A stretch of 60,000 nt of DNA from Bolinopsis microptera. Its lineage: Eukaryota > Ctenophora > Tentaculata > Lobata > Bolinopsidae. Under the pieces are notes generated by a model that ran no database searches, had not been told where the DNA came from, and saw nothing but the letters and a program-made list of their open reading frames with translations. The position numbers and the translations under genes are program-made. Location of the stretch: assembly GCF_026151205.1 (NCBI RefSeq), contig NC_087081.1:9421246-9481245 (forward strand). The letters run 5' to 3'. Positions 1 to 60,000 of the stretch are shown here, in pieces; the stretch's first letter is position 1, and every line of letters starts with the position of its first letter.

Positions 1-1277
1 ACTGCCCAGTTATTGTCGTCTAGCTTGCTGCTTTTCTTGACTAACTTATTAAGTTTAGAATACTCTGACCTGTTAGTGTCCGAGTTTGGGTCTTTGCGCT
101 TAAACTGTGCCCGCTGAGTCAATAAATCCTTGGTCTTCGGTGACAGGTGTTGCTCCTTTGCCTTCCGGGGTCTTTTGCCTAGTACCTCCAGTGAGACATC
201 AGTGACGGTCTGACTGAGATTACGCCACATATCCTCGAGGTCGACCTCACTATCCAGACTTGCAAATCGGTTTTGAAGAGCCACATTGTACTCTAAAACC
301 GTAGTACTATCCCTCAGGCGCTCAATGGCAGGCACATTGGGCCTGTTGGCGTTGATCTTTGTCACTGACTGAAGTTTGATTTTCAGCAGTCCTAGAACCA
401 GATAATGATCGGAGCCGATGTCTGCCCCGCGACATACCCTAACATCAAAAAGTGACTGACGAAACCGCTTTCCAATGCAGATATGATCTATCTGATTGAC
501 GGTGAGCCCGTTGGGGGACCGCCATGTTCCCTTGTGAATGTTCTTGTGCTCGAAGAGAGTTCCCCCGATGACAAGCTGGTTCGTCGCACAGAAATCCACA
601 AGTCTTGCCCCGTTGTCATTTGATGAGCTATGGAGTGATTCCCCACCGATGACCGCTTCACTTCCATATCTGCCTGATGTTACTTTTGCATTAAAATCGC
701 CGAGCAGTAACTTGATATCGTGACGAGGTAGCCCATCAAATGTATCTGTGAGTGTCCTATAAAACTTATCTTTCTCACTCTCCTCTGCACCCTCAGTTGG
801 AGCATAGGCCACAACAACAGAGATGTTGATTTGCTTACTATGCAGCCTAGCAGTTAAAACCCGCTCCGATGTGGGAGTGAACGATATCAGGGAGTTTCTG
901 ATTCGTTTTGAAAGACTGAGACCGACTCCCTGTCTCTTGATCCCGTCGACTCTACCGGAATGGATGAGTAGACTGCCATTGTCCAGTAGAGTGGTGCCAG
1001 ATCCAGGCATGTGAGTCTCGGTGATCCCCAAAAGATCCAATCTGTACTGATCAATGTTTTTACTAAGTTGGTAGAGCTGTGTAGATGAGCTGACAAGAGA
1101 TAGAACGTTCCATGTTCCAAAACGTAAAAACTGTTTGCAATAATTTACTGGATTGGATTTGTTGGAAGCAGGGTCAACATGGATGATCTGTTGACTAATA
1201 AATCTGGTCGGATGACGAGTACCCCCTCTTCTCATCAGGCGACTGGGGTCCCGTAGGCTTTGCCCAGCCTCCGTCAT
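1..1277 (-). CDS. LINE ORF2, endonuclease part (partial, runs off left edge)
   Basis: Non-LTR retrotransposon ORF with an apurinic-type endonuclease (EEP fold) that nicks target DNA for target-primed reverse transcription. The reverse complement is one open frame from an ATG at 1277 to base 1, where it is cut by the window; it is open without a Met back to about 1466. Visible EEP landmarks in order: FGTWNVLSL, GITETHMPG, VVAYAPTEG, LLGDFNAKVTSG, NQIDHICIGKR and DIGSDHYLV, which carry the Asn, Glu, Asp-Asn and Asp-His catalytic positions of the family. The frame ends in a linker reading KLVKKSSKLDDNNWAV, closely matching a linker in the plus-strand LINE at 58787. The reverse transcriptase lies outside the window. 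No stop or frameshift was seen, so the copy may be young. The exact LINE clade is not decided. Confidence 0.9.
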   Translation of the reverse strand, partial: MTEAGQSLRDPSRLMRRGGTRHPTRFISQQIIHVDPASNKSNPVNYCKQFLRFGTWNVLSLVSSSTQLYQLSKNIDQYRLDLLGITETHMPGSGTTLLDNGSLLIHSGRVDGIKRQGVGLSLSKRIRNSLISFTPTSERVLTARLHSKQINISVVVAYAPTEGAEESEKDKFYRTLTDTFDGLPRHDIKLLLGDFNAKVTSGRYGSEAVIGGESLHSSSNDNGARLVDFCATNQLVIGGTLFEHKNIHKGTWRSPNGLTVNQIDHICIGKRFRQSLFDVRVCRGADIGSDHYLVLGLLKIKLQSVTKINANRPNVPAIERLRDSTTVLEYNVALQNRFASLDSEVDLEDMWRNLSQTVTDVSLEVLGKRPRKAKEQHLSPKTKDLLTQRAQFKRKDPNSDTNRSEYSKLNKLVKKSSKLDDNNWA

Positions 1278-1650
1278 GCTGGAACCATCCGTCCTTGAAT
1301 TGGAAGTAGCACTCCGTCCATTTGATGTGTGTGTTGTTTCAGTAGCGTTGTTATTTGAGGTGGAAGGGATGCTGGCCCTTCGCACCCGATGAACTGCATG
1401 CAGTCCTAACGAGACAGATGTCCCGGTTATATTTTTCGACCTGTACTGGTCTAGAGCCGCAGTGTTCTGTTACCGTTCACCTGTTTTAACTGGAATCACC
1501 CAGAACAGGCTACTAAGCTTAACAGTGGCACCTCGAGAAGGGTGTGGCTCTTCACCACGCACTACGGATCTTGGGCTCGGAGAGGTTGTGTAAGACACTT
1601 CACGAGCCCCTGGAGTTTGGAAAACCCCTTAACCACCAAAAGGTCACCTA
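1278..1650 (-). mobile_element. Probable 5' leader of the left-edge LINE
   Basis: Sequence immediately upstream of the endonuclease ORF in its orientation. The ORF frame stays open to about 1466 without an ATG, then reaches a stop. Further out is GC-richer sequence unlike the AT-rich DNA beyond 1650, which I take as the 5' leader. The outer boundary is estimated from the composition change only. Confidence 0.45.
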
Positions 1651-4010
1651 ATAGTAATGAGTTCATTAGAAAAATTTAACCGCTCCTCTCTGGTGATAAA
1701 TTAGCCTACTGCTCTACTAAAATGACGCAACAAGCTTCAAATATTGTAAATGTTAAAAAATATTTTCGGTATAATTCTTACCATTTTTAACTTTTTAATA
1801 TCAGAAAATATTTCAATGATCTTCACAGAAATGGGTCCGGAGAGGATGTGTTGTTTTGACTATAGCTTCCCTTTAAAAGACGTACTTCAACTGCCTTTCC
1901 AAATTTCCGTTGGAATGTCAGTCTTAGTAACATGTCAAGTTAAAATGACAACAGTAGTAAAGTAGTAAAGCAGTAAGGATCATTTGAGCCGAGTCAGACT
2001 GACAGGCTCTTTAGTTAGTTCGGTTCCGTCAGTTTCTGTCTGTGTCAGGACATATTTGTACCCCTCTTAGCCGTCTCAGCCGTCCATCTCATTTATACAA
2101 GCTAGCTTAAGCTGTCAAACTTAATCACTACCAGCCACCAGGCGCCTTAACATCACGTGATGCGTCTAGCTAGGGTCTTTATACCCCCTGAATTCATTTG
2201 GTTTTACCTGCACTTAAAGTGTTAAATTACATGGTCACTGTTTTCTTATCCTTTGATCCAACACACTGTTCTTTGCTTCTAAAAAGGTAATAATGGCTAG
2301 AAAGGGATACACCTGTGTTGACGCATAATCTCATGTGCAGTAGCTGATCGCTGTTTCGTTATCTAATATCTATTAAAGTATTAATGATCTAAAGTCTGTG
2401 CAGACGAATTATAAAATCTTATTGAGACATTAAATGATGAAATGCAGGTGTCCCATCTAATCTCACTCACAGCTCCAGCGATTGGATTACTTGTCAGCAT
2501 CACAAGATGATGTTGACTGTTTTATCAAAAAATCTAATGTCTACTAAGTGCTAATCTCTTAGGGGTCCTTAATAATACGATCAACATTATACAATCTTAA
2601 TGAAAAACCTTTTCCAGTGTCCTAATAAGACCAGTTTATATAGATTATAGAGCTGTCAGGGCTTAATAATTCCTGCTGGAATTTGATTGAATTTCGTGTC
2701 AAAGATTTGAGCAAAGTAAGGAATTTGAGTTTAGGGAATCACAACCGTTGCTTGATCTCACCCTGTCACTTTCATGGTTGCACATGACACGGTTAACTTT
2801 GTCTGTGATACAGTGTCCCACAATGTGTACAAGGCAATATGACGACCGCAGTGGGTCCGTTATAAAGTTATAATACCCCCCTTTACTGCAATACAAGCAA
2901 TTCTATTAGACATTTGTGTGTATACAATGGAGAGTCTATGCGCAACGCTTTTTAGATCTATTTCTAATTTGTCATCCTGTCTTCGTAAACTATTGTATTG
3001 ATAATCATAAATTTAAAAATGTCATAATCCCTCGTTATTGAGGGAGAAAAGATATTGAAACAAAAAACTGCATTTTTCGAAACATTTATTTGAATCATTT
3101 AACGTTAAAACCGAGTCATTTTATAATATTACATCTTTTATAAAGCAAGGACACCGTTTTTTAAACCAATATTTACCAAATTGTGATCGTATTATAGAAT
3201 TACTATAAGCAACTGGAAGTGGAGGTGGAAGAAAGACTAGTCTGTCTGCACATTCCAAGCCTAGTTCCACGACCATTTAACTTCATCCCGATCGTACTTA
3301 TAAAATATGCAGTCTGCAGCTACAGTCAGTATTGTAGCGTTGTAGCTTTTGTAGGGCAAAATGGGGATATATAGTCTGAGATAAAGGTTGAGACCCGTTC
3401 ATGAGTATATTGATTACTGGGTTGATTCCTGGACTGAATCAGCCTCTCTCTCTCCGCTAGATCTTAGATCTGTCAGTATAAAACAAGGAAGCTAACGGCT
3501 AAGTGATCAGGTCCCCCAGGTAACGAAAATGATGTTGTTAATGTTGTCAATGTTGTTAATGTTGTTAATAGAGTGGGCAGCCTTTTATAAGTCAACCAGA
3601 GCTTAATACTTAAGGACCTCACTTCAACATGTTTTACAAATTACAATACGAGTAAAGTTTTGTGAATAGAGTGGTCAAACTATTATAGTCAACCAGACTC
3701 AAATTATGTTGCAGTAAGTATAGTCCACTTCTATACCATGGTTTTTGGGATGAAAGATTTATTGTAGAATAACCGTGTTGTACAGGGGGTCACTTATATT
3801 TTCGCGCTAAAATCAGCTCTGACGTTCGCCAGACATGTACGTGGGAGTTATTACTTATTATGCATTTTATAGATGATAAAGACATACTCTGCATTTGTAT
3901 TCGTCACATATTATACATGCACTGAGTAATTTGATTAATCGAGGGATATAACATTTGCTTGCAAATCAAAATTTCATTAATCATGGTGAATTTTAGGTTA
4001 CACTTACTAA
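1651..4010. other. AT-rich intergenic stretch, no gene recognised
   Basis: About 2.4 kb with only short chance ORFs, none with recognisable protein motifs. I see simple local repeats (for example repeated 'atgttgttaatgttgt' near 3531-3570) and no clear promoter or exon. It may hold regulatory DNA or old repeats beyond recognition by eye. Confidence 0.5.
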
Positions 4011-4069
4011 AATTGCATTACTTTGTATTAATGCTCTCAGCGAGAGCATTAATACAAAGTAATGCAATT
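4011..4069. repeat. Perfect hairpin 1 (28-bp arms, 3-nt loop)
   Basis: Left arm 4011-4038 and right arm 4042-4069 are exact reverse complements, separated by the three bases AGC. The arm begins AATTGCATTACTTTG. It sits four bases from a second perfect hairpin. Near-zero loop and no mismatches suggest a recent fold-back event, or a structure under selection. Confidence 0.9.
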
Positions 4070-4072
4070 CCT

Positions 4073-4119
4073 CGACAACTCAAACCAATGTGACAGTCTC
4101 ACATTGGTTTGAGTTGTCG
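4073..4119. repeat. Perfect hairpin 2 (21-bp arms, 5-nt loop)
   Basis: Left arm 4073-4093 (starts CGACAACTCAAACC) and right arm 4099-4119 are exact reverse complements around the loop CAGTC. It follows hairpin 1 directly, with unrelated arm sequence. Confidence 0.9.
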
Positions 4120-4210
4120 CGGCCCGGAGATCTTTCTTTAAAAGATCGCTATTCAAAGCAACAAAGATGCTAGAGAGTCATGTCAGTCAGTTTCTGTTCT
4201 GAATAGGGGT

Positions 4211-6142
4211 CAGGGACAAAAGGATTTCGCGATTATTTTGGCCAAAATTCGCGATACCGCGATTTTTAACAGACTAGGTATACATTAAATGTTTTCAAAT
4301 CGCTGCCACGTCAAAACTATTTTACGAAAGCATATCAAATTTTCACGGAAAGCAAACTTAATCGATTCACAACTGTATTGAAAAAGAATTTAATATAAAA
4401 ATATTGAAACTTTTAAATTATCAATGGAATAAATTGCCGACCTCTAAATATGAATTAAACAGGAATTAAGCAGGAATTAAACATGAAATGACCAAGGAGA
4501 ACACTAACGAACTCGTCTTGGTAATACAGCAATTCATAAAGACGATCAGAACTCTAAAAATCGAGAGAATGCTATAAAAATAAAATCTTAAAAATTGACC
4601 GCGATACAATTTCACGAAAAAAAAATCGAATATAATAATTTAAATACGAGTAAAAAAGTCATGGAGATGAGTTAATGACGATGAGTAGGAGACGGAAGGT
4701 GATGACTATAAGACTTCTTTTCAGGAGGATTTCGAAGGTGAAAGGTTTCTGTGAGGTACTTACCAAATTCTGTTGCATGGAATGAGTTCATGATGGCCCC
4801 ATATTCTTTGAGCATTATGAGGCTTTTAAGGTTGTCTGAGAGGTTGGACCGGAGGGAGTTGTGTAGTTGGGGCATTCATTTATGACGTGGTCCTCGGTTT
4901 CAAGGATTGGTGTTTCAAAGAATGGTAGTTCTTCGAAGAACCGCATGACGTCGGTGTCTGAGGAGCAGCAAAAGCGACATGTTTTCAGTGCTGTGTTGTA
5001 GCGATCTCCAGTGTAGCGACCTTTCTCTATCCTCAGATCGTGACTGCTAGATCGAAGTTTCGCAATGTTAGCTCTTTTAACCCTGCATGGGAGCTGTAAG
5101 TACGGTTCTTCACCAAACTCAGCTTTGACCGCAGTGTAGAATGACATTTTAGGCTGGTTGTGAAGATCCTTCTTCCAGTGGTTAACAAAAGTTTCGTGTA
5201 TGTGTTCACGAGCCGGAAGGGTGTGGGGTAGGTGTGGCTTAGCGACAGTGCTCGTCTTGATGATAGTAGACCATGCATCATACCAGGTAAGGTTCAATTG
5301 TTTCTGTTCCTGAAATGTATGGTGCAAGAGGGTGTTCACGTTACCTAATACCGCTTGTGATGCTCTACAGAAGTAGGCAATACATTGAGGGAGGACGGTC
5401 ACTGTCCAGGGGGTTCTACCTGTATCGCCGTAGCAGAAGTTGTTATTTGCCTTGTTGTGGACACCCAATATTCATTTAAGAATTTTCAAGTGAGTAGTTC
5501 CAAGAGCATCTTTTGCTGCTGCTATGGGAAGACTCGCTTATTGATTTTTTGAGAGGATAGCTTTCATGATGTTGGTTGATGGCAGCTGCAAATAGGGCAA
5601 CCATATATGGCCACTGGCTTGACTATAAAGCTATCAATGAGTTTTAGCATCGTGCTAGTGGTAAGGGCTCTCGTGTCAATAGTTCGTCTCAAAGAGAAGA
5701 ATGAGCGAAGAGCTTTCTTCCTAAGTTCATCGATTGCTTGTTTGAAGGAACCGTTCAGAGAGAATTGGATTCCTAGATAGCAGCATTTTCTGACTGGTGC
5801 GATGTCCAAGTTGCCTAGTTTGAAGCCGTAAGCACATTTCAGTATTCGTGAGCTTGTGTTAAAGACCATCAAACTGGTTTTGTTGATATTCACAGACAGC
5901 TCCCACTTTTCAGTATAGTCATGCAAGCAATTAAGCAGTTTTTGTAAGCTGTCCGCATCCAGCGCTAAGAGGACCAGGTCATCTGCCCATAGGAGGTGAC
6001 TTATTTACATATTATGTGTAAAATACGACGATTAGAGGTCACTACGCTGCGCGCAGGGGTGTTAAACTATAATACATAAAATTTGTCGCAAATAATGGGA
6101 AAAATCGTGATTCCGTACATGCCGCGATTTCCTTTGTCCCTG
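4211..6142. mobile_element. hAT-like DNA transposon, 8-bp TSD, carrying a LINE fragment
   Basis: The element begins CAGGGACAAAAGGATTTCGCG and ends with the near reverse complement ...CGCGATTTCCTTTGTCCCTG. It is flanked on both sides by the same eight bases ATAGGGGT (4203-4210 and 6143-6150). Eight-base duplications and CAGGG-type termini are typical of hAT elements. No transposase was found, so it is non-autonomous. The interior (about 4660-6002) is a decayed LINE in minus orientation, so the element either captured that fragment or was a landing site for it. Its native part is AT-rich with repeated CGCGAT motifs near both ends. Confidence 0.85.
4663..6002 (-). pseudogene. LINE reverse transcriptase C-terminal half, decayed
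   Basis: Reading from about 6002 downward the frame gives HLLWADDLVLLALDADSLQK, a WADD version of the YADD catalytic box, then WELSVNINKTSLMVFN and CCYLGIQFSLNGSFKQAIDE, the post-catalytic thumb-side region of LINE reverse transcriptases. A frameshift near 5590 and in-frame stops near 5540 and 5470 follow. The frame then continues as LGVHNKANNNFCYGDTGRTP and ends in a cysteine-rich tail (CRFCCSS ... HVINECPNY at about 4900-4990) that resembles the C-terminal zinc knuckle of many LINEs. The copy is 5'-truncated just before the catalytic box, with its junction near 6002. Non-functional. It lies inside the hAT-like element. Confidence 0.85.
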
Positions 6143-6150
6143 ATAGGGGT

Positions 6151-6796
6151 TAACAATGATTATCTGTTATCCCTCTCCCGTTTTCTTTTAGTGAGCGTCA
6201 TAGACTTAGAGGGAACTATTGTTTATCCTTTAAGAAATGGGGGGCGCGATTCTTGATGCCTGATTTATTAAGCTCATGGTGATCGTCAGCTATGCACCGT
6301 CTCCTCCAGCACTCTCCATCACAAGCCTAACAGTAACACTATTGTTGCGGTAAACATAATTTGAGATTACTTTATATAGTCACAGCATTTTAATGCTACT
6401 TTGGGATGGCCCAAGCTTAGGTGCCCTGTTGTTTCAGTTTGCTGATATGATTGTAGTAATAGTATTGTAGTAATGACGTTATTATGACAATGATACTGCT
6501 ATAGTGAGCTTTAATCTCGATGAAGGAGGGCCATGATCAAACTGTTCAAGGCTACTTAAAGAAGGAATACATGATATGAAATATGAAACGCATAATTCTA
6601 ATTATACTTATAGAAGGATTGAGGAATTACTGGATTTATATTTGCTTGGTTTCGCAAGGTTGTATGACTCAGAAGTTGACTCTGAGGCAAATATTCCATT
6701 ATAGAACCGCTTAAAAAGATGTCACGTGAGAGCCTGAGAGACAAGACTTGCGTCAACTATTTAACGACACAGCGACATCAAGTAACCAGACAGAAT
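6151..6796. other. Intergenic stretch, no gene recognised
   Basis: AT-rich sequence following the 8-bp target duplication of the hAT-like element. No ORF with recognisable motifs, no inverted-repeat element detected by eye. A plus ORF starting at 6719 overlaps the following MITE and is most likely chance. Confidence 0.4.
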
Positions 6797-7068
6797 AGCT
6801 CTGAGATCATCTCTCAAACTCGTTTAGTAGCTGTTATATCATTTATAAATCGTTTCAAGAATGAAGTAATGATATATCAAGAGGAAGTTCAAATATGGAG
6901 AAGAGGCATACCATTTACAAGTTTAAGGATGCGCGATGCAGCTGTCATTGATTTTTAAAAGTTGGTAAATTTCCATGTTTGAAATTTCTTGATTGATGCC
7001 ATTACATTCATTTATAGATGATATCATAGTTATTATTATAAACGTGTTTGAGAGATGATCTCAGAGCT
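6797..7068. mobile_element. Small MITE-like inverted-repeat element
   Basis: AGCTCTGAGATCATCTCTCA at 6797 is repeated as the reverse complement ending at 7068, and similarity continues inward for about 60 bases, including a shared ATATCAT and ATAAAT block. The size (272 bp) and TIR length fit a MITE. No target duplication is obvious, so superfamily is unknown. Confidence 0.65.
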
Positions 7069-7254
7069 TTCCAATGAGTTTAAATAGTGCTATTTCGAAG
7101 GTACTTCTCGGAGGAACCTCAAAACTCCACTGTCAGCAAGAGAGTGAAGCTTTGCGTTGAGAGTTTCAGTTAACAGACATATTCCTGCAAGGATGTGATA
7201 TTTATATATATTATATTGGTGAGAGAATCTTTTATTGTTGATTATACATCCAGG

Positions 7255-8541
7255 TTCACGTACTGTAGTGCGACACGTACTCTAGTGCGACACGTACCCT
7301 AGTGCGAAACCTCCAAGATCGACAATGTCGCAGTAGAGTACGCTACCTGGATCGTAGTGCGACACGTACCCTAGTGCGACAGAGAACTTTCAAGGCCGAC
7401 ACTGTCGCACTACAGTGCGCTACCTGGACTGTTATAGTGCGACACGAACTAAAGTGCGACAAAACACTTTAAACATTCAATAAAAATTTTACTTTCCATT
7501 TTTAATGACGAGAGTGTAGTCGTGTATGAGTAATGGGGTTAAATATAAAATCAAAGATTGCAATCACAATATTCAAATCATTGTTCCAACACACTTCAAC
7601 TAATCCATTCTGTAATAATCATCGTAGCTGTCAATCACAGCGTTCAAGCGACGGTCGTAATCAGTCCACTTCTTCAGTCGGCGAAGAAGCATCTTCATTC
7701 TTCTGGTTGATCTTCCATTGGGTTAGATCCTGCTCCTTCTTCAGGACGTCGATAAATCGCCAGATAGTAGGGTTGGTGCAGCCCATCAAGGGGGAGAGGA
7801 GGTTTGTGTTCCGACCCAGGTACGTTCGTAGTAGTCACTAGGCAGCAAAGGAATCCATCTCCGAAGGAAGGGTTGCTTTCAGCTGCGTCCAGGTCACAGT
7901 AGTGTTGTTCGTCAGACTGAGACGTCCGGAGCAGGTCTTCTCAGTGCATCGCAAGTAGGTCTTGTCGTCGCGATTCTTATCCAGGCAGTAGCGGTATCCG
8001 TCGTAGATAACGTTTCTTGAACCAGTAGTGCGTCCAGGAATGAAGGTGATTGAAGAAGACATGTTGATGTTGTTCGATGCTTTGGTAGAATCATCGTGAC
8101 CTTATTTATGGCCCAAGCATATGAACTTGTTATCCCAATCGGAGATATACCTTCATACGATGCGTGTGATAGGAATGAGGATCATATGCTGCTTAAGAGT
8201 TACCCAGTGGATCACACACTGCATACGTGGCTTGAACTGACCCGAAGGAATTATGATCAGTGGATAACTTCGAAACACGTGATGTGAACCGACGAATCGT
8301 ATTCGCAAGATCAATTCGAAATAAGTGACGTGAACCGACCCGACGAGTCACTTAATGGTCCATAAGAAGGATAGGATGTGACCTGAACTTGGAAATAAGG
8401 CAGGATATTTTGTCGCACTAGAGTACGCTACCTGGATCGTAGTGCGACACGTACTGTAGTGCGACAGAGGGTGTTTTTGTCGGACTTCGCACTAGAGTAC
8501 GTGTCGCACTAGAGTACGTGTCGCACTACAGTACGATTACC
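7255..8541. mobile_element. Mutator-like (MULE) element, 10-bp TSD, FLYWCH ORF
   Basis: Flanks carry the same ten bases TACATCCAGG (7245-7254 and 8542-8551). The termini are inverted repeats made of iterated AGTGCGACACGTAC units: at the left end CGTACTGTAGTGCGACACG and at the right end its reverse complement. More copies of the GTGCGACA motif lie just inside both ends, spaced by 15-30 bases. Target duplications of 9-11 bases are characteristic of Mutator-like elements, and the internal minus-strand ORF encodes a FLYWCH finger, a domain often fused to MULE transposases. No catalytic transposase domain remains, so this is a non-autonomous derivative. A relic of the same family starts at about 32859. 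Confidence 0.85.
7838..8062 (-). CDS. FLYWCH-type zinc finger protein, MULE-associated, 74 aa
   Basis: Short ORF with the FLYWCH N-terminal signature: IPGRTTGSRNVIYDGYRYCL, then a Cys in YLRCTEKTCSGRLSL at about residues 36-50. The expected downstream His-x-His pair of the finger is not seen; after residue 50 the protein turns into a non-matching tail and stops, so the finger is probably incomplete or its second half was in a lost exon. In animals FLYWCH fingers bind DNA and are commonly joined to MULE transposase. Position inside a TSD-flanked MULE-like element supports a transposon origin rather than a host gene. Confidence 0.7.
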   Translation of the reverse strand: MSSSITFIPGRTTGSRNVIYDGYRYCLDKNRDDKTYLRCTEKTCSGRLSLTNNTTVTWTQLKATLPSEMDSFAA

Positions 8542-8551
8542 TACATCCAGG

Positions 8552-9634
8552 ACTTAAAGATTGAAAGCTGTTTCTTTATAATATACAAGTGGTTCAAATT
8601 ATTTAATTTGTGGATTAGTTTGTGAATTAATTAGTTTGATCATTCTTGTCCAGCTCATAAACGTTACAAATCTTAACCTTAATGCGCATTTTTTATTCGT
8701 TATAATTATATTTGTCTAAATCCACTATTAGAGACTCGATTCGAGTGTTTCGTAACTTGTTCAATAAATTTCACATTTTTGTAGCCTGCAGACAACAGAT
8801 AACAGCTTTTTTCACATCGCTAGGCCCTTACAATTATAAACGGCTATAAACGGCTTTTATAGCTCTAAGTCTAACTCTGTAATAAGAGCGGCTTCCAAAC
8901 TTCCATATACCTTACCGGACTTTACCGGCTGGACTTACCGGCTGGACTTACCGGCTGGAGGCCCTAGCGTTCATTTTAATGTTTGTTTTTCAGATATAAT
9001 GATTTAGGATTGAAAACTCTAAATTATTAATTTATAATTGAAAACTCTAAACCATTATCTACACTCAGTACAGTGCCCGGGAATGATCATACTGGTGGTT
9101 ATCCAGTTTAGGGGATCATTAATTAGGGAGATGACTGTTGACTAGATTTACTACGGTTAAATAGTTTGACTAGAGCTATACGTTGTGGGGGCATGCACTG
9201 AATAAGGGTGACGCGCGCTGCTGCATTCACGAATTTGTCAGTTCGAGTTTGATTAATTTGAAGCATTTGGATACGTGTTTGACTTTGTTTATAAAGTAGT
9301 GGCAACTGCTTCAAGCATGAGCATTTTGTTGAATTTATGCATAACTTTAAAGTACAACTAATTAGAAGTGTTGTTTATAAAATCGAGACAGTTTAATGTC
9401 GTCGGCAGGTTAATTCGTTTGGTTAGTTTTCGTCTGGGATAAAATAACTTCTAAAGAGTTAAATTTAGTAAACATTTGTTTTGACGTATAATTTAATATC
9501 TGATTGTGCAACTTAAATCATTTTATTTCGCTGTTATTTAAAGCATTGCGGAAGTTGTTATTTTCCAGTTTGGTTAAATGTATCCCAACTGAGAGATGCA
9601 GTATAAAATGTTATCACTTGACAACTCTATACTT
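8552..9634. other. Intergenic stretch upstream of the GPCR gene
   Basis: No recognisable gene. A short tandem repeat of TTACCGGCTGGAC units lies at about 8915-8960. The rest is AT-rich. Any promoter of the GPCR gene would lie here or in the following repeat, but no convincing core motif was picked out. Confidence 0.4.
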
Positions 9635-9779
9635 CTATACATTAGCGTTATTAAATACATTTTACTCTCTATACATTAGCGTTATTAAATACATTTTACA
9701 CTCTATACATTAGCGTTATTAAATACATTTTAATCTATAACTCTAAACTCGATACATTAGCGTTATTAAATACATTTTG
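9635..9779. repeat. 34-bp tandem repeat upstream of GPCR exon 1
   Basis: Four units containing ATACATTAGCGTTATTAAAT. The first three are spaced 34 bases apart and the fourth follows after a 47-base step. The array ends about 90 bases before the proposed start codon, so it lies in the promoter or 5' UTR. Confidence 0.8.
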
Positions 9780-9866
9780 ATTTAGCGATATCTGTTTGCA
9801 TGATACATACATCTATCAAATCATTAGCTGTACTATCTTATTATGGCAGAATAACTGGAACGTACA

Positions 9867-12800
9867 ATGACCCAAATACTGGACAACCCCTATTTCATGA
9901 TATTCCTATCTTCCACCCTTGTCCTGTTTTGCGCCATCGGCACTCTCGGTATGTTTTACTCAAATCAGCTGTTTATTTTTGACCTGGATTGTTTTAAATT
10001 AAATAGTTCTAATATTTTTAGCACTTTTATTTATACCGACCTTTTTATTGGATAAATGTAATTTATAGTTTTTAACATGATCTGAATAACTAAATTGACT
10101 CGGTGTTCGATTTACCAAAAAAAGGTCGTACTTTTGAATCGTGAGTGTTTAAACAGAAAAACTGAAAAACTTGTCTGAAAATGAGATTTTATGTAGTTTT
10201 AGTGACATAACAATTTCAGGTAATATTCTAGCATTGATCTGTGCTACAAAAAATCCCGCTCTCCGGACGGTTGGAAACAAGTTCATCCTCAACCTGGCGG
10301 TTTCAGACTTTTTCATCTGCACATGGACAATGCCAACTGTTGCCCTCTGCGTGATACGACGAGAGTGGACTCTTGGTGACCTAGGTATGTACTAACATGA
10401 CTTTTTGAGACCTATAGGTATACCCTAACTTGACTCTCGGTGAAAGTACTACGCACTTTCTGTCGCACGTCAGAGTTGTCTAAGATTAAACCCTTCACAT
10501 CACTTGCCCGGTCGTGGGGGTCCGTATAATTTATAGCCCTCAGACGATGTTGAGTTATTAAAAAAGGTTAAGTATCTTTGTCGGATTGTCATTACTACTG
10601 CGGTCTTAACTATGTTAGATGTGTAGTTAGATGGTTACAAATATTTACCCTGAAAACCGCGGGGAACTACAGATATCTGATAGCTATGAATATATATATA
10701 AATATTATAAGTATAAGTACAGTAAAAAAGTATTACAGTATATACATAAATACTCTAGATTGTTTGCCGGATTCATTGATCTGCTCCAGTTTGCTGTCAA
10801 TACACTCACAGTTGCTTGAGACTAAAGAATTAGTAGTAAATCTTTCAAAGTACGAAATATCTCTTTAAAAGAGCATCCTAGGCACCTTATAGATATCAAA
10901 ACGCATAAAAAGAAAACAAAAACATCAACCATCTTCTAACTTCTTCCACTCCTCCCTATCTAAAGCTAAAAATCTAAGGTCTTCGAAATCAGTCAAATTC
11001 TTAAGTCTAATATCAAGATTTCTACTAGTCAAGTCTTTTCTAATAACATTTAATAAGTTTAAACATGGTCTACCCCGTCTCCCTTCCATAAAAATATCAG
11101 AATTTATAGCAAATAACATAGAGGTGTATGCTGGTGAGTCTTCCTGTCCTCTTAAGATATGTCCTAACATTCTCCATTGAAACTTAGAGACTCTCACAGA
11201 CAAGGGAGTGACATAACAACGAGCATTGAGTGCCTCATTAGAAATAACCCCAGTAGGCTTTTTTAACTGAACATATCTGTTCTTATCTTGTATAAAAAAT
11301 ATACCTTGCCGGTCATTATTATAACAAATTATCCGTCCATTAATATCATCACCACGTGACGTCACACATCTCACCACGTGACGTCACACACTCCATCTTT
11401 AATCTGTCTCGAGTGTCAATTAGTGAGTCCTGCTGAACTGAAGTGTGGTCACTATATTCCTACTGAGGTGTGGTCACTGTATTCCTACTGAGGTGTGGTC
11501 ACTATATTCCTACTGAGGTGTGGTCATGCTATATTCCTACTGAGGTGTGGACTCTGTATTCCTACTGAGGTGTGGTCACTATATTCCTACTGAGGTGTGG
11601 TCACTATATTCCTACTGAGGTGTGGTCACTATATTCCTACTGAGGTGTGGTCACTATATTCTTACTGAGGTGTGGTCACTATATTCCTACTGAGGTGTGG
11701 TCACTATATTCCTACTGAGGAGTGGTCACTATATTCCTACTGAGGTGTGAACACTATATTCCTACTGAGGTGTGGTCACTGTATTCCTACTGAGGTGTGG
11801 ACACTATATTCCTACTGAGGTGTGGACACTGTATTCCTACTGAGGTGTGGTCACTGTATTCCTACTGAGGTGTGGTCACTGTATTCCTACTGACTACTGA
11901 GGTGTGGTCACTGTATTCCTACTGAGGTGTGGTCACTATATTCATTATTCCTACTGAGTTGTGGTCACTATATCCTTACTGAGGTGTGGACACTATATTC
12001 CTACTGAGGTGTGGTCACTATATTCCTACTGAGGTGTGGACACTATATTCCTACTGAGGTGTGGACACTATATTCCTACTGAGGTGTGGTCACTATATTC
12101 CTACTGAGGTGTGGTCACTATATTCCTACTGAGGTGTGGACACTATATTCCTACTGAGGTGTGGTCACTATATTCCTACTGAGGTGTGGACACTATATTC
12201 CTACTGAGGTGTGGACACTATATTCCTACTGAGGTGTGGTCACTGTATTCCTACTGAGGTGTGGTCACTGTATTCCTACTGAGGTGTGGTCACTATATTC
12301 ATTATTCCTACTGAGTTGTGGTCACTATATCCTTACTGGGGTGTGGACACTATATTCCTACTGAGGTCTGGTCACTATATTCCTACTGAGGTGTGGTCAC
12401 TATATTCTTACTGAGGTGTGGACACTGTATTCCTACTGAGGTGTGGTCACTATATTCCTACTGAGGTGTGGTCACTGTATTCCTACTGAGGTGTGGTCAC
12501 TATATTCATTATTCCTACTGAGTTGTGGTCACTATATCCTTACTGAGGTGTGACACTATATTCCTACTGAGGTGTGGTCACTATATTCCTACTGAGGTGT
12601 GGTCACTGTATTCCTACTGAGGTGTGGTCACTATATTCCTACTGAGGTGTGGTCACTGTATTCCTACTGAGGTGTGGTCACTATATTCCTACTGAGGTGT
12701 GGTCACTATATTCTTACTGAGGTGTGGTCACTATATTCCTACTGAGGTGTGGTCACTATATTCTTACTGAGGTGTGGTCACTATATTCCTACTGAGGTGT

Positions 12801-15800
12801 GGTCACTGTATTCTTACTGAGGTGTGGTCACTATATTCCTACTGAGGTGTGGTCACTGTATTCCTACTGAGGTGTGGTCACTATATTCCTACTCAGACTT
12901 TCCCTCATTACTTAACATGGAGCCTTGTTTTCAACTCCAGGGCCTGGTGTCGCTTATATGTCGCTTATATGTAGTATAACATGACGTGCAACTAAACAGT
13001 TAACCTGCAAAGATATTGCAAAAATATTGATCGTCAAATTGTCACATTTATAACTCACAGCGCCGTGAGCATCTGATCTGTCAAAAAATCACTTATAATT
13101 CGAGGTTTCATGAATTTATAATGTCACGCCTATAACCATTGACCACGCAGTCACTATGGCAGCACATGCAGTCACCATGACAGTACATGCACAGTCATAC
13201 TTACAGATATAATGATAAATAACAGGTAGATTCGTCTCCGCACCTGGGTCTCCAGTTAAACCTGAATTAAGAGCAGATCAAATTAAACAACACCATATTG
13301 AGATGGGTCTACCAGTATAACTAAAATTTCTCCGCTAGAAAAATTAACGGTTTAATCATCGGAAATATAGTTTGCCACTGTAGCAAAGCCGAAGTATGAG
13401 GTAGTGACAGACAATTAGCTAAATTCTATTTTTTAACATACCATGTAAGCTATAATTTGAGTGCCGGTGGAGTGCTGGTATGCACCTCTCTACATTGATT
13501 TTGACCCTTAGTAGAGCCTTGTAAGAGTAGTTGTAAGAGTAGTTGTAAGAGCCGTTGTCAAGAATATTGAGAAAATAACTCGTGCACTAACAAACACCAA
13601 CGAACATATTTATGGGAACAGACTTTTAGGGATTGCAAAAGAAAATGAGTGGTTGTAAATGAACTAGAAAAATCGAGTGAAGAAATTTAGGATGTGATTT
13701 CCATGTTGTGTTTATCCAACAAAATGATAAGAAACTAAATTATATACATTAAACAGCCCCTAACCCAATATCTGTTTACAGCGTGTGAGATCGGAGGGTT
13801 TATTGACAACGTGATGCTCACAGCCTCCGTTTGGACACTCGGATTCTCCTCTCTCAACAGGTACTTCAAGATCACCAAACCCTTCCAGTACGCCAGCTTC
13901 ATGAACCAAAGGAACAGCAATCTTATCATTTCTGCAATCTGGATCATTGCCATTCTTACTGCTGGTTTGTTTTTCAGAGTTTATTTTTGTTTTGATGTTC
14001 ATTCATTGAAAAAATTTCAGGTGATAACTTAATAAGGTTAAATTTGAATGTTATTTTAAAGACACAGACTACTTATTTTTGAGCAATCAACATATCCTTA
14101 TATAATATATAGTTCATACTCTACAATTTAAGAATTTATAATGATCTTGCAACTTTCCCACGGGTAAGATTGAATGATACCATTTATACCCTTTCTTGGC
14201 TTCATCAATTTCTCTGATTGTTGAAACATTTATAAATTTCATATCATTTTACACTGTTTCACGAAGGAGCTGCCTGGCACAAACTCAAACTGTTTAATAC
14301 AACAGCTGACCTACTTAGTACTTGAATCTAAGATCTGTCATTCCCTTGCATTGTGAAACTTGCTTATGGAGCGAGCTGTCAGCTAAACAGTACTTGCGTC
14401 AGCCACGGTTTCGAGCTGTCAGTCCGATTTACCCGTGGTAAAGTTTAAAACTGTAATTAGATCTTTTAAAGGCATTGACCTTACAGTTTTTGTTAATTAA
14501 CAGATACCAGGGACCAAACACGAAGGGTGCCTCCCTCACAAACTCTCCTTAAACTGCATAATTACGATCTCTGGCGAGTTGGGGTTAATGCATGTATATC
14601 GCTTGAAATCAAAGTTCACGAATCAATCCAATTTTAAGGTCTTATTATGAAGAGTGACTAGACTGTTATAAGATCATTAGAGCTTTAAAGTTGATACCGG
14701 ATGCTAAATTTTGAGATTACACCAGGTCTCCTGCGACAATGTAATATTTGTTCTGCACCATCATCAGCTGCAATCAAGAACTCAGAACTGTTTTATTAAC
14801 AACCTGTCATGTAAAAACCTTTATGGTATTTTCTACGTTTATAAATATGATATCACAATTTTTGTAGATCCTAAATGTCTCTGCATTTAGCGAGGAATTC
14901 ATAAAAAGTAACTCTTCAAAGCTTTGCTAATTGACTTATATAATTGCTGAACTTGCAGACGGTATATTATTGCCACGGGCCTTTATATTTGTAAACAGCT
15001 ATAAGACTTTGAGAGTAATTTTAAATGGTCGAATATATTGAGGAAGAACTGCCTAAACCTCTAAATGCCCTATAAATACAAAATCCCGGCATAGAAGTTA
15101 AACTTATTTAACCCTAGATACAGACCCTAGTGAGGGACATTATTTGACACAAATCATTATCAAACATCGAATGTCGGAAATCATGTTAGTTTAATGAAAT
15201 TCATTATGTATTCATTATGAATACTTTGATATGAATATTGTAATAATAACTGTTCCTGGAATCCATGGAGTAGCGTTTTCTTGTCACGCACATCTCGAAC
15301 ACATCTCGAATTAATTGAAATAAACGAGTGCAAACTTTAAACTTTTGCGGCCCATCTTACACAAACTATTTTCTCTGCTAAGATTGATTTAAGGAAAAAA
15401 AGGTGAAATTTATTCATCTCAGGAGGCCAGTTTACCAAGTAAGATGCCTAATTCTTTACTCAATTGTTCTAACCTACCCTCAGGTCCTCCTCTTGTGGGC
15501 TGGAACTCTTACAAGTTCAACGGATCCCTCAGCTGCGGTATCCACACTATAAACATGTAGGTTATAACCTAGGATATTGACATGTAGGATGACATGTAGG
15601 ATATTGTAATGTAGGATGTTGACATGTAGGATATTGACATGTAGGATGACATGTAGGATATTGTAATGTAGGATGACATGTAGGATATTGTAATGTAGGA
15701 TGACATGTAGGATATTGTAATGTGGGATGACATGTAGGATATTGTAATGTAGGATATTGACATGTAGGATATTGACATGTAGGATGACATGTAGGATATT

Positions 15801-17074
15801 GTAATGTAGGACGTAGGTAACTTAATATTGAATATATTTTACCACCTATAGCTAATTTTTGTGTTATCAATCAATTTCAGTAAACTGAGTTTGACTTTAA
15901 TTCTAAAATTAATATGCTGTCTCCACTCTTTAGTTTCGCGTATAGAGTTTAAGTTGTCTGTCTCTGAGAAACATTACGGTTTGATTACCTAATGTCTATA
16001 TTCCGACATTGATAAATTTGACATAATATCTTGATCAGACGACAGTTATCGAAAATTAAATGTGTCTGTATTACAATTAATATTTTGAGTGATACGTCGA
16101 CTCACACGATGATTTTTTTTCTTTTTTTGACACGATGAACTCAATCCTGATACCTGAATATCCCAGGACGAGTTTAGCAGGAAGGTATTTTATCTACCTG
16201 ACAGCCATGTACTTACCAGTACCACTATGTCTTATACTATTCTCCTACACTCACATCTTCCTGACAGCTAGACGCCAGTAAGTTTAGTTATTATTTATTA
16301 TGATGATGCGTTATGGTCTTATCATTATGAGAATTCGTTTTGAGTTTTTTTGATGATCTAATGATTCGTAAAAAATTTAGAGAAGTACCCCACTGCAGTG
16401 AAATTTAAGATAAAGCCTGCAGAAATAAATGAAATGGATAACTACAATGACAAATTAAAGAAATGAAAAGAGTGATCAAGCCGTGATATATAATTTCGTA
16501 GCCTCACCTGATCCCAATAACTAACAGGAAAAAAGCCTCGAAAGCCCGGAAAATGAACCACTTCGCCACGACCAGCAACCTCAAAGAAGAGCCCAACAGA
16601 ATCCCCGAGGAGATGCCCGGAAGGTCTTCAGAGGACATGCCCTCTGCTGAAGCTGTCTCCTACCCGAACCACACCGAGGATATGCTCCAAACGTCTTCTC
16701 AGCACGGGAGAAAGCCTCCTCCCCGACGGTCAGCACGGGCCTCAGGGAGACTGGACAGAACCACCATTATGATAATTGTTATCATCGGCATGACCATGAT
16801 CACACAGATACCAGTCTGTTTTGTGTATGGTATCAACTATTTCTTGTTCGGGGACGACTCCAAATCACGGATTCACTTGCCGGACTACATAGACATATTA
16901 CTTCACTGGCTCTTACTGCTGAACAGTGCCGCTGATCCCGTCATATACGGACTGATGAACCCTCCTTTCCGACGGGCTTATCTCAAATTCTTTAACAGTC
17001 TGAGGTATATTATGACTAAGAGAACCCGGGATAACACTGTTACCAGGAACGCAGAGTCTTACCTCTACAAATAG
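9867..17074 (+). CDS. Rhodopsin-class (class A) G protein-coupled receptor, six exons
   Basis: Seven-helix membrane receptor, assembled by GT-AG exons 9867-9948, 10220-10384, 13782-13964, 15484-15556, 16167-16277 and 16528-17074. Phases agree and give 386 codons. Landmarks: TM1 with LGN (about residue 28), TM2 with LNLAVSDF, the TM3 disulfide Cys84, NRY at 108-110 in place of DRY, ECL2 Cys161, a TM5 Pro (YLPVPLCL), a long charged third loop (about 206-280), TM6 with QIPVC but no CWxP, and DPVIY at 341-345 standing for NPxxY. There is no retinal Lys in TM7, so it is not an opsin. NRY and the TM2-TM4 sequence recall melatonin-receptor and moody/GPR84-type orphans, but the ligand is unknown. The N-terminus is short (about 7 residues before TM1), so an upstream exon or other start is possible. 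Coupling to G proteins at the plasma membrane is inferred from the family. Confidence 0.88.
10925..11377 (-). pseudogene. LINE C-terminal fragment in GPCR intron 2
   Basis: Open minus-strand ORF of 150 codons whose part from GVISNEALNARC through RVSKFQWRMLGHILRG to DREEWKKL matches, motif for motif, the C-terminus of the LINE at 54229-55566 (ISNKALYARTQ, RVEKARWTMLGHVLR, and a shared PAY.S.LFA block). It is the extreme 3' end of the same or a sister family, without a reverse transcriptase domain. It is antisense to the GPCR and intronic, so a dead insertion. Confidence 0.75.
11441..12893. repeat. 25-bp minisatellite (about 58 copies) in GPCR intron 2
   Basis: Tandem copies of TACTGAGGTGTGGTCACTAT plus ATTCC. 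Variants are mostly single-base (TATA/TGTA, GTC/GAC). A longer variant with ATTCATTATTCC and GAGTTGTGG recurs at about 11940, 12300 and 12505, which points to higher-order blocks and unequal exchange. It lies wholly in the intron between exons 2 and 3 of the GPCR. Confidence 0.95.
12894..13781. other. Remainder of GPCR intron 2
   Basis: About 890 bases between the minisatellite and the exon 3 acceptor (TATCTGTTTACAG, with AG at 13780-13781). No ORF or repeat of note; a short GTAAGAGTAGTT triplication lies near 13520-13550. Confidence 0.5.
13965..15483. other. GPCR intron 3
   Basis: AT-rich intron of about 1.5 kb from donor GTTTGT to acceptor CTACCCTCAG. No ORF or repeat of interest was recognised in it. 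Confidence 0.6.
15557..15815. repeat. Minisatellite starting at the GPCR exon 4 splice donor
   Basis: Exon 4 ends AACAT and the intron starts GTAGGT. Directly after it run about 19 copies of ATGTAGGAT, in units such as GACATGTAGGATATT and GATGACATGTAGG. Each unit repeats the CAT|GTAGG junction, so the array carries many donor look-alikes beside the true donor. The start of the array coincides with the splice site. Confidence 0.85.
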
Positions 17075-19863
17075 AGCTCGCAAAGTATATATAAAGCTCC
17101 TTCAATCTCCTATTAAATTCTCGGGTAGCCTTCATTATTTAATTGCCAAGAGATTGAGGGGGATGGTGGGTGTTGTATTGAATTTGACATATGTTATTAA
17201 ATGCGAGTGTTCAACTTCTAGTTCAGACATTGTGGCGGTGTGTCAGAACGTTACTTGTAGTTGCCAAGGCAACTAAATTCTGACAGCTGCATCAGAGTAT
17301 CTTAGAATGGTATGCAGTTTATGGTGAAAAATGGATATTTAAACTTTTATAAGCGGTTTAAATTTAATTAAGTATTTCAGACGTTTTGGTTCACTTAAAA
17401 AAAATTTATGAGCACGAAATGTTTGATTTATCATCATAATAAAAAGGTTCAAGCCGAATAATAAATCGATTAATCACTTTTTGAAATCATTTAATTGTCA
17501 CTAAGGTTGGTGGACAGTTAGATGGAATTAACGTCGCTTGAAGACCCTCTTTAGCCAGCCTGGAGTTTACCAATTGGATTAAATGAGGACATTATTGATT
17601 CAGAACTTTATTTTATGAGGCAGAAATATTAAAATTCTGATCAAAAACATGGCCAAAAATATTTTTGCGCAGTGCCAACAATGATCATCATATTTTATAC
17701 CAATAAAAGTTTTCATGAATGGAAAATTCTGTCGTGTCTAAATGCGAGAGCTGCAGTCGGGATATACAGTTGAACAAAGTATCTAGACGGTAACCCTGAC
17801 TTGGTAACCTTCGTTACCAGGTTCAGTTACTATGGACCTCAGAGTAGACAATTAGCAAACAAAAAGTCAATCGCAACAATTATAAGGACAGGTTTACTAT
17901 TTTCTAATTGAACGTAATGATTTATTTGTGCTTGTTTTTGTTTAATTTTCATGTGTTTATTGTTTAATGAATTTGATTTTACCATGCCAATATTTTGATA
18001 TATTTAAATGACGCTATAATTGTAAAATTCCGTGACAAAGGCATGCGAATATATGTTTTTAACACAATACTCAATTTTATTTTAATAATCAAATTTATTT
18101 TGATATTTTTTGATTACGTAATCGATAAATCGTAATCAAATTGGTTTTGAAATATGCTTTTGCAAGTTTTACCAGTTTTTTTTGGGGAAATGATGCAGAA
18201 AATATCTCATTCAGAGATATTGGTATTTTATGGTACAATTATATCACCGCATACTATACAGCTATAATTCATACTTAAAGGCTTTAATTTTTAAGGATTC
18301 GGTATTATCATAGGACAGTATTATCATAAAACTGACAGTTACAAATTACAGTATCAAGCGATACTGATGTTAAATGGTATGTTATACTGTTATACTTCCA
18401 TATTGAACATCTATAAGTATTATATGATATCCAGACTAGCAAATAATGCTAATATCCTTTTTAAACGCTAGATTGAAACAGTGTCTTGCTGCTGAATTTT
18501 GAGTGCCATTATGTCTTCGAATCGATTTTATAAGCAATTACTTAACTTAAAAGATAAGCTCTTCGTTGGTTAATAAATTTTCATCTCGAACGCTAAAATT
18601 TTGAAGTCTTAATTCTATAGATACAAATTACATGTCAGCTCATTACACCTTACCGTTACACCATTACATTAAGGCTTGCTATTTTAAATTAAACTAATGT
18701 ATTAGAAAGTGTTTTTAATTGTGACATTCTCATTGTAATGTATAATTCTTTTTAATGTTTACATGTCAATAAAGTTAATGTTTTATATTAATTAGATTTA
18801 ACCCTCCTCTTATATTGATTTGCGGTACCAAGAATTACTACCATATTTGGAATTACGACCTTATATGGTAGTAAACATTACTGTCGAAATTGTTGCGTGT
18901 CAAAAGAAATATTTGGCCGACATTCTACTGTTTATCCAAAACAACCTAGAAACAACCTAGAAACTTTAAATTGTCATATTTGATTACAAGAAACTTCGAA
19001 AATGATATGCTGTTTGAAGTTCCATTACCCTTTATAATCAAAACTTGTAATCTATTTGCCAGTTTTGTGAACTTATGAATTCTGACAACCGGGCGGTAAA
19101 GCCAATTAAATTATCAGAACGCTGTCACGTGCGTATAATGAATTTGTATCATCAATTTGAAATGCAATTCCTGTCATTCAAGACTCTGACACTATTTGAC
19201 AACTCAACAAAAGATATGTCTCCCGTACCGGAACCATTATAAGCTTCCTGTAACTTATTAAAAATATTAAACTGTTAACTGTTTTTCAAGGGATAACGAT
19301 GAAATAACTTTACTGACTATACTGTTAAACTAATTCATTTACATGCATAGTTACATACTTATTCTATTCCAGTTCAATGTTTCAAGGTATTGTTTATGGA
19401 TTTTATTTTTGCTTGAAGAGAACCTACGTTATAGGAAAACTAGAACAATCTGATAACATATTGAGGCTATTTCGTAGTTTTATCTCATTCCATTGTGTAA
19501 ATGCTGTTTTGTGTGATACAATTAGTTGATTGATACAATCATAAGACAGTTTCTCATTAATTTCTAACCCAAATATTAATTTGTGACCAAATGATATAAA
19601 CTGTGTAGCCTTCATCAATGATGAAACCACAATGAACTGCCATCTCACTGAAAATAGCAATTTAAGGTCAAACTTACTGAAGAAGAAAAGTGAAAATAAC
19701 TGAAGATAGAAAGTGAAACTAATTGTAGCTGTGACTTCACATGATACTATCCAAGAATCATGTAGGTATAAACTCAAAATCATATATAGATAATAAATAT
19801 ATAGAAGACTAGAATCAATAGTTTAAAGAGTATAACAATTAAATATTTAGAAGCTGTTATGAA
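17075..19863. other. GPCR 3' flank and intergenic DNA
   Basis: AT-rich stretch of about 2.8 kb. The GPCR stop codon is at 17072-17074. Possible polyadenylation signals occur downstream (for example AATAAA near 18768). A minus ORF of 119 codons at 19424-19783 has no recognisable domain and ordinary AT-rich composition; I do not call it a gene. Confidence 0.4.
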
Positions 19864-19970
19864 AATTAAAATTCTCACCATGACAAAACATTGACACTAA
19901 TCTTCTGCGACAGTTTTTACAATTGTCACATATTAGAATCAGCAACAGGGTTGTCCATTACATATCCTTC
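19864..19970 (-). pseudogene. Duplicated 3' tail of the SLC18B1-like gene
   Basis: About 105 bases are nearly identical to 20363-20469, which encode the last residues and 3' UTR start of the transporter gene. In the duplicate the reverse complement still reads EGYVMDNPVADSNM followed by a stop, but the sequence just upstream (EDDEGY...) diverges and soon meets an in-frame stop. It is a direct, same-orientation duplication of the gene tail about 500 bases downstream of the original. It could act as an alternative last exon only if an acceptor upstream is used. Confidence 0.75.
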
Positions 19971-20425
19971 GTCGTCCTCTTACACCCCTGCACGTAACAG
20001 TGGCGACGTAATTGATAATGTCCCCGATCATGATGACGTGGACGGAGACGGTATGTTGTTATCAAATTCTAGTTTAAACTGAAAATGCATTTGGCACAAC
20101 CGGTTCTCAGGAAAACAAAAATATGTGATTAATAATCATGTATTAATGTTATTCATAGTCGCAACGTCTCAGTAAAATACATCATAACATTATCATTACG
20201 TCGTAAAAATAAAGTATTTGTAATACTAATACTATTACATGCAGCCATAAAAATAGGTCGTGGATCGTATTTTCAATTTGGGATATATTTCTAAGTTTCT
20301 CAAGAGTTCGACTTTCTAAATAGTTAAATTACAAATTTTGAATTATGGAGCCGCTGTAAATTAAATTAAAATTCTCACCAAGACAAACCATTGACACTCA
20401 TCTTCTGCGACAGTTTTTACAATTG

Positions 20426-21817
20426 TCACATATTAGAATCAGCAACAGGGTTGTCCATTACATATCCTTCCTGTTCCACGTCTGCGTTCTTTGATGATGA
20501 TCGCATGACATTGATGCAGTAGGCGATACAAAGCAGTGATTGCGCTATGTAAATCAAGCCGAGGGTACCTGTAGACCAGCCAAAGGAAGCGTATGGTTCG
20601 ATGAATCCGGACGTTATTGTCCCAATGAAGATACCGAGAGGATACGCCGCACAGTAGAGGGAAACCAATGTATTGATAACCAGGATCGGCAGCTTACCTT
20701 GATTCCTAGATTGGTAAACTTGAAACATAACCGGCAGCGCTGAGATGCAAGCCATTGGAACTGCTAACCCCAAGAAGGCAAGAGAAAGAAGTAGCTGTGT
20801 TCTGGAGGGGGTGACGAATCTGAGTAGAGGGAGAGGGCCCACAAACACGTACACCAATGGCAAGGACATACTGGACGCAATCATCATCTTACACGGACCA
20901 AACTTGTCGATGAGAAGACCTAGGAAGGGAGAAGAGACACAAATTACTGCAGTGCTGACCAAAAGTGCGGTCCCAGACCAAACCACTCCCGCATCGAATG
21001 CCTCTTTTACATAGGTGGAAAGCAAAGGCATGTGGTAGGTGATGAGGATTTGAGATGAGGCAAGGTGCCACAATGGAAAGAGCACCCAGGGATCCAAGAT
21101 AGTCTTCAAGCTTGAAGGGTCTTCGCCTGTACGCCTCTTTTTGCTGTTTAGACTTGGTAGAAAGAAGGCTGGGACAGCACTTATGAGTATTAGAGAACCT
21201 GGAACCATAGCAGCAGCAATGTAACCACTAGCATCGTAGAGGACCCCGCCTAAAAAGGGTCCAAAAGCCACTGCTCCATTGAGAACAGCCTCACCTATCG
21301 ATGTGACAGTGGCGACATATTCAGGATATATTGCAACATATGCTGCAAATGTTGCGACGTTGATTATACCGCCGAAAATTCCTGCTATAAATCGAACTAT
21401 TAAGGCAAAAGTTTCATAGGCACTCGAATTTTTGATGAAATCAAGCATAGCAAAAAGGAAAACAGAAGTTGCAAGGCCACTAAAACAGCCCGAAAGGACG
21501 AATCTGGTTGAAAACTTGGTAATTACGATCGGGGCAATAAAAACACAGGATAGCATCAGTCCAAAAGAAGCTGCCCCAAGAATCAATCCTGTCCAGTAGG
21601 TTGAAATTTCTCTATTCTCATTATAGACCGGCAAGTAGGAGTAGGGCAGATTAAAGAAGACAAAGGTAAAGATATGGAAGATACACATTGCACCAAATAG
21701 GATCCTTTTCTTGTTTGGAGAATAACTCTTTATATCCCATTTAGGAGGGGGTGCTTCGGCTGATGTATCGGGGTCATCTATCTTTTCTTTAGTTTCGTGG
21801 CTGCAGGGTTCACCCAT
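20426..21817 (-). CDS. MFS transporter, SLC18B1-like (vesicular polyamine transporter family)
   Basis: Intact single-exon ORF of 463 aa, close to the roughly 450-460 aa of vertebrate SLC18B1. About 12 hydrophobic segments: cytoplasmic N-tail (1-38), TM1 about 39-62, and so on to a last helix about 417-438 with a cytoplasmic tail. Family motifs: RFIAGIFGG in TM4-5 (142-150), the antiporter motif C GAVAFGPFLGG in TM5 (181-191), and motif A in the TM8-9 loop, GLLIDKFGPCK (300-310). Known SLC18B1 proteins exchange protons for polyamines or monoamines in vesicle membranes; the same substrate here is inferred. A possible acceptor (CTGTTAG) lies just before the start codon, so the 5' UTR may be spliced. 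Lack of coding introns may mean an old retrocopy. Start chosen as the first in-frame Met before a charged N-tail. Confidence 0.9.
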   Translation of the reverse strand: MGEPCSHETKEKIDDPDTSAEAPPPKWDIKSYSPNKKRILFGAMCIFHIFTFVFFNLPYSYLPVYNENREISTYWTGLILGAASFGLMLSCVFIAPIVITKFSTRFVLSGCFSGLATSVFLFAMLDFIKNSSAYETFALIVRFIAGIFGGIINVATFAAYVAIYPEYVATVTSIGEAVLNGAVAFGPFLGGVLYDASGYIAAAMVPGSLILISAVPAFFLPSLNSKKRRTGEDPSSLKTILDPWVLFPLWHLASSQILITYHMPLLSTYVKEAFDAGVVWSGTALLVSTAVICVSSPFLGLLIDKFGPCKMMIASSMSLPLVYVFVGPLPLLRFVTPSRTQLLLSLAFLGLAVPMACISALPVMFQVYQSRNQGKLPILVINTLVSLYCAAYPLGIFIGTITSGFIEPYASFGWSTGTLGLIYIAQSLLCIAYCINVMRSSSKNADVEQEGYVMDNPVADSNM

Positions 21818-24299
21818 CCTTCTAACAGTTATACAGCTTAAGGTTATGTGTTATCATGAGTATTCATATCTACAAAATTGAAGTGCTTAATAATAATATT
21901 TGTCTAATTTTAAAAGTTTTTGTCCCTAAAATGCAAAAATAGAAACAATCATAGAGCGGGAGTTGCAAACATTTGAAAGAAATGTTATCAAAATGTTAAA
22001 GGGGTCATCGATATTTATTAGGTTATGATCGAATTTACAATAAATTGAAAATTCCTAGGGTAATTTGAGAAACAATGAAAATTTGAACTCCAAACCAACA
22101 ATTTCTTTGATAACACCGAAATAATCAATATTTTTTTGACAAAAAATCTTTCCAAATTGAATTCTCAAAACACGTATGCTATCGTCACTTGTCTCAAAAA
22201 TTGAATTCTGGATTTTAAATCCAGAAGAAACATGATCTAGAAAAGGCTGCAGGCAGTCCGGAATTCTTTGTTCCGCTGTAAGGCCTAACAAAAGTCACAA
22301 GACAACTGACAAATTTGTAGATCCAATTGTGCAATCGAACTTTGACGACGTTTTTAGAATATTACTGGGTTCATGTTACTTGAATAATTCATTGTCATCA
22401 TGTGTGCAGGTTTTAGGCGCAAGGTATCTAACCATTTTGATTTGATCTTCATTTCATCCAATCAAAAAGTCTGTTGAAGTCTACTGGTATGTGACCTGTC
22501 TTAAATCTTATTAAGGGCCGTGCTTTAAAGATGTGTGTATTAAATTATAAGATAAGAAAATGCTGCACTCTTTGTCTGCAACTCATGCTCATGTTTACAA
22601 GTGACTGGTCACACCAGGCGAGATCTTTAAAGGTGTGACTAGGATTGGGAGATAAAATAGGGCTCACTTATTCATTTTAATTATTTTTATTCAACTTCAT
22701 TGCATTGTACCTATTTGTACCATGGCCTTTCTCCCTTTCCCGAATAATCCGCATAGTGTTAAAGTACCTGAAGGCTACAGACTATAAAAATAAATACAAC
22801 GTATCTGAGAAAAATGACGTTTTAAAAAATGTCTGCTTCCTGAAGGCTATCAAAAAGTGAAATGTGAGGTGGTAAATGTAAGGGAGTATTTAACACTGGT
22901 AATATTATAATATCAGGTGAGACCAGCTCTTTTTAATTTTATTAAGGGTTCGCAATTCACTCTGATCCATTTTAATTTTAACACGTTTGGTTTAGTTTAT
23001 AAATAACAATATTTCAGCAATTTTTTGATACGATGAAGAATGAAATTAAGTCTAAGCGATTATAATTCGTGTATATAGGGAGTTACGCCAACATTTTTAA
23101 AGTTAACCTGATAATTTCCACACTACAAGTTTCTACCAAATGATTCAGCTTAATTCCTGCTCCCGTTCTATACAAAGTTAAACACCCTTATTTTCAGCTT
23201 CGTGAAATTAAATTATCTTCAAAAATGTACGAATAAAAACAATTAATGATGAAGTCTACTGTCTATTACTTCATAAATTAACGATACATGTACTGCAATC
23301 ATTGTAGGCAGATAGTCAATTTTAAATTTAATTGTAGTGATGGTCAACAATTTAAAGAATATTATCTGACAAGATGTTGCTACAAATACAGAAACGGAAA
23401 ATTCAACAGAAAGTGGTGCCATAAAAATGTTAAGGATAAATATCCCCAGGCAAAAAGAACTGGGAACTGCGAGATCCTAAAATCCACACAAAATACTAGC
23501 CTTTGAATTCGAACTACTCTATGAACAGTTTCATTGCAGGCAGGAGGTGGCAATATATTCCGATTTTTTTTACAACCAAGACGTAACAAAATGCATTTAT
23601 GATGATCTTTGAAAAAGTTGACTTAAAAATCAATTTTATCGCAGAGTAGACCGAAATTTATTGAGGCCTGTTTTTATTTTTTAGATTTGTGTGCAAATTC
23701 TCAATAGATAAATCTGACTGCAATGTTACATCTGACTGTAATGTTACATCTGACTGTATAATGTAACATCTAAGTTTCGGATTACATTTACTTTACACTT
23801 TACTTAAGAGAAGAACATGAGTAGCAATTCCACCACTGCTAAATTAATTTGTGTCGTAAATACTCGAATTTAAATCACGGTGTTATGTTGAAATCGAAGA
23901 GATTGGGGGTGGAAATTCATTTAAAATGTCTAGATGAATTTAAATTTTCACCATTAGTCCTAGCTGATCATCAACAAGTCCATTTATTAATGTTAATAAA
24001 TGTAGATTATAGACATCTGTAAGTGATTTATCAGCTCCAATTCCACAAGAAAATATAGCTGTTTTTCGTTTTTCATTTTTAACAGCATCCTAAGGTCACA
24101 AATACTGATAAGTAACACTTATACTAATAGTCAACAGTAACATCTGAAAATGATCCTAAAAATGTTTGGTAACAGCATAATTATTGATTAAGTTTCATAA
24201 CGAAGAGCTGCATATAAGGAACTTCGCATTATCATATATTAATAAAGTCACTAAATAAGAAGTAGAGTGTAGACATCATAGTGCTATCACAGAGCTTCA
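21818..24299. other. Intergenic stretch between the two transporter loci
   Basis: About 2.5 kb of AT-rich DNA upstream of the SLC18B1-like gene and downstream of the SLC6 locus. Only short ORFs without motifs. A small tandem repeat of 'atgttacatctgactgta' units lies at about 23722-23768. No gene is supported. Confidence 0.45.
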
Positions 24300-27063
24300 T
24301 TAAAATTTACTTCTCCAGAGGGAGACAATCTTCTCTTTGTAGTAGAAGATCATGTAACCGGGAATCATGAAACACGAACTGAAAATATTGGGTTTTAGCA
24401 AGGAGAAAATTATAGAGGATTTAAGAGGACGTTGATGAAGAAAGATAAACTTACAAAGCATTTAACAGGACGATGATGAAGAAATGTAAACTAACAAAGC
24501 ATCTAACAGGACGTTGATGAAGAAATAGAAACTTACAAAGCATTTAACAGGACGTTGATGAAGAAATAGAAACTTACAAAGCATTTAACAGGACGATGGT
24601 GAAGAAAGAGAAACTTAAAAAGCATTTAACAGGACGATGATGAAGACGAAGACTCCAGGATACTGATCCTTCACTACCCACGTCGGGTTCGCCTCCAAAG
24701 GAAGACCCTGAATTGTTAAGAATATCATTATTACTTCTCTTTACTGATAGCATTATAATGTTGATGAAGCCCTTTCCTAGGGATTTAAATACCGGCATCA
24801 AATAGTGATACTGTCAAACCATTTTATATCAATGTCAATTATATTTTCCCCATCAGAAGATGACAAATAATTTATCAATTAACCTGGGCTTCCAAGGTGC
24901 TGTTGTCACACCCGACAAACTTATCATACAGTGGATACCCCTCAATGATGGACAGACCAATCCTGAAAGTATCAGGACTGCTATAACGAGATGACATATC
25001 ACCAGCCAGCAGGCATTGAAGTAGATATTCGGTTCATATCCTATCATAGCCTTGATATCTTTGCAGAACCTGCGGAATTAATGAGCGATATTGATATTTT
25101 CACAAAGCGTGTTTTATCAAGTTACTTTCCATACCCCTACGACTTCTTTTTCCTCGACATAGTTATTTGACTCCCAACTTATTATACTCCCGAGTTTAAG
25201 CTTATAAAATCTCAGCCCTAAATCAAACCATACGTCGCAGGGTTATACAATATACATTGAGGTGAAGTAAACTTTCTAAGTTTAATCAGTCTGTAATTCA
25301 GTACTTCATGTCATTTTTAATTTCAAAATTCAAATAAACTTTACATCAATGTATTACAGTTACCTTTACAAAAGACCACAATATCTCCTATGAGGGAAAA
25401 GACATGAAATATGAAAGCTAGAAAAATATATGAAAGCTTGAAATAAGAAAAATATCGATATAGGCCGATATTTAGAACGATTCTATTTGTATTTTATATT
25501 CATTTATTGCTGTACTCTGTGAAGTTGGAGAAGTATTTAATTGAAAAAATACTAACTTGTTAACACCATATACCCAAGCCACGACAACAATCTCTAAAAA
25601 AGCGACGATGAGGAGAGGATATGACAAGGACCAGTTATCAAGGAGGTCCACGATGTAGAGGCCTCCTTCGAAGGACATGGGAATAGCAAGGATACACAGC
25701 ACCAGACAGATACCTCCTGAAAATGTTCACACGTTGGGGAATTTATAATATTTCAACAACTTTCTGGCATTATCATACGACATTTTATCATTCTTCAAAT
25801 TTCAGAACAAAACATTAGTCAGTTTATATTTTATTCACAACCATCCAAAACAAACCTGAAACAAACTCCTTCCTAATTTTATTCAGATAAGTAAACTCAT
25901 CCTTAAGTGAGGTGAGGAGACTTTCCAACATGCCAAACTGAGAGTCCAGACCAAGGAGGAAGAGCATGAAGAAGAAGAGGATGGACCAAAGGGGTCCCAC
26001 TGACATCTCACTGATGGCATCTGTTATTGCTATGAACGCTAGACCTGGCCCTGATCAGCTCCTCAAACTTCACTCCTGGTAGTACAATGATTGGTTATTA
26101 GATTCAGTTATGACAATTATTTCATTAATTATGACAATTATGGCATTAATGCTACTAAAGCAAAAGAATAAAAGATGCTTATATATAAGTTTTCTAACAC
26201 CATCGTTGAGATTTACTGGTCTTGTGAAGATAACGAATCCGCCGAACACGCTGGTACCACATTTTATTAGCGTAACTACTATTCCATCTGGGGGGAAGTT
26301 TAAACATTATATCAGTGTCACTTCTACTAAGAAAGCTTAATTTGAAGAAACCTATATTTGAAGAAAAAATCACATCTATTCTATAATTTTGATGAAAATA
26401 AAACCCTAGATGCGATAACCCTGCCTGCTGTCAACATTTTGAATACTCAAAGTATTAATTCACGTTCTATTATATAACCAACATGCCGATCAGAGGGGAC
26501 ATTTTGCTTGTTGTACCCGTGTTTTCACTGTTAACACTTTAAACTACTGTACCTCTGATACAGTCGTTGTTGCTCTTGTTGTATGAAGAGTAAGTGACCA
26601 CACTGCCAAATGATATTCCCCGCGAGTAGAATATCTGGGTAGCTGCGGTTCTCCAGACTGTGGGGTCCGCTAGGTGCTCCCACTGTAAGGGTGATTATTG
26701 TTAGAAACTTTAACTTAAAATTATGTTATAGTAGTTCAAACTAGCAATGTGATATTTATTCTGAGAAATCGTTGCAGGTTGAATTTGCAATGGTATACGA
26801 GCTGAAGCTGTAACTTAAACTAGAAAACATATTTATTTTTAAGCACAACTGCAATGACTGCTGATGTATCACAGACTTAAACCTCCATTCAAACACAAGG
26901 ATACATTTCCTAACTTAAGATATAACGCATACCTTTGGGGTAAGGTAGTAGAGGATGCCTTCTCTGGCTCCGGGCAAAGTGACTCCTCTGAAGAACAGAA
27001 CAACAAGCAATAGGTAGGGGAAGGTAGCGGTGAAGTAGACAACTTTACCTGACGATTCCACCC
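24300..27063 (-). pseudogene. SLC6 neurotransmitter:sodium symporter, 5'-incomplete and damaged
   Basis: Eight exons in order: 26933-27063 ([21 protein letters not shown]5), 26553-26682 (DPTVWRTAATQIFYSRG, TM6, then SSYNKSNNDC), 26217-26287 (KCGTSVFGGFVIF, TM7), 25856-26050 ([34 protein letters not shown]8), 25557-25716 (MSFEGGLYIVDLLD, VVVAWVYGVNK), 24884-25069 (FCKDIKAMIGYEPNIYF), 24619-24707 (NPTWVVKDQYPGVFVF, TM12) and 24300-24378 (CFMIPGYMIFYYKEK, stop). Family members use the sodium gradient to take up transmitters or amino acids at the plasma membrane. Damage: TM1-4 exons are not found upstream; about ten residues after VIFT are missing; a frame break near 26052; a one-base frame break near 24955; and the donor after TM12 reads TT instead of GT, leaving an in-frame TAA. 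Several breaks together favour a pseudogene, although assembly errors could explain single ones. Confidence 0.75.
24421..24651. repeat. 41-bp minisatellite built from an SLC6 exon end plus splice donor
   Basis: Five full copies start at 24447, 24488, 24529, 24570 and 24611, with a partial one from 24421. On the minus strand each holds the end of the TM12 exon (ATCGTCCTGTTAAATGCTTT) followed by donor-like GTAAGTTT. The copy joined to the real exon has lost the donor (CTTTTTAAG), three others keep CTTTGTAAGTTT and one has GTTAGTTT. Confidence 0.9.
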
Positions 27064-27673
27064 CTGAGAATAAATTAATGTGAAGTTAACATGAGCATGT
27101 AGAGATTCATTCACAATTGATAATACATTGAGGAACACTGGCAGTACTCGAATCTAACAATAAACCTCCTAGCCGATCGGACTGCGGACACACTACGTTT
27201 ATAGGTTAAGATATTTGGTGGATTCGTGTAGTGTTTTTGAGTCTCATGATTTGATAGTTCTTTTATTCAAATTTCTGATTGTTTCTGAATAGACTCAGTG
27301 AAGACAGATTCTAATGGAAATAATGGAAATAATGGAAATAAATAGCTGAATAACGTATCGACATTTCTACGTCATACTCATATTCTGAAATAGTATTAAT
27401 TCAATTAAAACGATCAATATTCACATTAAAAATTTGACGACGAAATTTATTTCAAACAAAATATATAACTGTAAAATAGTTATCAACCGTAAAATAGTTT
27501 TTAACGAAATCATAGCAAATATGAACATAAAACTGACAAAATTTATCAAATAGGGCTCATCTGAAAATTAACGAATAGCGTGACGTGTATAGGAGATAAA
27601 AGATTAAAAGAGATAAAAGAATTAATGGACAGCAGAGGAGTGAAATTAAAACGAGAATATTACTATTCACACG
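27064..27673. other. Upstream flank of the SLC6 locus, no further exons seen
   Basis: Searched by eye on the minus strand for the missing TM1-TM4 coding exons and found none. The sequence is AT-rich with a short 'aatggaaat' triplication near 27313-27340. Confidence 0.45.
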
Positions 27674-27946
27674 TCACTCAACTAAAAACTGTGTTAGATT
27701 GTTCAACTCTATTTTATCGTTGAGTGTTGGTTTATTTTCAACTAAAAATCGGGCTTCTTTAATCTTTCTGTTGATGAGTGATGTTCCTCTATCTACGATT
27801 TGAAGTTTTAGCTTTGGGGGGCCTTTGTGCTGAGGGTGACTTTCCCTGTAGTGCTTTGCTAGTGGCTTATCTTCGTAAGATTTTGCTGTTGGATTTGCCG
27901 CACTACGGTAATGCTCGTCGAACCTGCACTTGATCGGTCTGTATGT
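27674..27946 (-). pseudogene. GIY-YIG nuclease-like fragment (Penelope-type or similar retroelement)
   Basis: Minus-strand frame of about 90 codons, with no start Met and an in-frame stop upstream, reading RPIKCRFDEHYRSAANPTAK, KPLAKHYRESHP, KLKLQIVDRG, then RKIKEARFLVENKPTLND. The R..EH block, the downstream H, and the conserved Glu followed by KP.LN are the second half of GIY-YIG endonuclease domains as carried at the C-terminus of Penelope-like elements. The GIY-YIG strand itself is missing. No reverse transcriptase was found next to it. Confidence 0.65.
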
Positions 27947-28456
27947 TTAAGATATTGGTCCGAAAGCAACCCAAAAATGTTTCTACATAGTGGGATTGAT
28001 GAACATAGTAAATTTAAATTCGTTACAATTTGCTGGCCGTGAATGAATGGTAAAAGCGAGCGACCATTTTATTCTCGGTATCATTTTGCACTTTAATTTA
28101 CTTTAAATATATCAATATGTCATTTCTTTTTGTTTGGAAAAATGTAGCACTGGTGACGGTCCAATTTACCCGATCTTGGTAAATACAGCGAATTTTAGAG
28201 AATACGAATACAATTACACGACGAACAATTCCTGCGGTCAGGCAACATGCAATCAGGTGATCTGCAATCAGGCGATCTGCAATTCTAGTGATTGAAAATC
28301 ATGAAGTAACGGCGATAATTAGTGATTTGGACCTAATTAACCTGATCGTCAACACGCTTTTATCTTTAAAGGTGAGGGATTGTTTGATGGGCGAGGGTCT
28401 GAACGTTGTAGTGATGTGAATTTGTGGATTATTATTTTCAGTTGACCATTTTATGA
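27947..28456. other. Stretch between nuclease fragment and long inverted-repeat element
   Basis: No gene. A small tandem of AATCAGGTGATCTGC-like units lies at about 28250-28290. Confidence 0.4.
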
Positions 28457-29259
28457 TAGTAAGGGGAAAAGTGGCATTCCGTTGGATTTAAATGTTCACA
28501 AGGATTTAGCAACGGAATATGGTAGTTAAAACCCCTACGAACATAATTAGACTTGTCACCAATTTTGTATCTCGACAGAAACACCACTTTTTACCACTTT
28601 TTACCACCTTTGTACCACTTTTCTGGTTTGCCGAATATCTTTAGTTGTGAACGTCGTAGAAGGCTGGAAATTAACCTAGAATGTTTATCTTATCAAGGAG
28701 TAAAACTTTTATAAGAAAAATGTGTACATTGGACAATCAGCTAATTGGATAATTACCAATTAGTTAATTACCAAAAAAAGTGAAAAATTTTTATTGGCTC
28801 AAAATGATTAAAATCGTTTGAAACACGGAGAAATGTAGTTTTTAGAAAAACTTCAAAACTTTTTCACTTACAAATTTTTTTCGAGACTTGGAAAAATTTC
28901 GAAAATTTGAAAAAAAAAATTTCCGCCAAAAGTGATCGAATTGCATGAAACGTGGATAAAAATGCTTTGCAGAAAATCTTCGAACCTTTTTAGATTGGGG
29001 AATACTAAAATCATCAATATTTGAAGTTGGAGTTCAGTAAATCTCGGCATATTTTAGTAATTAGGAATAGCTTAGCGGAAAGGGCTGAACCTGAAAAACG
29101 TTAACCACACAATATTAGAGTTTCATAACTAATTACAATACAGCTTTATCAAATTCCACATAAAGAAACAGCACAAAAGGACCGTTTAAGATCGAACCGA
29201 TTTTACCTGCTGTATACTATCATTTTATTGATTTCAATGATCAAAACCTCTCTGTACCG

Positions 29260-29529
29260 TCAATCTTGCCAATCTACACCGGGTATCTGAATGTACCGGA
29301 CCTCTTCTTTGCCTCTATAATAATTAGACCCAGTTGTGCAAGAAATGCGATTTCTCACAGGGGCTTCTTTTAACTGTGCACCTTTTGTCACTCTCGCAAG
29401 AGGCCTGGTATAATTATAGGGGGGTATAGGAAGTGTAAATATACCTTCCATCATCCACTGTGGCTTTTTTGTGTTGTGAATGCACATGCCGCTTCGTTTG
29501 CTATGCAAGATACCTCGAATAACCCCCAT
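29260..29529 (-). CDS. 89-aa ORF in left arm, unknown function
   Basis: Protein begins MGVIRGILHSKRSGM and is identical in amino-acid sequence to the ORF at 30610-30879 in the opposite arm; at least one third-position base differs (AGC/AGT in the KRSG stretch), so the copies are not base-for-base identical. Basic, no signal peptide or membrane segment, no domain I recognise. Whether it is translated is unknown. Confidence 0.35.
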   Translation of the reverse strand: MGVIRGILHSKRSGMCIHNTKKPQWMMEGIFTLPIPPYNYTRPLARVTKGAQLKEAPVRNRISCTTGSNYYRGKEEVRYIQIPGVDWQD

Positions 29530-29724
29530 ATGTCATTGCCAGGGTCGGGATAGAGCTGGAGATAGCATTGAGAGGTTGCTAGAAATAGCTAGACTTAGAA
29601 TAAACTGGTGGTAGCTGGGTGGTGCTAGCATGGAGGTAGCAGAACGGGGTTTCATTGGAGTTGGTTATTTTAATGGCCAAAGAGTGCCGGAACTAAAGTT
29701 ACTTAAGATTGCAGTTTAGGGGCA

Positions 29725-29949
29725 GTGCAAACCACGGTGGAGTCAGGGACACAGAGCTACAGTGCAGGAGTACTGCAAAAGAACAGTGCAAGTGATACAG
29801 TCTGCAACAGTAAAACGCCGAAGAAGGAGATAAGATTTCTGGCTGCAGAGGAGGAGAGGAGCAGGAACCTGATTGTGTTTGGGTTGAAAGAAGAGGAGGA
29901 AGAAGAGTTTCCTGCTCTGGTAACCGCATTTTTGGAAGAGGTGGGGTGA
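29725..29949 (+). pseudogene. LINE ORF1-like fragment in element core
   Basis: A 74-codon frame with AEEERSRNLIVFGLKEEEEE. The 'RSRNLIVFGL.E' block is characteristic of the RNA-binding ORF1 proteins of CR1-like and related non-LTR retrotransposons, just after the coiled-coil region. It stops soon after, so only a scrap remains. Confidence 0.6.
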
Positions 29950-30036
29950 GAACTTAATTCCAAGCGACACGGTGGGCTGGAACCAATCAGGTACAGCTAT
30001 CCGACCTATCAAGATCACCGTCCTGAGCTTTGTACC

Positions 30037-30470
30037 GCGACAATTGACCCCCTAACAATTGACCCCCCGACAATTGACCCCCTATGTAATTACACTGGCG
30101 TCAAATGTCGCAAAATCTAGGGCTTAGTACGACAATTGACCCCCCATGTAATTACACTCAATTGATCGGGTTAGGGTCAGGGTCCTGGGTCAGGGTCAGG
30201 GTTAGGGTTAGGGTTAGGGTTAGGGTTAGGGTTAGGGTTAGGGTTAGGGTTAGGGTTAGGGTTAGGGTTAGGGTCCTGGGTTAGGGTCCTGGGTCAGGGT
30301 CAGGGTCAGGGTCAGGGTCAGGGTCAGGGTCAGGGTCAGGGTCAGGGTCAGGGTCAGGGTCAGGGTCAGGGTCAGGGTCAGGGTCAGGGTCAGGGTCAGG
30401 GTTAATTGTATTAAATTATATTTCCGGGGGTCAATTGTCGGAGGTCAATTGTCGGGGGGTCAATTGTCGC
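30037..30470. repeat. Telomere-like array bounded by GACAATTGACCCCC inverted repeats
   Basis: Starts GCGACAATTGACCCCC and ends with the reverse complement GGGGGGTCAATTGTCGC. Several extra CAATTGACCCC units lie inside both ends, pointing inward. The middle (about 30171-30410) is TTAGGG units followed by TCAGGG units. A related unit occupies 41682-42627. It looks like a short composite repeat that mobilises telomere-like DNA. Confidence 0.8.
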
Positions 30471-30609
30471 CTACCCCTAAGCTTAACCCCTAAGCTTAAC
30501 AGCCTTTCATCATAATCTGATAGCTAGACTTTATTCTAAGTCTAGCTATTTCTAGCAACCTCTCAATGCTATCTCCAGCTCTATCCCGACCCTGGCCTGG
30601 CAATGACAT

Positions 30610-30879
30610 ATGGGGGTTATTCGAGGTATCTTGCATAGCAAACGAAGTGGCATGTGCATTCACAACACAAAAAAGCCACAGTGGATGATGGAAGGTATAT
30701 TTACACTTCCTATACCCCCCTATAATTATACCAGGCCTCTTGCGAGAGTGACAAAAGGTGCACAGTTAAAAGAAGCCCCTGTGAGAAATCGCATTTCTTG
30801 CACAACTGGGTCTAATTATTATAGAGGCAAAGAAGAGGTCCGGTACATTCAGATACCCGGTGTAGATTGGCAAGATTGA
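30610..30879 (+). CDS. 89-aa ORF in right arm, unknown function
   Basis: Same protein as the left-arm ORF at 29260-29529, in mirror orientation. Perfect protein conservation between arms could reflect recent duplication, gene conversion between the arms, or selection. Confidence 0.35.
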   Translation: MGVIRGILHSKRSGMCIHNTKKPQWMMEGIFTLPIPPYNYTRPLARVTKGAQLKEAPVRNRISCTTGSNYYRGKEEVRYIQIPGVDWQD

Positions 30880-31933
30880 CGGTACAGAGAGGTTTTGATC
30901 ATTGAAATCAATAAAATGATAGTATACAGCAGGTAAAATCGGTTCGATCTTAAACGGTCCTTTTGTTTTTAGTATTCCCCAATCTAAAAATGTTCGAAGT
31001 TTTTCTGCAAAGCATTTTTATCCACGTTTCATGCAATTCGATCACTTTTGGCGGAAATTTTTTTTTTCAAATTTTCGAAATTTTTCCAAGTCTCGAAAAA
31101 AATTTGTAAGTGAAAAAGTTTTGAAGTTTTTCTAAAAACTACATTTCTCCGTGTTTCAAACGATTTTAATCATTTTGAGCCAATACAAAATTTTCACTTT
31201 TTTTGGTAATTAACTAATTAGTAATTATCCAATTAGCTGATTGTCCAATGTACAAATTTTTGGTACAAAAGTTTTACTCCTTAATAAGATAAACATTCTA
31301 GGTTAATTTCCAGCCTTCTACGACGTTCACAACTAAAGATATTTGGCAAACTAGAAAGGTGGTACAAAGGTGGTAAAAAGTGGTAAAAAGTGGTGTTTCT
31401 GTCGAGATACAAAATTGGTGACAAGTCTAATTATGTTCGTAGGGGTTCTAAATACCATATTCCGTTGCTAAATCCTTGTGAACATTTAAATCCAACGGAA
31501 CCCTTAAATCGACCACTTTTCCCCTTACTATGAGTGCAAATGGTTTTATTTTCTACCCTGGTTTCTTGAAATTTATACCATTTTTATTTATTATTTTATT
31601 GACAGCCATTTACTTTTAGGTGTCTAAGTAACGGTAATCTTGGTCATTCCGAATCTGGAATCAGGACCAGCTAGAGAACGGTTTGAAAAAGTCACGTGAC
31701 AGTCGAGTGTAGAGTGATTAATCATCATCCTGGTCACAGGGAGGAAGCTAATAGTATTTTTTGTTAGTAAGTTTAAATTGCATAAAAAATATCCGTTACA
31801 ACCGAAGATACAGCCGATTAAAATGTAGCTCGCACTAAACACAACGTAATTACCACAAAACCGATCAAAATGACGTTAAAACAATCATTGCACGTGCACG
31901 TGCGTTTAACAACCCTCGTCACCATGGTTACTT

Positions 31934-32001
31934 TGCAATTACATATTTCTCATCTATTTGCACGTGGCCACGTGCAAATAGATGAGAAATATGTAATTGC
32001 A
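31934..32001. repeat. 68-bp perfect palindrome with no spacer
   Basis: The 34 bases 31934-31967 are followed directly by their exact reverse complement 31968-32001; the centre is CACGTGGCCACGTG. Such a spacer-free palindrome can extrude a cruciform. Confidence 0.92.
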
Positions 32002-32220
32002 TATGTAATTGTATGTACGTGGGCGGTCGTACATACATACATACAAAAAGAATCTTTTGAATTATAAGTAAGATGATATTTAATCGCTAGGATGGGATGG
32101 ACCAAGAATCAGCCCGTCCCTATAATAAACTACAGTTGTGATGATTGTTTGAATGTTTTGCTTGCCTGCTGTGGATTTTCAGACCACCCAAGTATCACCC
32201 GTTAAATCACCTCTGAAAGG

Positions 32221-32858
32221 TATTAATATATCATAGTATCTTTCAGAAAATCAGTGCGATTAGTTTTGTGATCGCACCGAATATGTTTTCGGTTGCTCCT
32301 AAAACAGTGGAATTAGTTTTGTAATCGCACTCCCTGGAAAAAACCGGTGCAATTAATATCGTTACACCGTGTATTCACAGAGGCCCCTAGCTGCGTACAT
32401 GAATTCGTGACTGAAATTATAAAATAGCTAGGTAGTAGGTATGGTGTAGAAATGGCAATAAGGAACAAAATATTTATTTCGTTTCTTTTTTTTTTTTTCT
32501 CGATTTTAATAGACGCTATTATATAAGGTATTAAGTTATAGAACTCCTGACCAAACGAGTGCCGAAGGCACGAGTTTTGTCACGAATTCTATAACTTAAA
32601 GAGCGGCAGACTATATGGACACCTCATCAGAGCATCTGATAAGATAGCTGAACGGAGGATGAGACTCGCAGGTCATCTAGCCAGACATGAAGAACTTCTG
32701 AGTCATCAACTTTTCTTCTGGGAACCCCTTCAAGGACATCGTCGAAGGGAAAGACCACACCTCACATATATTGACATCCTTCGCTGCCACGTGTATGCAA
32801 AAACAATAGTTGCAACTTTTTCTTCCCACGATTGTAATTTGTTACGTTGGGTAAACGA
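32221..32858 (+). repeat. Segmental repeat, copy A (with LINE C-terminal fragment)
   Basis: About 640 bases matching 42784-43440 in the same orientation with few differences. It ends in a LINE 3' coding scrap (ERRMRLAGHLARHEELLSHQ, then RRRERPHLTYIDILRCHVYA at 32650-32850) typical of the extreme C-terminus of a LINE ORF2. It also holds a ~70-bp imperfect hairpin with TTAAGTTATAGAA arms (about 32529-32600). Copy A ends where a MULE terminus begins. Confidence 0.8.
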
Positions 32859-33008
32859 CTCTGTAGTGCGACACGTACTCCGACACGTACTCCCTCTTTC
32901 GCACTTGAGTTCGTGTCGCCGTACTGTCCAGGTACTGTAGTGCGACACCAGATCCTGTCATATTTCCAAGTTAAGGTCAGTTCCTATCCTTCTTGCCTAC
33001 CTGCCTAG

Positions 33009-36000
33009 GTCGATCCAGATGAAATCTGGAACGAGTTTCGTGTCAACAATTCTCTCCATTTATCTCTATCACACATGAGCAAACGCAGCTGGTCAGGTTC
33101 CATTCCAGTGTCTTCAAGTAGAAAGTCCGGGAAGGTCTTATGTGGTCGTCCTCGATAACGCTGGCCATAGGATGGTTGCCAAAAAAGAAGTTGTTGAGCA
33201 GGTTGGTCCTGTAGAGTGTAGACGGTAGACATGTCCTGCAGAACGAAGTCTTCGTGTCTTTATAGTATCTGTCACCGATGGAATCTTTCTGTAAAGAACG
33301 GAGTTAGGTGTATGTGATTTCCATGAGATACCAAAGACCCTTCGTAGCATTCTAGTATAAACACCGTCTAGTGCTCTAATATCAGCCTTTTTAAGAGTCC
33401 AGGTTTCTGCGCCATACATGGCAGAACAGGTTCTACTGCAGTTCGAAAAATCTTAGTCTTGATCTTCCTGGACATATTAGATTTCCAAAAAGCATCCAGG
33501 CTCTGTAAAGCTTTCCATGCGAGGCCTTTCCTGACATTGATGTCTCTGCTTGTTGATGCTATAAAGGATCCTTGGTACTTAAAGTCATGAACTTCTTCTA
33601 AAGGGATGCCGTTAATAAAGACTCTTTCGTCTGAGTTGACAGGTCGCGGGATGTTGTAGGACATGTATTTGGTCTTTTCGATGTTAATGAGGAGACCATA
33701 ACGGGCTGCTATGTCAGAAATGCTTTGGCAAAGGCGGCCATTTTCGTTGAAGCTGTCAGTAATTGTTGCTAGGTCATCGGCGAAGTCCAAATCAGCAATG
33801 TAGTTACTGCCAACTTTTAACCCATCACGTGGCCCTATTGCCAGTCTTAGTATGAAATCCAGGACGATGATAAAAATGAGAGGCGCAAGAACATCGCCCT
33901 GGAGAATTCCGAGGTTGGTAAGGAATTCTATTTCTAAGGTTATACCTTCAAGGGTCATGATTTTAGCCTTAGTGTTGATGTAGAGTGACATAATGGCTTT
34001 TATGATTTTTTTAGGAAAGCCGTAGGAAGCCAGGATGTCGGGAAGGTGAGATCTGAAGATGCAGTCAAAGGCCTTTGAGAAATCAATGAAGGAGATGACA
34101 CAAGAAAGCTGGAAGTTCACAACCCCTTCGATGATACGTCTAAGAGCCAGAATCTGTTAACGAGTCCCTCTTCCAGGCCGGAAACCATTCTGGTTGTATC
34201 GGAGGCGAGGTTCTATGTGGCTCCTGATTCGGTTTAGAAGCAGCCTGTTGTAGATTTTCGTGGCAACAGGGAGGATGGAGATTCCTCTGCTGTTTTCAGG
34301 ACAGAACTTTTTAGCTCCTTTGGGTATAGGAAGAATGGCAGTGACAAGAAGCTCTTCTGGGGCTTTACCAGTAGCTAGCATGTTGTTGAACAGAGATAGT
34401 AAAGTAGTGTCCAAGTCAACACACTTGTACAGCAGAGAAGGAATTCCGTTATGACCGTACGTGTCCTTTGTCTGCTTGAGAGCTGTAGATAGTTCATCTG
34501 CTGAGAACGGTGACGTTTCAATTGGGAGTTCTGGCTTTTGGACTTCGAAGCTACCCATTCTGATGTTGTCAGCAGGATTGTAAAGCAGTTTGCTGTAGTG
34601 GTCAGTCCACGCCTTTGCTCGATCTGCCTTGTTTCTGTATCCAGGTAATGGAGACATAGATTTAGGCTTACGATTGGTAAGGTCATTTATAAGCTTCCAC
34701 GCAATACCAGAGCTGTTTGACTTCGTCTGCCATGCTGCATACCCTGAGTGGTTTGCGGGTTGCGGAATAAACAGCTGATCTACTTGATCAATTGTCTTAT
34801 TAACAAACGCTTCTTGTATTATGCTGGTTTCGACCTTCCTGACTTCAAGGGTGGCATCACGTAGGGCTTTAGTAGCAGCTCGTGTCTTCCTTTCGTGACT
34901 ATGTTTCAACGCAGCATCACGTGCCTTGACAGCAGCCCGGTACTCAGGATTAGATGAAATCTGATCAGTTAGACTAGTCTTCTTCCTTTTGGGAAGTACT
35001 CTCTCTGCTGTGTCATTAATAGCACTTATCATGTTGGTGTATGCATACTGGTTGTGTTGGACGAGGTCATCAGTCTCGTTCTCTTCATCCATTAAGGCAG
35101 TGAACCTGTTCTGGAGCTGGAGTTGGAAGGCTGTTGAAGTTGCAATGTTACTTTTTAACTCCTCCCAGTCATATTTGATAACCTTAGGTCGGACGATGTT
35201 GGTCCTTATTGACAGCTTGATAGTCGCTGTGAAAATCCGATGGTCAGATTGAACCGAAGGATTAATGTATGACTCACAGTTTTTAAGTGAATTCTGCCAT
35301 TTTGAGCGAATGAGGATGTGGTCATTCTGATGCAGTTGACCATTTGGTGCTGTCCAAGTCACCTTTTTAGAATGCTTTTTGTTAAACTTTAGCGCACCGA
35401 TGTTGAACGCGTTTTCTTTTGCAAAGTCGAGAAGATGCTGTACCCGTTTCGGTTAGTACATTCATAAAACGCGTTGGTGTTGCAGGTGTCTTTTCCAAGG
35501 TGAGCATTCAGGTCGCCAGCTATAGCTACTACGTCATGAGGTGGAAAAGATCGGACACAAGAAGTAAACTCTGCATAGAACTGTTCAACTTCAAGGTCTG
35601 TAGACACATTATAGTAGGTGAATGACAAGTAACTAAGTGTGTGCAAACTTCACCGGTAAAAGAAACAGACATTATCCTGTCTGAGAAGACGTTATGGTCG
35701 ATGTAGCAGCGTTGGGCCCAAGGGGAAAGAAGGAAGCCAAGTCCGAGGAGCGTTCTACTTTTAGGGGGAGGAGATGCTAGGAGGAACTTGTAGCCATCAC
35801 GCATTATATAAGGAGTCTTCTTAATACGATGCTCTTGAAGTGCAATCACAGGTATGTCGAAGGCTTTGGCTTTGCACACAAGTTCCCATTGCTTCCATTT
35901 TTCAGTGAGAGATCTTACATTGTAAATAGAAAGGTAAAAGGATTCTGAGATTTTTTTTGTTGATTTTTGGTTTTTTGATGGTCCTTCTTTTAACACAGAT

Positions 36001-36567
36001 ACCATCAGCTGCATCTCTCCCCGAAGGGTTTAAAGGTGCAGCATCATCATGAGCTGGACTATCAGAAGGACAGGTAGGGGCTGAAACCCTAGTGCTGTAG
36101 TTGTTTAGTTCGTTGTAATGTTGATAAACAGGTGCGTGGCAAAAAACTTTGCGAGTACCAGAGTAAAGCTAGGGGTTGGTAGCCCACTAGCAACAAGTCC
36201 AAGGTCTCAAGCAACCAAAAATGACTGATAAGAGCACTGAGGGTCTGCAGCCACACACAGACAGTGAGGGAGAGTGAAATAGGGGGGTTTTGTGCCCCAG
36301 TACACAGAACCGTAAGTCATTAAGCTGTGAGAAGGTTCTTACAGCAGAAGTAGGCTAGAAACTGTGACATCAACATGTTTCTAGTTAAAAGGGAGAGTGT
36401 CCTGAATAACTCTGATGGCCAGACTGCCATCTTGATGTCCGCTGGAAGAAGTGCGCTTGTCGCATCTGCCACTCAGCATACCTGCAGCGGGCAGGATCCT
36501 CTAAAGCTCTTGCTACACGGCGTTAACTGTATCCGTGCATTACCATTCCCGGGTGTCAGTAGCGCGA
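33009..36567 (-). pseudogene. Near full-length degenerate LINE (endonuclease plus reverse transcriptase)
   Basis: Minus-strand order: endonuclease (about 36014-35390) with YNVRSLTEKWKQWELV, ALQEHRIKK and AIAGDLNAHLG; then SDHRIFTATI (about 35240); reverse transcriptase N-half (35362-34157) with GISILPVATKIYNRLL and NQNGFRPGRGT; C-half (34120-33368) with FIDFSKAFDCIF and the catalytic LDFADDLATI; then a C-terminal domain with GQRYRGRPHKTF (about 33160). Frameshifts near 35640 and 35380, a stop near 34155 and shifts near 33400 and 33230 make it non-functional. About 550 bases of 5' leader reach 36567. It interrupts MULE-like sequence. Confidence 0.88.
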
Positions 36568-36640
36568 GTCTTAAGTGATTCGTCGGGTCGGTTCACGTCA
36601 CGTATGTCGAAGTGCGAAGTGATCATCAAGCAGCAGATTA

Positions 36641-37148
36641 CCTTACAAGACATATTTATGGCGGCCTAATTTGCGACGACCGAAATTTTGGCGGTCCGAA
36701 AATATGGCGAAATTGAACAAAAACCGTCAAATTTCGGACGTCACAGAAAATAAGGGTATTTTTCATCATTTTTTGTGACAGTAAGCAGTAAGGAAATTTC
36801 TGAAATTCGTTAAAATCATGTTCAAACTTATAGTCTGTATTAAGACTGTAAGACTTTCATGTTAGCACATACATGTATTTTAATGCAAATTTAAACTGTA
36901 TTGCTTGACATTCAATTCGTCATTGGTGTGGTAATAATTTGTCCCAAGATGCCAGAATTTATTTATTTATTTTACTTGATATTACTTTTTAGAAACAAAA
37001 TAAAGCAGTGAAGGCACAGTCATTGAAATAAGCTAAAAGATAATGCGACGGATTCTATTACGACGACCGAAATTTTGGCGGTCCGAAAATATGGCGAAAT
37101 TTTCGGAAAACCGCCACATTTCGTACGTTATAAATATGTCTTGTAAGG
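36641..37148. mobile_element. 508-bp MITE, TA target duplication
   Basis: Termini CCTTACAAGACATATTTAT and ATAAATATGTCTTGTAAGG are exact inverted repeats flanked by TA on each side (36639-36640, 37149-37150), as for Tc1/mariner-type insertions. Inside, a 40-base block beginning GACGACCGAAATTTTGGCGG occurs near each end in the same orientation. Confidence 0.85.
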
Positions 37149-37172
37149 TATCCTAATTCATATCACACGCTT

Positions 37173-37915
37173 CTTTTGACCATTGTTAACGGTCTGGCCC
37201 GGCGCGCGCTACTTCGTAGCACGTGCCATCGGGCCAGACCATAGAAAAACGAGGAGTTTTCCTGCAGATTTGTGCTTGCTACACGTTGTATACCTCTCGT
37301 GCACGCGAAGCAAAAGGGGTTGCAGCGTGTGTCAAATTTGTGCAGTAGAATGACATTGGCTACGAGCTACGTCACGTGACGTACACGCGCAACCAATTAC
37401 AAGGCCAGAATTTGATCACGCTCAAAGTGAGCGCTGTACTCCAAGACACGCGATTACAATTGGCCAAAACTGCCCCACGTGATTTGCCACGTGATATATT
37501 TTTAAGCCAATTACGACGTCAGAATTGCATCATCTGAGATGACGCATATATCACATGGTATATCTATTAACGCGCTGAATAGATTCTAGCAAACTTTGGT
37601 GAATTCGCAGCCATTTCTTATTGGCATTACTCATTATGCATTAGTTCAATACTCGATTTTGATAGATGTCGCTTGCTTGTAGTTGTATCTTTGCCAATGC
37701 TAAATGCCGTAACATAATTGAGCTGAAACATGTGCCATATTGCATATAACTGACCAATCTTATTTGCTGTTCACATCTGTTCCATTCCTCCTAGAATTTT
37801 ATTTCTCTCAGATTTTGTCGAGAGAACATTTCGAGAAGAAAGCGGCGCGCGCTACTTCGAAGAAATTTAGACGAGTAACATCCGTCAAACGCATTATCAG
37901 TATCTCTGACTAGGA
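37173..37915. mobile_element. GC-richer insert with a GGTCTGGCCCG hairpin
   Basis: Interrupts the MULE-like relic between CACGC and ATTGGGATAAC. Near its left end GGTCTGGCCCG pairs with CGGGCCAGACC about 26 bases later, and GGCGCGCGCTACTTCG occurs near both ends in direct orientation. It has many CACGTG/ACGT motifs. Element type unknown; no coding capacity seen. Confidence 0.5.
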
Positions 37916-38216
37916 ATTGGGATAACAAGTTCATATGCTTGGGCCATATACTTACTTTGAGTTTGTTACTTTGTTTGGCTTCATAGAATCCTCTATCGGG
38001 ACATTACATACATCGAAGAAGTCGACCCCCCGGACAGTATAGAAACTGTTTTATCACCACTCCAATCCAGCAAGGAGTTTCCATTCCGACGGCTGTATCC
38101 TGGAGCTGGAGCATGGAGGCTCGTCCGGAAATGACTTGACAAAGTTCGTTAAAACTGTTTTGAATTGCATAGGATCCTCGATGGTGTGCATATGTGTTTG
38201 GATTACATTCCATGAT

Positions 38217-38400
38217 CGAGGTCCAGTGACGGCTGCCAGACTTTGGGGCCGGAGTGATATGATCCACCATATACGTCATCAAGTAATTAACATGCAAGCT
38301 TGAAGCTTGTGGCGTATAATTAGTGATGTGATCCATGGATTGAATATAATTGACCTAGAAATGGGCTAGATCTGGGGTAGAGTTCATATGACAACTCTGT
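38217..38400. repeat. Left copy of an inverted repeat flanking 38.4-39.6 kb
   Basis: Inverted relative to 39625-39780: both contain GAACTCTACCCCAGATCTAG and ATCCATGGATCACATCACTA when read in the same direction. The copies differ by indels. A 110-codon minus ORF at 38004-38336 overlaps this repeat and has no recognised domain. Confidence 0.7.
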
Positions 38401-38510
38401 ACATAGAAGCTACAAATTAAGAAGTGAACATGTTTTAAATTGAGACAATGTATTGGCTGGTTATAAAATGTTAAATCGATTAATAATATAATACTTCAGA
38501 ATACAACAAA

Positions 38511-38868
38511 TTACTCAATATTATTACCAAAGTATTTCGCAACAGCGAACAAGTACTCAATCTTTGTTGGGTATGTCGTGTAGAAGGAACAAAGGTCGTA
38601 CAGAATACTGCTGGAAATCCTCTTCTTTTTGGAAGGAGTCTTTCCAACAGCAAGCCGATCCAGATGATAATCTGTAACAACCTGTTGCTCCTTGATAGCA
38701 CGAAAATATTCTTGAACAGAGGGCTTTGGGCGATTCACTCGGGTTTTGAAACCTCTGTGAAACCCCTCCACCATGTTAGAGGTCCGAGGGAACTCCGGAT
38801 CCTGAAGAATACTGGCGAAATGATTCCAGAACTCTAAAGGATGTGGGAGGAACCCTCACCTCACTGTC
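38511..38868 (-). pseudogene. MULE transposase C-terminal fragment
   Basis: Minus frame: LEFWNHFASILQDPEFPRTS, NMVEGFHRGFKTRVNRPKPS, then a basic tail with GKTPSKKKR. 'PRTSN.VEGFHR.F' followed by a short helical region is the conserved end of MULE transposases of animals (usually 'RTNN..E.WH..F'). The catalytic DDE core is absent and a stop lies just upstream of LEFWNHF. Its orientation is opposite to that expected for the neighbouring MULE-like relic, so it probably comes from another copy. Confidence 0.7.
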
Positions 38869-39018
38869 TACAATGGCTGACCCTAAGTAGGTAGGCATGA
38901 CTGGTGATAGAATGCGATACTACTACCTTCTATCGCCCAATATTTATACCTAGAACACTAAATCGGCTCACTCCCCTTGCATGCCTTTGACACGTACGTC
39001 TCACATCCTTGATACGAG

Positions 39019-39020
<2 letters not shown>

Positions 39021-39050
<30 letters not shown>
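39021..39050. repeat. 30-base poly-C run
   Basis: Exactly 30 consecutive C bases. In native DNA such a run is rare and unstable; its round length could reflect consensus limits in assembly. Confidence 0.95.
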
Positions 39051-39208
39051 TTTAGCAAGAGCTCCCGTCCCTTATGTGATCTACGAGTCGAGCAGTCAGA
39101 TCATGTTTACTTCTTAATGTACAGCTATGAATTACAGAATCTAGGTAAACTATAGGTAAAAATATAATATTAATCATAAGCTAAAATGTACTAATCTTTG
39201 TATTCTAA

Positions 39209-39614
39209 ATGGGGAAAAAGAAGAAACATTGTCAGTCAGTCGAGAAAATTGTCAGTCAGGCTATATGGCAGCTTTGTAGATGTTGTGACTATGCTAGTAG
39301 TGGTCCCAGGCTTGCGACTGGAATTGCGGTGTTAAATCGATTTAAAGGTATACCAACGATCCACCTCCCACTTGTTGTTTGGTACTTAGCATTAATAGTG
39401 TTAGCTGTAGCCATTTATAGCAAGAATCTTAAAACTAAAGGGGATGACAAGGAAAAGAGGAAGGAAAAAGAATAACGGAACAAACAATTAATTAAAGTAT
39501 TTACAGGAGCATTAGTTATTGTAATTACAAGCTTCAATAATAAATCTAAATGGGGAAAAGAAGAAACATTGTCAGTCAGTCGAGAAAATTGTCAGTCAGG
39601 CTATTATATGGCAG
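39209..39614 (+). repeat. Direct repeat pair with GTCAGTCAGTCGAG core
   Basis: A ~70-base block (AAATGGGGAAAAAGAAGAAA, then CATTGTCAGTCAGTCGAGAA and ATTGTCAGTCAGGCTAT) occurs at about 39207 and again at about 39548. An 88-codon ORF begins in the first copy (with a hydrophobic segment VVWYLALIVLAVAIYS near residues 59-74 and a lysine-rich end); it might be a small membrane protein, but I recognise no family. Confidence 0.45.
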
Positions 39615-39624
39615 AATTGACATG

Positions 39625-39780
39625 TGAACTCTACCCCAGATCTAGCCCATTTCTATGTCAATTAAATTCAATCCATGGATCACATCACTAATTATACGTC
39701 ACTAATTGGTGACGTGATCTGACCCCTCTTTGGGGGCCGGATCCGGTCCCAAAGTCTCCCAGTGCCAGTGACTGCAAATG
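39625..39780. repeat. Right copy of the inverted repeat
   Basis: Partner of 38217-38400. Together they enclose the MULE C-terminal fragment and the poly-C run, so the 38.2-39.8 kb segment may itself be one inverted-repeat insertion. Confidence 0.65.
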
Positions 39781-39864
39781 CAATGAGTTGTCATGTAGTG
39801 CTTAATTACGTTGACTGCTGGACTTAGCTATACTATTACTGGGCACAACTGCCTTTTGACCATG

Positions 39865-40800
39865 CTGCCGTTTTCTCAGAAAAGGCAGTAAGTCCAAATT
39901 TTCGAAATATGACAATATTGGTATCAAAACTTTCAGTAGAAAATTCTCTACAACATGAGCTACATATTAATGTATAGAAACATTGTTGCATGCAATTCCT
40001 AAGGAAGTAAGTCCCTGTTGAGAAACATTATGTTCGGTTTTGGCCAATTATTTTCTGAGAGAAGGACGTAAGTCCGGACTTACTGCCTTTTCTGAGAAAA
40101 TCTTGAAAATTTTCTGAGATAAGGAAGTAATTCCGTGGACTTACTGCCTTTTCTGAGATAAATTATCTGTGACAGGAAGAAGTAGCTGGACTTACTTCCT
40201 ATAAAAGCATGCTAAAAACGGAATTTTAGAAAGCGATTTCCCAAAAAGAACATAACTTTACAGTTACTAATACTGCCGATTGATATTTTCGCTTGAAATT
40301 TTCAGAATCGATGTATAATTACATTTCAACCTTACGTACGTGATACAAATTTTCATTTAGGCCTCCAAAAAAAATTTGGTGGCCGATTTTCAAAAACGCC
40401 GGATGTATTTTAGTTGCAAAACATAAACATTGGAGCAGTTATTGAGCTGTTATAATCGCAGAGAATGTTTAGTTTAGGTATATCTTTTAGATCAAGTTCA
40501 TTTTCATCAAAATATCGATAAGATATCATTTAATGCACTGAAATCGTTCAAAATTGGCAAGTTTGCCTAAATAAGGGCATACTATTATTCAAAAACATTT
40601 ATTATATGATATGGAGCAATTTATATTTACCTAATTGTTTATATTTTACAATATAATCCAAAATACATAGATCCCAACCTCAAAAATTTAGTAAAAAGCT
40701 TGGACTTACTTCCTTCTCAGAAAAATATTGAACAGAGATTTTTCTCAGAAAAGGAAGTAAGTCCACGTTTTCTCAGAAAAGGCAGTAAGTCCATCCAGTA
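39865..40800. repeat. Dispersed 'TTTTCTCAGAAAAGGCAGTAAGTCC' motif family in both orientations
   Basis: At least nine copies of CAGAAAAGGCAGTAAGTCC or variants (GGAAGTAAGTCC, GGACGTAAGTCC), in both orientations, at about 39869, 40005, 40060, 40078, 40115, 40137, 40189, 40702, 40743 and 40773. The outermost copies point the same way rather than inward, so this is not a simple TIR pair. Inner copies form hairpins. No ORF. Confidence 0.8.
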
Positions 40801-40987
40801 TGAAAAATAAGTTCGATTATTTGGCATATAAATGGTTATATCTAAGCGACGCACAATTTTTTGCAAAAAATAGATAATTATGTAACTCTACGTCGACTCG
40901 ATTCACAAAAATGTAAGCTTATATAACCTACAAGGAAAAAGGTCGCAAAGTTTAAGAATGGCAACATCAGACATTATGTTTCTGAGA

Positions 40988-41455
40988 AAAGCAGCGTATT
41001 TAGTCCCCATTTGATCACTAATTGACTCCGTCCACCAATTTGTACGCGACAATTAAAGCCCTAATTGGGGAAGGTTTGTGATTGTTAGATATGATTAGTT
41101 CAGGAATGAGTATACGAAATAATGCACGATCAAAAAAAACTTGCTCGAATTTTAAAATTTTTGTACAGTTTTTCTCAGAGAGCGGGACACATACAAATTG
41201 GCACCTTTTAGGCAAAACATGAATTGCAATGTATTTGCAAGGGAGGTTTGACAAATGTATTGTGACAATTCTGCGAATCTTGAACCAATCGTACAAAATT
41301 ACATTTTTGTCGTATTATTTTTATGGTCATCCTAAAGAAGATCCAGTTCTGAAAATTGGCGACGACCTTCCAATATGCAATAGGGCTTTTACAACTGTCC
41401 GAAAAATTTGGTGGATATCGGAGTTGATACAGTGATCAAAATGGGGCAAAATACG
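40988..41455. mobile_element. Inverted-repeat element of about 470 bp
   Basis: AAAGCAGCGTATTTAGTCCC at the left and GGGGCAAAATACGCTGCTTT at the right are inverted, and similarity continues inward (GATCAC, TCCACCAA and AAAGCCCTA blocks). The two mid-size ORFs on opposite strands are side effects of this partial mirror symmetry. Likely MITE or old fold-back. Confidence 0.65.
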
Positions 41456-41681
41456 CTGCTTTTAGCTGTAACATAATGTCTGTTAATTGGATATGCTTTA
41501 AATTTTTCGGACACTTTCCTTGTAAGTCTATGAGTAAGCTTACCAATTTTTGTTGCAATTGGAGGTCGGGAAGGATACTCAATATTTATTTGTTTGAAGA
41601 AAATTGTGCTGGCCGAAATTAGCGCTAAAAAACCATCCTACAGTCGGCACGCGCGGCTCACTGTCGATGGCGCACTACCTA

Positions 41682-42218
41682 GTTAGGGTTAGGGTTAGGG
41701 TTAGGGTTAGGGTTAGGGTTAGGGTTAGGGTTAGGGTTAGGGTTAGGGTTAGGGTTAGGGTTAGGGTTAGGGTTAGGGTTAGGGTTAGGGTTAGGGTTAG
41801 GGTTAGGGTTAGGGTTAGGGTTAGGGTTAGGGTTAGGGTTAGGGTTAGGGTTAGGGTTAGGGTTAGGGTTAGGGTTAGGGTTAGGGTTAGGGTTAGGGTT
41901 AGGGTTAGGGTTAGGGTTAGGGTTAGGGTTAGGGTTAGGGTTAGGGTTAGGGTTAGGGTTAGGGTTAGGGTTAGGGTTAGGGTTAGGGTTAGGGTTAGGG
42001 TTAGGGTTAGGGTTAGGGTTAGGGTTAGGGTTAGGGTTAGGGTTAGGGTTAGGGTTAGGGTTAGGGTTAGGGTTAGGGTTAGGGTTAGGGTTAGGGTTAG
42101 GGTTAGGGTTAGGGTTAGGGTTAGGGTTAGGGTTAGGGTTAGGGTTAGGGTTAGGGTTAGGGTTAGGGTTAGGGTTAGGGTTAGGGTTAGGGTTAGGGTT
42201 AGGGTTAGGGTTATGGTT
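41682..42218 (+). repeat. (TTAGGG)n tract, about 88 copies
   Basis: Almost perfect TTAGGG hexamers for over 530 bases, with one TTATGG variant near the end. It is internal to the contig, with unique DNA on the left and a GGGGGTCAATTGTC array on the right, so it is interstitial here. Long ORFs (VRVRV, LTLTL) over it are not coding. Confidence 0.97.
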
Positions 42219-42627
42219 AGGGTTAATTGTATTAAATTATATTTTCGGGGGTGCAATTGTCGGGGGTCAATTATCTGGGGGTCAATTGTCGGGGGGGGGG
42301 GGGGTCAAGACTCAATTGTCGGGGGGTTAATTGTCGGGGGGGTCAAGACTCAATTGTCGGGGGGTCAATTTTCGGAGGGTCAATTGTTGGGGGGTAAATT
42401 ATCGGGGGGTTAATTTGTAATTGACGGGGGTCAAGACTCAATTGTCGGGGGGTCAATTGTCGGGGGGTCAATTGTCGGGGGGGTCAAGACTCAATTGTCG
42501 GGGGGTTAATTGTCGGGGGGGTCAAGACTCAATTGTCGGGGGGTCAATTTTCGGAGGGTCAATTGTTGGGGGGTAAATTATCGGGGGGTTAATTTGTAAT
42601 TGACGGGGGTCAAATGTCAATTGTCGC
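42219..42627 (+). repeat. GGGGGTCAATTGTC array joined to the TTAGGG tract
   Basis: Starts TTAATTGTATTAAATTATAT, the same junction sequence that follows the array at 30037-30470, then about 20 units of GGGGGTCAATTGTC or GGGGGTTAATTGTC, with a ~170-base block duplicated (compare about 42330-42440 and 42500-42610). Ends CAATTGTCGCC. The partner block expected on the left side of the TTAGGG tract is absent. Confidence 0.85.
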
Positions 42628-42783
42628 CCACCCGTCTGAGATGTCACCGAGAACTGGATACCAATATCATAAGGGCACTTGCATTTGCAATGCAGAACTT
42701 TCAACATGTTGATTATTAATATAAATATACCGTTCTCTTCTTCTGTGCAATGACATCAGAATTCAGATCTAGGGCCTTTAAGC

Positions 42784-43440
42784 TATTAATATATCATATT
42801 CATAGTGTCTTTCAGAAAATCAGTGCGATTAGTTTTGTGATCGCACCGAATATGTTTTCGGTTGCTCTCAAAACAGTGGAATTATTTTTGTAATCGCACT
42901 CCCTGGATAGGAAAAAACCGGTGCAATTAATATCGTTACACCGTGTATTCACAGAGGCCCCTGCGTACATGAATTCGTGACTGAAATTATAAAATAGCTA
43001 GGTAGTAGGTATGGTGTAGAAATGGCAATAAGGAACAAAATATTTATTTCGTTTCTCATTGTTTCTTCTCGATTTTAATAGACGCTATTATATAAGGTAT
43101 TAAGTTATAGAACTCCTGACCAAACGAGTGCCGAAGGCACGAGTTTTGTCACGAATTCTATAACTTAAAGAGCGGCAGACTAACGCCAAGGTATATATGG
43201 ACACCTCATCAGAGCATCTGATAAGATAGCTGAACGGAGGATGAGACTCGCAGGTCATCTAGCCAGACATGAAGAACTTCTGAGTCATCAACTTCTCTTC
43301 TGGGAACCCCTTCAAGGACATCGTCGAAGGGGAAGACCACACCTCACATATATTGACATCCTTCGCTGCCACGTGTATGCAAAAACAATAGTTGCAACTT
43401 TTGCTTCCCACGATCGTAATTTGTTACGTTGGGTAAACGA
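42784..43440 (+). repeat. Segmental repeat, copy B (with LINE C-terminal fragment)
   Basis: Second copy of 32221-32858. It keeps slightly more of the LINE C-terminus (a NAKV-like stretch before YGHLIRASDKIAERRMRLAG) and reads RRRGRPHLTYIDILRCHVYA. It is bracketed by ~60-base direct repeats (about 42717-42782 and 43443-43504) beginning AATATAAATATACCGTTCTC. Confidence 0.85.
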
Positions 43441-43734
43441 ACTGTAATATAAATATACCGTTCTCTTCTTCTTTGCAATGACATCAGATCTATAAGGGCC
43501 TTTAATCTCTGCCAGTAGTTGAGGTGCTGGGTGGCATGTGCCATCTTACTTATAATTCAGAAAATTCTCTTTGCATGTACAATGTACGACCGCCCACGAG
43601 CAAATTAGGTAAACAAATCCAATGACATTAAACGTTGGCATGGAACATACATTTTAATTTCACACGTGCAGAATTAGCGCGTGCATTATTGAATTCTAAG
43701 ACGCGCTAAAACTCTGCTAAAACTCTTCCTGGCC

Positions 43735-46700
43735 CCGCGCATTCTGCTTATTTGGTTAACAGGTTTTTCTTAGACTCCGTGTTAGGACTTAAGCTTTCTG
43801 TACTAGTTTTTCGTTATCTTAGAATTTATTCCGCTTTTATTTTATTCCCACTCTCGACTCTTCGCTAGCAGTCCGGTTAAATTAGTACCTTTAGTGGGTC
43901 TCATTTAATCATTAGGTCTTATTAAAGAACCTCTCACCCTCTAAGATTTTCACCGCTTCGTTCATTTTTATAGCTTTATTCTTTTTATCTTTTTACTACA
44001 CTTACTAACACTTGCATTATAATTACAATTAAGGAGCAAAAGTTTGCGGAGGCATTCTAGAACGGTATATATTTTAACACTTCATGCACGGGTGCCATTC
44101 TGCTTATTTCTTTATTTGGTTCACAGGTTTTTCCTAGACTCCGTGTTAGGACTTTAGCTTTCTGTACCAGTTTTTCGTTATCTCAGAATTTATTCCGCTT
44201 TTATTTTATTCCCACTCTCGACTCCTCGCTAGCAGTATGGTTAATTTAGTACCTTAAGTGGGTCTCATTTAATCATTAGGTCTTATTAAAGAACCTCTCA
44301 CCCTCTAAGATTTTCACCGCTTCGTACATTTTTATAGCTTTATTCTTTTTATCTTTTTACTACACTTACTAACACGTGCATTACAAAGGAGCAAAAGTTT
44401 GCGGAGGCATTCTAGAACGGTATATATGTTAACACTTCATGCACGGGTGCCATTCTGCTTACTTGGTTCACAGGTTTTTCCTAGACTCTGTGTTAGGACT
44501 TTAGCTTTATGTACCAGTTTTTCGTTATCTTAGAATTTATTCCGATTTTATTTTATTCCCACTCTCGACTCCTCGCTAGCAGCAGTCCGGTTAATTTAGT
44601 ACCTTTAGTGGGTCTCATTTAATTATTAGGTCTTATTAAAGAACCTCTCACCCTCTAAGAAAGTGTTTTTTTCGTTATATTAGAATTTATTCCGCTTTTA
44701 TTTTATTCCCACTCTCGACTCCTCGCTAGCAGTCCGGTTAATTTAGTACCTTTAGTGGGTCTCATTTAATTATTAGGTCTTATTAAAGAACCTCTCACCC
44801 TCTAAGAAAGTGTTTTTTTCGTTATATTAGAATTTATTCCGCTTTTATTTTATTCCCACTCTCGACTCCTCGCTAGCAGTCCGGTTAATTTAGTACCTTT
44901 AGTGGGTCTCACTTAATCATTAGGTCTTATTAAAGAACCTCTCACCCTCTAAGAAAGTGTTTTTTTCGTTATATTAGAATTTATTCCGCTTTTATTTTAT
45001 TCCCACTCTCGACTCCTCGCTAGCAGTCCGGTTAATTTAGTACCTTTAGTGGGTCTCATTTAATCATTAGGTCTTATTAAAGAACCTCTCACCCTCTAAG
45101 ATTTTCACCGCTTCGTTCATTTTTATAACTTTATTCTTTTTATCATTTTACTACAGCAGGGTGTCATAATTATTGGCGCGTAGACAATTTTGCGTAAAAT
45201 TTTAGCTTACCCAAGCTTTTAGAAACGATCATTACTTGACTTCTGAGGGTCAGTTTCCTATGATGTCTTGATCATTCGAGAGATAATCCTTCATACTACA
45301 ATTCAGTTTAAAAACAAAGTCCGAAAGAAGTTAAATTTCGTCGAAAATCACGACAAAAGAGAAAATCTTGGATTATTGGACTTGAAGCCTTCGGCTGCTT
45401 CCCCTGAATTCCGGGATGAGTCCGCCCGACTATATTTTATTGCGTCAGTTAGAGGAGAAAGAGAGCTTTTATAAAATCTATAGTTTTCTATATGTTTCGC
45501 TATCGCCTGAAGAGCTGTGCACTTTAGTCTGAAGAATAAATTCAGAAAAAATTCACCGAAAAAAAATCACACATAAATCCCTTATATTACTCCTTCGTAA
45601 ATCTAACCAAGTATGGAATCGACCCTTTAAATAACGGCCTAAATTATGGGTTTTTAGGTACATCAACATAAAATTCTGAAATTAAGAAAAAGTTCAAACG
45701 ATTGTCTACAGGCCAGTTTTTGAATTTTGTAATTCTGATATTCAGAAGTAAAGTTATGACCCGTCAAAAAATATTGATTTCATCATAAAATACACATAAA
45801 ATTTCAAACACGCCAATAATTCTGACACCCTGCTGTACACTTACTAACACGTGCATTACAAAGGAGCAAAAGCTTGCGGAGGCATTCTAGAACGGTATAT
45901 ATTTTAACACTTCATGCACGGGTGCCATTCTGCTTATTTGGTTCACAGGTTTTTCCTAGACTCCGTGTTAGGACTTTAGCTTTATGTACCAGTTTTTCGT
46001 TATCTTAGAGTTTATTCCGATTTTATTTTATTCCCACTCTCGACTCCTCGCTTGCAGTCCGGTTAATTTAGTACCTTTAGTGGGTCTCATTTAATTATTA
46101 GGTCTTATTAAAGAACCTCTCACCCTCTAAGAAAGTGTTTTTTTCGTTATATTAGAATTTATTCCGCTTTTATTTTATTCCCACTCTCGACTCCTCGCTA
46201 GCAGTCCGGTTAATTTAGTACCTTTAGTGGGTCTCATTTAATCATTAGGTCTTATTAAAGAACCTCTCACCCTCTAAGAAAGGGTGTTTTTCCGTTATCT
46301 TAGAATTTATTCCGCTTTTATTTGATTCCTACTCTCGACTCCTCGCTAGCAGTCCGGTTAATTTAGTACCTTTAGTGGGTCAAATTTAATGATTAGGTGT
46401 TATTAAAGAACCTCTCACCCTCTAAGAAAGGGTGTTTTTCGTTATATTAGAATTTATTCCGCTTTTATTTTATTCCCACTCTCGACTCCTCGCTAGCAGT
46501 CCGGTTAATTTAGTACCTTTAGTGGGTCTCATTTAATCATTAGGTCTTATTAAAGAACCTCTCACCCTCTAAGATTTTCACCGCTTCGTTCATTTTTATA
46601 GCTTTATTCTTTTTATCTTTTTACTACACTCTTTAACACGTGCATTACAAAGGAGCAAAAGCTTGCGGAGGCATTCTAGAACGGTATATATTTTAACACT

Positions 46701-47080
46701 TCATGCACGGGTGCCATTCTGCTTATTTGGTTCACAGGTTTTTCCTAGACTCCGTGTTAGGACTTTAGCTTTCTGTACCAGTTTTTCGTTATCTTAGAAT
46801 TTATTCCGCTTTTATTTTATTCCCACTTTTGACTCCTCGCTAGCAGTCCGGTTAATTTAGTACCTTTAGTGGGTCAAATTTAATCATTAGGTCTTATTAA
46901 AGAACCTCTCACCCTCTAAGTCCTAAGAAAGTGTTTTTTTCGTTATCTTAGAATTTATTCCGCTTTTATTTTATTCCCACTCTCGACTCCTCGCTAGCAG
47001 TCCGGTTAATTTAGTACCTTTAGTGGGTCTCATTTAATCATTAGGTCTTATTAAAGAACCTCTCACCATCTAAGGTGATG
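43735..47080 (+). repeat. Complex satellite with higher-order structure
   Basis: Units share TTTATTTTATTCCCACTCTC, GACTCCTCGCTAGCAGTCCG, TTAATTTAGTACCTTTAGTG and AAAGAACCTCTCACCCTCTA. A short ~150-base form repeats in runs (44650-45100, 46080-46570), while a longer ~370-base form adds CATTTTTATAGCTTTATTC, GGAGCAAAAGTTTGCGGAGG, GGCATTCTAGAACGGTATAT and CATGCACGGGTGCCATTCTG. It is interrupted by a MITE at 45154-45835. Confidence 0.93.
45154..45835. mobile_element. 682-bp MITE, TA target duplication, inside satellite
   Basis: 27-base TIRs with two mismatches: CAGCAGGGTGTCATAATTAT at the left and its near reverse complement at the right, with TA on each side. Removing element and one TA restores the satellite sequence CTACACTTAC, which confirms the boundaries. 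A 68-codon ORF inside has no recognised motif. Tc1/mariner-type mobilisation is the likely source. Confidence 0.9.
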
Positions 47081-47495
47081 AGTCCGCCCGACTATATATT
47101 ATTGCGTCAGTTAGAGGAGAAAGAGAGCTTTTATAAAATCTATAGTTTTCTATAATATGTTTCGCTATCGCCTGAAGAGCTTTGCACTTTAGTCTAAAGA
47201 ATAATTTCAGAAAAAATTCACCGAAATCAAATTACACATAAATTCCTTACTCCTTCGTAAATCTAACCAAGTATGGAATCGACCCTTTAAATAACGGCCT
47301 AAATTATGGGTTTTGAGGTACATCAACTCAAAATTTTGAAATTAAGAAAATGGTCAAACGATTGTCTACAGACCAGTTTTTGAATTTTGTAATTTCGATA
47401 TTCAGAAGTAAAGTTATGACCCGTCGAAAAATATTGATTTCATCATAAAATACACATAAAATTTCAAACACGCCAATAATTCTGACAACCTGTGT
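47081..47495. mobile_element. Truncated second copy of the same MITE at the satellite's end
   Basis: From GATGAGTCCGCCCGACTATA to CCAATAATTCTGACAACCTG it matches the right two thirds of the 45154-45835 element with scattered substitutions. The left TIR is missing and the join to the satellite falls in CATCTAAGG. Confidence 0.85.
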
Positions 47496-48369
47496 CCAAC
47501 CCCAAAAAACCCATTTTACCTCAAATTTCAATTTTGGGAATGGGTTTTTTTGGGTTTAAAAAAAATTGGTTCCTTGTTTAAAAACTTTTCATTTTATTTG
47601 ACTACATTTAAAACAAAACCTCTACCTAAAAAATGGGTATAATTTTCCCATTTCCCAATGTTTAATGAACTGTTTAAAGCAATTTATGGGTGGGTATCTT
47701 ATTTTATATACCAAGACAAAGTTAGTCCGTGATTTCTCAACAGTTAGTACCGCAAAAGGGGTGGGTGTCCTAAATATTTTCCGAAAAAACAGTTAGTAGT
47801 AGTACCGCGAAGGGGGTGGGTCTTTTTTGTAAATTCCAAAGTTGCACTTAGTCGACGTCACGTACGGCACTTGGTATATAAATTATTTTCTATCTCAATC
47901 TCATTTTATGTCCCCAACCTTATTAAGTTATTTCCCATTTCTGAATATTCATTTTAACGTTTATGGTTTTAAACTTTTGATAGTCTCTACCGACATTTCT
48001 TTTAATAATCAGTAACCGATAGCATATTGAATATGAGCATAATCACTTATTATTAATTATCACGAAAATATAATATTTTATTCATTTTTATATTTGAAAT
48101 ATTTGAAATATTTAAATGTAATTTCAAACTCAGAAATTTCGGACAAGTTTTTTCTATATATTCTGGTAACATGAGTCGGACAAGAGTCGCTATCGGACAG
48201 ATGTCCTTTTAACTGCATATCACCGCACAGGCTATGGAAATCTAGCGTCCGCTAACCGGCGCAATTCTTGTTGCTTTCACAGTTATCTGCAGTCATCCTA
48301 TTAACGTGGCGCTATTTAAATTATATCTTTTTATAATTCAATCTAACGGATCAACATTGTAGGTCAGTC
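47496..48369. other. Intergenic stretch before the repeat-protein gene
   Basis: Low-complexity AT-rich DNA with an imperfect hairpin of ACCCATTTTACC / GGGTTTTTTTGGGT type near 47505-47560 and a twice-repeated GTTAGTA...CCGC.A.GGGG.TGGGT block (47741-47825). A TATTTAAAT box at about 48313, roughly 50 bases before the start codon of the next gene, could be its TATA element. Confidence 0.45.
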
Positions 48370-49896
48370 ATGAAGCTGTGGTCAATACTCCTTCTCACAC
48401 TTCTTGTAGCCCTGCTGAGGGCTCAGGATGGTGCAGGCGATGGTGCAGGAGTAGTCGATGGTGCAGGCGATGGTGCAGGAGTAGTCGATGGTGCAGGCGA
48501 TGGTGCAGGCGATGGTGCAGGAGTAGTCGATGGTGCAGGCGATGGTGCAGGAGTAGTCGATGGTGCAGGCGATGGTGCAGGAGTAGTCGATGGTGCAGGC
48601 GATGGTGCAGGAGTAGTCGATGGTGCAGGCGATGGTGCAGGAGTAGTCGATGGTGCAGGCGATGGTGCAGGAGTAGTCGATGGTGCAGGCGATGGTGCAG
48701 GAGTAGTCGATGGTGCAGGCGATGGTGCAGAAGTAGTCGATGGTGCAGGCGATGGTGCAGGAGTAGTCGATGGTGCAGGCGATGGTGCAGGAGTAGTCGA
48801 TGGTGCAGGCGATGGTGCAGGAGTAGTCGATGGTGCAGGCGATGGTGCAGGAGTAGTCGATGGTGCAGGCGATGGTGCAGGAGTAGTCGATGGTGCAGGC
48901 GATGGTGCAGGAGTAGTCGATGGTGCAGGCGATGGTGCAGGAGTAGTCGATGGTGCAGGCGATGGTGCAGGAGTAGTCGATGGTGCAGGCGATGGTGCAG
49001 GAGTAGTCGATGGTGCAGGCGATGGTGCAGGAGTAGTCGATGGTGCAGGCGATGGTGCAGGAGTAGTCGATGGTGCAGGCGATGGTGCAGGAGTAGTCGA
49101 TGGTGCAGGCGATGGTGCAGGAGTAGTCGATGGTGCAGGCGATGGTGCAGGAGTAGTCGATGGTGCAGGCGATGGTGCAGGAGTAGTCGATGGTGCAGGC
49201 GATGGTGCAGGAGTAGTCGATGGTGCAGGCGATGGTGCAGGAGTAGTCGATGGTGCAGGCGATGGTGCAGGAGTAGTCGATGGTGCAGGCGATGGTGCAG
49301 GAGTAGTCGATGGTGCAGGCGATGGTGCAGGAGTAGTCGATGGTGCAGGCGATGGTGCAGGAGTAGTCGATGGTGCAGGCGATGGTGCAGAAGTAGTCGA
49401 TGGTGCAGGCGATGGTGCAGGAGTAGTCGATGGTGCAGGCGATGGTGCAGGAGTAGTCGATGGTGCAGGCGATGGTGCAGGAGTAGTCGATAGTGCCGCC
49501 GATTCGACTCCTTCTACATCGACTTCTTCTGCATCGACTTCTTCTGCATCGACTTCTTCAACAACAGATGATGGTGCAGGAGTAGTCGATGGTGCAGGCG
49601 ATGGTGCAGGAGTAGTCGATGGTGCAGGCGATGGTGCAGGAGTAGTCGATGGTGCAGGCGATGGTGCAGGAGTAGTCGATGGTGCAGGCGATGGTGCAGG
49701 AGTAGTCGATGGTGCAGGCGATGGTGCAGAAGTAGTCGATGGTGCAGACGATGGTGCAGGAGTAGTCGATGGTGCAGGCGATGATGCCGCCGTAAAAGAA
49801 GAAGATGCAGAAGATGATACAGCTGATGGATACAAAGTTCAAATCAGTTTTGTTGTTTTTGTGATCAGTTTGTTGAGAAACGTTCTTCGCTGGTAG
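48370..49896 (+). CDS. Secreted acidic repeat protein with DGAGVV repeats, 508 aa
   Basis: Starts with a clear signal peptide, MKLWSILLLTLLVALLRA (cleavage likely before QDGAG). Residues about 19-372 and 400-472 are near-perfect copies of a 10-residue unit DGAGDGAGVV, separated by a Ser/Thr linker (STPSTSTSSASTSSASTSS). The tail is acidic (EEDAEDDTADGY) and ends with a hydrophobic stretch ISFVVFVISLL and LRNVLRW, perhaps a membrane anchor. The protein is poor in aromatic residues and has no Cys in the repeats. Function unknown: composition would fit an extracellular matrix, mucus or cation-binding protein, as inference only. DNA repeats are 30 bases and nearly identical, so length probably varies between individuals. 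This strand is preferred for its signal peptide and possible TATA box, though the opposite frame is also open. Confidence 0.65.
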   Translation: MKLWSILLLTLLVALLRAQDGAGDGAGVVDGAGDGAGVVDGAGDGAGDGAGVVDGAGDGAGVVDGAGDGAGVVDGAGDGAGVVDGAGDGAGVVDGAGDGAGVVDGAGDGAGVVDGAGDGAEVVDGAGDGAGVVDGAGDGAGVVDGAGDGAGVVDGAGDGAGVVDGAGDGAGVVDGAGDGAGVVDGAGDGAGVVDGAGDGAGVVDGAGDGAGVVDGAGDGAGVVDGAGDGAGVVDGAGDGAGVVDGAGDGAGVVDGAGDGAGVVDGAGDGAGVVDGAGDGAGVVDGAGDGAGVVDGAGDGAGVVDGAGDGAGVVDGAGDGAGVVDGAGDGAGVVDGAGDGAEVVDGAGDGAGVVDGAGDGAGVVDGAGDGAGVVDSAADSTPSTSTSSASTSSASTSSTTDDGAGVVDGAGDGAGVVDGAGDGAGVVDGAGDGAGVVDGAGDGAGVVDGAGDGAEVVDGADDGAGVVDGAGDDAAVKEEDAEDDTADGYKVQISFVVFVISLLRNVLRW

Positions 49897-50717
49897 TCAA
49901 CAATTCACGTTGATCAGATTTTACATTGCTCCCCCTTCGATAGACGCTCAGTATTATAATAGTGACAAACATTATAGAAAAGCAACTTAGCTGGGACTTT
50001 ACAAATTCTAAATAGTGGATGATTATGAATGGATAATTTTATTGCTTCACAATACAAAATAATTCTCAAATGCCGTATGAATGTTGTAATGCATCACTGC
50101 AGCTAATTAAAATCGTTTTACTGACATTTCTGATGTGTTTAATTTTAAGCTACCTTACTCGGGAATCTTATGACTGGGATATAGTGGTGGGTTTTGGAAA
50201 ATTCCGCCATATTTTTCCCGGTCAAAAATTTTACCAGTCATAATAAAACCCGCCGACTCAGATTATGGGGTTCCAAGGGGGTGGTGATCATCATATTTTA
50301 CTTGAAGTCTCATATGTGCTAGAGAAGACTTTCGAAGCAGTGGATGGAGGGCTGTAACTTTATTGGCTGTTGCTACCATAATTTCGTTATAACAAGAATT
50401 GCGCCCGTTGTTTCGTTTTGGCGGACGCTAGATTTCCATTCCACATTTACTATAAATTTAAGTATAACATATAAGATCCAATCAGCTCACTTCAATCTTC
50501 ATGATAATAATATTTCAATTGATAAATTATGCATTAAATACGGGAAACACTTGGAATTCAATTCAATTGCCGTAGAACTTAACTTGTATCTGTAATTCAA
50601 GAAATTGTAAGCAAAGGTAAACTATACTCGTGTACACATCAATACACTACGCGTGCCACGTACAAATTGGGCTGATCATAACCTAATATTATACATTACA
50701 TCATATACATTAATTAA
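49897..50717. other. Intergenic stretch after the repeat-protein gene
   Basis: AT-rich, no recognisable gene. AATAAAA at about 50241 could serve as a distant polyadenylation signal. An 83-codon ORF at 50344 has no motif. Confidence 0.4.
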
Positions 50718-51395
50718 TTAATTGTATACGACGACCTCTTCGATGATTTCGATAGCGATAGATTCAGTGGACAGTTTGACATAAACAAGTACAGAGCGTT
50801 CTCAGTTGACGACATCCTTTCAAAGGGCAGTCTACTATCCAAAGTGCGGAACTTAAAACCTGAGATTGTACTCCTACATGTAGGACACCAGGACATCTTC
50901 TGGCAGAGGACTAGTGCCGATGATTTGCTTTCTAAATACAAACAAGTCATATACAAACTCCTGGAAACAACAGAAGCAAAGATTCGATCTGTATATCCCT
51001 TATTATCCCTGTCCCTGGTTATCCTAACCTTAACGAGACGATCCAAATCGTCAATGATCGTCTATCATCCTTCATCTCAAACTTGAGAAGAGATTCAAGG
51101 ATTAAGTACGGTGACCGCATTTTCACCTCAAGCAACGATCAGTTAGGCGGATACATAACTAGAGGAACTGATAGTCACGGTGTGACCATCTTCCTGTCCG
51201 AAGGAGGCAAAAGGAAGGCTCTTACTAAATCGCTCGCCCAAACCGTAATAACAATTTCAACTTTTGCGCGTCTCCTAAATGCGCGTTAGTTATCTGTGAT
51301 AATTTAGCACCGGCGAACCACATGTTCTGCCTACTAGCAAAGTTCACTCAAAACGTTCCGCGCCCGCGGATAAGTCAATATTTGTGGTTTTCAGA
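50718..51395 (+). pseudogene. SGNH-hydrolase-like retroelement ORF remnant
   Basis: Plus frame: DLFDDFDSDRFSGQ, then KPEIVLLHVGHQDIFWQRTS, then a frameshift near 51005, continuing GYPNLNETIQIVNDRLSSFI, RIKYGDRIFTSSNDQLGGY and DSHGVTIFLSEGGKRK. The 'ILLHVGHND'-type block and a late D..H are the third and fifth blocks of SGNH/GDSL esterases; esterase-like domains of this form occur in ORF1 or related ORFs of some non-LTR elements. After another shift a Cys-rich stretch follows (NFNFCASPKCALVICDNLAP). No complete catalytic Ser block is seen. Decayed. Confidence 0.6.
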
Positions 51396-51579
51396 GACCA
51401 GATATTGCCATATCTGGATCATTAAAAAGGCCACCTGATAAGTCTATACAGACATCAAAACTCTTTTTATCAGTAGTCAGAGTGGTTCGTTGTCATTTTA
51501 GTAGTAGCACTTATTGCTAATATATAATTGGGAAAGCAAAATAATAGACTTCAAATATGCTTTCCACATTGGAAAATAC

Positions 51580-53275
51580 AATTCACTTTATATCTCCAAT
51601 ATTATTGGAAAATACAGTACACTTATCTCTAGTATTATTGGAAAATACAGTACACTTATCTCCAATATTAATGGAAAATACAGTACACTTATCCCTGCAG
51701 TATTAATGGAAAATACAGTACACTTATCTCCAGTATTATTGGGAAATACAGTACACTTATCTCCAGTATTATTGGAAATACAGTACACTTATCTCAAGTA
51801 TTATTTAAAAATACAGTACATTTATCTCCAGTATTATTGGAAAATACAGTACACTTATCTCTAGTATTATTGGAAAATACAGTACACTTATCTCTAGTAT
51901 TATTGGAAAATACTGTACACTTATCTCTAGTATTATTGGAAAATACAGTTCACTTATCTCCAGTACTATTGGAAAATACAGTATTATTGGAAAATACAGT
52001 ACACTTATCTCTAGTATTATTGGAAAATACAGTACACCTATCTCTATAGTATTATTGGAAAATACAGTACACCTATCTCCAGTATTATTGGAAAATACAT
52101 TACACTTATCACTAGTATTATTGGAAATACAGTACACTTATCTCCAGTATTAATGGAAAATACAGTACACTTATCCCCAGTATTAATGGAAAATACAGTA
52201 CACTTATCTCCAGTATTATTGGGAAATACAGTACACTTATCTCCAGTATTATTGGGAAATACAGTACACTTATCTCCAGTATTATTGGAAATACAGTACA
52301 CTTATCTCCAGTATTATTGGAAATACAGTACACTTATCTCCAGTATTATTGGAAAATACAGTACACTTATCTCTAGTATTATTGGAAAATACAGTACATT
52401 TATCTCCAGTATTATTGGAAAATACAGTACACTTATCCCCAGTATTATTGGAAAATACAGTTCACTTATCTCTAGTATTATTGGAAAATACAGTTTACTT
52501 ATCTCCAGTATTATTGGAAAATACAGTACACTTATCTCCAGTAATATTGGAAAATACAGTACACTTATCTCCAGTATTATTGGAAAATACAGTACACTTA
52601 TCTCCGGTATTATTGGAAAATACAGTACGCTAATCTCTAGTATTATTGGAAAATACAGTACACCTATCTCTAGTATTATTGGAAAATACAGTACACTTAT
52701 CTCTAGTATTATTGGAAAATACAGTACACTTATCTCTAGTATTATTGGAAAATACAGTACACTTATCTCTAGTATTATTGGAAAATACAGTACACTTATC
52801 TCCAGTATTATTGGAAAATACAGTACACTTATCTCTAGTATTATTGGAAAATACAGTACATTTATCTCCAGTATTATTGGAAAATACAGTACACTTATCC
52901 CCAGTATTATTGGAAAATACAGTTTACTTATCTCCAGTATTATTGGAAAATACAGTACACTTATCTCCAGTATTAATGGAAAATACAGTACACTTATCCC
53001 CAGTATTAATGAAAAATACAGTACACTTATCTCCAGTAATATTGGAAAATACAGTACACTTATCTCCAGTAATATTGGAAAATACAGTACACTTATCTCC
53101 AGTATTATTGGAAAATACAGTACACTTATCTCTAGTATTATTGGAAAATACAGTACACTTATCTCTAGTATTATTGGAAAATACAGTACACTTATCTCCA
53201 GTATTATTTGAAAATACAGTACACTTATCTCCAGTATTATTGGGAAATACAGTTCACTATATCCAGTATTATTTG
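51580..53275. repeat. 33-bp minisatellite (about 50 copies)
   Basis: Unit GGAAAATACAGTACACTTAT plus CTCCAGTATTATT, with variants CTCTAGT, CCCAGT and single-base losses. Because 33 is a multiple of three, several frames stay open and give artificial 11-residue repeat proteins. No spacer sequences, so not a CRISPR. Confidence 0.96.
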
Positions 53276-54228
53276 AAATTATAGCATACTATCAGCGTGG
53301 TTCGCTGTAAGTGTACTCTCAATAGCATACAGCATTTGTGTATTAATAATCTATCAATTTGTTTGAGGTTGCTTTAACAACAATCCCAATAATGCTCGCT
53401 TGCTGTTTTTCTGAATATAATATTTGGGTAAGCAACTAATCCATTTTAATGACCTACTTGAACAATGAACAGATACATTTTTCCTCTTTTAAGCGATCGG
53501 AGACTCATAATAAGTGTTACGTAGAACAGGGAATCAAGAGGAGATGGTTTCATTCATTATACTGTATTAAAATGAAAACAACTAATTGTTTTGTAAAAAA
53601 GAAAAAATTAATAAAGCAATAAATGATGCAATAAAATAAAACAAAAATCAGATTTAAATTCATAAAATTCGACAAAATCATACATCATTCTCGAAATCAG
53701 AGTCTGATCTGAAACCATAATTTAGTTTCCTTTCGGGAAACTTCTTTCGCTTTTTTTTGCTCGCTTTGCGAGCGAATCTGCGAAGTCCGTCCGCTTTTCT
53801 GCCCGAGAAGTCGTTGACAACAGTGACAAATCGTCCCGAGTTGCTGTTACCGTCATGTCAATCTTTGTCATCTCCGAAAGCCTGAATGTTAAATGTTTTG
53901 ATACATCGTCGAACAAATATATGTTCATTGCAATACACATATTTGAACAGCAAGATAGTAACATAAGAGTATAACTAATACTCATACTAATACTCATATA
54001 CATAACATTAGCAGCGGTCATTAGCAACGGTCTTTGTCCAGCTATAAAATACAAATAATATTTTTCAGCTTCACATAGAAACTGTATCACATGACAGTTG
54101 ACACGTAAAGAACTGATTTTCACAATTTCACCTTTTCACAAATTCATAAATTGTTCGTTTACATGTTTACATATATAATAACATCTATAAACAAAAGAGC
54201 ACCTAAAGAGGCTCAGCAAAGTGCTGGC
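53276..54228. other. Intergenic stretch between minisatellite and LINE
   Basis: Sequence related to GTGGTTCGCTG occurs on both sides of the minisatellite (51481, 53298). A minus ORF of 133 codons at 53722-54123 has a hydrophobic middle and a charged end, but no recognised domain; I leave it uncalled. Confidence 0.4.
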
Positions 54229-55740
54229 CTATTTACGCTTACGAAGACTCATTCGTTCAATATGTCTCAAAGTAAATAAACTCCTCCATCCTACTCTATC
54301 TCTTGCTAAGTTCACTAAGTTGGTAAAATCATCTTCGTTTTTCAAATAAATTTGTCTCTTAAATAGGTCCTTTTTCACAATAATATCATACAAATTAGTC
54401 CTATGTCTACCCACTCGTCCCTTTAGCGTTTGACATCCTAGTGTAGCAAATAACAGAGACTGGTAGGCAGGCGTGTCGTTGTCACTGCGTAGAACATGAC
54501 CTAGCATTGTCCACCTTGCCTTTTCCACTCTCTCGGAAAGGGGCCTGGTCTGGGTACGAGCGTAGAGGGCCTTGTTAGATATTGAGCTAGGCCAATAGAT
54601 GTGTAGGATGCGCTTGAGGTGCTTCCTCTGAAAAACATCTACAGACTCTAGAACATGCTGAGGTACGGCCCAGCAGCAGCAGTTGTACAGGAGCACTGAT
54701 ACTACTAGTGAGTCGTAGAGTTTGATCTTTCTCTTTTCAGTTATCTGACTCCTCTCTGATCCCTGGCACCACAGCTTGTCAAATGACCAGAAGGCGGTGT
54801 TAGCTTTATTTATTCTATTAGTAACATCCTGCTCTGATCCAAGCTTAGTACCAAGAAGCGTCTCGTTTCTCCACTCCTCTTTTCCTCTTAACTCATTATC
54901 CCACTCGTCGCAGGCACCAACTTCTTCTAAATACACTCTGGTAAACTTTGTCTTTGTGTCATTGACAAAGAGACTCCATTCACTGAGAATATTCTTGGAG
55001 ATCTGAAAGATATCATGTAACTCCTCCATATCTTCACCAATATTCTTTACATCGTCTGAATAGCCGGACTCAAGAGGCATGTGGTTATCGGCTATCGGAG
55101 GGTTGGGGGTTGAGGGGAGGACTGCTCTTATGTGCACTACAGCTCCAGCTAGATTGAGGGTAAACAATTTACCAGCTGTGCTGTCTCCTTGGGAGGCTCC
55201 TATGTTGAAAGAGAACATCTCTGAGTCAGTAGAACACACTCTGACTACTAGAGTGGTGTTAGCCATGAGGTATTGTACAAGCCTCAGGTCGTCTCTGGAG
55301 CATCCTGCAGCTTCTAGTAGTCTGATTGTTGTACCTCTGCGGATGGTATTGAAGGCAGCTGACATGTCAATACTCACTTTGTTCCATTCAAACTCCTTCT
55401 TCATTACTACAGATATGAGCATGCTCTGTGCCCAAACTAGGTCGGCACAGCTCTTGCCAGCTTTGTAGGCAGCTTGGAACGGTCCGGTGAAGTTGTCCAC
55501 AGCTCTCTCTATTCTGTTTAGCACTATCAGTAACAGGATCTTTCTAGAAACATTCTGCAGGGTCAATGGTCATATCGACTTAACTGCGCCGCGAGTTTTA
55601 CCAGGCTTAGCCAGTGGTGTAAGGATGCCTGCTCCTATTGCTTCAATGTGAATGTTTTTCTCGAAAAACTCGTTGAACACTTTAGCTAGCTCTTCATGAA
55701 GGAGGGGGTTGTTCAGGGCTTTCATGACCTCGCATGTTTA
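54229..55740 (-). pseudogene. LINE reverse transcriptase, C-terminal two thirds
   Basis: A 445-codon open frame, extended upstream through one in-frame TGA (near 55570) to 55740: KALNNPLLHEELAKVFNEFF, AGILTPLAKPGKTRG, stop, LTLQNVSRKILLLIVLNRIE, AYKAGKSCADLVWAQSML, DMSAAFNTIRR (palm motif A), GASQGDSTAGKLFTL (motif B), GYSDDVKNI in place of YADD (motif C), then a long C-terminal domain with ARWTMLGHVLR. S replacing A in the catalytic box (SDD) is unusual but leaves both aspartates. The 5' end is truncated. The intronic fragment at 10925-11377 belongs to the same family. Confidence 0.85.
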
Positions 55741-55844
55741 CATGGTGATTGTTAATTTTATCAATTAACCTTTGTGTTAAAGTGTTAACTTGTTAACTAT
55801 TCACTTTATCTATCTACTTTTGTTATTTAGTTTATTTTACTTAC

Positions 55845-56698
55845 CGTGGAAGAAGCATCCCATCAATAACACTTGACACAAGGTCTCTCATCTTACGTCT
55901 ATTTTCAGGAGCAACACTAAAAAAATTATGAGTAAATATACAGATAGTCGCAAATTTTGTTGTGTCACGGTATTGCTCATCAGGTTTGTGATTCGCACAC
56001 TAGTAATGATTTGCAAGCCGCTTTGAACAATATTATTTTAAGGTTTCTTGAAAGTTTGGATTTCCAGATGTTATTCTAGGTCACCTAATACTTCTACCTT
56101 TTACCCTATCTACCTATCTGTCCTTTCAATTTAGGAGCCTAACCATCGACATTTTTTATAACACTCGAATAACACCTTTTCAACTTAATACAAGATATCT
56201 AAACTATAGCGTAATAAAAACGAACTTATAGATCATGCTCCTAAGATCTGCAAGCTTTCCGAATGTTGCATTTAGGTCTCCCTCAGTGTTTTTATCTGTT
56301 TTCTTCGGGATCTGGTCTTGTGGAAGACTATCGTGTACTGTTAGTGGAAGACTAACTTCTTGAGTCGAACAGCTAGCACCAGGATCCGTGCATAGGTAAG
56401 GATTGTGCCTGCGATACAGTGTCAATGAAATTAATTGTTATAGAATCCGTATCAAAATAGGCATATCGTTCTTATCAGATACAAGAGGATGCAATGATCA
56501 AACAACTAGTTTTACGCTGAAATAGGTTATTCATAATTACTTAAATGAAGCAAGATCCGTTTCTTACCTGAATGAAAGCGGAAGATCGGTCCATTCAACG
56601 TTCGACTCACGAATAACCGCCAATAAATGTTTGCACGGTAATTCTGGGTAAGACCTGAAGTTCAGGCAATCACAATGGACACTCGGACTGACGGTGAC
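55845..56698 (-). CDS. SWIM zinc-finger protein, three exons (partial)
   Basis: Three exons on the minus strand with good splice sites: 56568-56698, 56226-56408 and 55845-55916, phases compatible. Exon one reads VTVSPSVHCDCLNFRSYPEL then PCKHLLAVIRE: a SWIM finger (C-x-C, then C-x-H), followed by VEWTDLPLSFR. SWIM domains bind nucleic acid or protein and occur both in ZSWIM host proteins and after MULE transposase domains. Exon two is polar; exon three reads NVAPENRRKMRDLVSSVIDG and ends at a GTAAGT donor, so more exons must exist. The next DNA downstream is the LINE at 54229-55740, which may lie inside the following intron. No transposase core exon was found upstream, so the class is open. 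Confidence 0.7.
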
Positions 56699-57429
56699 CT
56701 GGAAATGTGGGTAATTAGTTATTGATTAATCTGATTGTTATTTAATACTCAATTAATTGATAGTAAAGTAAATGTCCAAAATACAAGTACAGGGAGCGTC
56801 GACGAGTGTTGTTAAGTAGGGGCGATTGTGCTCGTTATGGGACTACCAGTTATGTGCTAGTACTGAGCGTAAGGAACGCTGGTATGGCTAGGACCCTGGT
56901 ATGGCTAGAACAGAGAAGGTACTTAGACTGGGTGGTGTAGCCGGTGACTGAAACGGTTTAAGAAAACATGTGAAGAATGTTTAGGGCACCCTGGCCCTGA
57001 TAAGCAATGCTGAGTAGTGTAGGTTTATTTGATGGCCTGGAAGTGCTAGGAATTGTTATTATATCATAATAGTCGTAAGGAATTAAAACACAGAAGGCAC
57101 AAACAAGTTTACTTTGTCGCATAATCTTGATGATATCTGAACATGTGTGAAATTGAACAACTAATGATATACCAGCTTAAACCCCTTATATTATGTACTA
57201 TTAGAAAACCCGTGGTCACAGTGAGCAAGCTAATATTGATAGATGGATCAAACAACACTGCTAGTACCACGCACCAGTCACATAAATCATTATCGGGTGG
57301 TAATATGTTAACAGTGTCACAATTAAACTACCGCAACATGGTCAAAAATAGGGTTATTTCGTCACAAAAAATTATTATAACTCTGTTAGCTCCTTGCTGG
57401 CAAAATAACTAGTTCATTGATGATAAAGT
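56699..57429. other. Stretch upstream of the SWIM exons
   Basis: No further exon recognised. Contains repeated CTGGTATGGCTAG at about 56878-56910 and an 89-codon plus ORF at 57143 without motifs. Confidence 0.4.
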
Positions 57430-58770
57430 TACATAGTATTCTAATAGAGGTATAGCTCTTCAAAATAGGGGCAAGACATGTATACTTTGTCACATCAGTA
57501 ATTATTATAAGAGTTAGGTAATCGTCATCAGATTAACAGATCTTGTTCGTAGTTTGGATCGATTAATATAGGCAATAAAGCATCCTATGCCAATTTTAAC
57601 ACACTATCTTGATATTGTTGGGGCAGGGAAAGTTAATTTTGTCACATTTTCAGCGTCTTTGACAAATTAATCTAAAATTGTTAAACTTGAGCTCTGATGT
57701 TCTGGATAATATTCTACCAATCGTTTCTGAAAGAATGTTGAATTCTAATAGAGTTATAGATCTTCAAAATAGAGGCAAGACATGTTTACTTTGCCACATC
57801 AGTTATTATAAGAGTTAGGTAATCGTCATCAGATTAACAGATCTTTTTTTTGTAGTTTGGATCGATTAATATAGGCAATTAAGCATCATATGTCAATTTT
57901 AACACACTATCTTGATATTGTTGGGGCAGGAAAAGTTAATTTTGTCACATTTTTAGTGACTTTGACAAATTTAACCTAAAATTGTTAAACTTGAGCTCTG
58001 ATGTTCTAGACAATATTCTACCAATCGTTTCTGAAAGAATGCTGAATTCTAATAGAGTTATATATCTTCAAAATAGGGCAAAACATGTTTACTTTGTCAC
58101 ATCAGTTATTATTAGACTTAGGTAATCGTCATCAGATTAACAGATCTTGTTCGTAGTTTGTATCGATTAATATAGGCAATAAAGCAGCCTATACTAATTT
58201 TTACACACTATCTTGAAATTGTTGGGGCAGGAAAAGTTAATTTTGTCACATTTTTAGTGACTTTGACAAATTTAACCTAAAATTGTTAAACTTGAGCTCT
58301 GATGTTCTAGACAATATTCTACCAATCGTTTCTGAAAGAATGCTGAATTCTAATAGAGTTATATATCTTCAAAATAGGGCAAAACATGTTTACTTTGTCA
58401 CATCAGTTATTATTAGACTTAGGTAATCGTCATCAGATTAACAGATCTTGTTCGTAGTTTGTATCGATTAATATAGGCAATAAAGCAGCCTATACTAATT
58501 TTTACACACTATCTTGAAATTGTTGGGGCAGGAAAAGTTAATTTTGTCACATTTTTAGTGACTTTGACAAATTTAACCTAAAATTGTTAAACTTGAGCTC
58601 TGATGTTCTAGACAATATTCTACCAATCGTTTCTGAAAGAATGCTGTATTCCAATAGAGTTATAGGTCTTCAAAATAGGGGCAAGACATGTTTACTTTGT
58701 CACATCAGTTATTATTAGACTTATAGGTAATCGTCATCAGATTAACAGATCTTTTTCGTAGTTTGGATTG
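57430..58770 (+). repeat. ~304-bp tandem satellite (about 4.3 copies)
   Basis: Each unit contains AACATGTTTACTTTGTCACA, GGTAATCGTCATCAGATTAA, TTGTTGGGGCAGGAAAAGTT and ATTCTACCAATCGTTTCTGA. Repeats start at about 57437, 57740, 58043, 58347 and 58650. The two central units are almost identical to each other and differ more from the outer ones, so the latest duplication was in the middle. The last, partial unit abuts the LINE start. Confidence 0.93.
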
Positions 58771-58786
58771 ATTTAAAGAAGTGTCT

Positions 58787-60000
58787 ATGGAGGTACTGGG
58801 TGAGCGCCCCCGGCGCAGAAAGCAGCAGCATTTGTCTCAGGAGACAAAAACCCTTATTGCAGAACGCAGTAAGATTAAACAAATGGCGCCTAATGACAAC
58901 AACAATAGGAGCGAGTATTCTCAGGCCAACAAACTTGTCAAAAAGAGCTGCAGGAAAGACGACGAGAATTGGGCTCTTAGAGTTGCAGCAGATCTGGAAA
59001 CAGCTGCTGTCCATGGACGTCAAAGGGAAGTCTGGCAACGGATAAAAACACTGTCCGGTAAGAAGAATCGAAAATCAACTGCTGTAAGAGACAAATCCGG
59101 GAAGTTGATTGCTGATCCCTCTGCTCAGAGAGATAGATGGGGAGAACATTTTTCGGAGCTATTAAACCCTCCTCCCACGAATGCGGATATGTCTGACCTG
59201 GACCATCTTGAAGTGGTTCCATGCTTTCCTTATCTTGGTGATGGTGATGGTCCCCCCACAAGACTTGAGATTTTAAACTGTCTCAAAAAATTGAAGAATC
59301 ACAAAAGTGCTGGGATTGACGAAATCTCTAATGAGCAGTTAAAGTATGGGGCAAGTGGTCTTGTGGATAGGATGGAGAAATTGTTCTCTAAAGTTTGGAA
59401 TTCAGAAGCAGTGCCTGACGACTGGTTGAAAGGCATCGTGATAATTGTACCAAAGAAGGGTGATACCTCTCATTGCTCCAATAATAGGGGGATCACTCTA
59501 AGATCTACAGCATCTAAACTGTATCAAATCATCATATTACAACGCATGAGTGACGGTTTAGAAAGTCTGCTACGAGACAATCAGTGTGGGTTTAGAAAGA
59601 ACAGATCATGCATTGATCAGATTTATTCACTCCGCACTATTATACATAACTGCATTGAATATAATCTCCCCCTGTATGTAAATTTTGTGGACTTCAAGGC
59701 AGCTTTTGATTCCATCGACAGGAATTATATTTGGAAAGCTTTCAGTCATTATGGCCTGCCATGTAAATACATTCGAATAATACAGGCATTTTTTAATGGA
59801 ACTGTTAGTGCTGTTAGACACAATGGTGAACTATCAGAATGGTTTGAAGTAAGTTCAGGCAGTGGCCAAGGAGACATTCAGGGTCCCCCACTTTTTAATG
59901 TCTGCCTCAATGTGGCTGCTGAGAGAACAGAAAGCAACAAAGTGGTGTCCCACGGAGCGGTTCTTCAAAGATCTATCAGTCCGCTCGTTGATGATATCAC
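58787..60000 (+). CDS. LINE ORF2, reverse transcriptase part (5'-truncated, runs off right edge)
   Basis: One plus-strand frame is open from 58772 to the window end with no stop (over 400 codons). Order: linker MEVLGERPRRRKQQHLS, NKLVKKSCRKDDENW; then reverse transcriptase with NHKSAGIDEISNEQLKYG, NNRGITLRSTASKLYQII, NQCGFRKNRSCIDQIYSLR, FVDFKAAFDSIDRNY (motif A) and SSGSGQGDIQGPPLFNVCL (motif B). The catalytic aspartate pair seems to come at the very end (VDDI). The endonuclease is missing because the copy starts at the linker, the usual 5' truncation. It aligns with the left-edge LINE over about 75 codons, so both are one family. It enters directly after a satellite unit. Confidence 0.88.
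   Translation, partial: MEVLGERPRRRKQQHLSQETKTLIAERSKIKQMAPNDNNNRSEYSQANKLVKKSCRKDDENWALRVAADLETAAVHGRQREVWQRIKTLSGKKNRKSTAVRDKSGKLIADPSAQRDRWGEHFSELLNPPPTNADMSDLDHLEVVPCFPYLGDGDGPPTRLEILNCLKKLKNHKSAGIDEISNEQLKYGASGLVDRMEKLFSKVWNSEAVPDDWLKGIVIIVPKKGDTSHCSNNRGITLRSTASKLYQIIILQRMSDGLESLLRDNQCGFRKNRSCIDQIYSLRTIIHNCIEYNLPLYVNFVDFKAAFDSIDRNYIWKAFSHYGLPCKYIRIIQAFFNGTVSAVRHNGELSEWFEVSSGSGQGDIQGPPLFNVCLNVAAERTESNKVVSHGAVLQRSISPLVDDI

Follow-up and report, generated by a model that had tools for sequence, protein, structure and literature searches.

Minisatellites at exon 3' ends in a ctenophore genome: SLC6 arrays that copy a 5' splice junction, a GPCR array beside a donor, and their possible origin

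The GPCR and SLC6 genes of the window

The window, that is the whole 60,000-nucleotide stretch of Bolinopsis microptera DNA analyzed here, carries a GPCR gene on the forward strand and an SLC6 transporter gene on the reverse strand. A minisatellite far above TRF noise lies at or beside an exon end in each of them, among the following features:

15484..15556, + strand: GPCR exon (TM4/EL2; GPPLVGWNSYKFNGSLSCGIHTIN), ending AT|GTAGGT in phase 2
15557..15562, + strand: putative GPCR 5' splice site GTAGGT, whose phase agrees with that of the acceptor at 16166|16167
15570..15811, + strand: GPCR intron minisatellite (TRF, 12/15-bp units), whose degenerate first copy may begin at ~15553
15813..15822, + strand: two donor-like sites, GAC|GTAGGT and TAG|GTAACT, at the far array edge
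16167..16277, + strand: GPCR exon after the array intron (TM5), placed from sequence
24300..24378, - strand: last SLC6 exon (CFMIPGYMIFYYKEK), with acceptor TTTTCAG|T, ending ..CFMIPGYMIFYYKEKIVSLWRSKF-stop
24404..24646, - strand: SLC6 41-bp minisatellite (TRF, 5.9 copies, 89% match)
24619..24707, - strand: SLC6 TM12 exon of 89 nt (...YPGVFVFIIVLLNA), ending in phase 2; its own donor reads TT, not GT
24885..25073, - strand: SLC6 TM11 exon, frameshifted by the deletion of 1 nt that the paralog retains
25565..27052, - strand: other SLC6 exons with approximate boundaries, from profile and paralog matches (pieces 27052-26933, 26667-26548, 26054 to ~25856 and 25717-25565, edges approximate)

In the SLC6 gene, the repeat unit consists of the final ~27 nt of TM12 exon sequence, the donor and ~14 intronic nt. 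An earlier note on this DNA had described such a unit, repeated five times over 24447-24651; the array is indeed there, close to that extent, and a site-by-site listing gives six junction-like sites spaced 41 bp apart. A working donor in each copy, as that description implied, does not hold. GTAAGT is intact in three of the six copies, one reads GTTAGT, the last copy is decayed, and the copy joined to the real exon has lost its GT (TTT|TTAAGT in place of TTT|GTAAGT). Judged from its sequence, the TM12 exon boundary is real: this exon and the last exon join in phase, which recovers the YP...IP spacing of 17 residues typical of SLC6 TM12, the same junction is found in a paralog, and the joined model matches the Pfam SNF profile PF00209 (1e-37, positions 325-521 of 524, TM7-TM12; exon pieces joined, the broken frame being read across). 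With its first donor lost and its TM11 exon frameshifted, the window SLC6 gene looks like a decaying copy.

In the GPCR gene, the joined model covers the whole of Pfam 7tm_1 (PF00001, 1.1e-45, positions 1-260 of 260), and the best PDB matches are aminergic receptors. Its CCCAG|GACGAG acceptor at 16167 joins the preceding exon in phase 2. The array, which had been thought to follow the donor at once with about 19 copies, does adjoin it with its 12/15-bp units, but begins, by TRF, 14 bp beyond the exon end and contains 18 ATGTAGG/ATGTGGG sites with the donor included, the 17 after the donor being 16 GTAGGA and one GTGGGA. Predicted U1 pairing is -5.2 kcal/mol for the donor vs -4.1 for the CAT|GTAGGA copies, and the two sites at the far array edge are the best U1 matches among the GT sites of 15481-16166.

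Whether this array grew from the donor, as the earlier note proposed, is a different matter. As just ~4 exonic bases (ACAT) recur in its units, such growth is no more than a possibility; the donor may at most be a degenerate first copy, and the arrangement may be one of plain adjacency. We give about an even chance to the GPCR array being an independent intronic minisatellite that came to lie beside a donor by accident, SLC6 then being the sole junction-derived case. The few recurring exonic bases and the 14-bp offset agree with this, as do loosely similar TGTAGG-type arrays found elsewhere in the genome at several loci. Against it, a single base separates the donor CATGTAGGT from the unit core CATGTAGGA. 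Edge copies of minisatellites frequently diverge, and the donor could hence be a decayed first copy.

A tandem SLC6 paralog with an intact first donor

A tandem SLC6 paralog located 52 kb from the window gene (L038) carries the same array in 20 copies (L038:4686-5515). Its first copy reads TTT|GTAAGT, an intact and phase-correct donor at the same junction as in the window gene, and a canonical 5' splice site thus lies inside the first copy of the array, as in a donor-spanning VNTR. The paralogs differ in copy number (6 in the window, 20 in L038), and their TM12 exons show zero substitutions. Their edge copies are alike, with two mismatches in the first and one in the last, decayed copy, from which it follows that the array is older than the gene duplication. 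A third array of the SLC6 type was not found in the genome by DNA search, a search that skips simple repeats. With conserved coding sequence in the unit and the array present in both paralogs, the proposal that the SLC6 array was seeded at an exon end is supported.

Each downstream donor tested, in both window genes and in the SLC6 paralog, lies after an in-frame stop in translation. By these translations of the GPCR and SLC6 genes, a full protein would be possible from the first copy only, and the extra donors would therefore be decoys. The idea that the arrays could multiply alternative donors survives in that restricted sense. The idea that alternative donors might diversify the protein was considered and rejected, all tested sites falling after a stop.

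Arrays at exon ends of other genes

Similar arrangements are found in other genes, where exon calls beside arrays rest on homology and cases with only an open frame were treated as unproven. A myosin P-loop exon (L137) ends in ten identical 40-bp copies within the snippet, each made of 30 nt of exon and 10 nt of intron. Junction-spanning arrays are also seen at an SRCR exon end (L062; exon-only peptide, Pfam 3.7e-5, 24.4 bits for a cut-off of 26.1) and at a dynein heavy chain exon end (L107; PDB match 4.5e-7). A Sushi exon end is a weaker case (L105; Pfam 0.0024, below its cut-off), and in a CDK exon (L052; PDB 7.1e-13) the array begins 3 nt inside the intron and hence abuts the donor. Two further candidates, one EF-hand-like and one troponin-I-like, are unproven, exon-only peptides of the former giving E-values of 0.053-0.088. 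Searches of exon ends at L055 and L056 (Pfam) and at L058 (Pfam and PDB) returned nothing useful. Codon-usage scores, from a table trained on 1434 codons mostly of membrane proteins and separating known donors from random sites moderately, are low for L055, L056, L059 and L060, which counts against these being exons. Junction arrays have good support in four unrelated genes, namely SLC6, myosin, SRCR and dynein, the others being weaker.

The exonic share of the unit is ~25-34 nt in these four genes, which could be a regularity that a purely neutral account of array growth does not predict.

Origin of the arrays

We consider it probable, and the simplest interpretation, that these are ordinary minisatellites, begun as tandem duplications straddling an exon 3' end, tolerated there and grown almost neutrally. 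A short segment across the exon end would be duplicated in tandem; the copy at the outer edge would keep exon, frame and donor intact while the extra copies fall in the intron, so that the duplication could be tolerated and the array could then expand and homogenise. Each extra copy would bring a donor of equal or similar strength from which, by translation of the window genes and the paralog, no full-length protein could be made. Such decoys might be ignored by the spliceosome, or lower output through truncated or NMD-sensitive messages. In the window SLC6 gene, where the outermost donor is lost, splicing from a decoy would yield a protein ending at the TM12 exon. The GPCR array may stem from the same process with few exonic bases involved, or from an intronic array that spread up to the donor.

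The abundance of arrays fits this account. At a TRF score of at least 100, they occupy 14.6% of the window and 0-44% of five arbitrarily placed 8-kb pieces, and arrays so common in the genome must straddle some exon ends. We compared 73 exon ends picked without regard to repeats with this background. Myosin supplies 58 of them, drawn from 73 myosin matches (38 as snippets, the other 20 within two complete genes), with match ends used as proxies, some of which are not true exon ends; the other 15 come from 29 SLC6 match rows, after exclusion of the 11 rows of the window gene and its tandem paralog and, by hand, of three more (two on C53, one on C2). An array starts within 45 bp of 7 of the 73 ends where 4.32 are expected (P 0.15), and for arrays scoring at least 100 the figures are 2 and 0.58 (P 0.11). 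The unconditioned rate at exon ends fits the genome background. The SLC6 matches on C53 and at 2.26 Mb of C10 may represent one duplicated gene.

These counts bear on a reading in which minisatellites of this genome arise preferentially at 5' splice sites. This would make the arrays a recurrent class that arose independently in many unrelated genes, with units typically of ~30 nt of exon end, the donor and 5-25 nt of intron, and with series of up to ~44 near-identical donors in which the outermost alone would be productive; we regard it as possible but doubtful. That the splice site itself directs the seeding, by favouring tandem duplication through transcription, R-loops, U1 or co-transcriptional nicking, or local sequence, and so gives rise to a class of donor minisatellites, we hold to be unlikely. 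The four well-supported genes and the weaker cases, drawn from small samples, speak for such seeding, and the recurrence of junction arrays in myosin, SRCR, dynein and, less firmly, Sushi exons agrees with the guess of the earlier note that the pattern recurs in this genome. For a shared, donor-specific mechanism, the unconditioned sample gives no significant excess, and arrays also end near acceptors, at 4 of 35 exon starts.

Word counts point both ways. Genome-wide, AGGTAAGT occurs in 1491 triples vs 12 for the reversed word and TTGTAAGT in 764 vs 356, the corresponding singles being 10758 vs 7965 and 16181 vs 17189. However, a handful of huge arrays account for most of the triples, the ~100 matches listed falling at 5 places in the case of AGGTAAGT and at 12 in that of TTGTAAGT, and no exon is visible at 7 of these 17 places (L053, L054, L061, L063, L104, L106 and L108). 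Iterated TTGTAAGT arrays lie at exon ends in 2 of 12 cases with good homology, 5 if very weak homology is admitted and 8 if an open frame suffices, and single TTGTAAGT sites in 0-2 of 40 judged by eye; Fisher P accordingly ranges from 0.22 (2/12 vs 2/40) through 0.05 (2 vs 0) to 2.5e-5 (8 vs 2). This hints at a real donor preference. The 40 single sites all lie in the initial 1.23 Mb of a single contig, include near-identical pairs and were judged by eye rather than by homology.

In a sliding test, the four arrays of 9000-28500 were shifted along the stretch against ten donors, some of them at approximate positions. In 32% of shifts (33% with rougher positions), at least two donors have an array within 15 bp, which is unremarkable, and two of the four arrays have an edge at most 30 bp from a donor in 2.3% of shifts (P 0.023), the 30-bp cut being chosen post hoc and the window itself having been picked for looking odd. 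This post hoc proximity of two of the four window arrays to a donor, together with the leaning of TTGTAAGT arrays towards exon ends, stands against a purely neutral account.

It has to be considered, too, that the iterated donors might be functional, providing alternative isoforms or tuning expression through decoy-based down-regulation. In the SLC6 paralog GTAAGT is kept in 17 of the 20 copies, and in human ABCA7 the retention of a single VNTR unit leads to a premature stop (PMC5954066). Nonetheless, the donor hexamer shows no better conservation than the unit's exonic portion (0.967 vs 0.960 in the paralog, 0.889 vs 0.944 in the window copy), every downstream choice in the window genes and the paralog meets a stop, and unit retention in ABCA7 is described as unaffected by VNTR length (PMC5954066). 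We therefore judge a function of this kind to be highly improbable.

Finally, the array could have created the intron, tandem duplication being a described route to new introns (PMC4974935), but we reject this barely credible origin since the array does not include the SLC6 acceptor TTTTCAG|T, which is absent from the unit as well, so that the intron does not span two copies.

Comparison with known systems and significance

The closest precedent for SLC6-type arrays is the VNTR of human ABCA7 intron 18, whose 25-bp units directly follow exon 18 and whose first GT is the canonical donor; the donor one unit downstream is sometimes used, with retention of one unit, a frameshift and a premature stop (PMC5954066). 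As described there, the likeness extends to the canonical donor within the first copy of an array at an exon end, as in the SLC6 paralog, to donors iterated one period apart (here in 17 of 20 paralog copies, 3 of 6 window SLC6 copies and 17 copies after the GPCR donor), and to a variable copy number, which here separates the tandem SLC6 paralogs. The ABCA7 unit is, however, described as intronic from the GT, whereas the SLC6, myosin, SRCR and dynein units add ~25-34 nt of coding exon. Moreover, ABCA7 is one human gene documented by RNA and population data, and the arrays reported here occur in several genes of one genome and are known from DNA alone.

Other systems are partly comparable. In human segmental duplicates, De Grassi and Ciccarelli (2009; PMC2812944) describe internal tandem repeats, with units of ~30 bp, where exons meet introns, and these boundary minisatellites, like those of the two SLC6 copies, differ in copy number between recent paralogs; the changes described there, backed by RNA, concern exons and novel introns, whereas here the repeats seem intronic and leave the first junction in place. 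In German shepherd dogs, the copy number of a 7-bp repeat in LHX3 intron 5 affects splicing of a flanking exon, in the authors' opinion via intron length, and the abstract mentions no iterated donors (PMC3223203). In DOK7 intron 4, donors close to each other are in competition, and use of one of them leads to a truncated protein, a situation reminiscent of the present arrays; as described, the DOK7 donors are two in number, differ in sequence, lie 11 nt apart and are under SRSF1 control, in contrast with the up to 20 near-identical donors ~41 nt apart seen here (PMC5585400).

If repeats turn out to arise preferentially at donors, splicing or transcription would be linked to the birth of minisatellites; if they do not, exon edges would be shown to tolerate repeat growth, and gene models at exon edges in repeat-rich genomes would need care. 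Natural runs of near-identical 5' splice sites lend themselves to testing how the spliceosome selects one donor from several equal ones, for which the two SLC6 copies, with 6 and 20 units, form a natural copy-number pair.

Two minisatellites near splice donors in the window

The window's minus-strand SLC6 transporter gene is identified by a Pfam SNF match (1e-37) and by sequence matches to solved glycine transporter 2 chains (2e-29). Regarding the plus-strand class A receptor gene (GPCR), its exon 15484-15556 joins the next exon (16167) in phase, and the joined model spans the entire 7tm_1 profile. The features concerned are:

24707-24619, minus strand: SLC6 TM12 exon, ending ..FIIVLLNA + TT, in phase 2
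24404-24646, minus strand: SLC6 minisatellite (TRF), 41-bp units running into the intron
24378-24300, minus strand: last SLC6 exon, whose start phase fits the TM12 exon end
15570-15811, plus strand: GPCR array of 12- and 15-bp units, ATGTAGGAT(ATT)GAC/GTA

In the SLC6 array, every 41-bp unit consists of ~27 nt from the end of the exon, followed by the donor and ~14 nt of intron. Six junction-like sites are found in the window array, namely the exon's own (TTT|TTAAGT), three GTAAGT, one GTTAGT and a decayed last copy (ATAATT). In the GPCR, the donor CATGTAGGT and the unit core CATGTAGGA differ by one base, the exonic bases common to units and exon being only ~4. Paired with the 5' end of U1, the real GPCR donor (-5.2 kcal/mol) is better than the CAT|GTAGGA copies (-4.1), and two sites at the far edge of the array outscore it (-6.5 and -6.4 kcal/mol). 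Arrays loosely similar to that of the GPCR are present at other places in the genome. The earlier note's observation of minisatellites at two exon ends is mostly borne out, with corrections: the SLC6 copy in the window has lost its first GT, and the GPCR array has only possibly grown from its donor. Another GPCR intron, between an exon end at ~10384 and an exon start at ~13787, holds a 25-bp minisatellite of 57 copies (11437-12893).

Downstream donors as predicted decoys

Each SLC6 array site was joined in silico to the last exon, one after another, and translated. Full-length sequence was obtained from the first site only; with every later site (5/5 in the window copy, 19/19 in its paralog), translation terminates as ..VLLNAF-stop or as ..VLLNAL-stop. 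For the third and all following sites, this stop is at least 78 nt ahead of the junction, past the roughly 50-nt rule of nonsense-mediated decay in vertebrates. Likewise, all 17 later GPCR unit sites yield ..HTINM-stop, and donors still further along this intron lie behind the same stop. These stops follow from the introns being in phase 2, where an unspliced GTAA is read with an in-frame TAA, and an unspliced GTAG with an in-frame TAG. On these translations, the extra donors in both genes are predicted to be decoys, and not useful alternatives. When duplicated donors are both strong, the intron-proximal one tends to win, a preference that would pick the wrong donor in these arrays.

Two unlike donors compete in DOK7 (PMC5585400), and in human ABCA7 the first GT of a 25-bp VNTR is the exon 18 donor, one retained unit leads to a premature stop and it is exon 19 skipping that increases with VNTR length, whereas unit retention does not (PMC5954066). 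Exon-intron boundary minisatellites with copy numbers unequal between paralogs are catalogued for human segmental duplications (PMC2812944). With the ABCA7 VNTR and this catalogue, the kind is already known; narrow full-text searching found no survey of units made of exon end and donor across many genes of one animal genome.

History of the SLC6 array

A search of the genome DNA, with simple repeats skipped, located the SLC6 array in the window and at one further place, 52 kb on, and none besides. This second site (L038) is a tandem copy of the gene: among seven exon stretches compared, five differ by 0-1 substitutions, one by three, and the TM11 stretch by four substitutions and one gap. The paralog array has 20 copies, 17 of which keep GTAAGT, including the first donor. 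Between the two genes, the first array copies differ by two mismatches and the last by one, a correspondence indicating that the array predates the gene duplication and that its length has changed afterwards. The window gene, with its first GT lost, a 1-nt frameshift in TM11 and several further residues differing from the paralog, looks like a decaying copy; these defects might also be sequencing errors. An intact copy is present in the genome. Adjoining the SLC6 gene, an uninterrupted MFS transporter ORF of 474 aa occupies 20429-21850 on the minus strand (Pfam MFS_1 1.9e-26).

Junction arrays at other genes

Class A GPCR and SLC6 genes in the window, with SRCR, dynein and myosin genes at other places, point to an animal genome. 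The genome (264.65 Mb, including the window at C10:9421246-9481245) was scanned for three TTGTAAGT spaced 28-58 bases apart, giving 764 matches vs 356 for the reversed word, and for AGGTAAGT triples, giving 1491 vs 12 (singles, 10758 vs 7965), a few huge arrays inflating the triple counts of both words. The TTGTAAGT matches listed (~100) were grouped into 12 places, all of which were read. Among these, good homology at the exon end was found in two (L062, L052), very weak homology in three (L059, L060, L057), an open frame only in three (L055, L056, L058) and no visible exon in four (L053, L054, L061, L063). The AGGTAAGT matches listed gave five places, two of them at exon ends (L105, L107) and three with no exon seen (L104, L106 (one unit) and L108).

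Exon ends and candidate exon ends with arrays elsewhere in the genome
L062: SRCR exon; unit = last ~25 nt of exon + donor; Pfam 3.7e-5 with exon-only peptide (24.4 bits, just below the 26.1 cut-off)
L052: CDK exon; array begins 3 nt into the following intron; PDB CDK2 7.1e-13
L059 and L060: one EF-hand-like exon, duplicated; Pfam 0.053-0.088
L057: PDB troponin I 0.031, nucleoprotein TPR 0.027; Pfam DUF3420 and ING 0.04-0.07
L105: Sushi exon end; Pfam 0.0024, below its cut-off; at least 44 AGGTAAGT sites
L107: dynein heavy-chain exon end; PDB 4.5e-7
L137: myosin P-loop exon (..VLCGPTGSGKSTALHYIVHYYAQ); last 30 nt + GTAGGAGAGC, repeated exactly at least 10 times to the snippet end

Junction minisatellites thus recur in this genome. 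The exonic share of the junction-spanning unit is ~25-34 nt in the window (24619-24707), L137, L062, L107 and L059, and about 45-54 in the Sushi unit. At L107, the coding sequence around MYQWSLLQFLPV is itself inexactly duplicated inside the dynein exon end, within ~240 bp upstream of the donor, so that duplication may extend deeper into this exon.

Are donors preferred?

An unconditioned sample was composed of 73 exon-match ends, 58 of them from the 73 matches of a Pfam myosin-head search and 15 from SLC6 matches in other genes. Arrays (score >=50) starting <=45 bp from the end were found at seven of the 73, one being the perfect junction array L137, vs 4.32 expected from the array density in deeper sequence (15 over 23,051 bp; P 0.15). 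With higher scores, the counts were 2 vs 0.58 (>=100, P 0.11) and 1 vs 0.29 (>=200, P 0.25), and arrays ending near exon starts numbered 4/35. Among 40 single TTGTAAGT sites, taken from one contig end and judged by eye without homology search, 0-2 were donor-like, fewer than among the 12 arrays. Against these eye-judged singles, Fisher tests gave 0.05 (2/12 vs 0/40) or 0.22 (2/12 vs 2/40) and, with the weaker array cases, 0.0003 (5/12 vs 0/40) or 2.5e-5 (8/12 vs 2/40). A preference of junction minisatellites for donors is possible but unproven. The earlier note had proposed a shared seeding mechanism; a real recurrent class is upheld, and a special mechanism is not required by the present data.

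Arrays near acceptors and repeat background

In L007 (C8:5733494-5736687), a TCCTAC-rich tandem array (1310-1806) comes within ~8 bp of an exon's acceptor; from its peptide (GIEMVNIDNQDVADGNMKLILGMVWHLILHYQ), we take this exon to encode a CH domain. The array units hold TACTAAC/TATTAAC branch-point-like motifs, suggesting that 3' splice regions may be iterated as well. Two further arrays stop at the start of a myosin exon match, near the acceptor: 8 bp x 240 in L110 (4461-6351, minus strand) and 48 bp x 2 in L109 (5884-5981).

Minisatellites are abundant throughout: arrays with TRF score >=100 make up 14.6% of the window, and their share ranges from 0 to 44% across five 8-kb pieces taken at arbitrary places. 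The window also contains an interstitial telomere-like (GTTAGG)n tract of 544 bp with 99% matches (41682-42225), followed by GGGGGTCAATTGTC-type repeats as far as 42626, and, on the minus strand at 33371-34000, an ORF which, judged by eye only, resembles a reverse transcriptase fragment (LEIEFLTNLGILQGDVLAPLIFIIVLDFIL..FADD).
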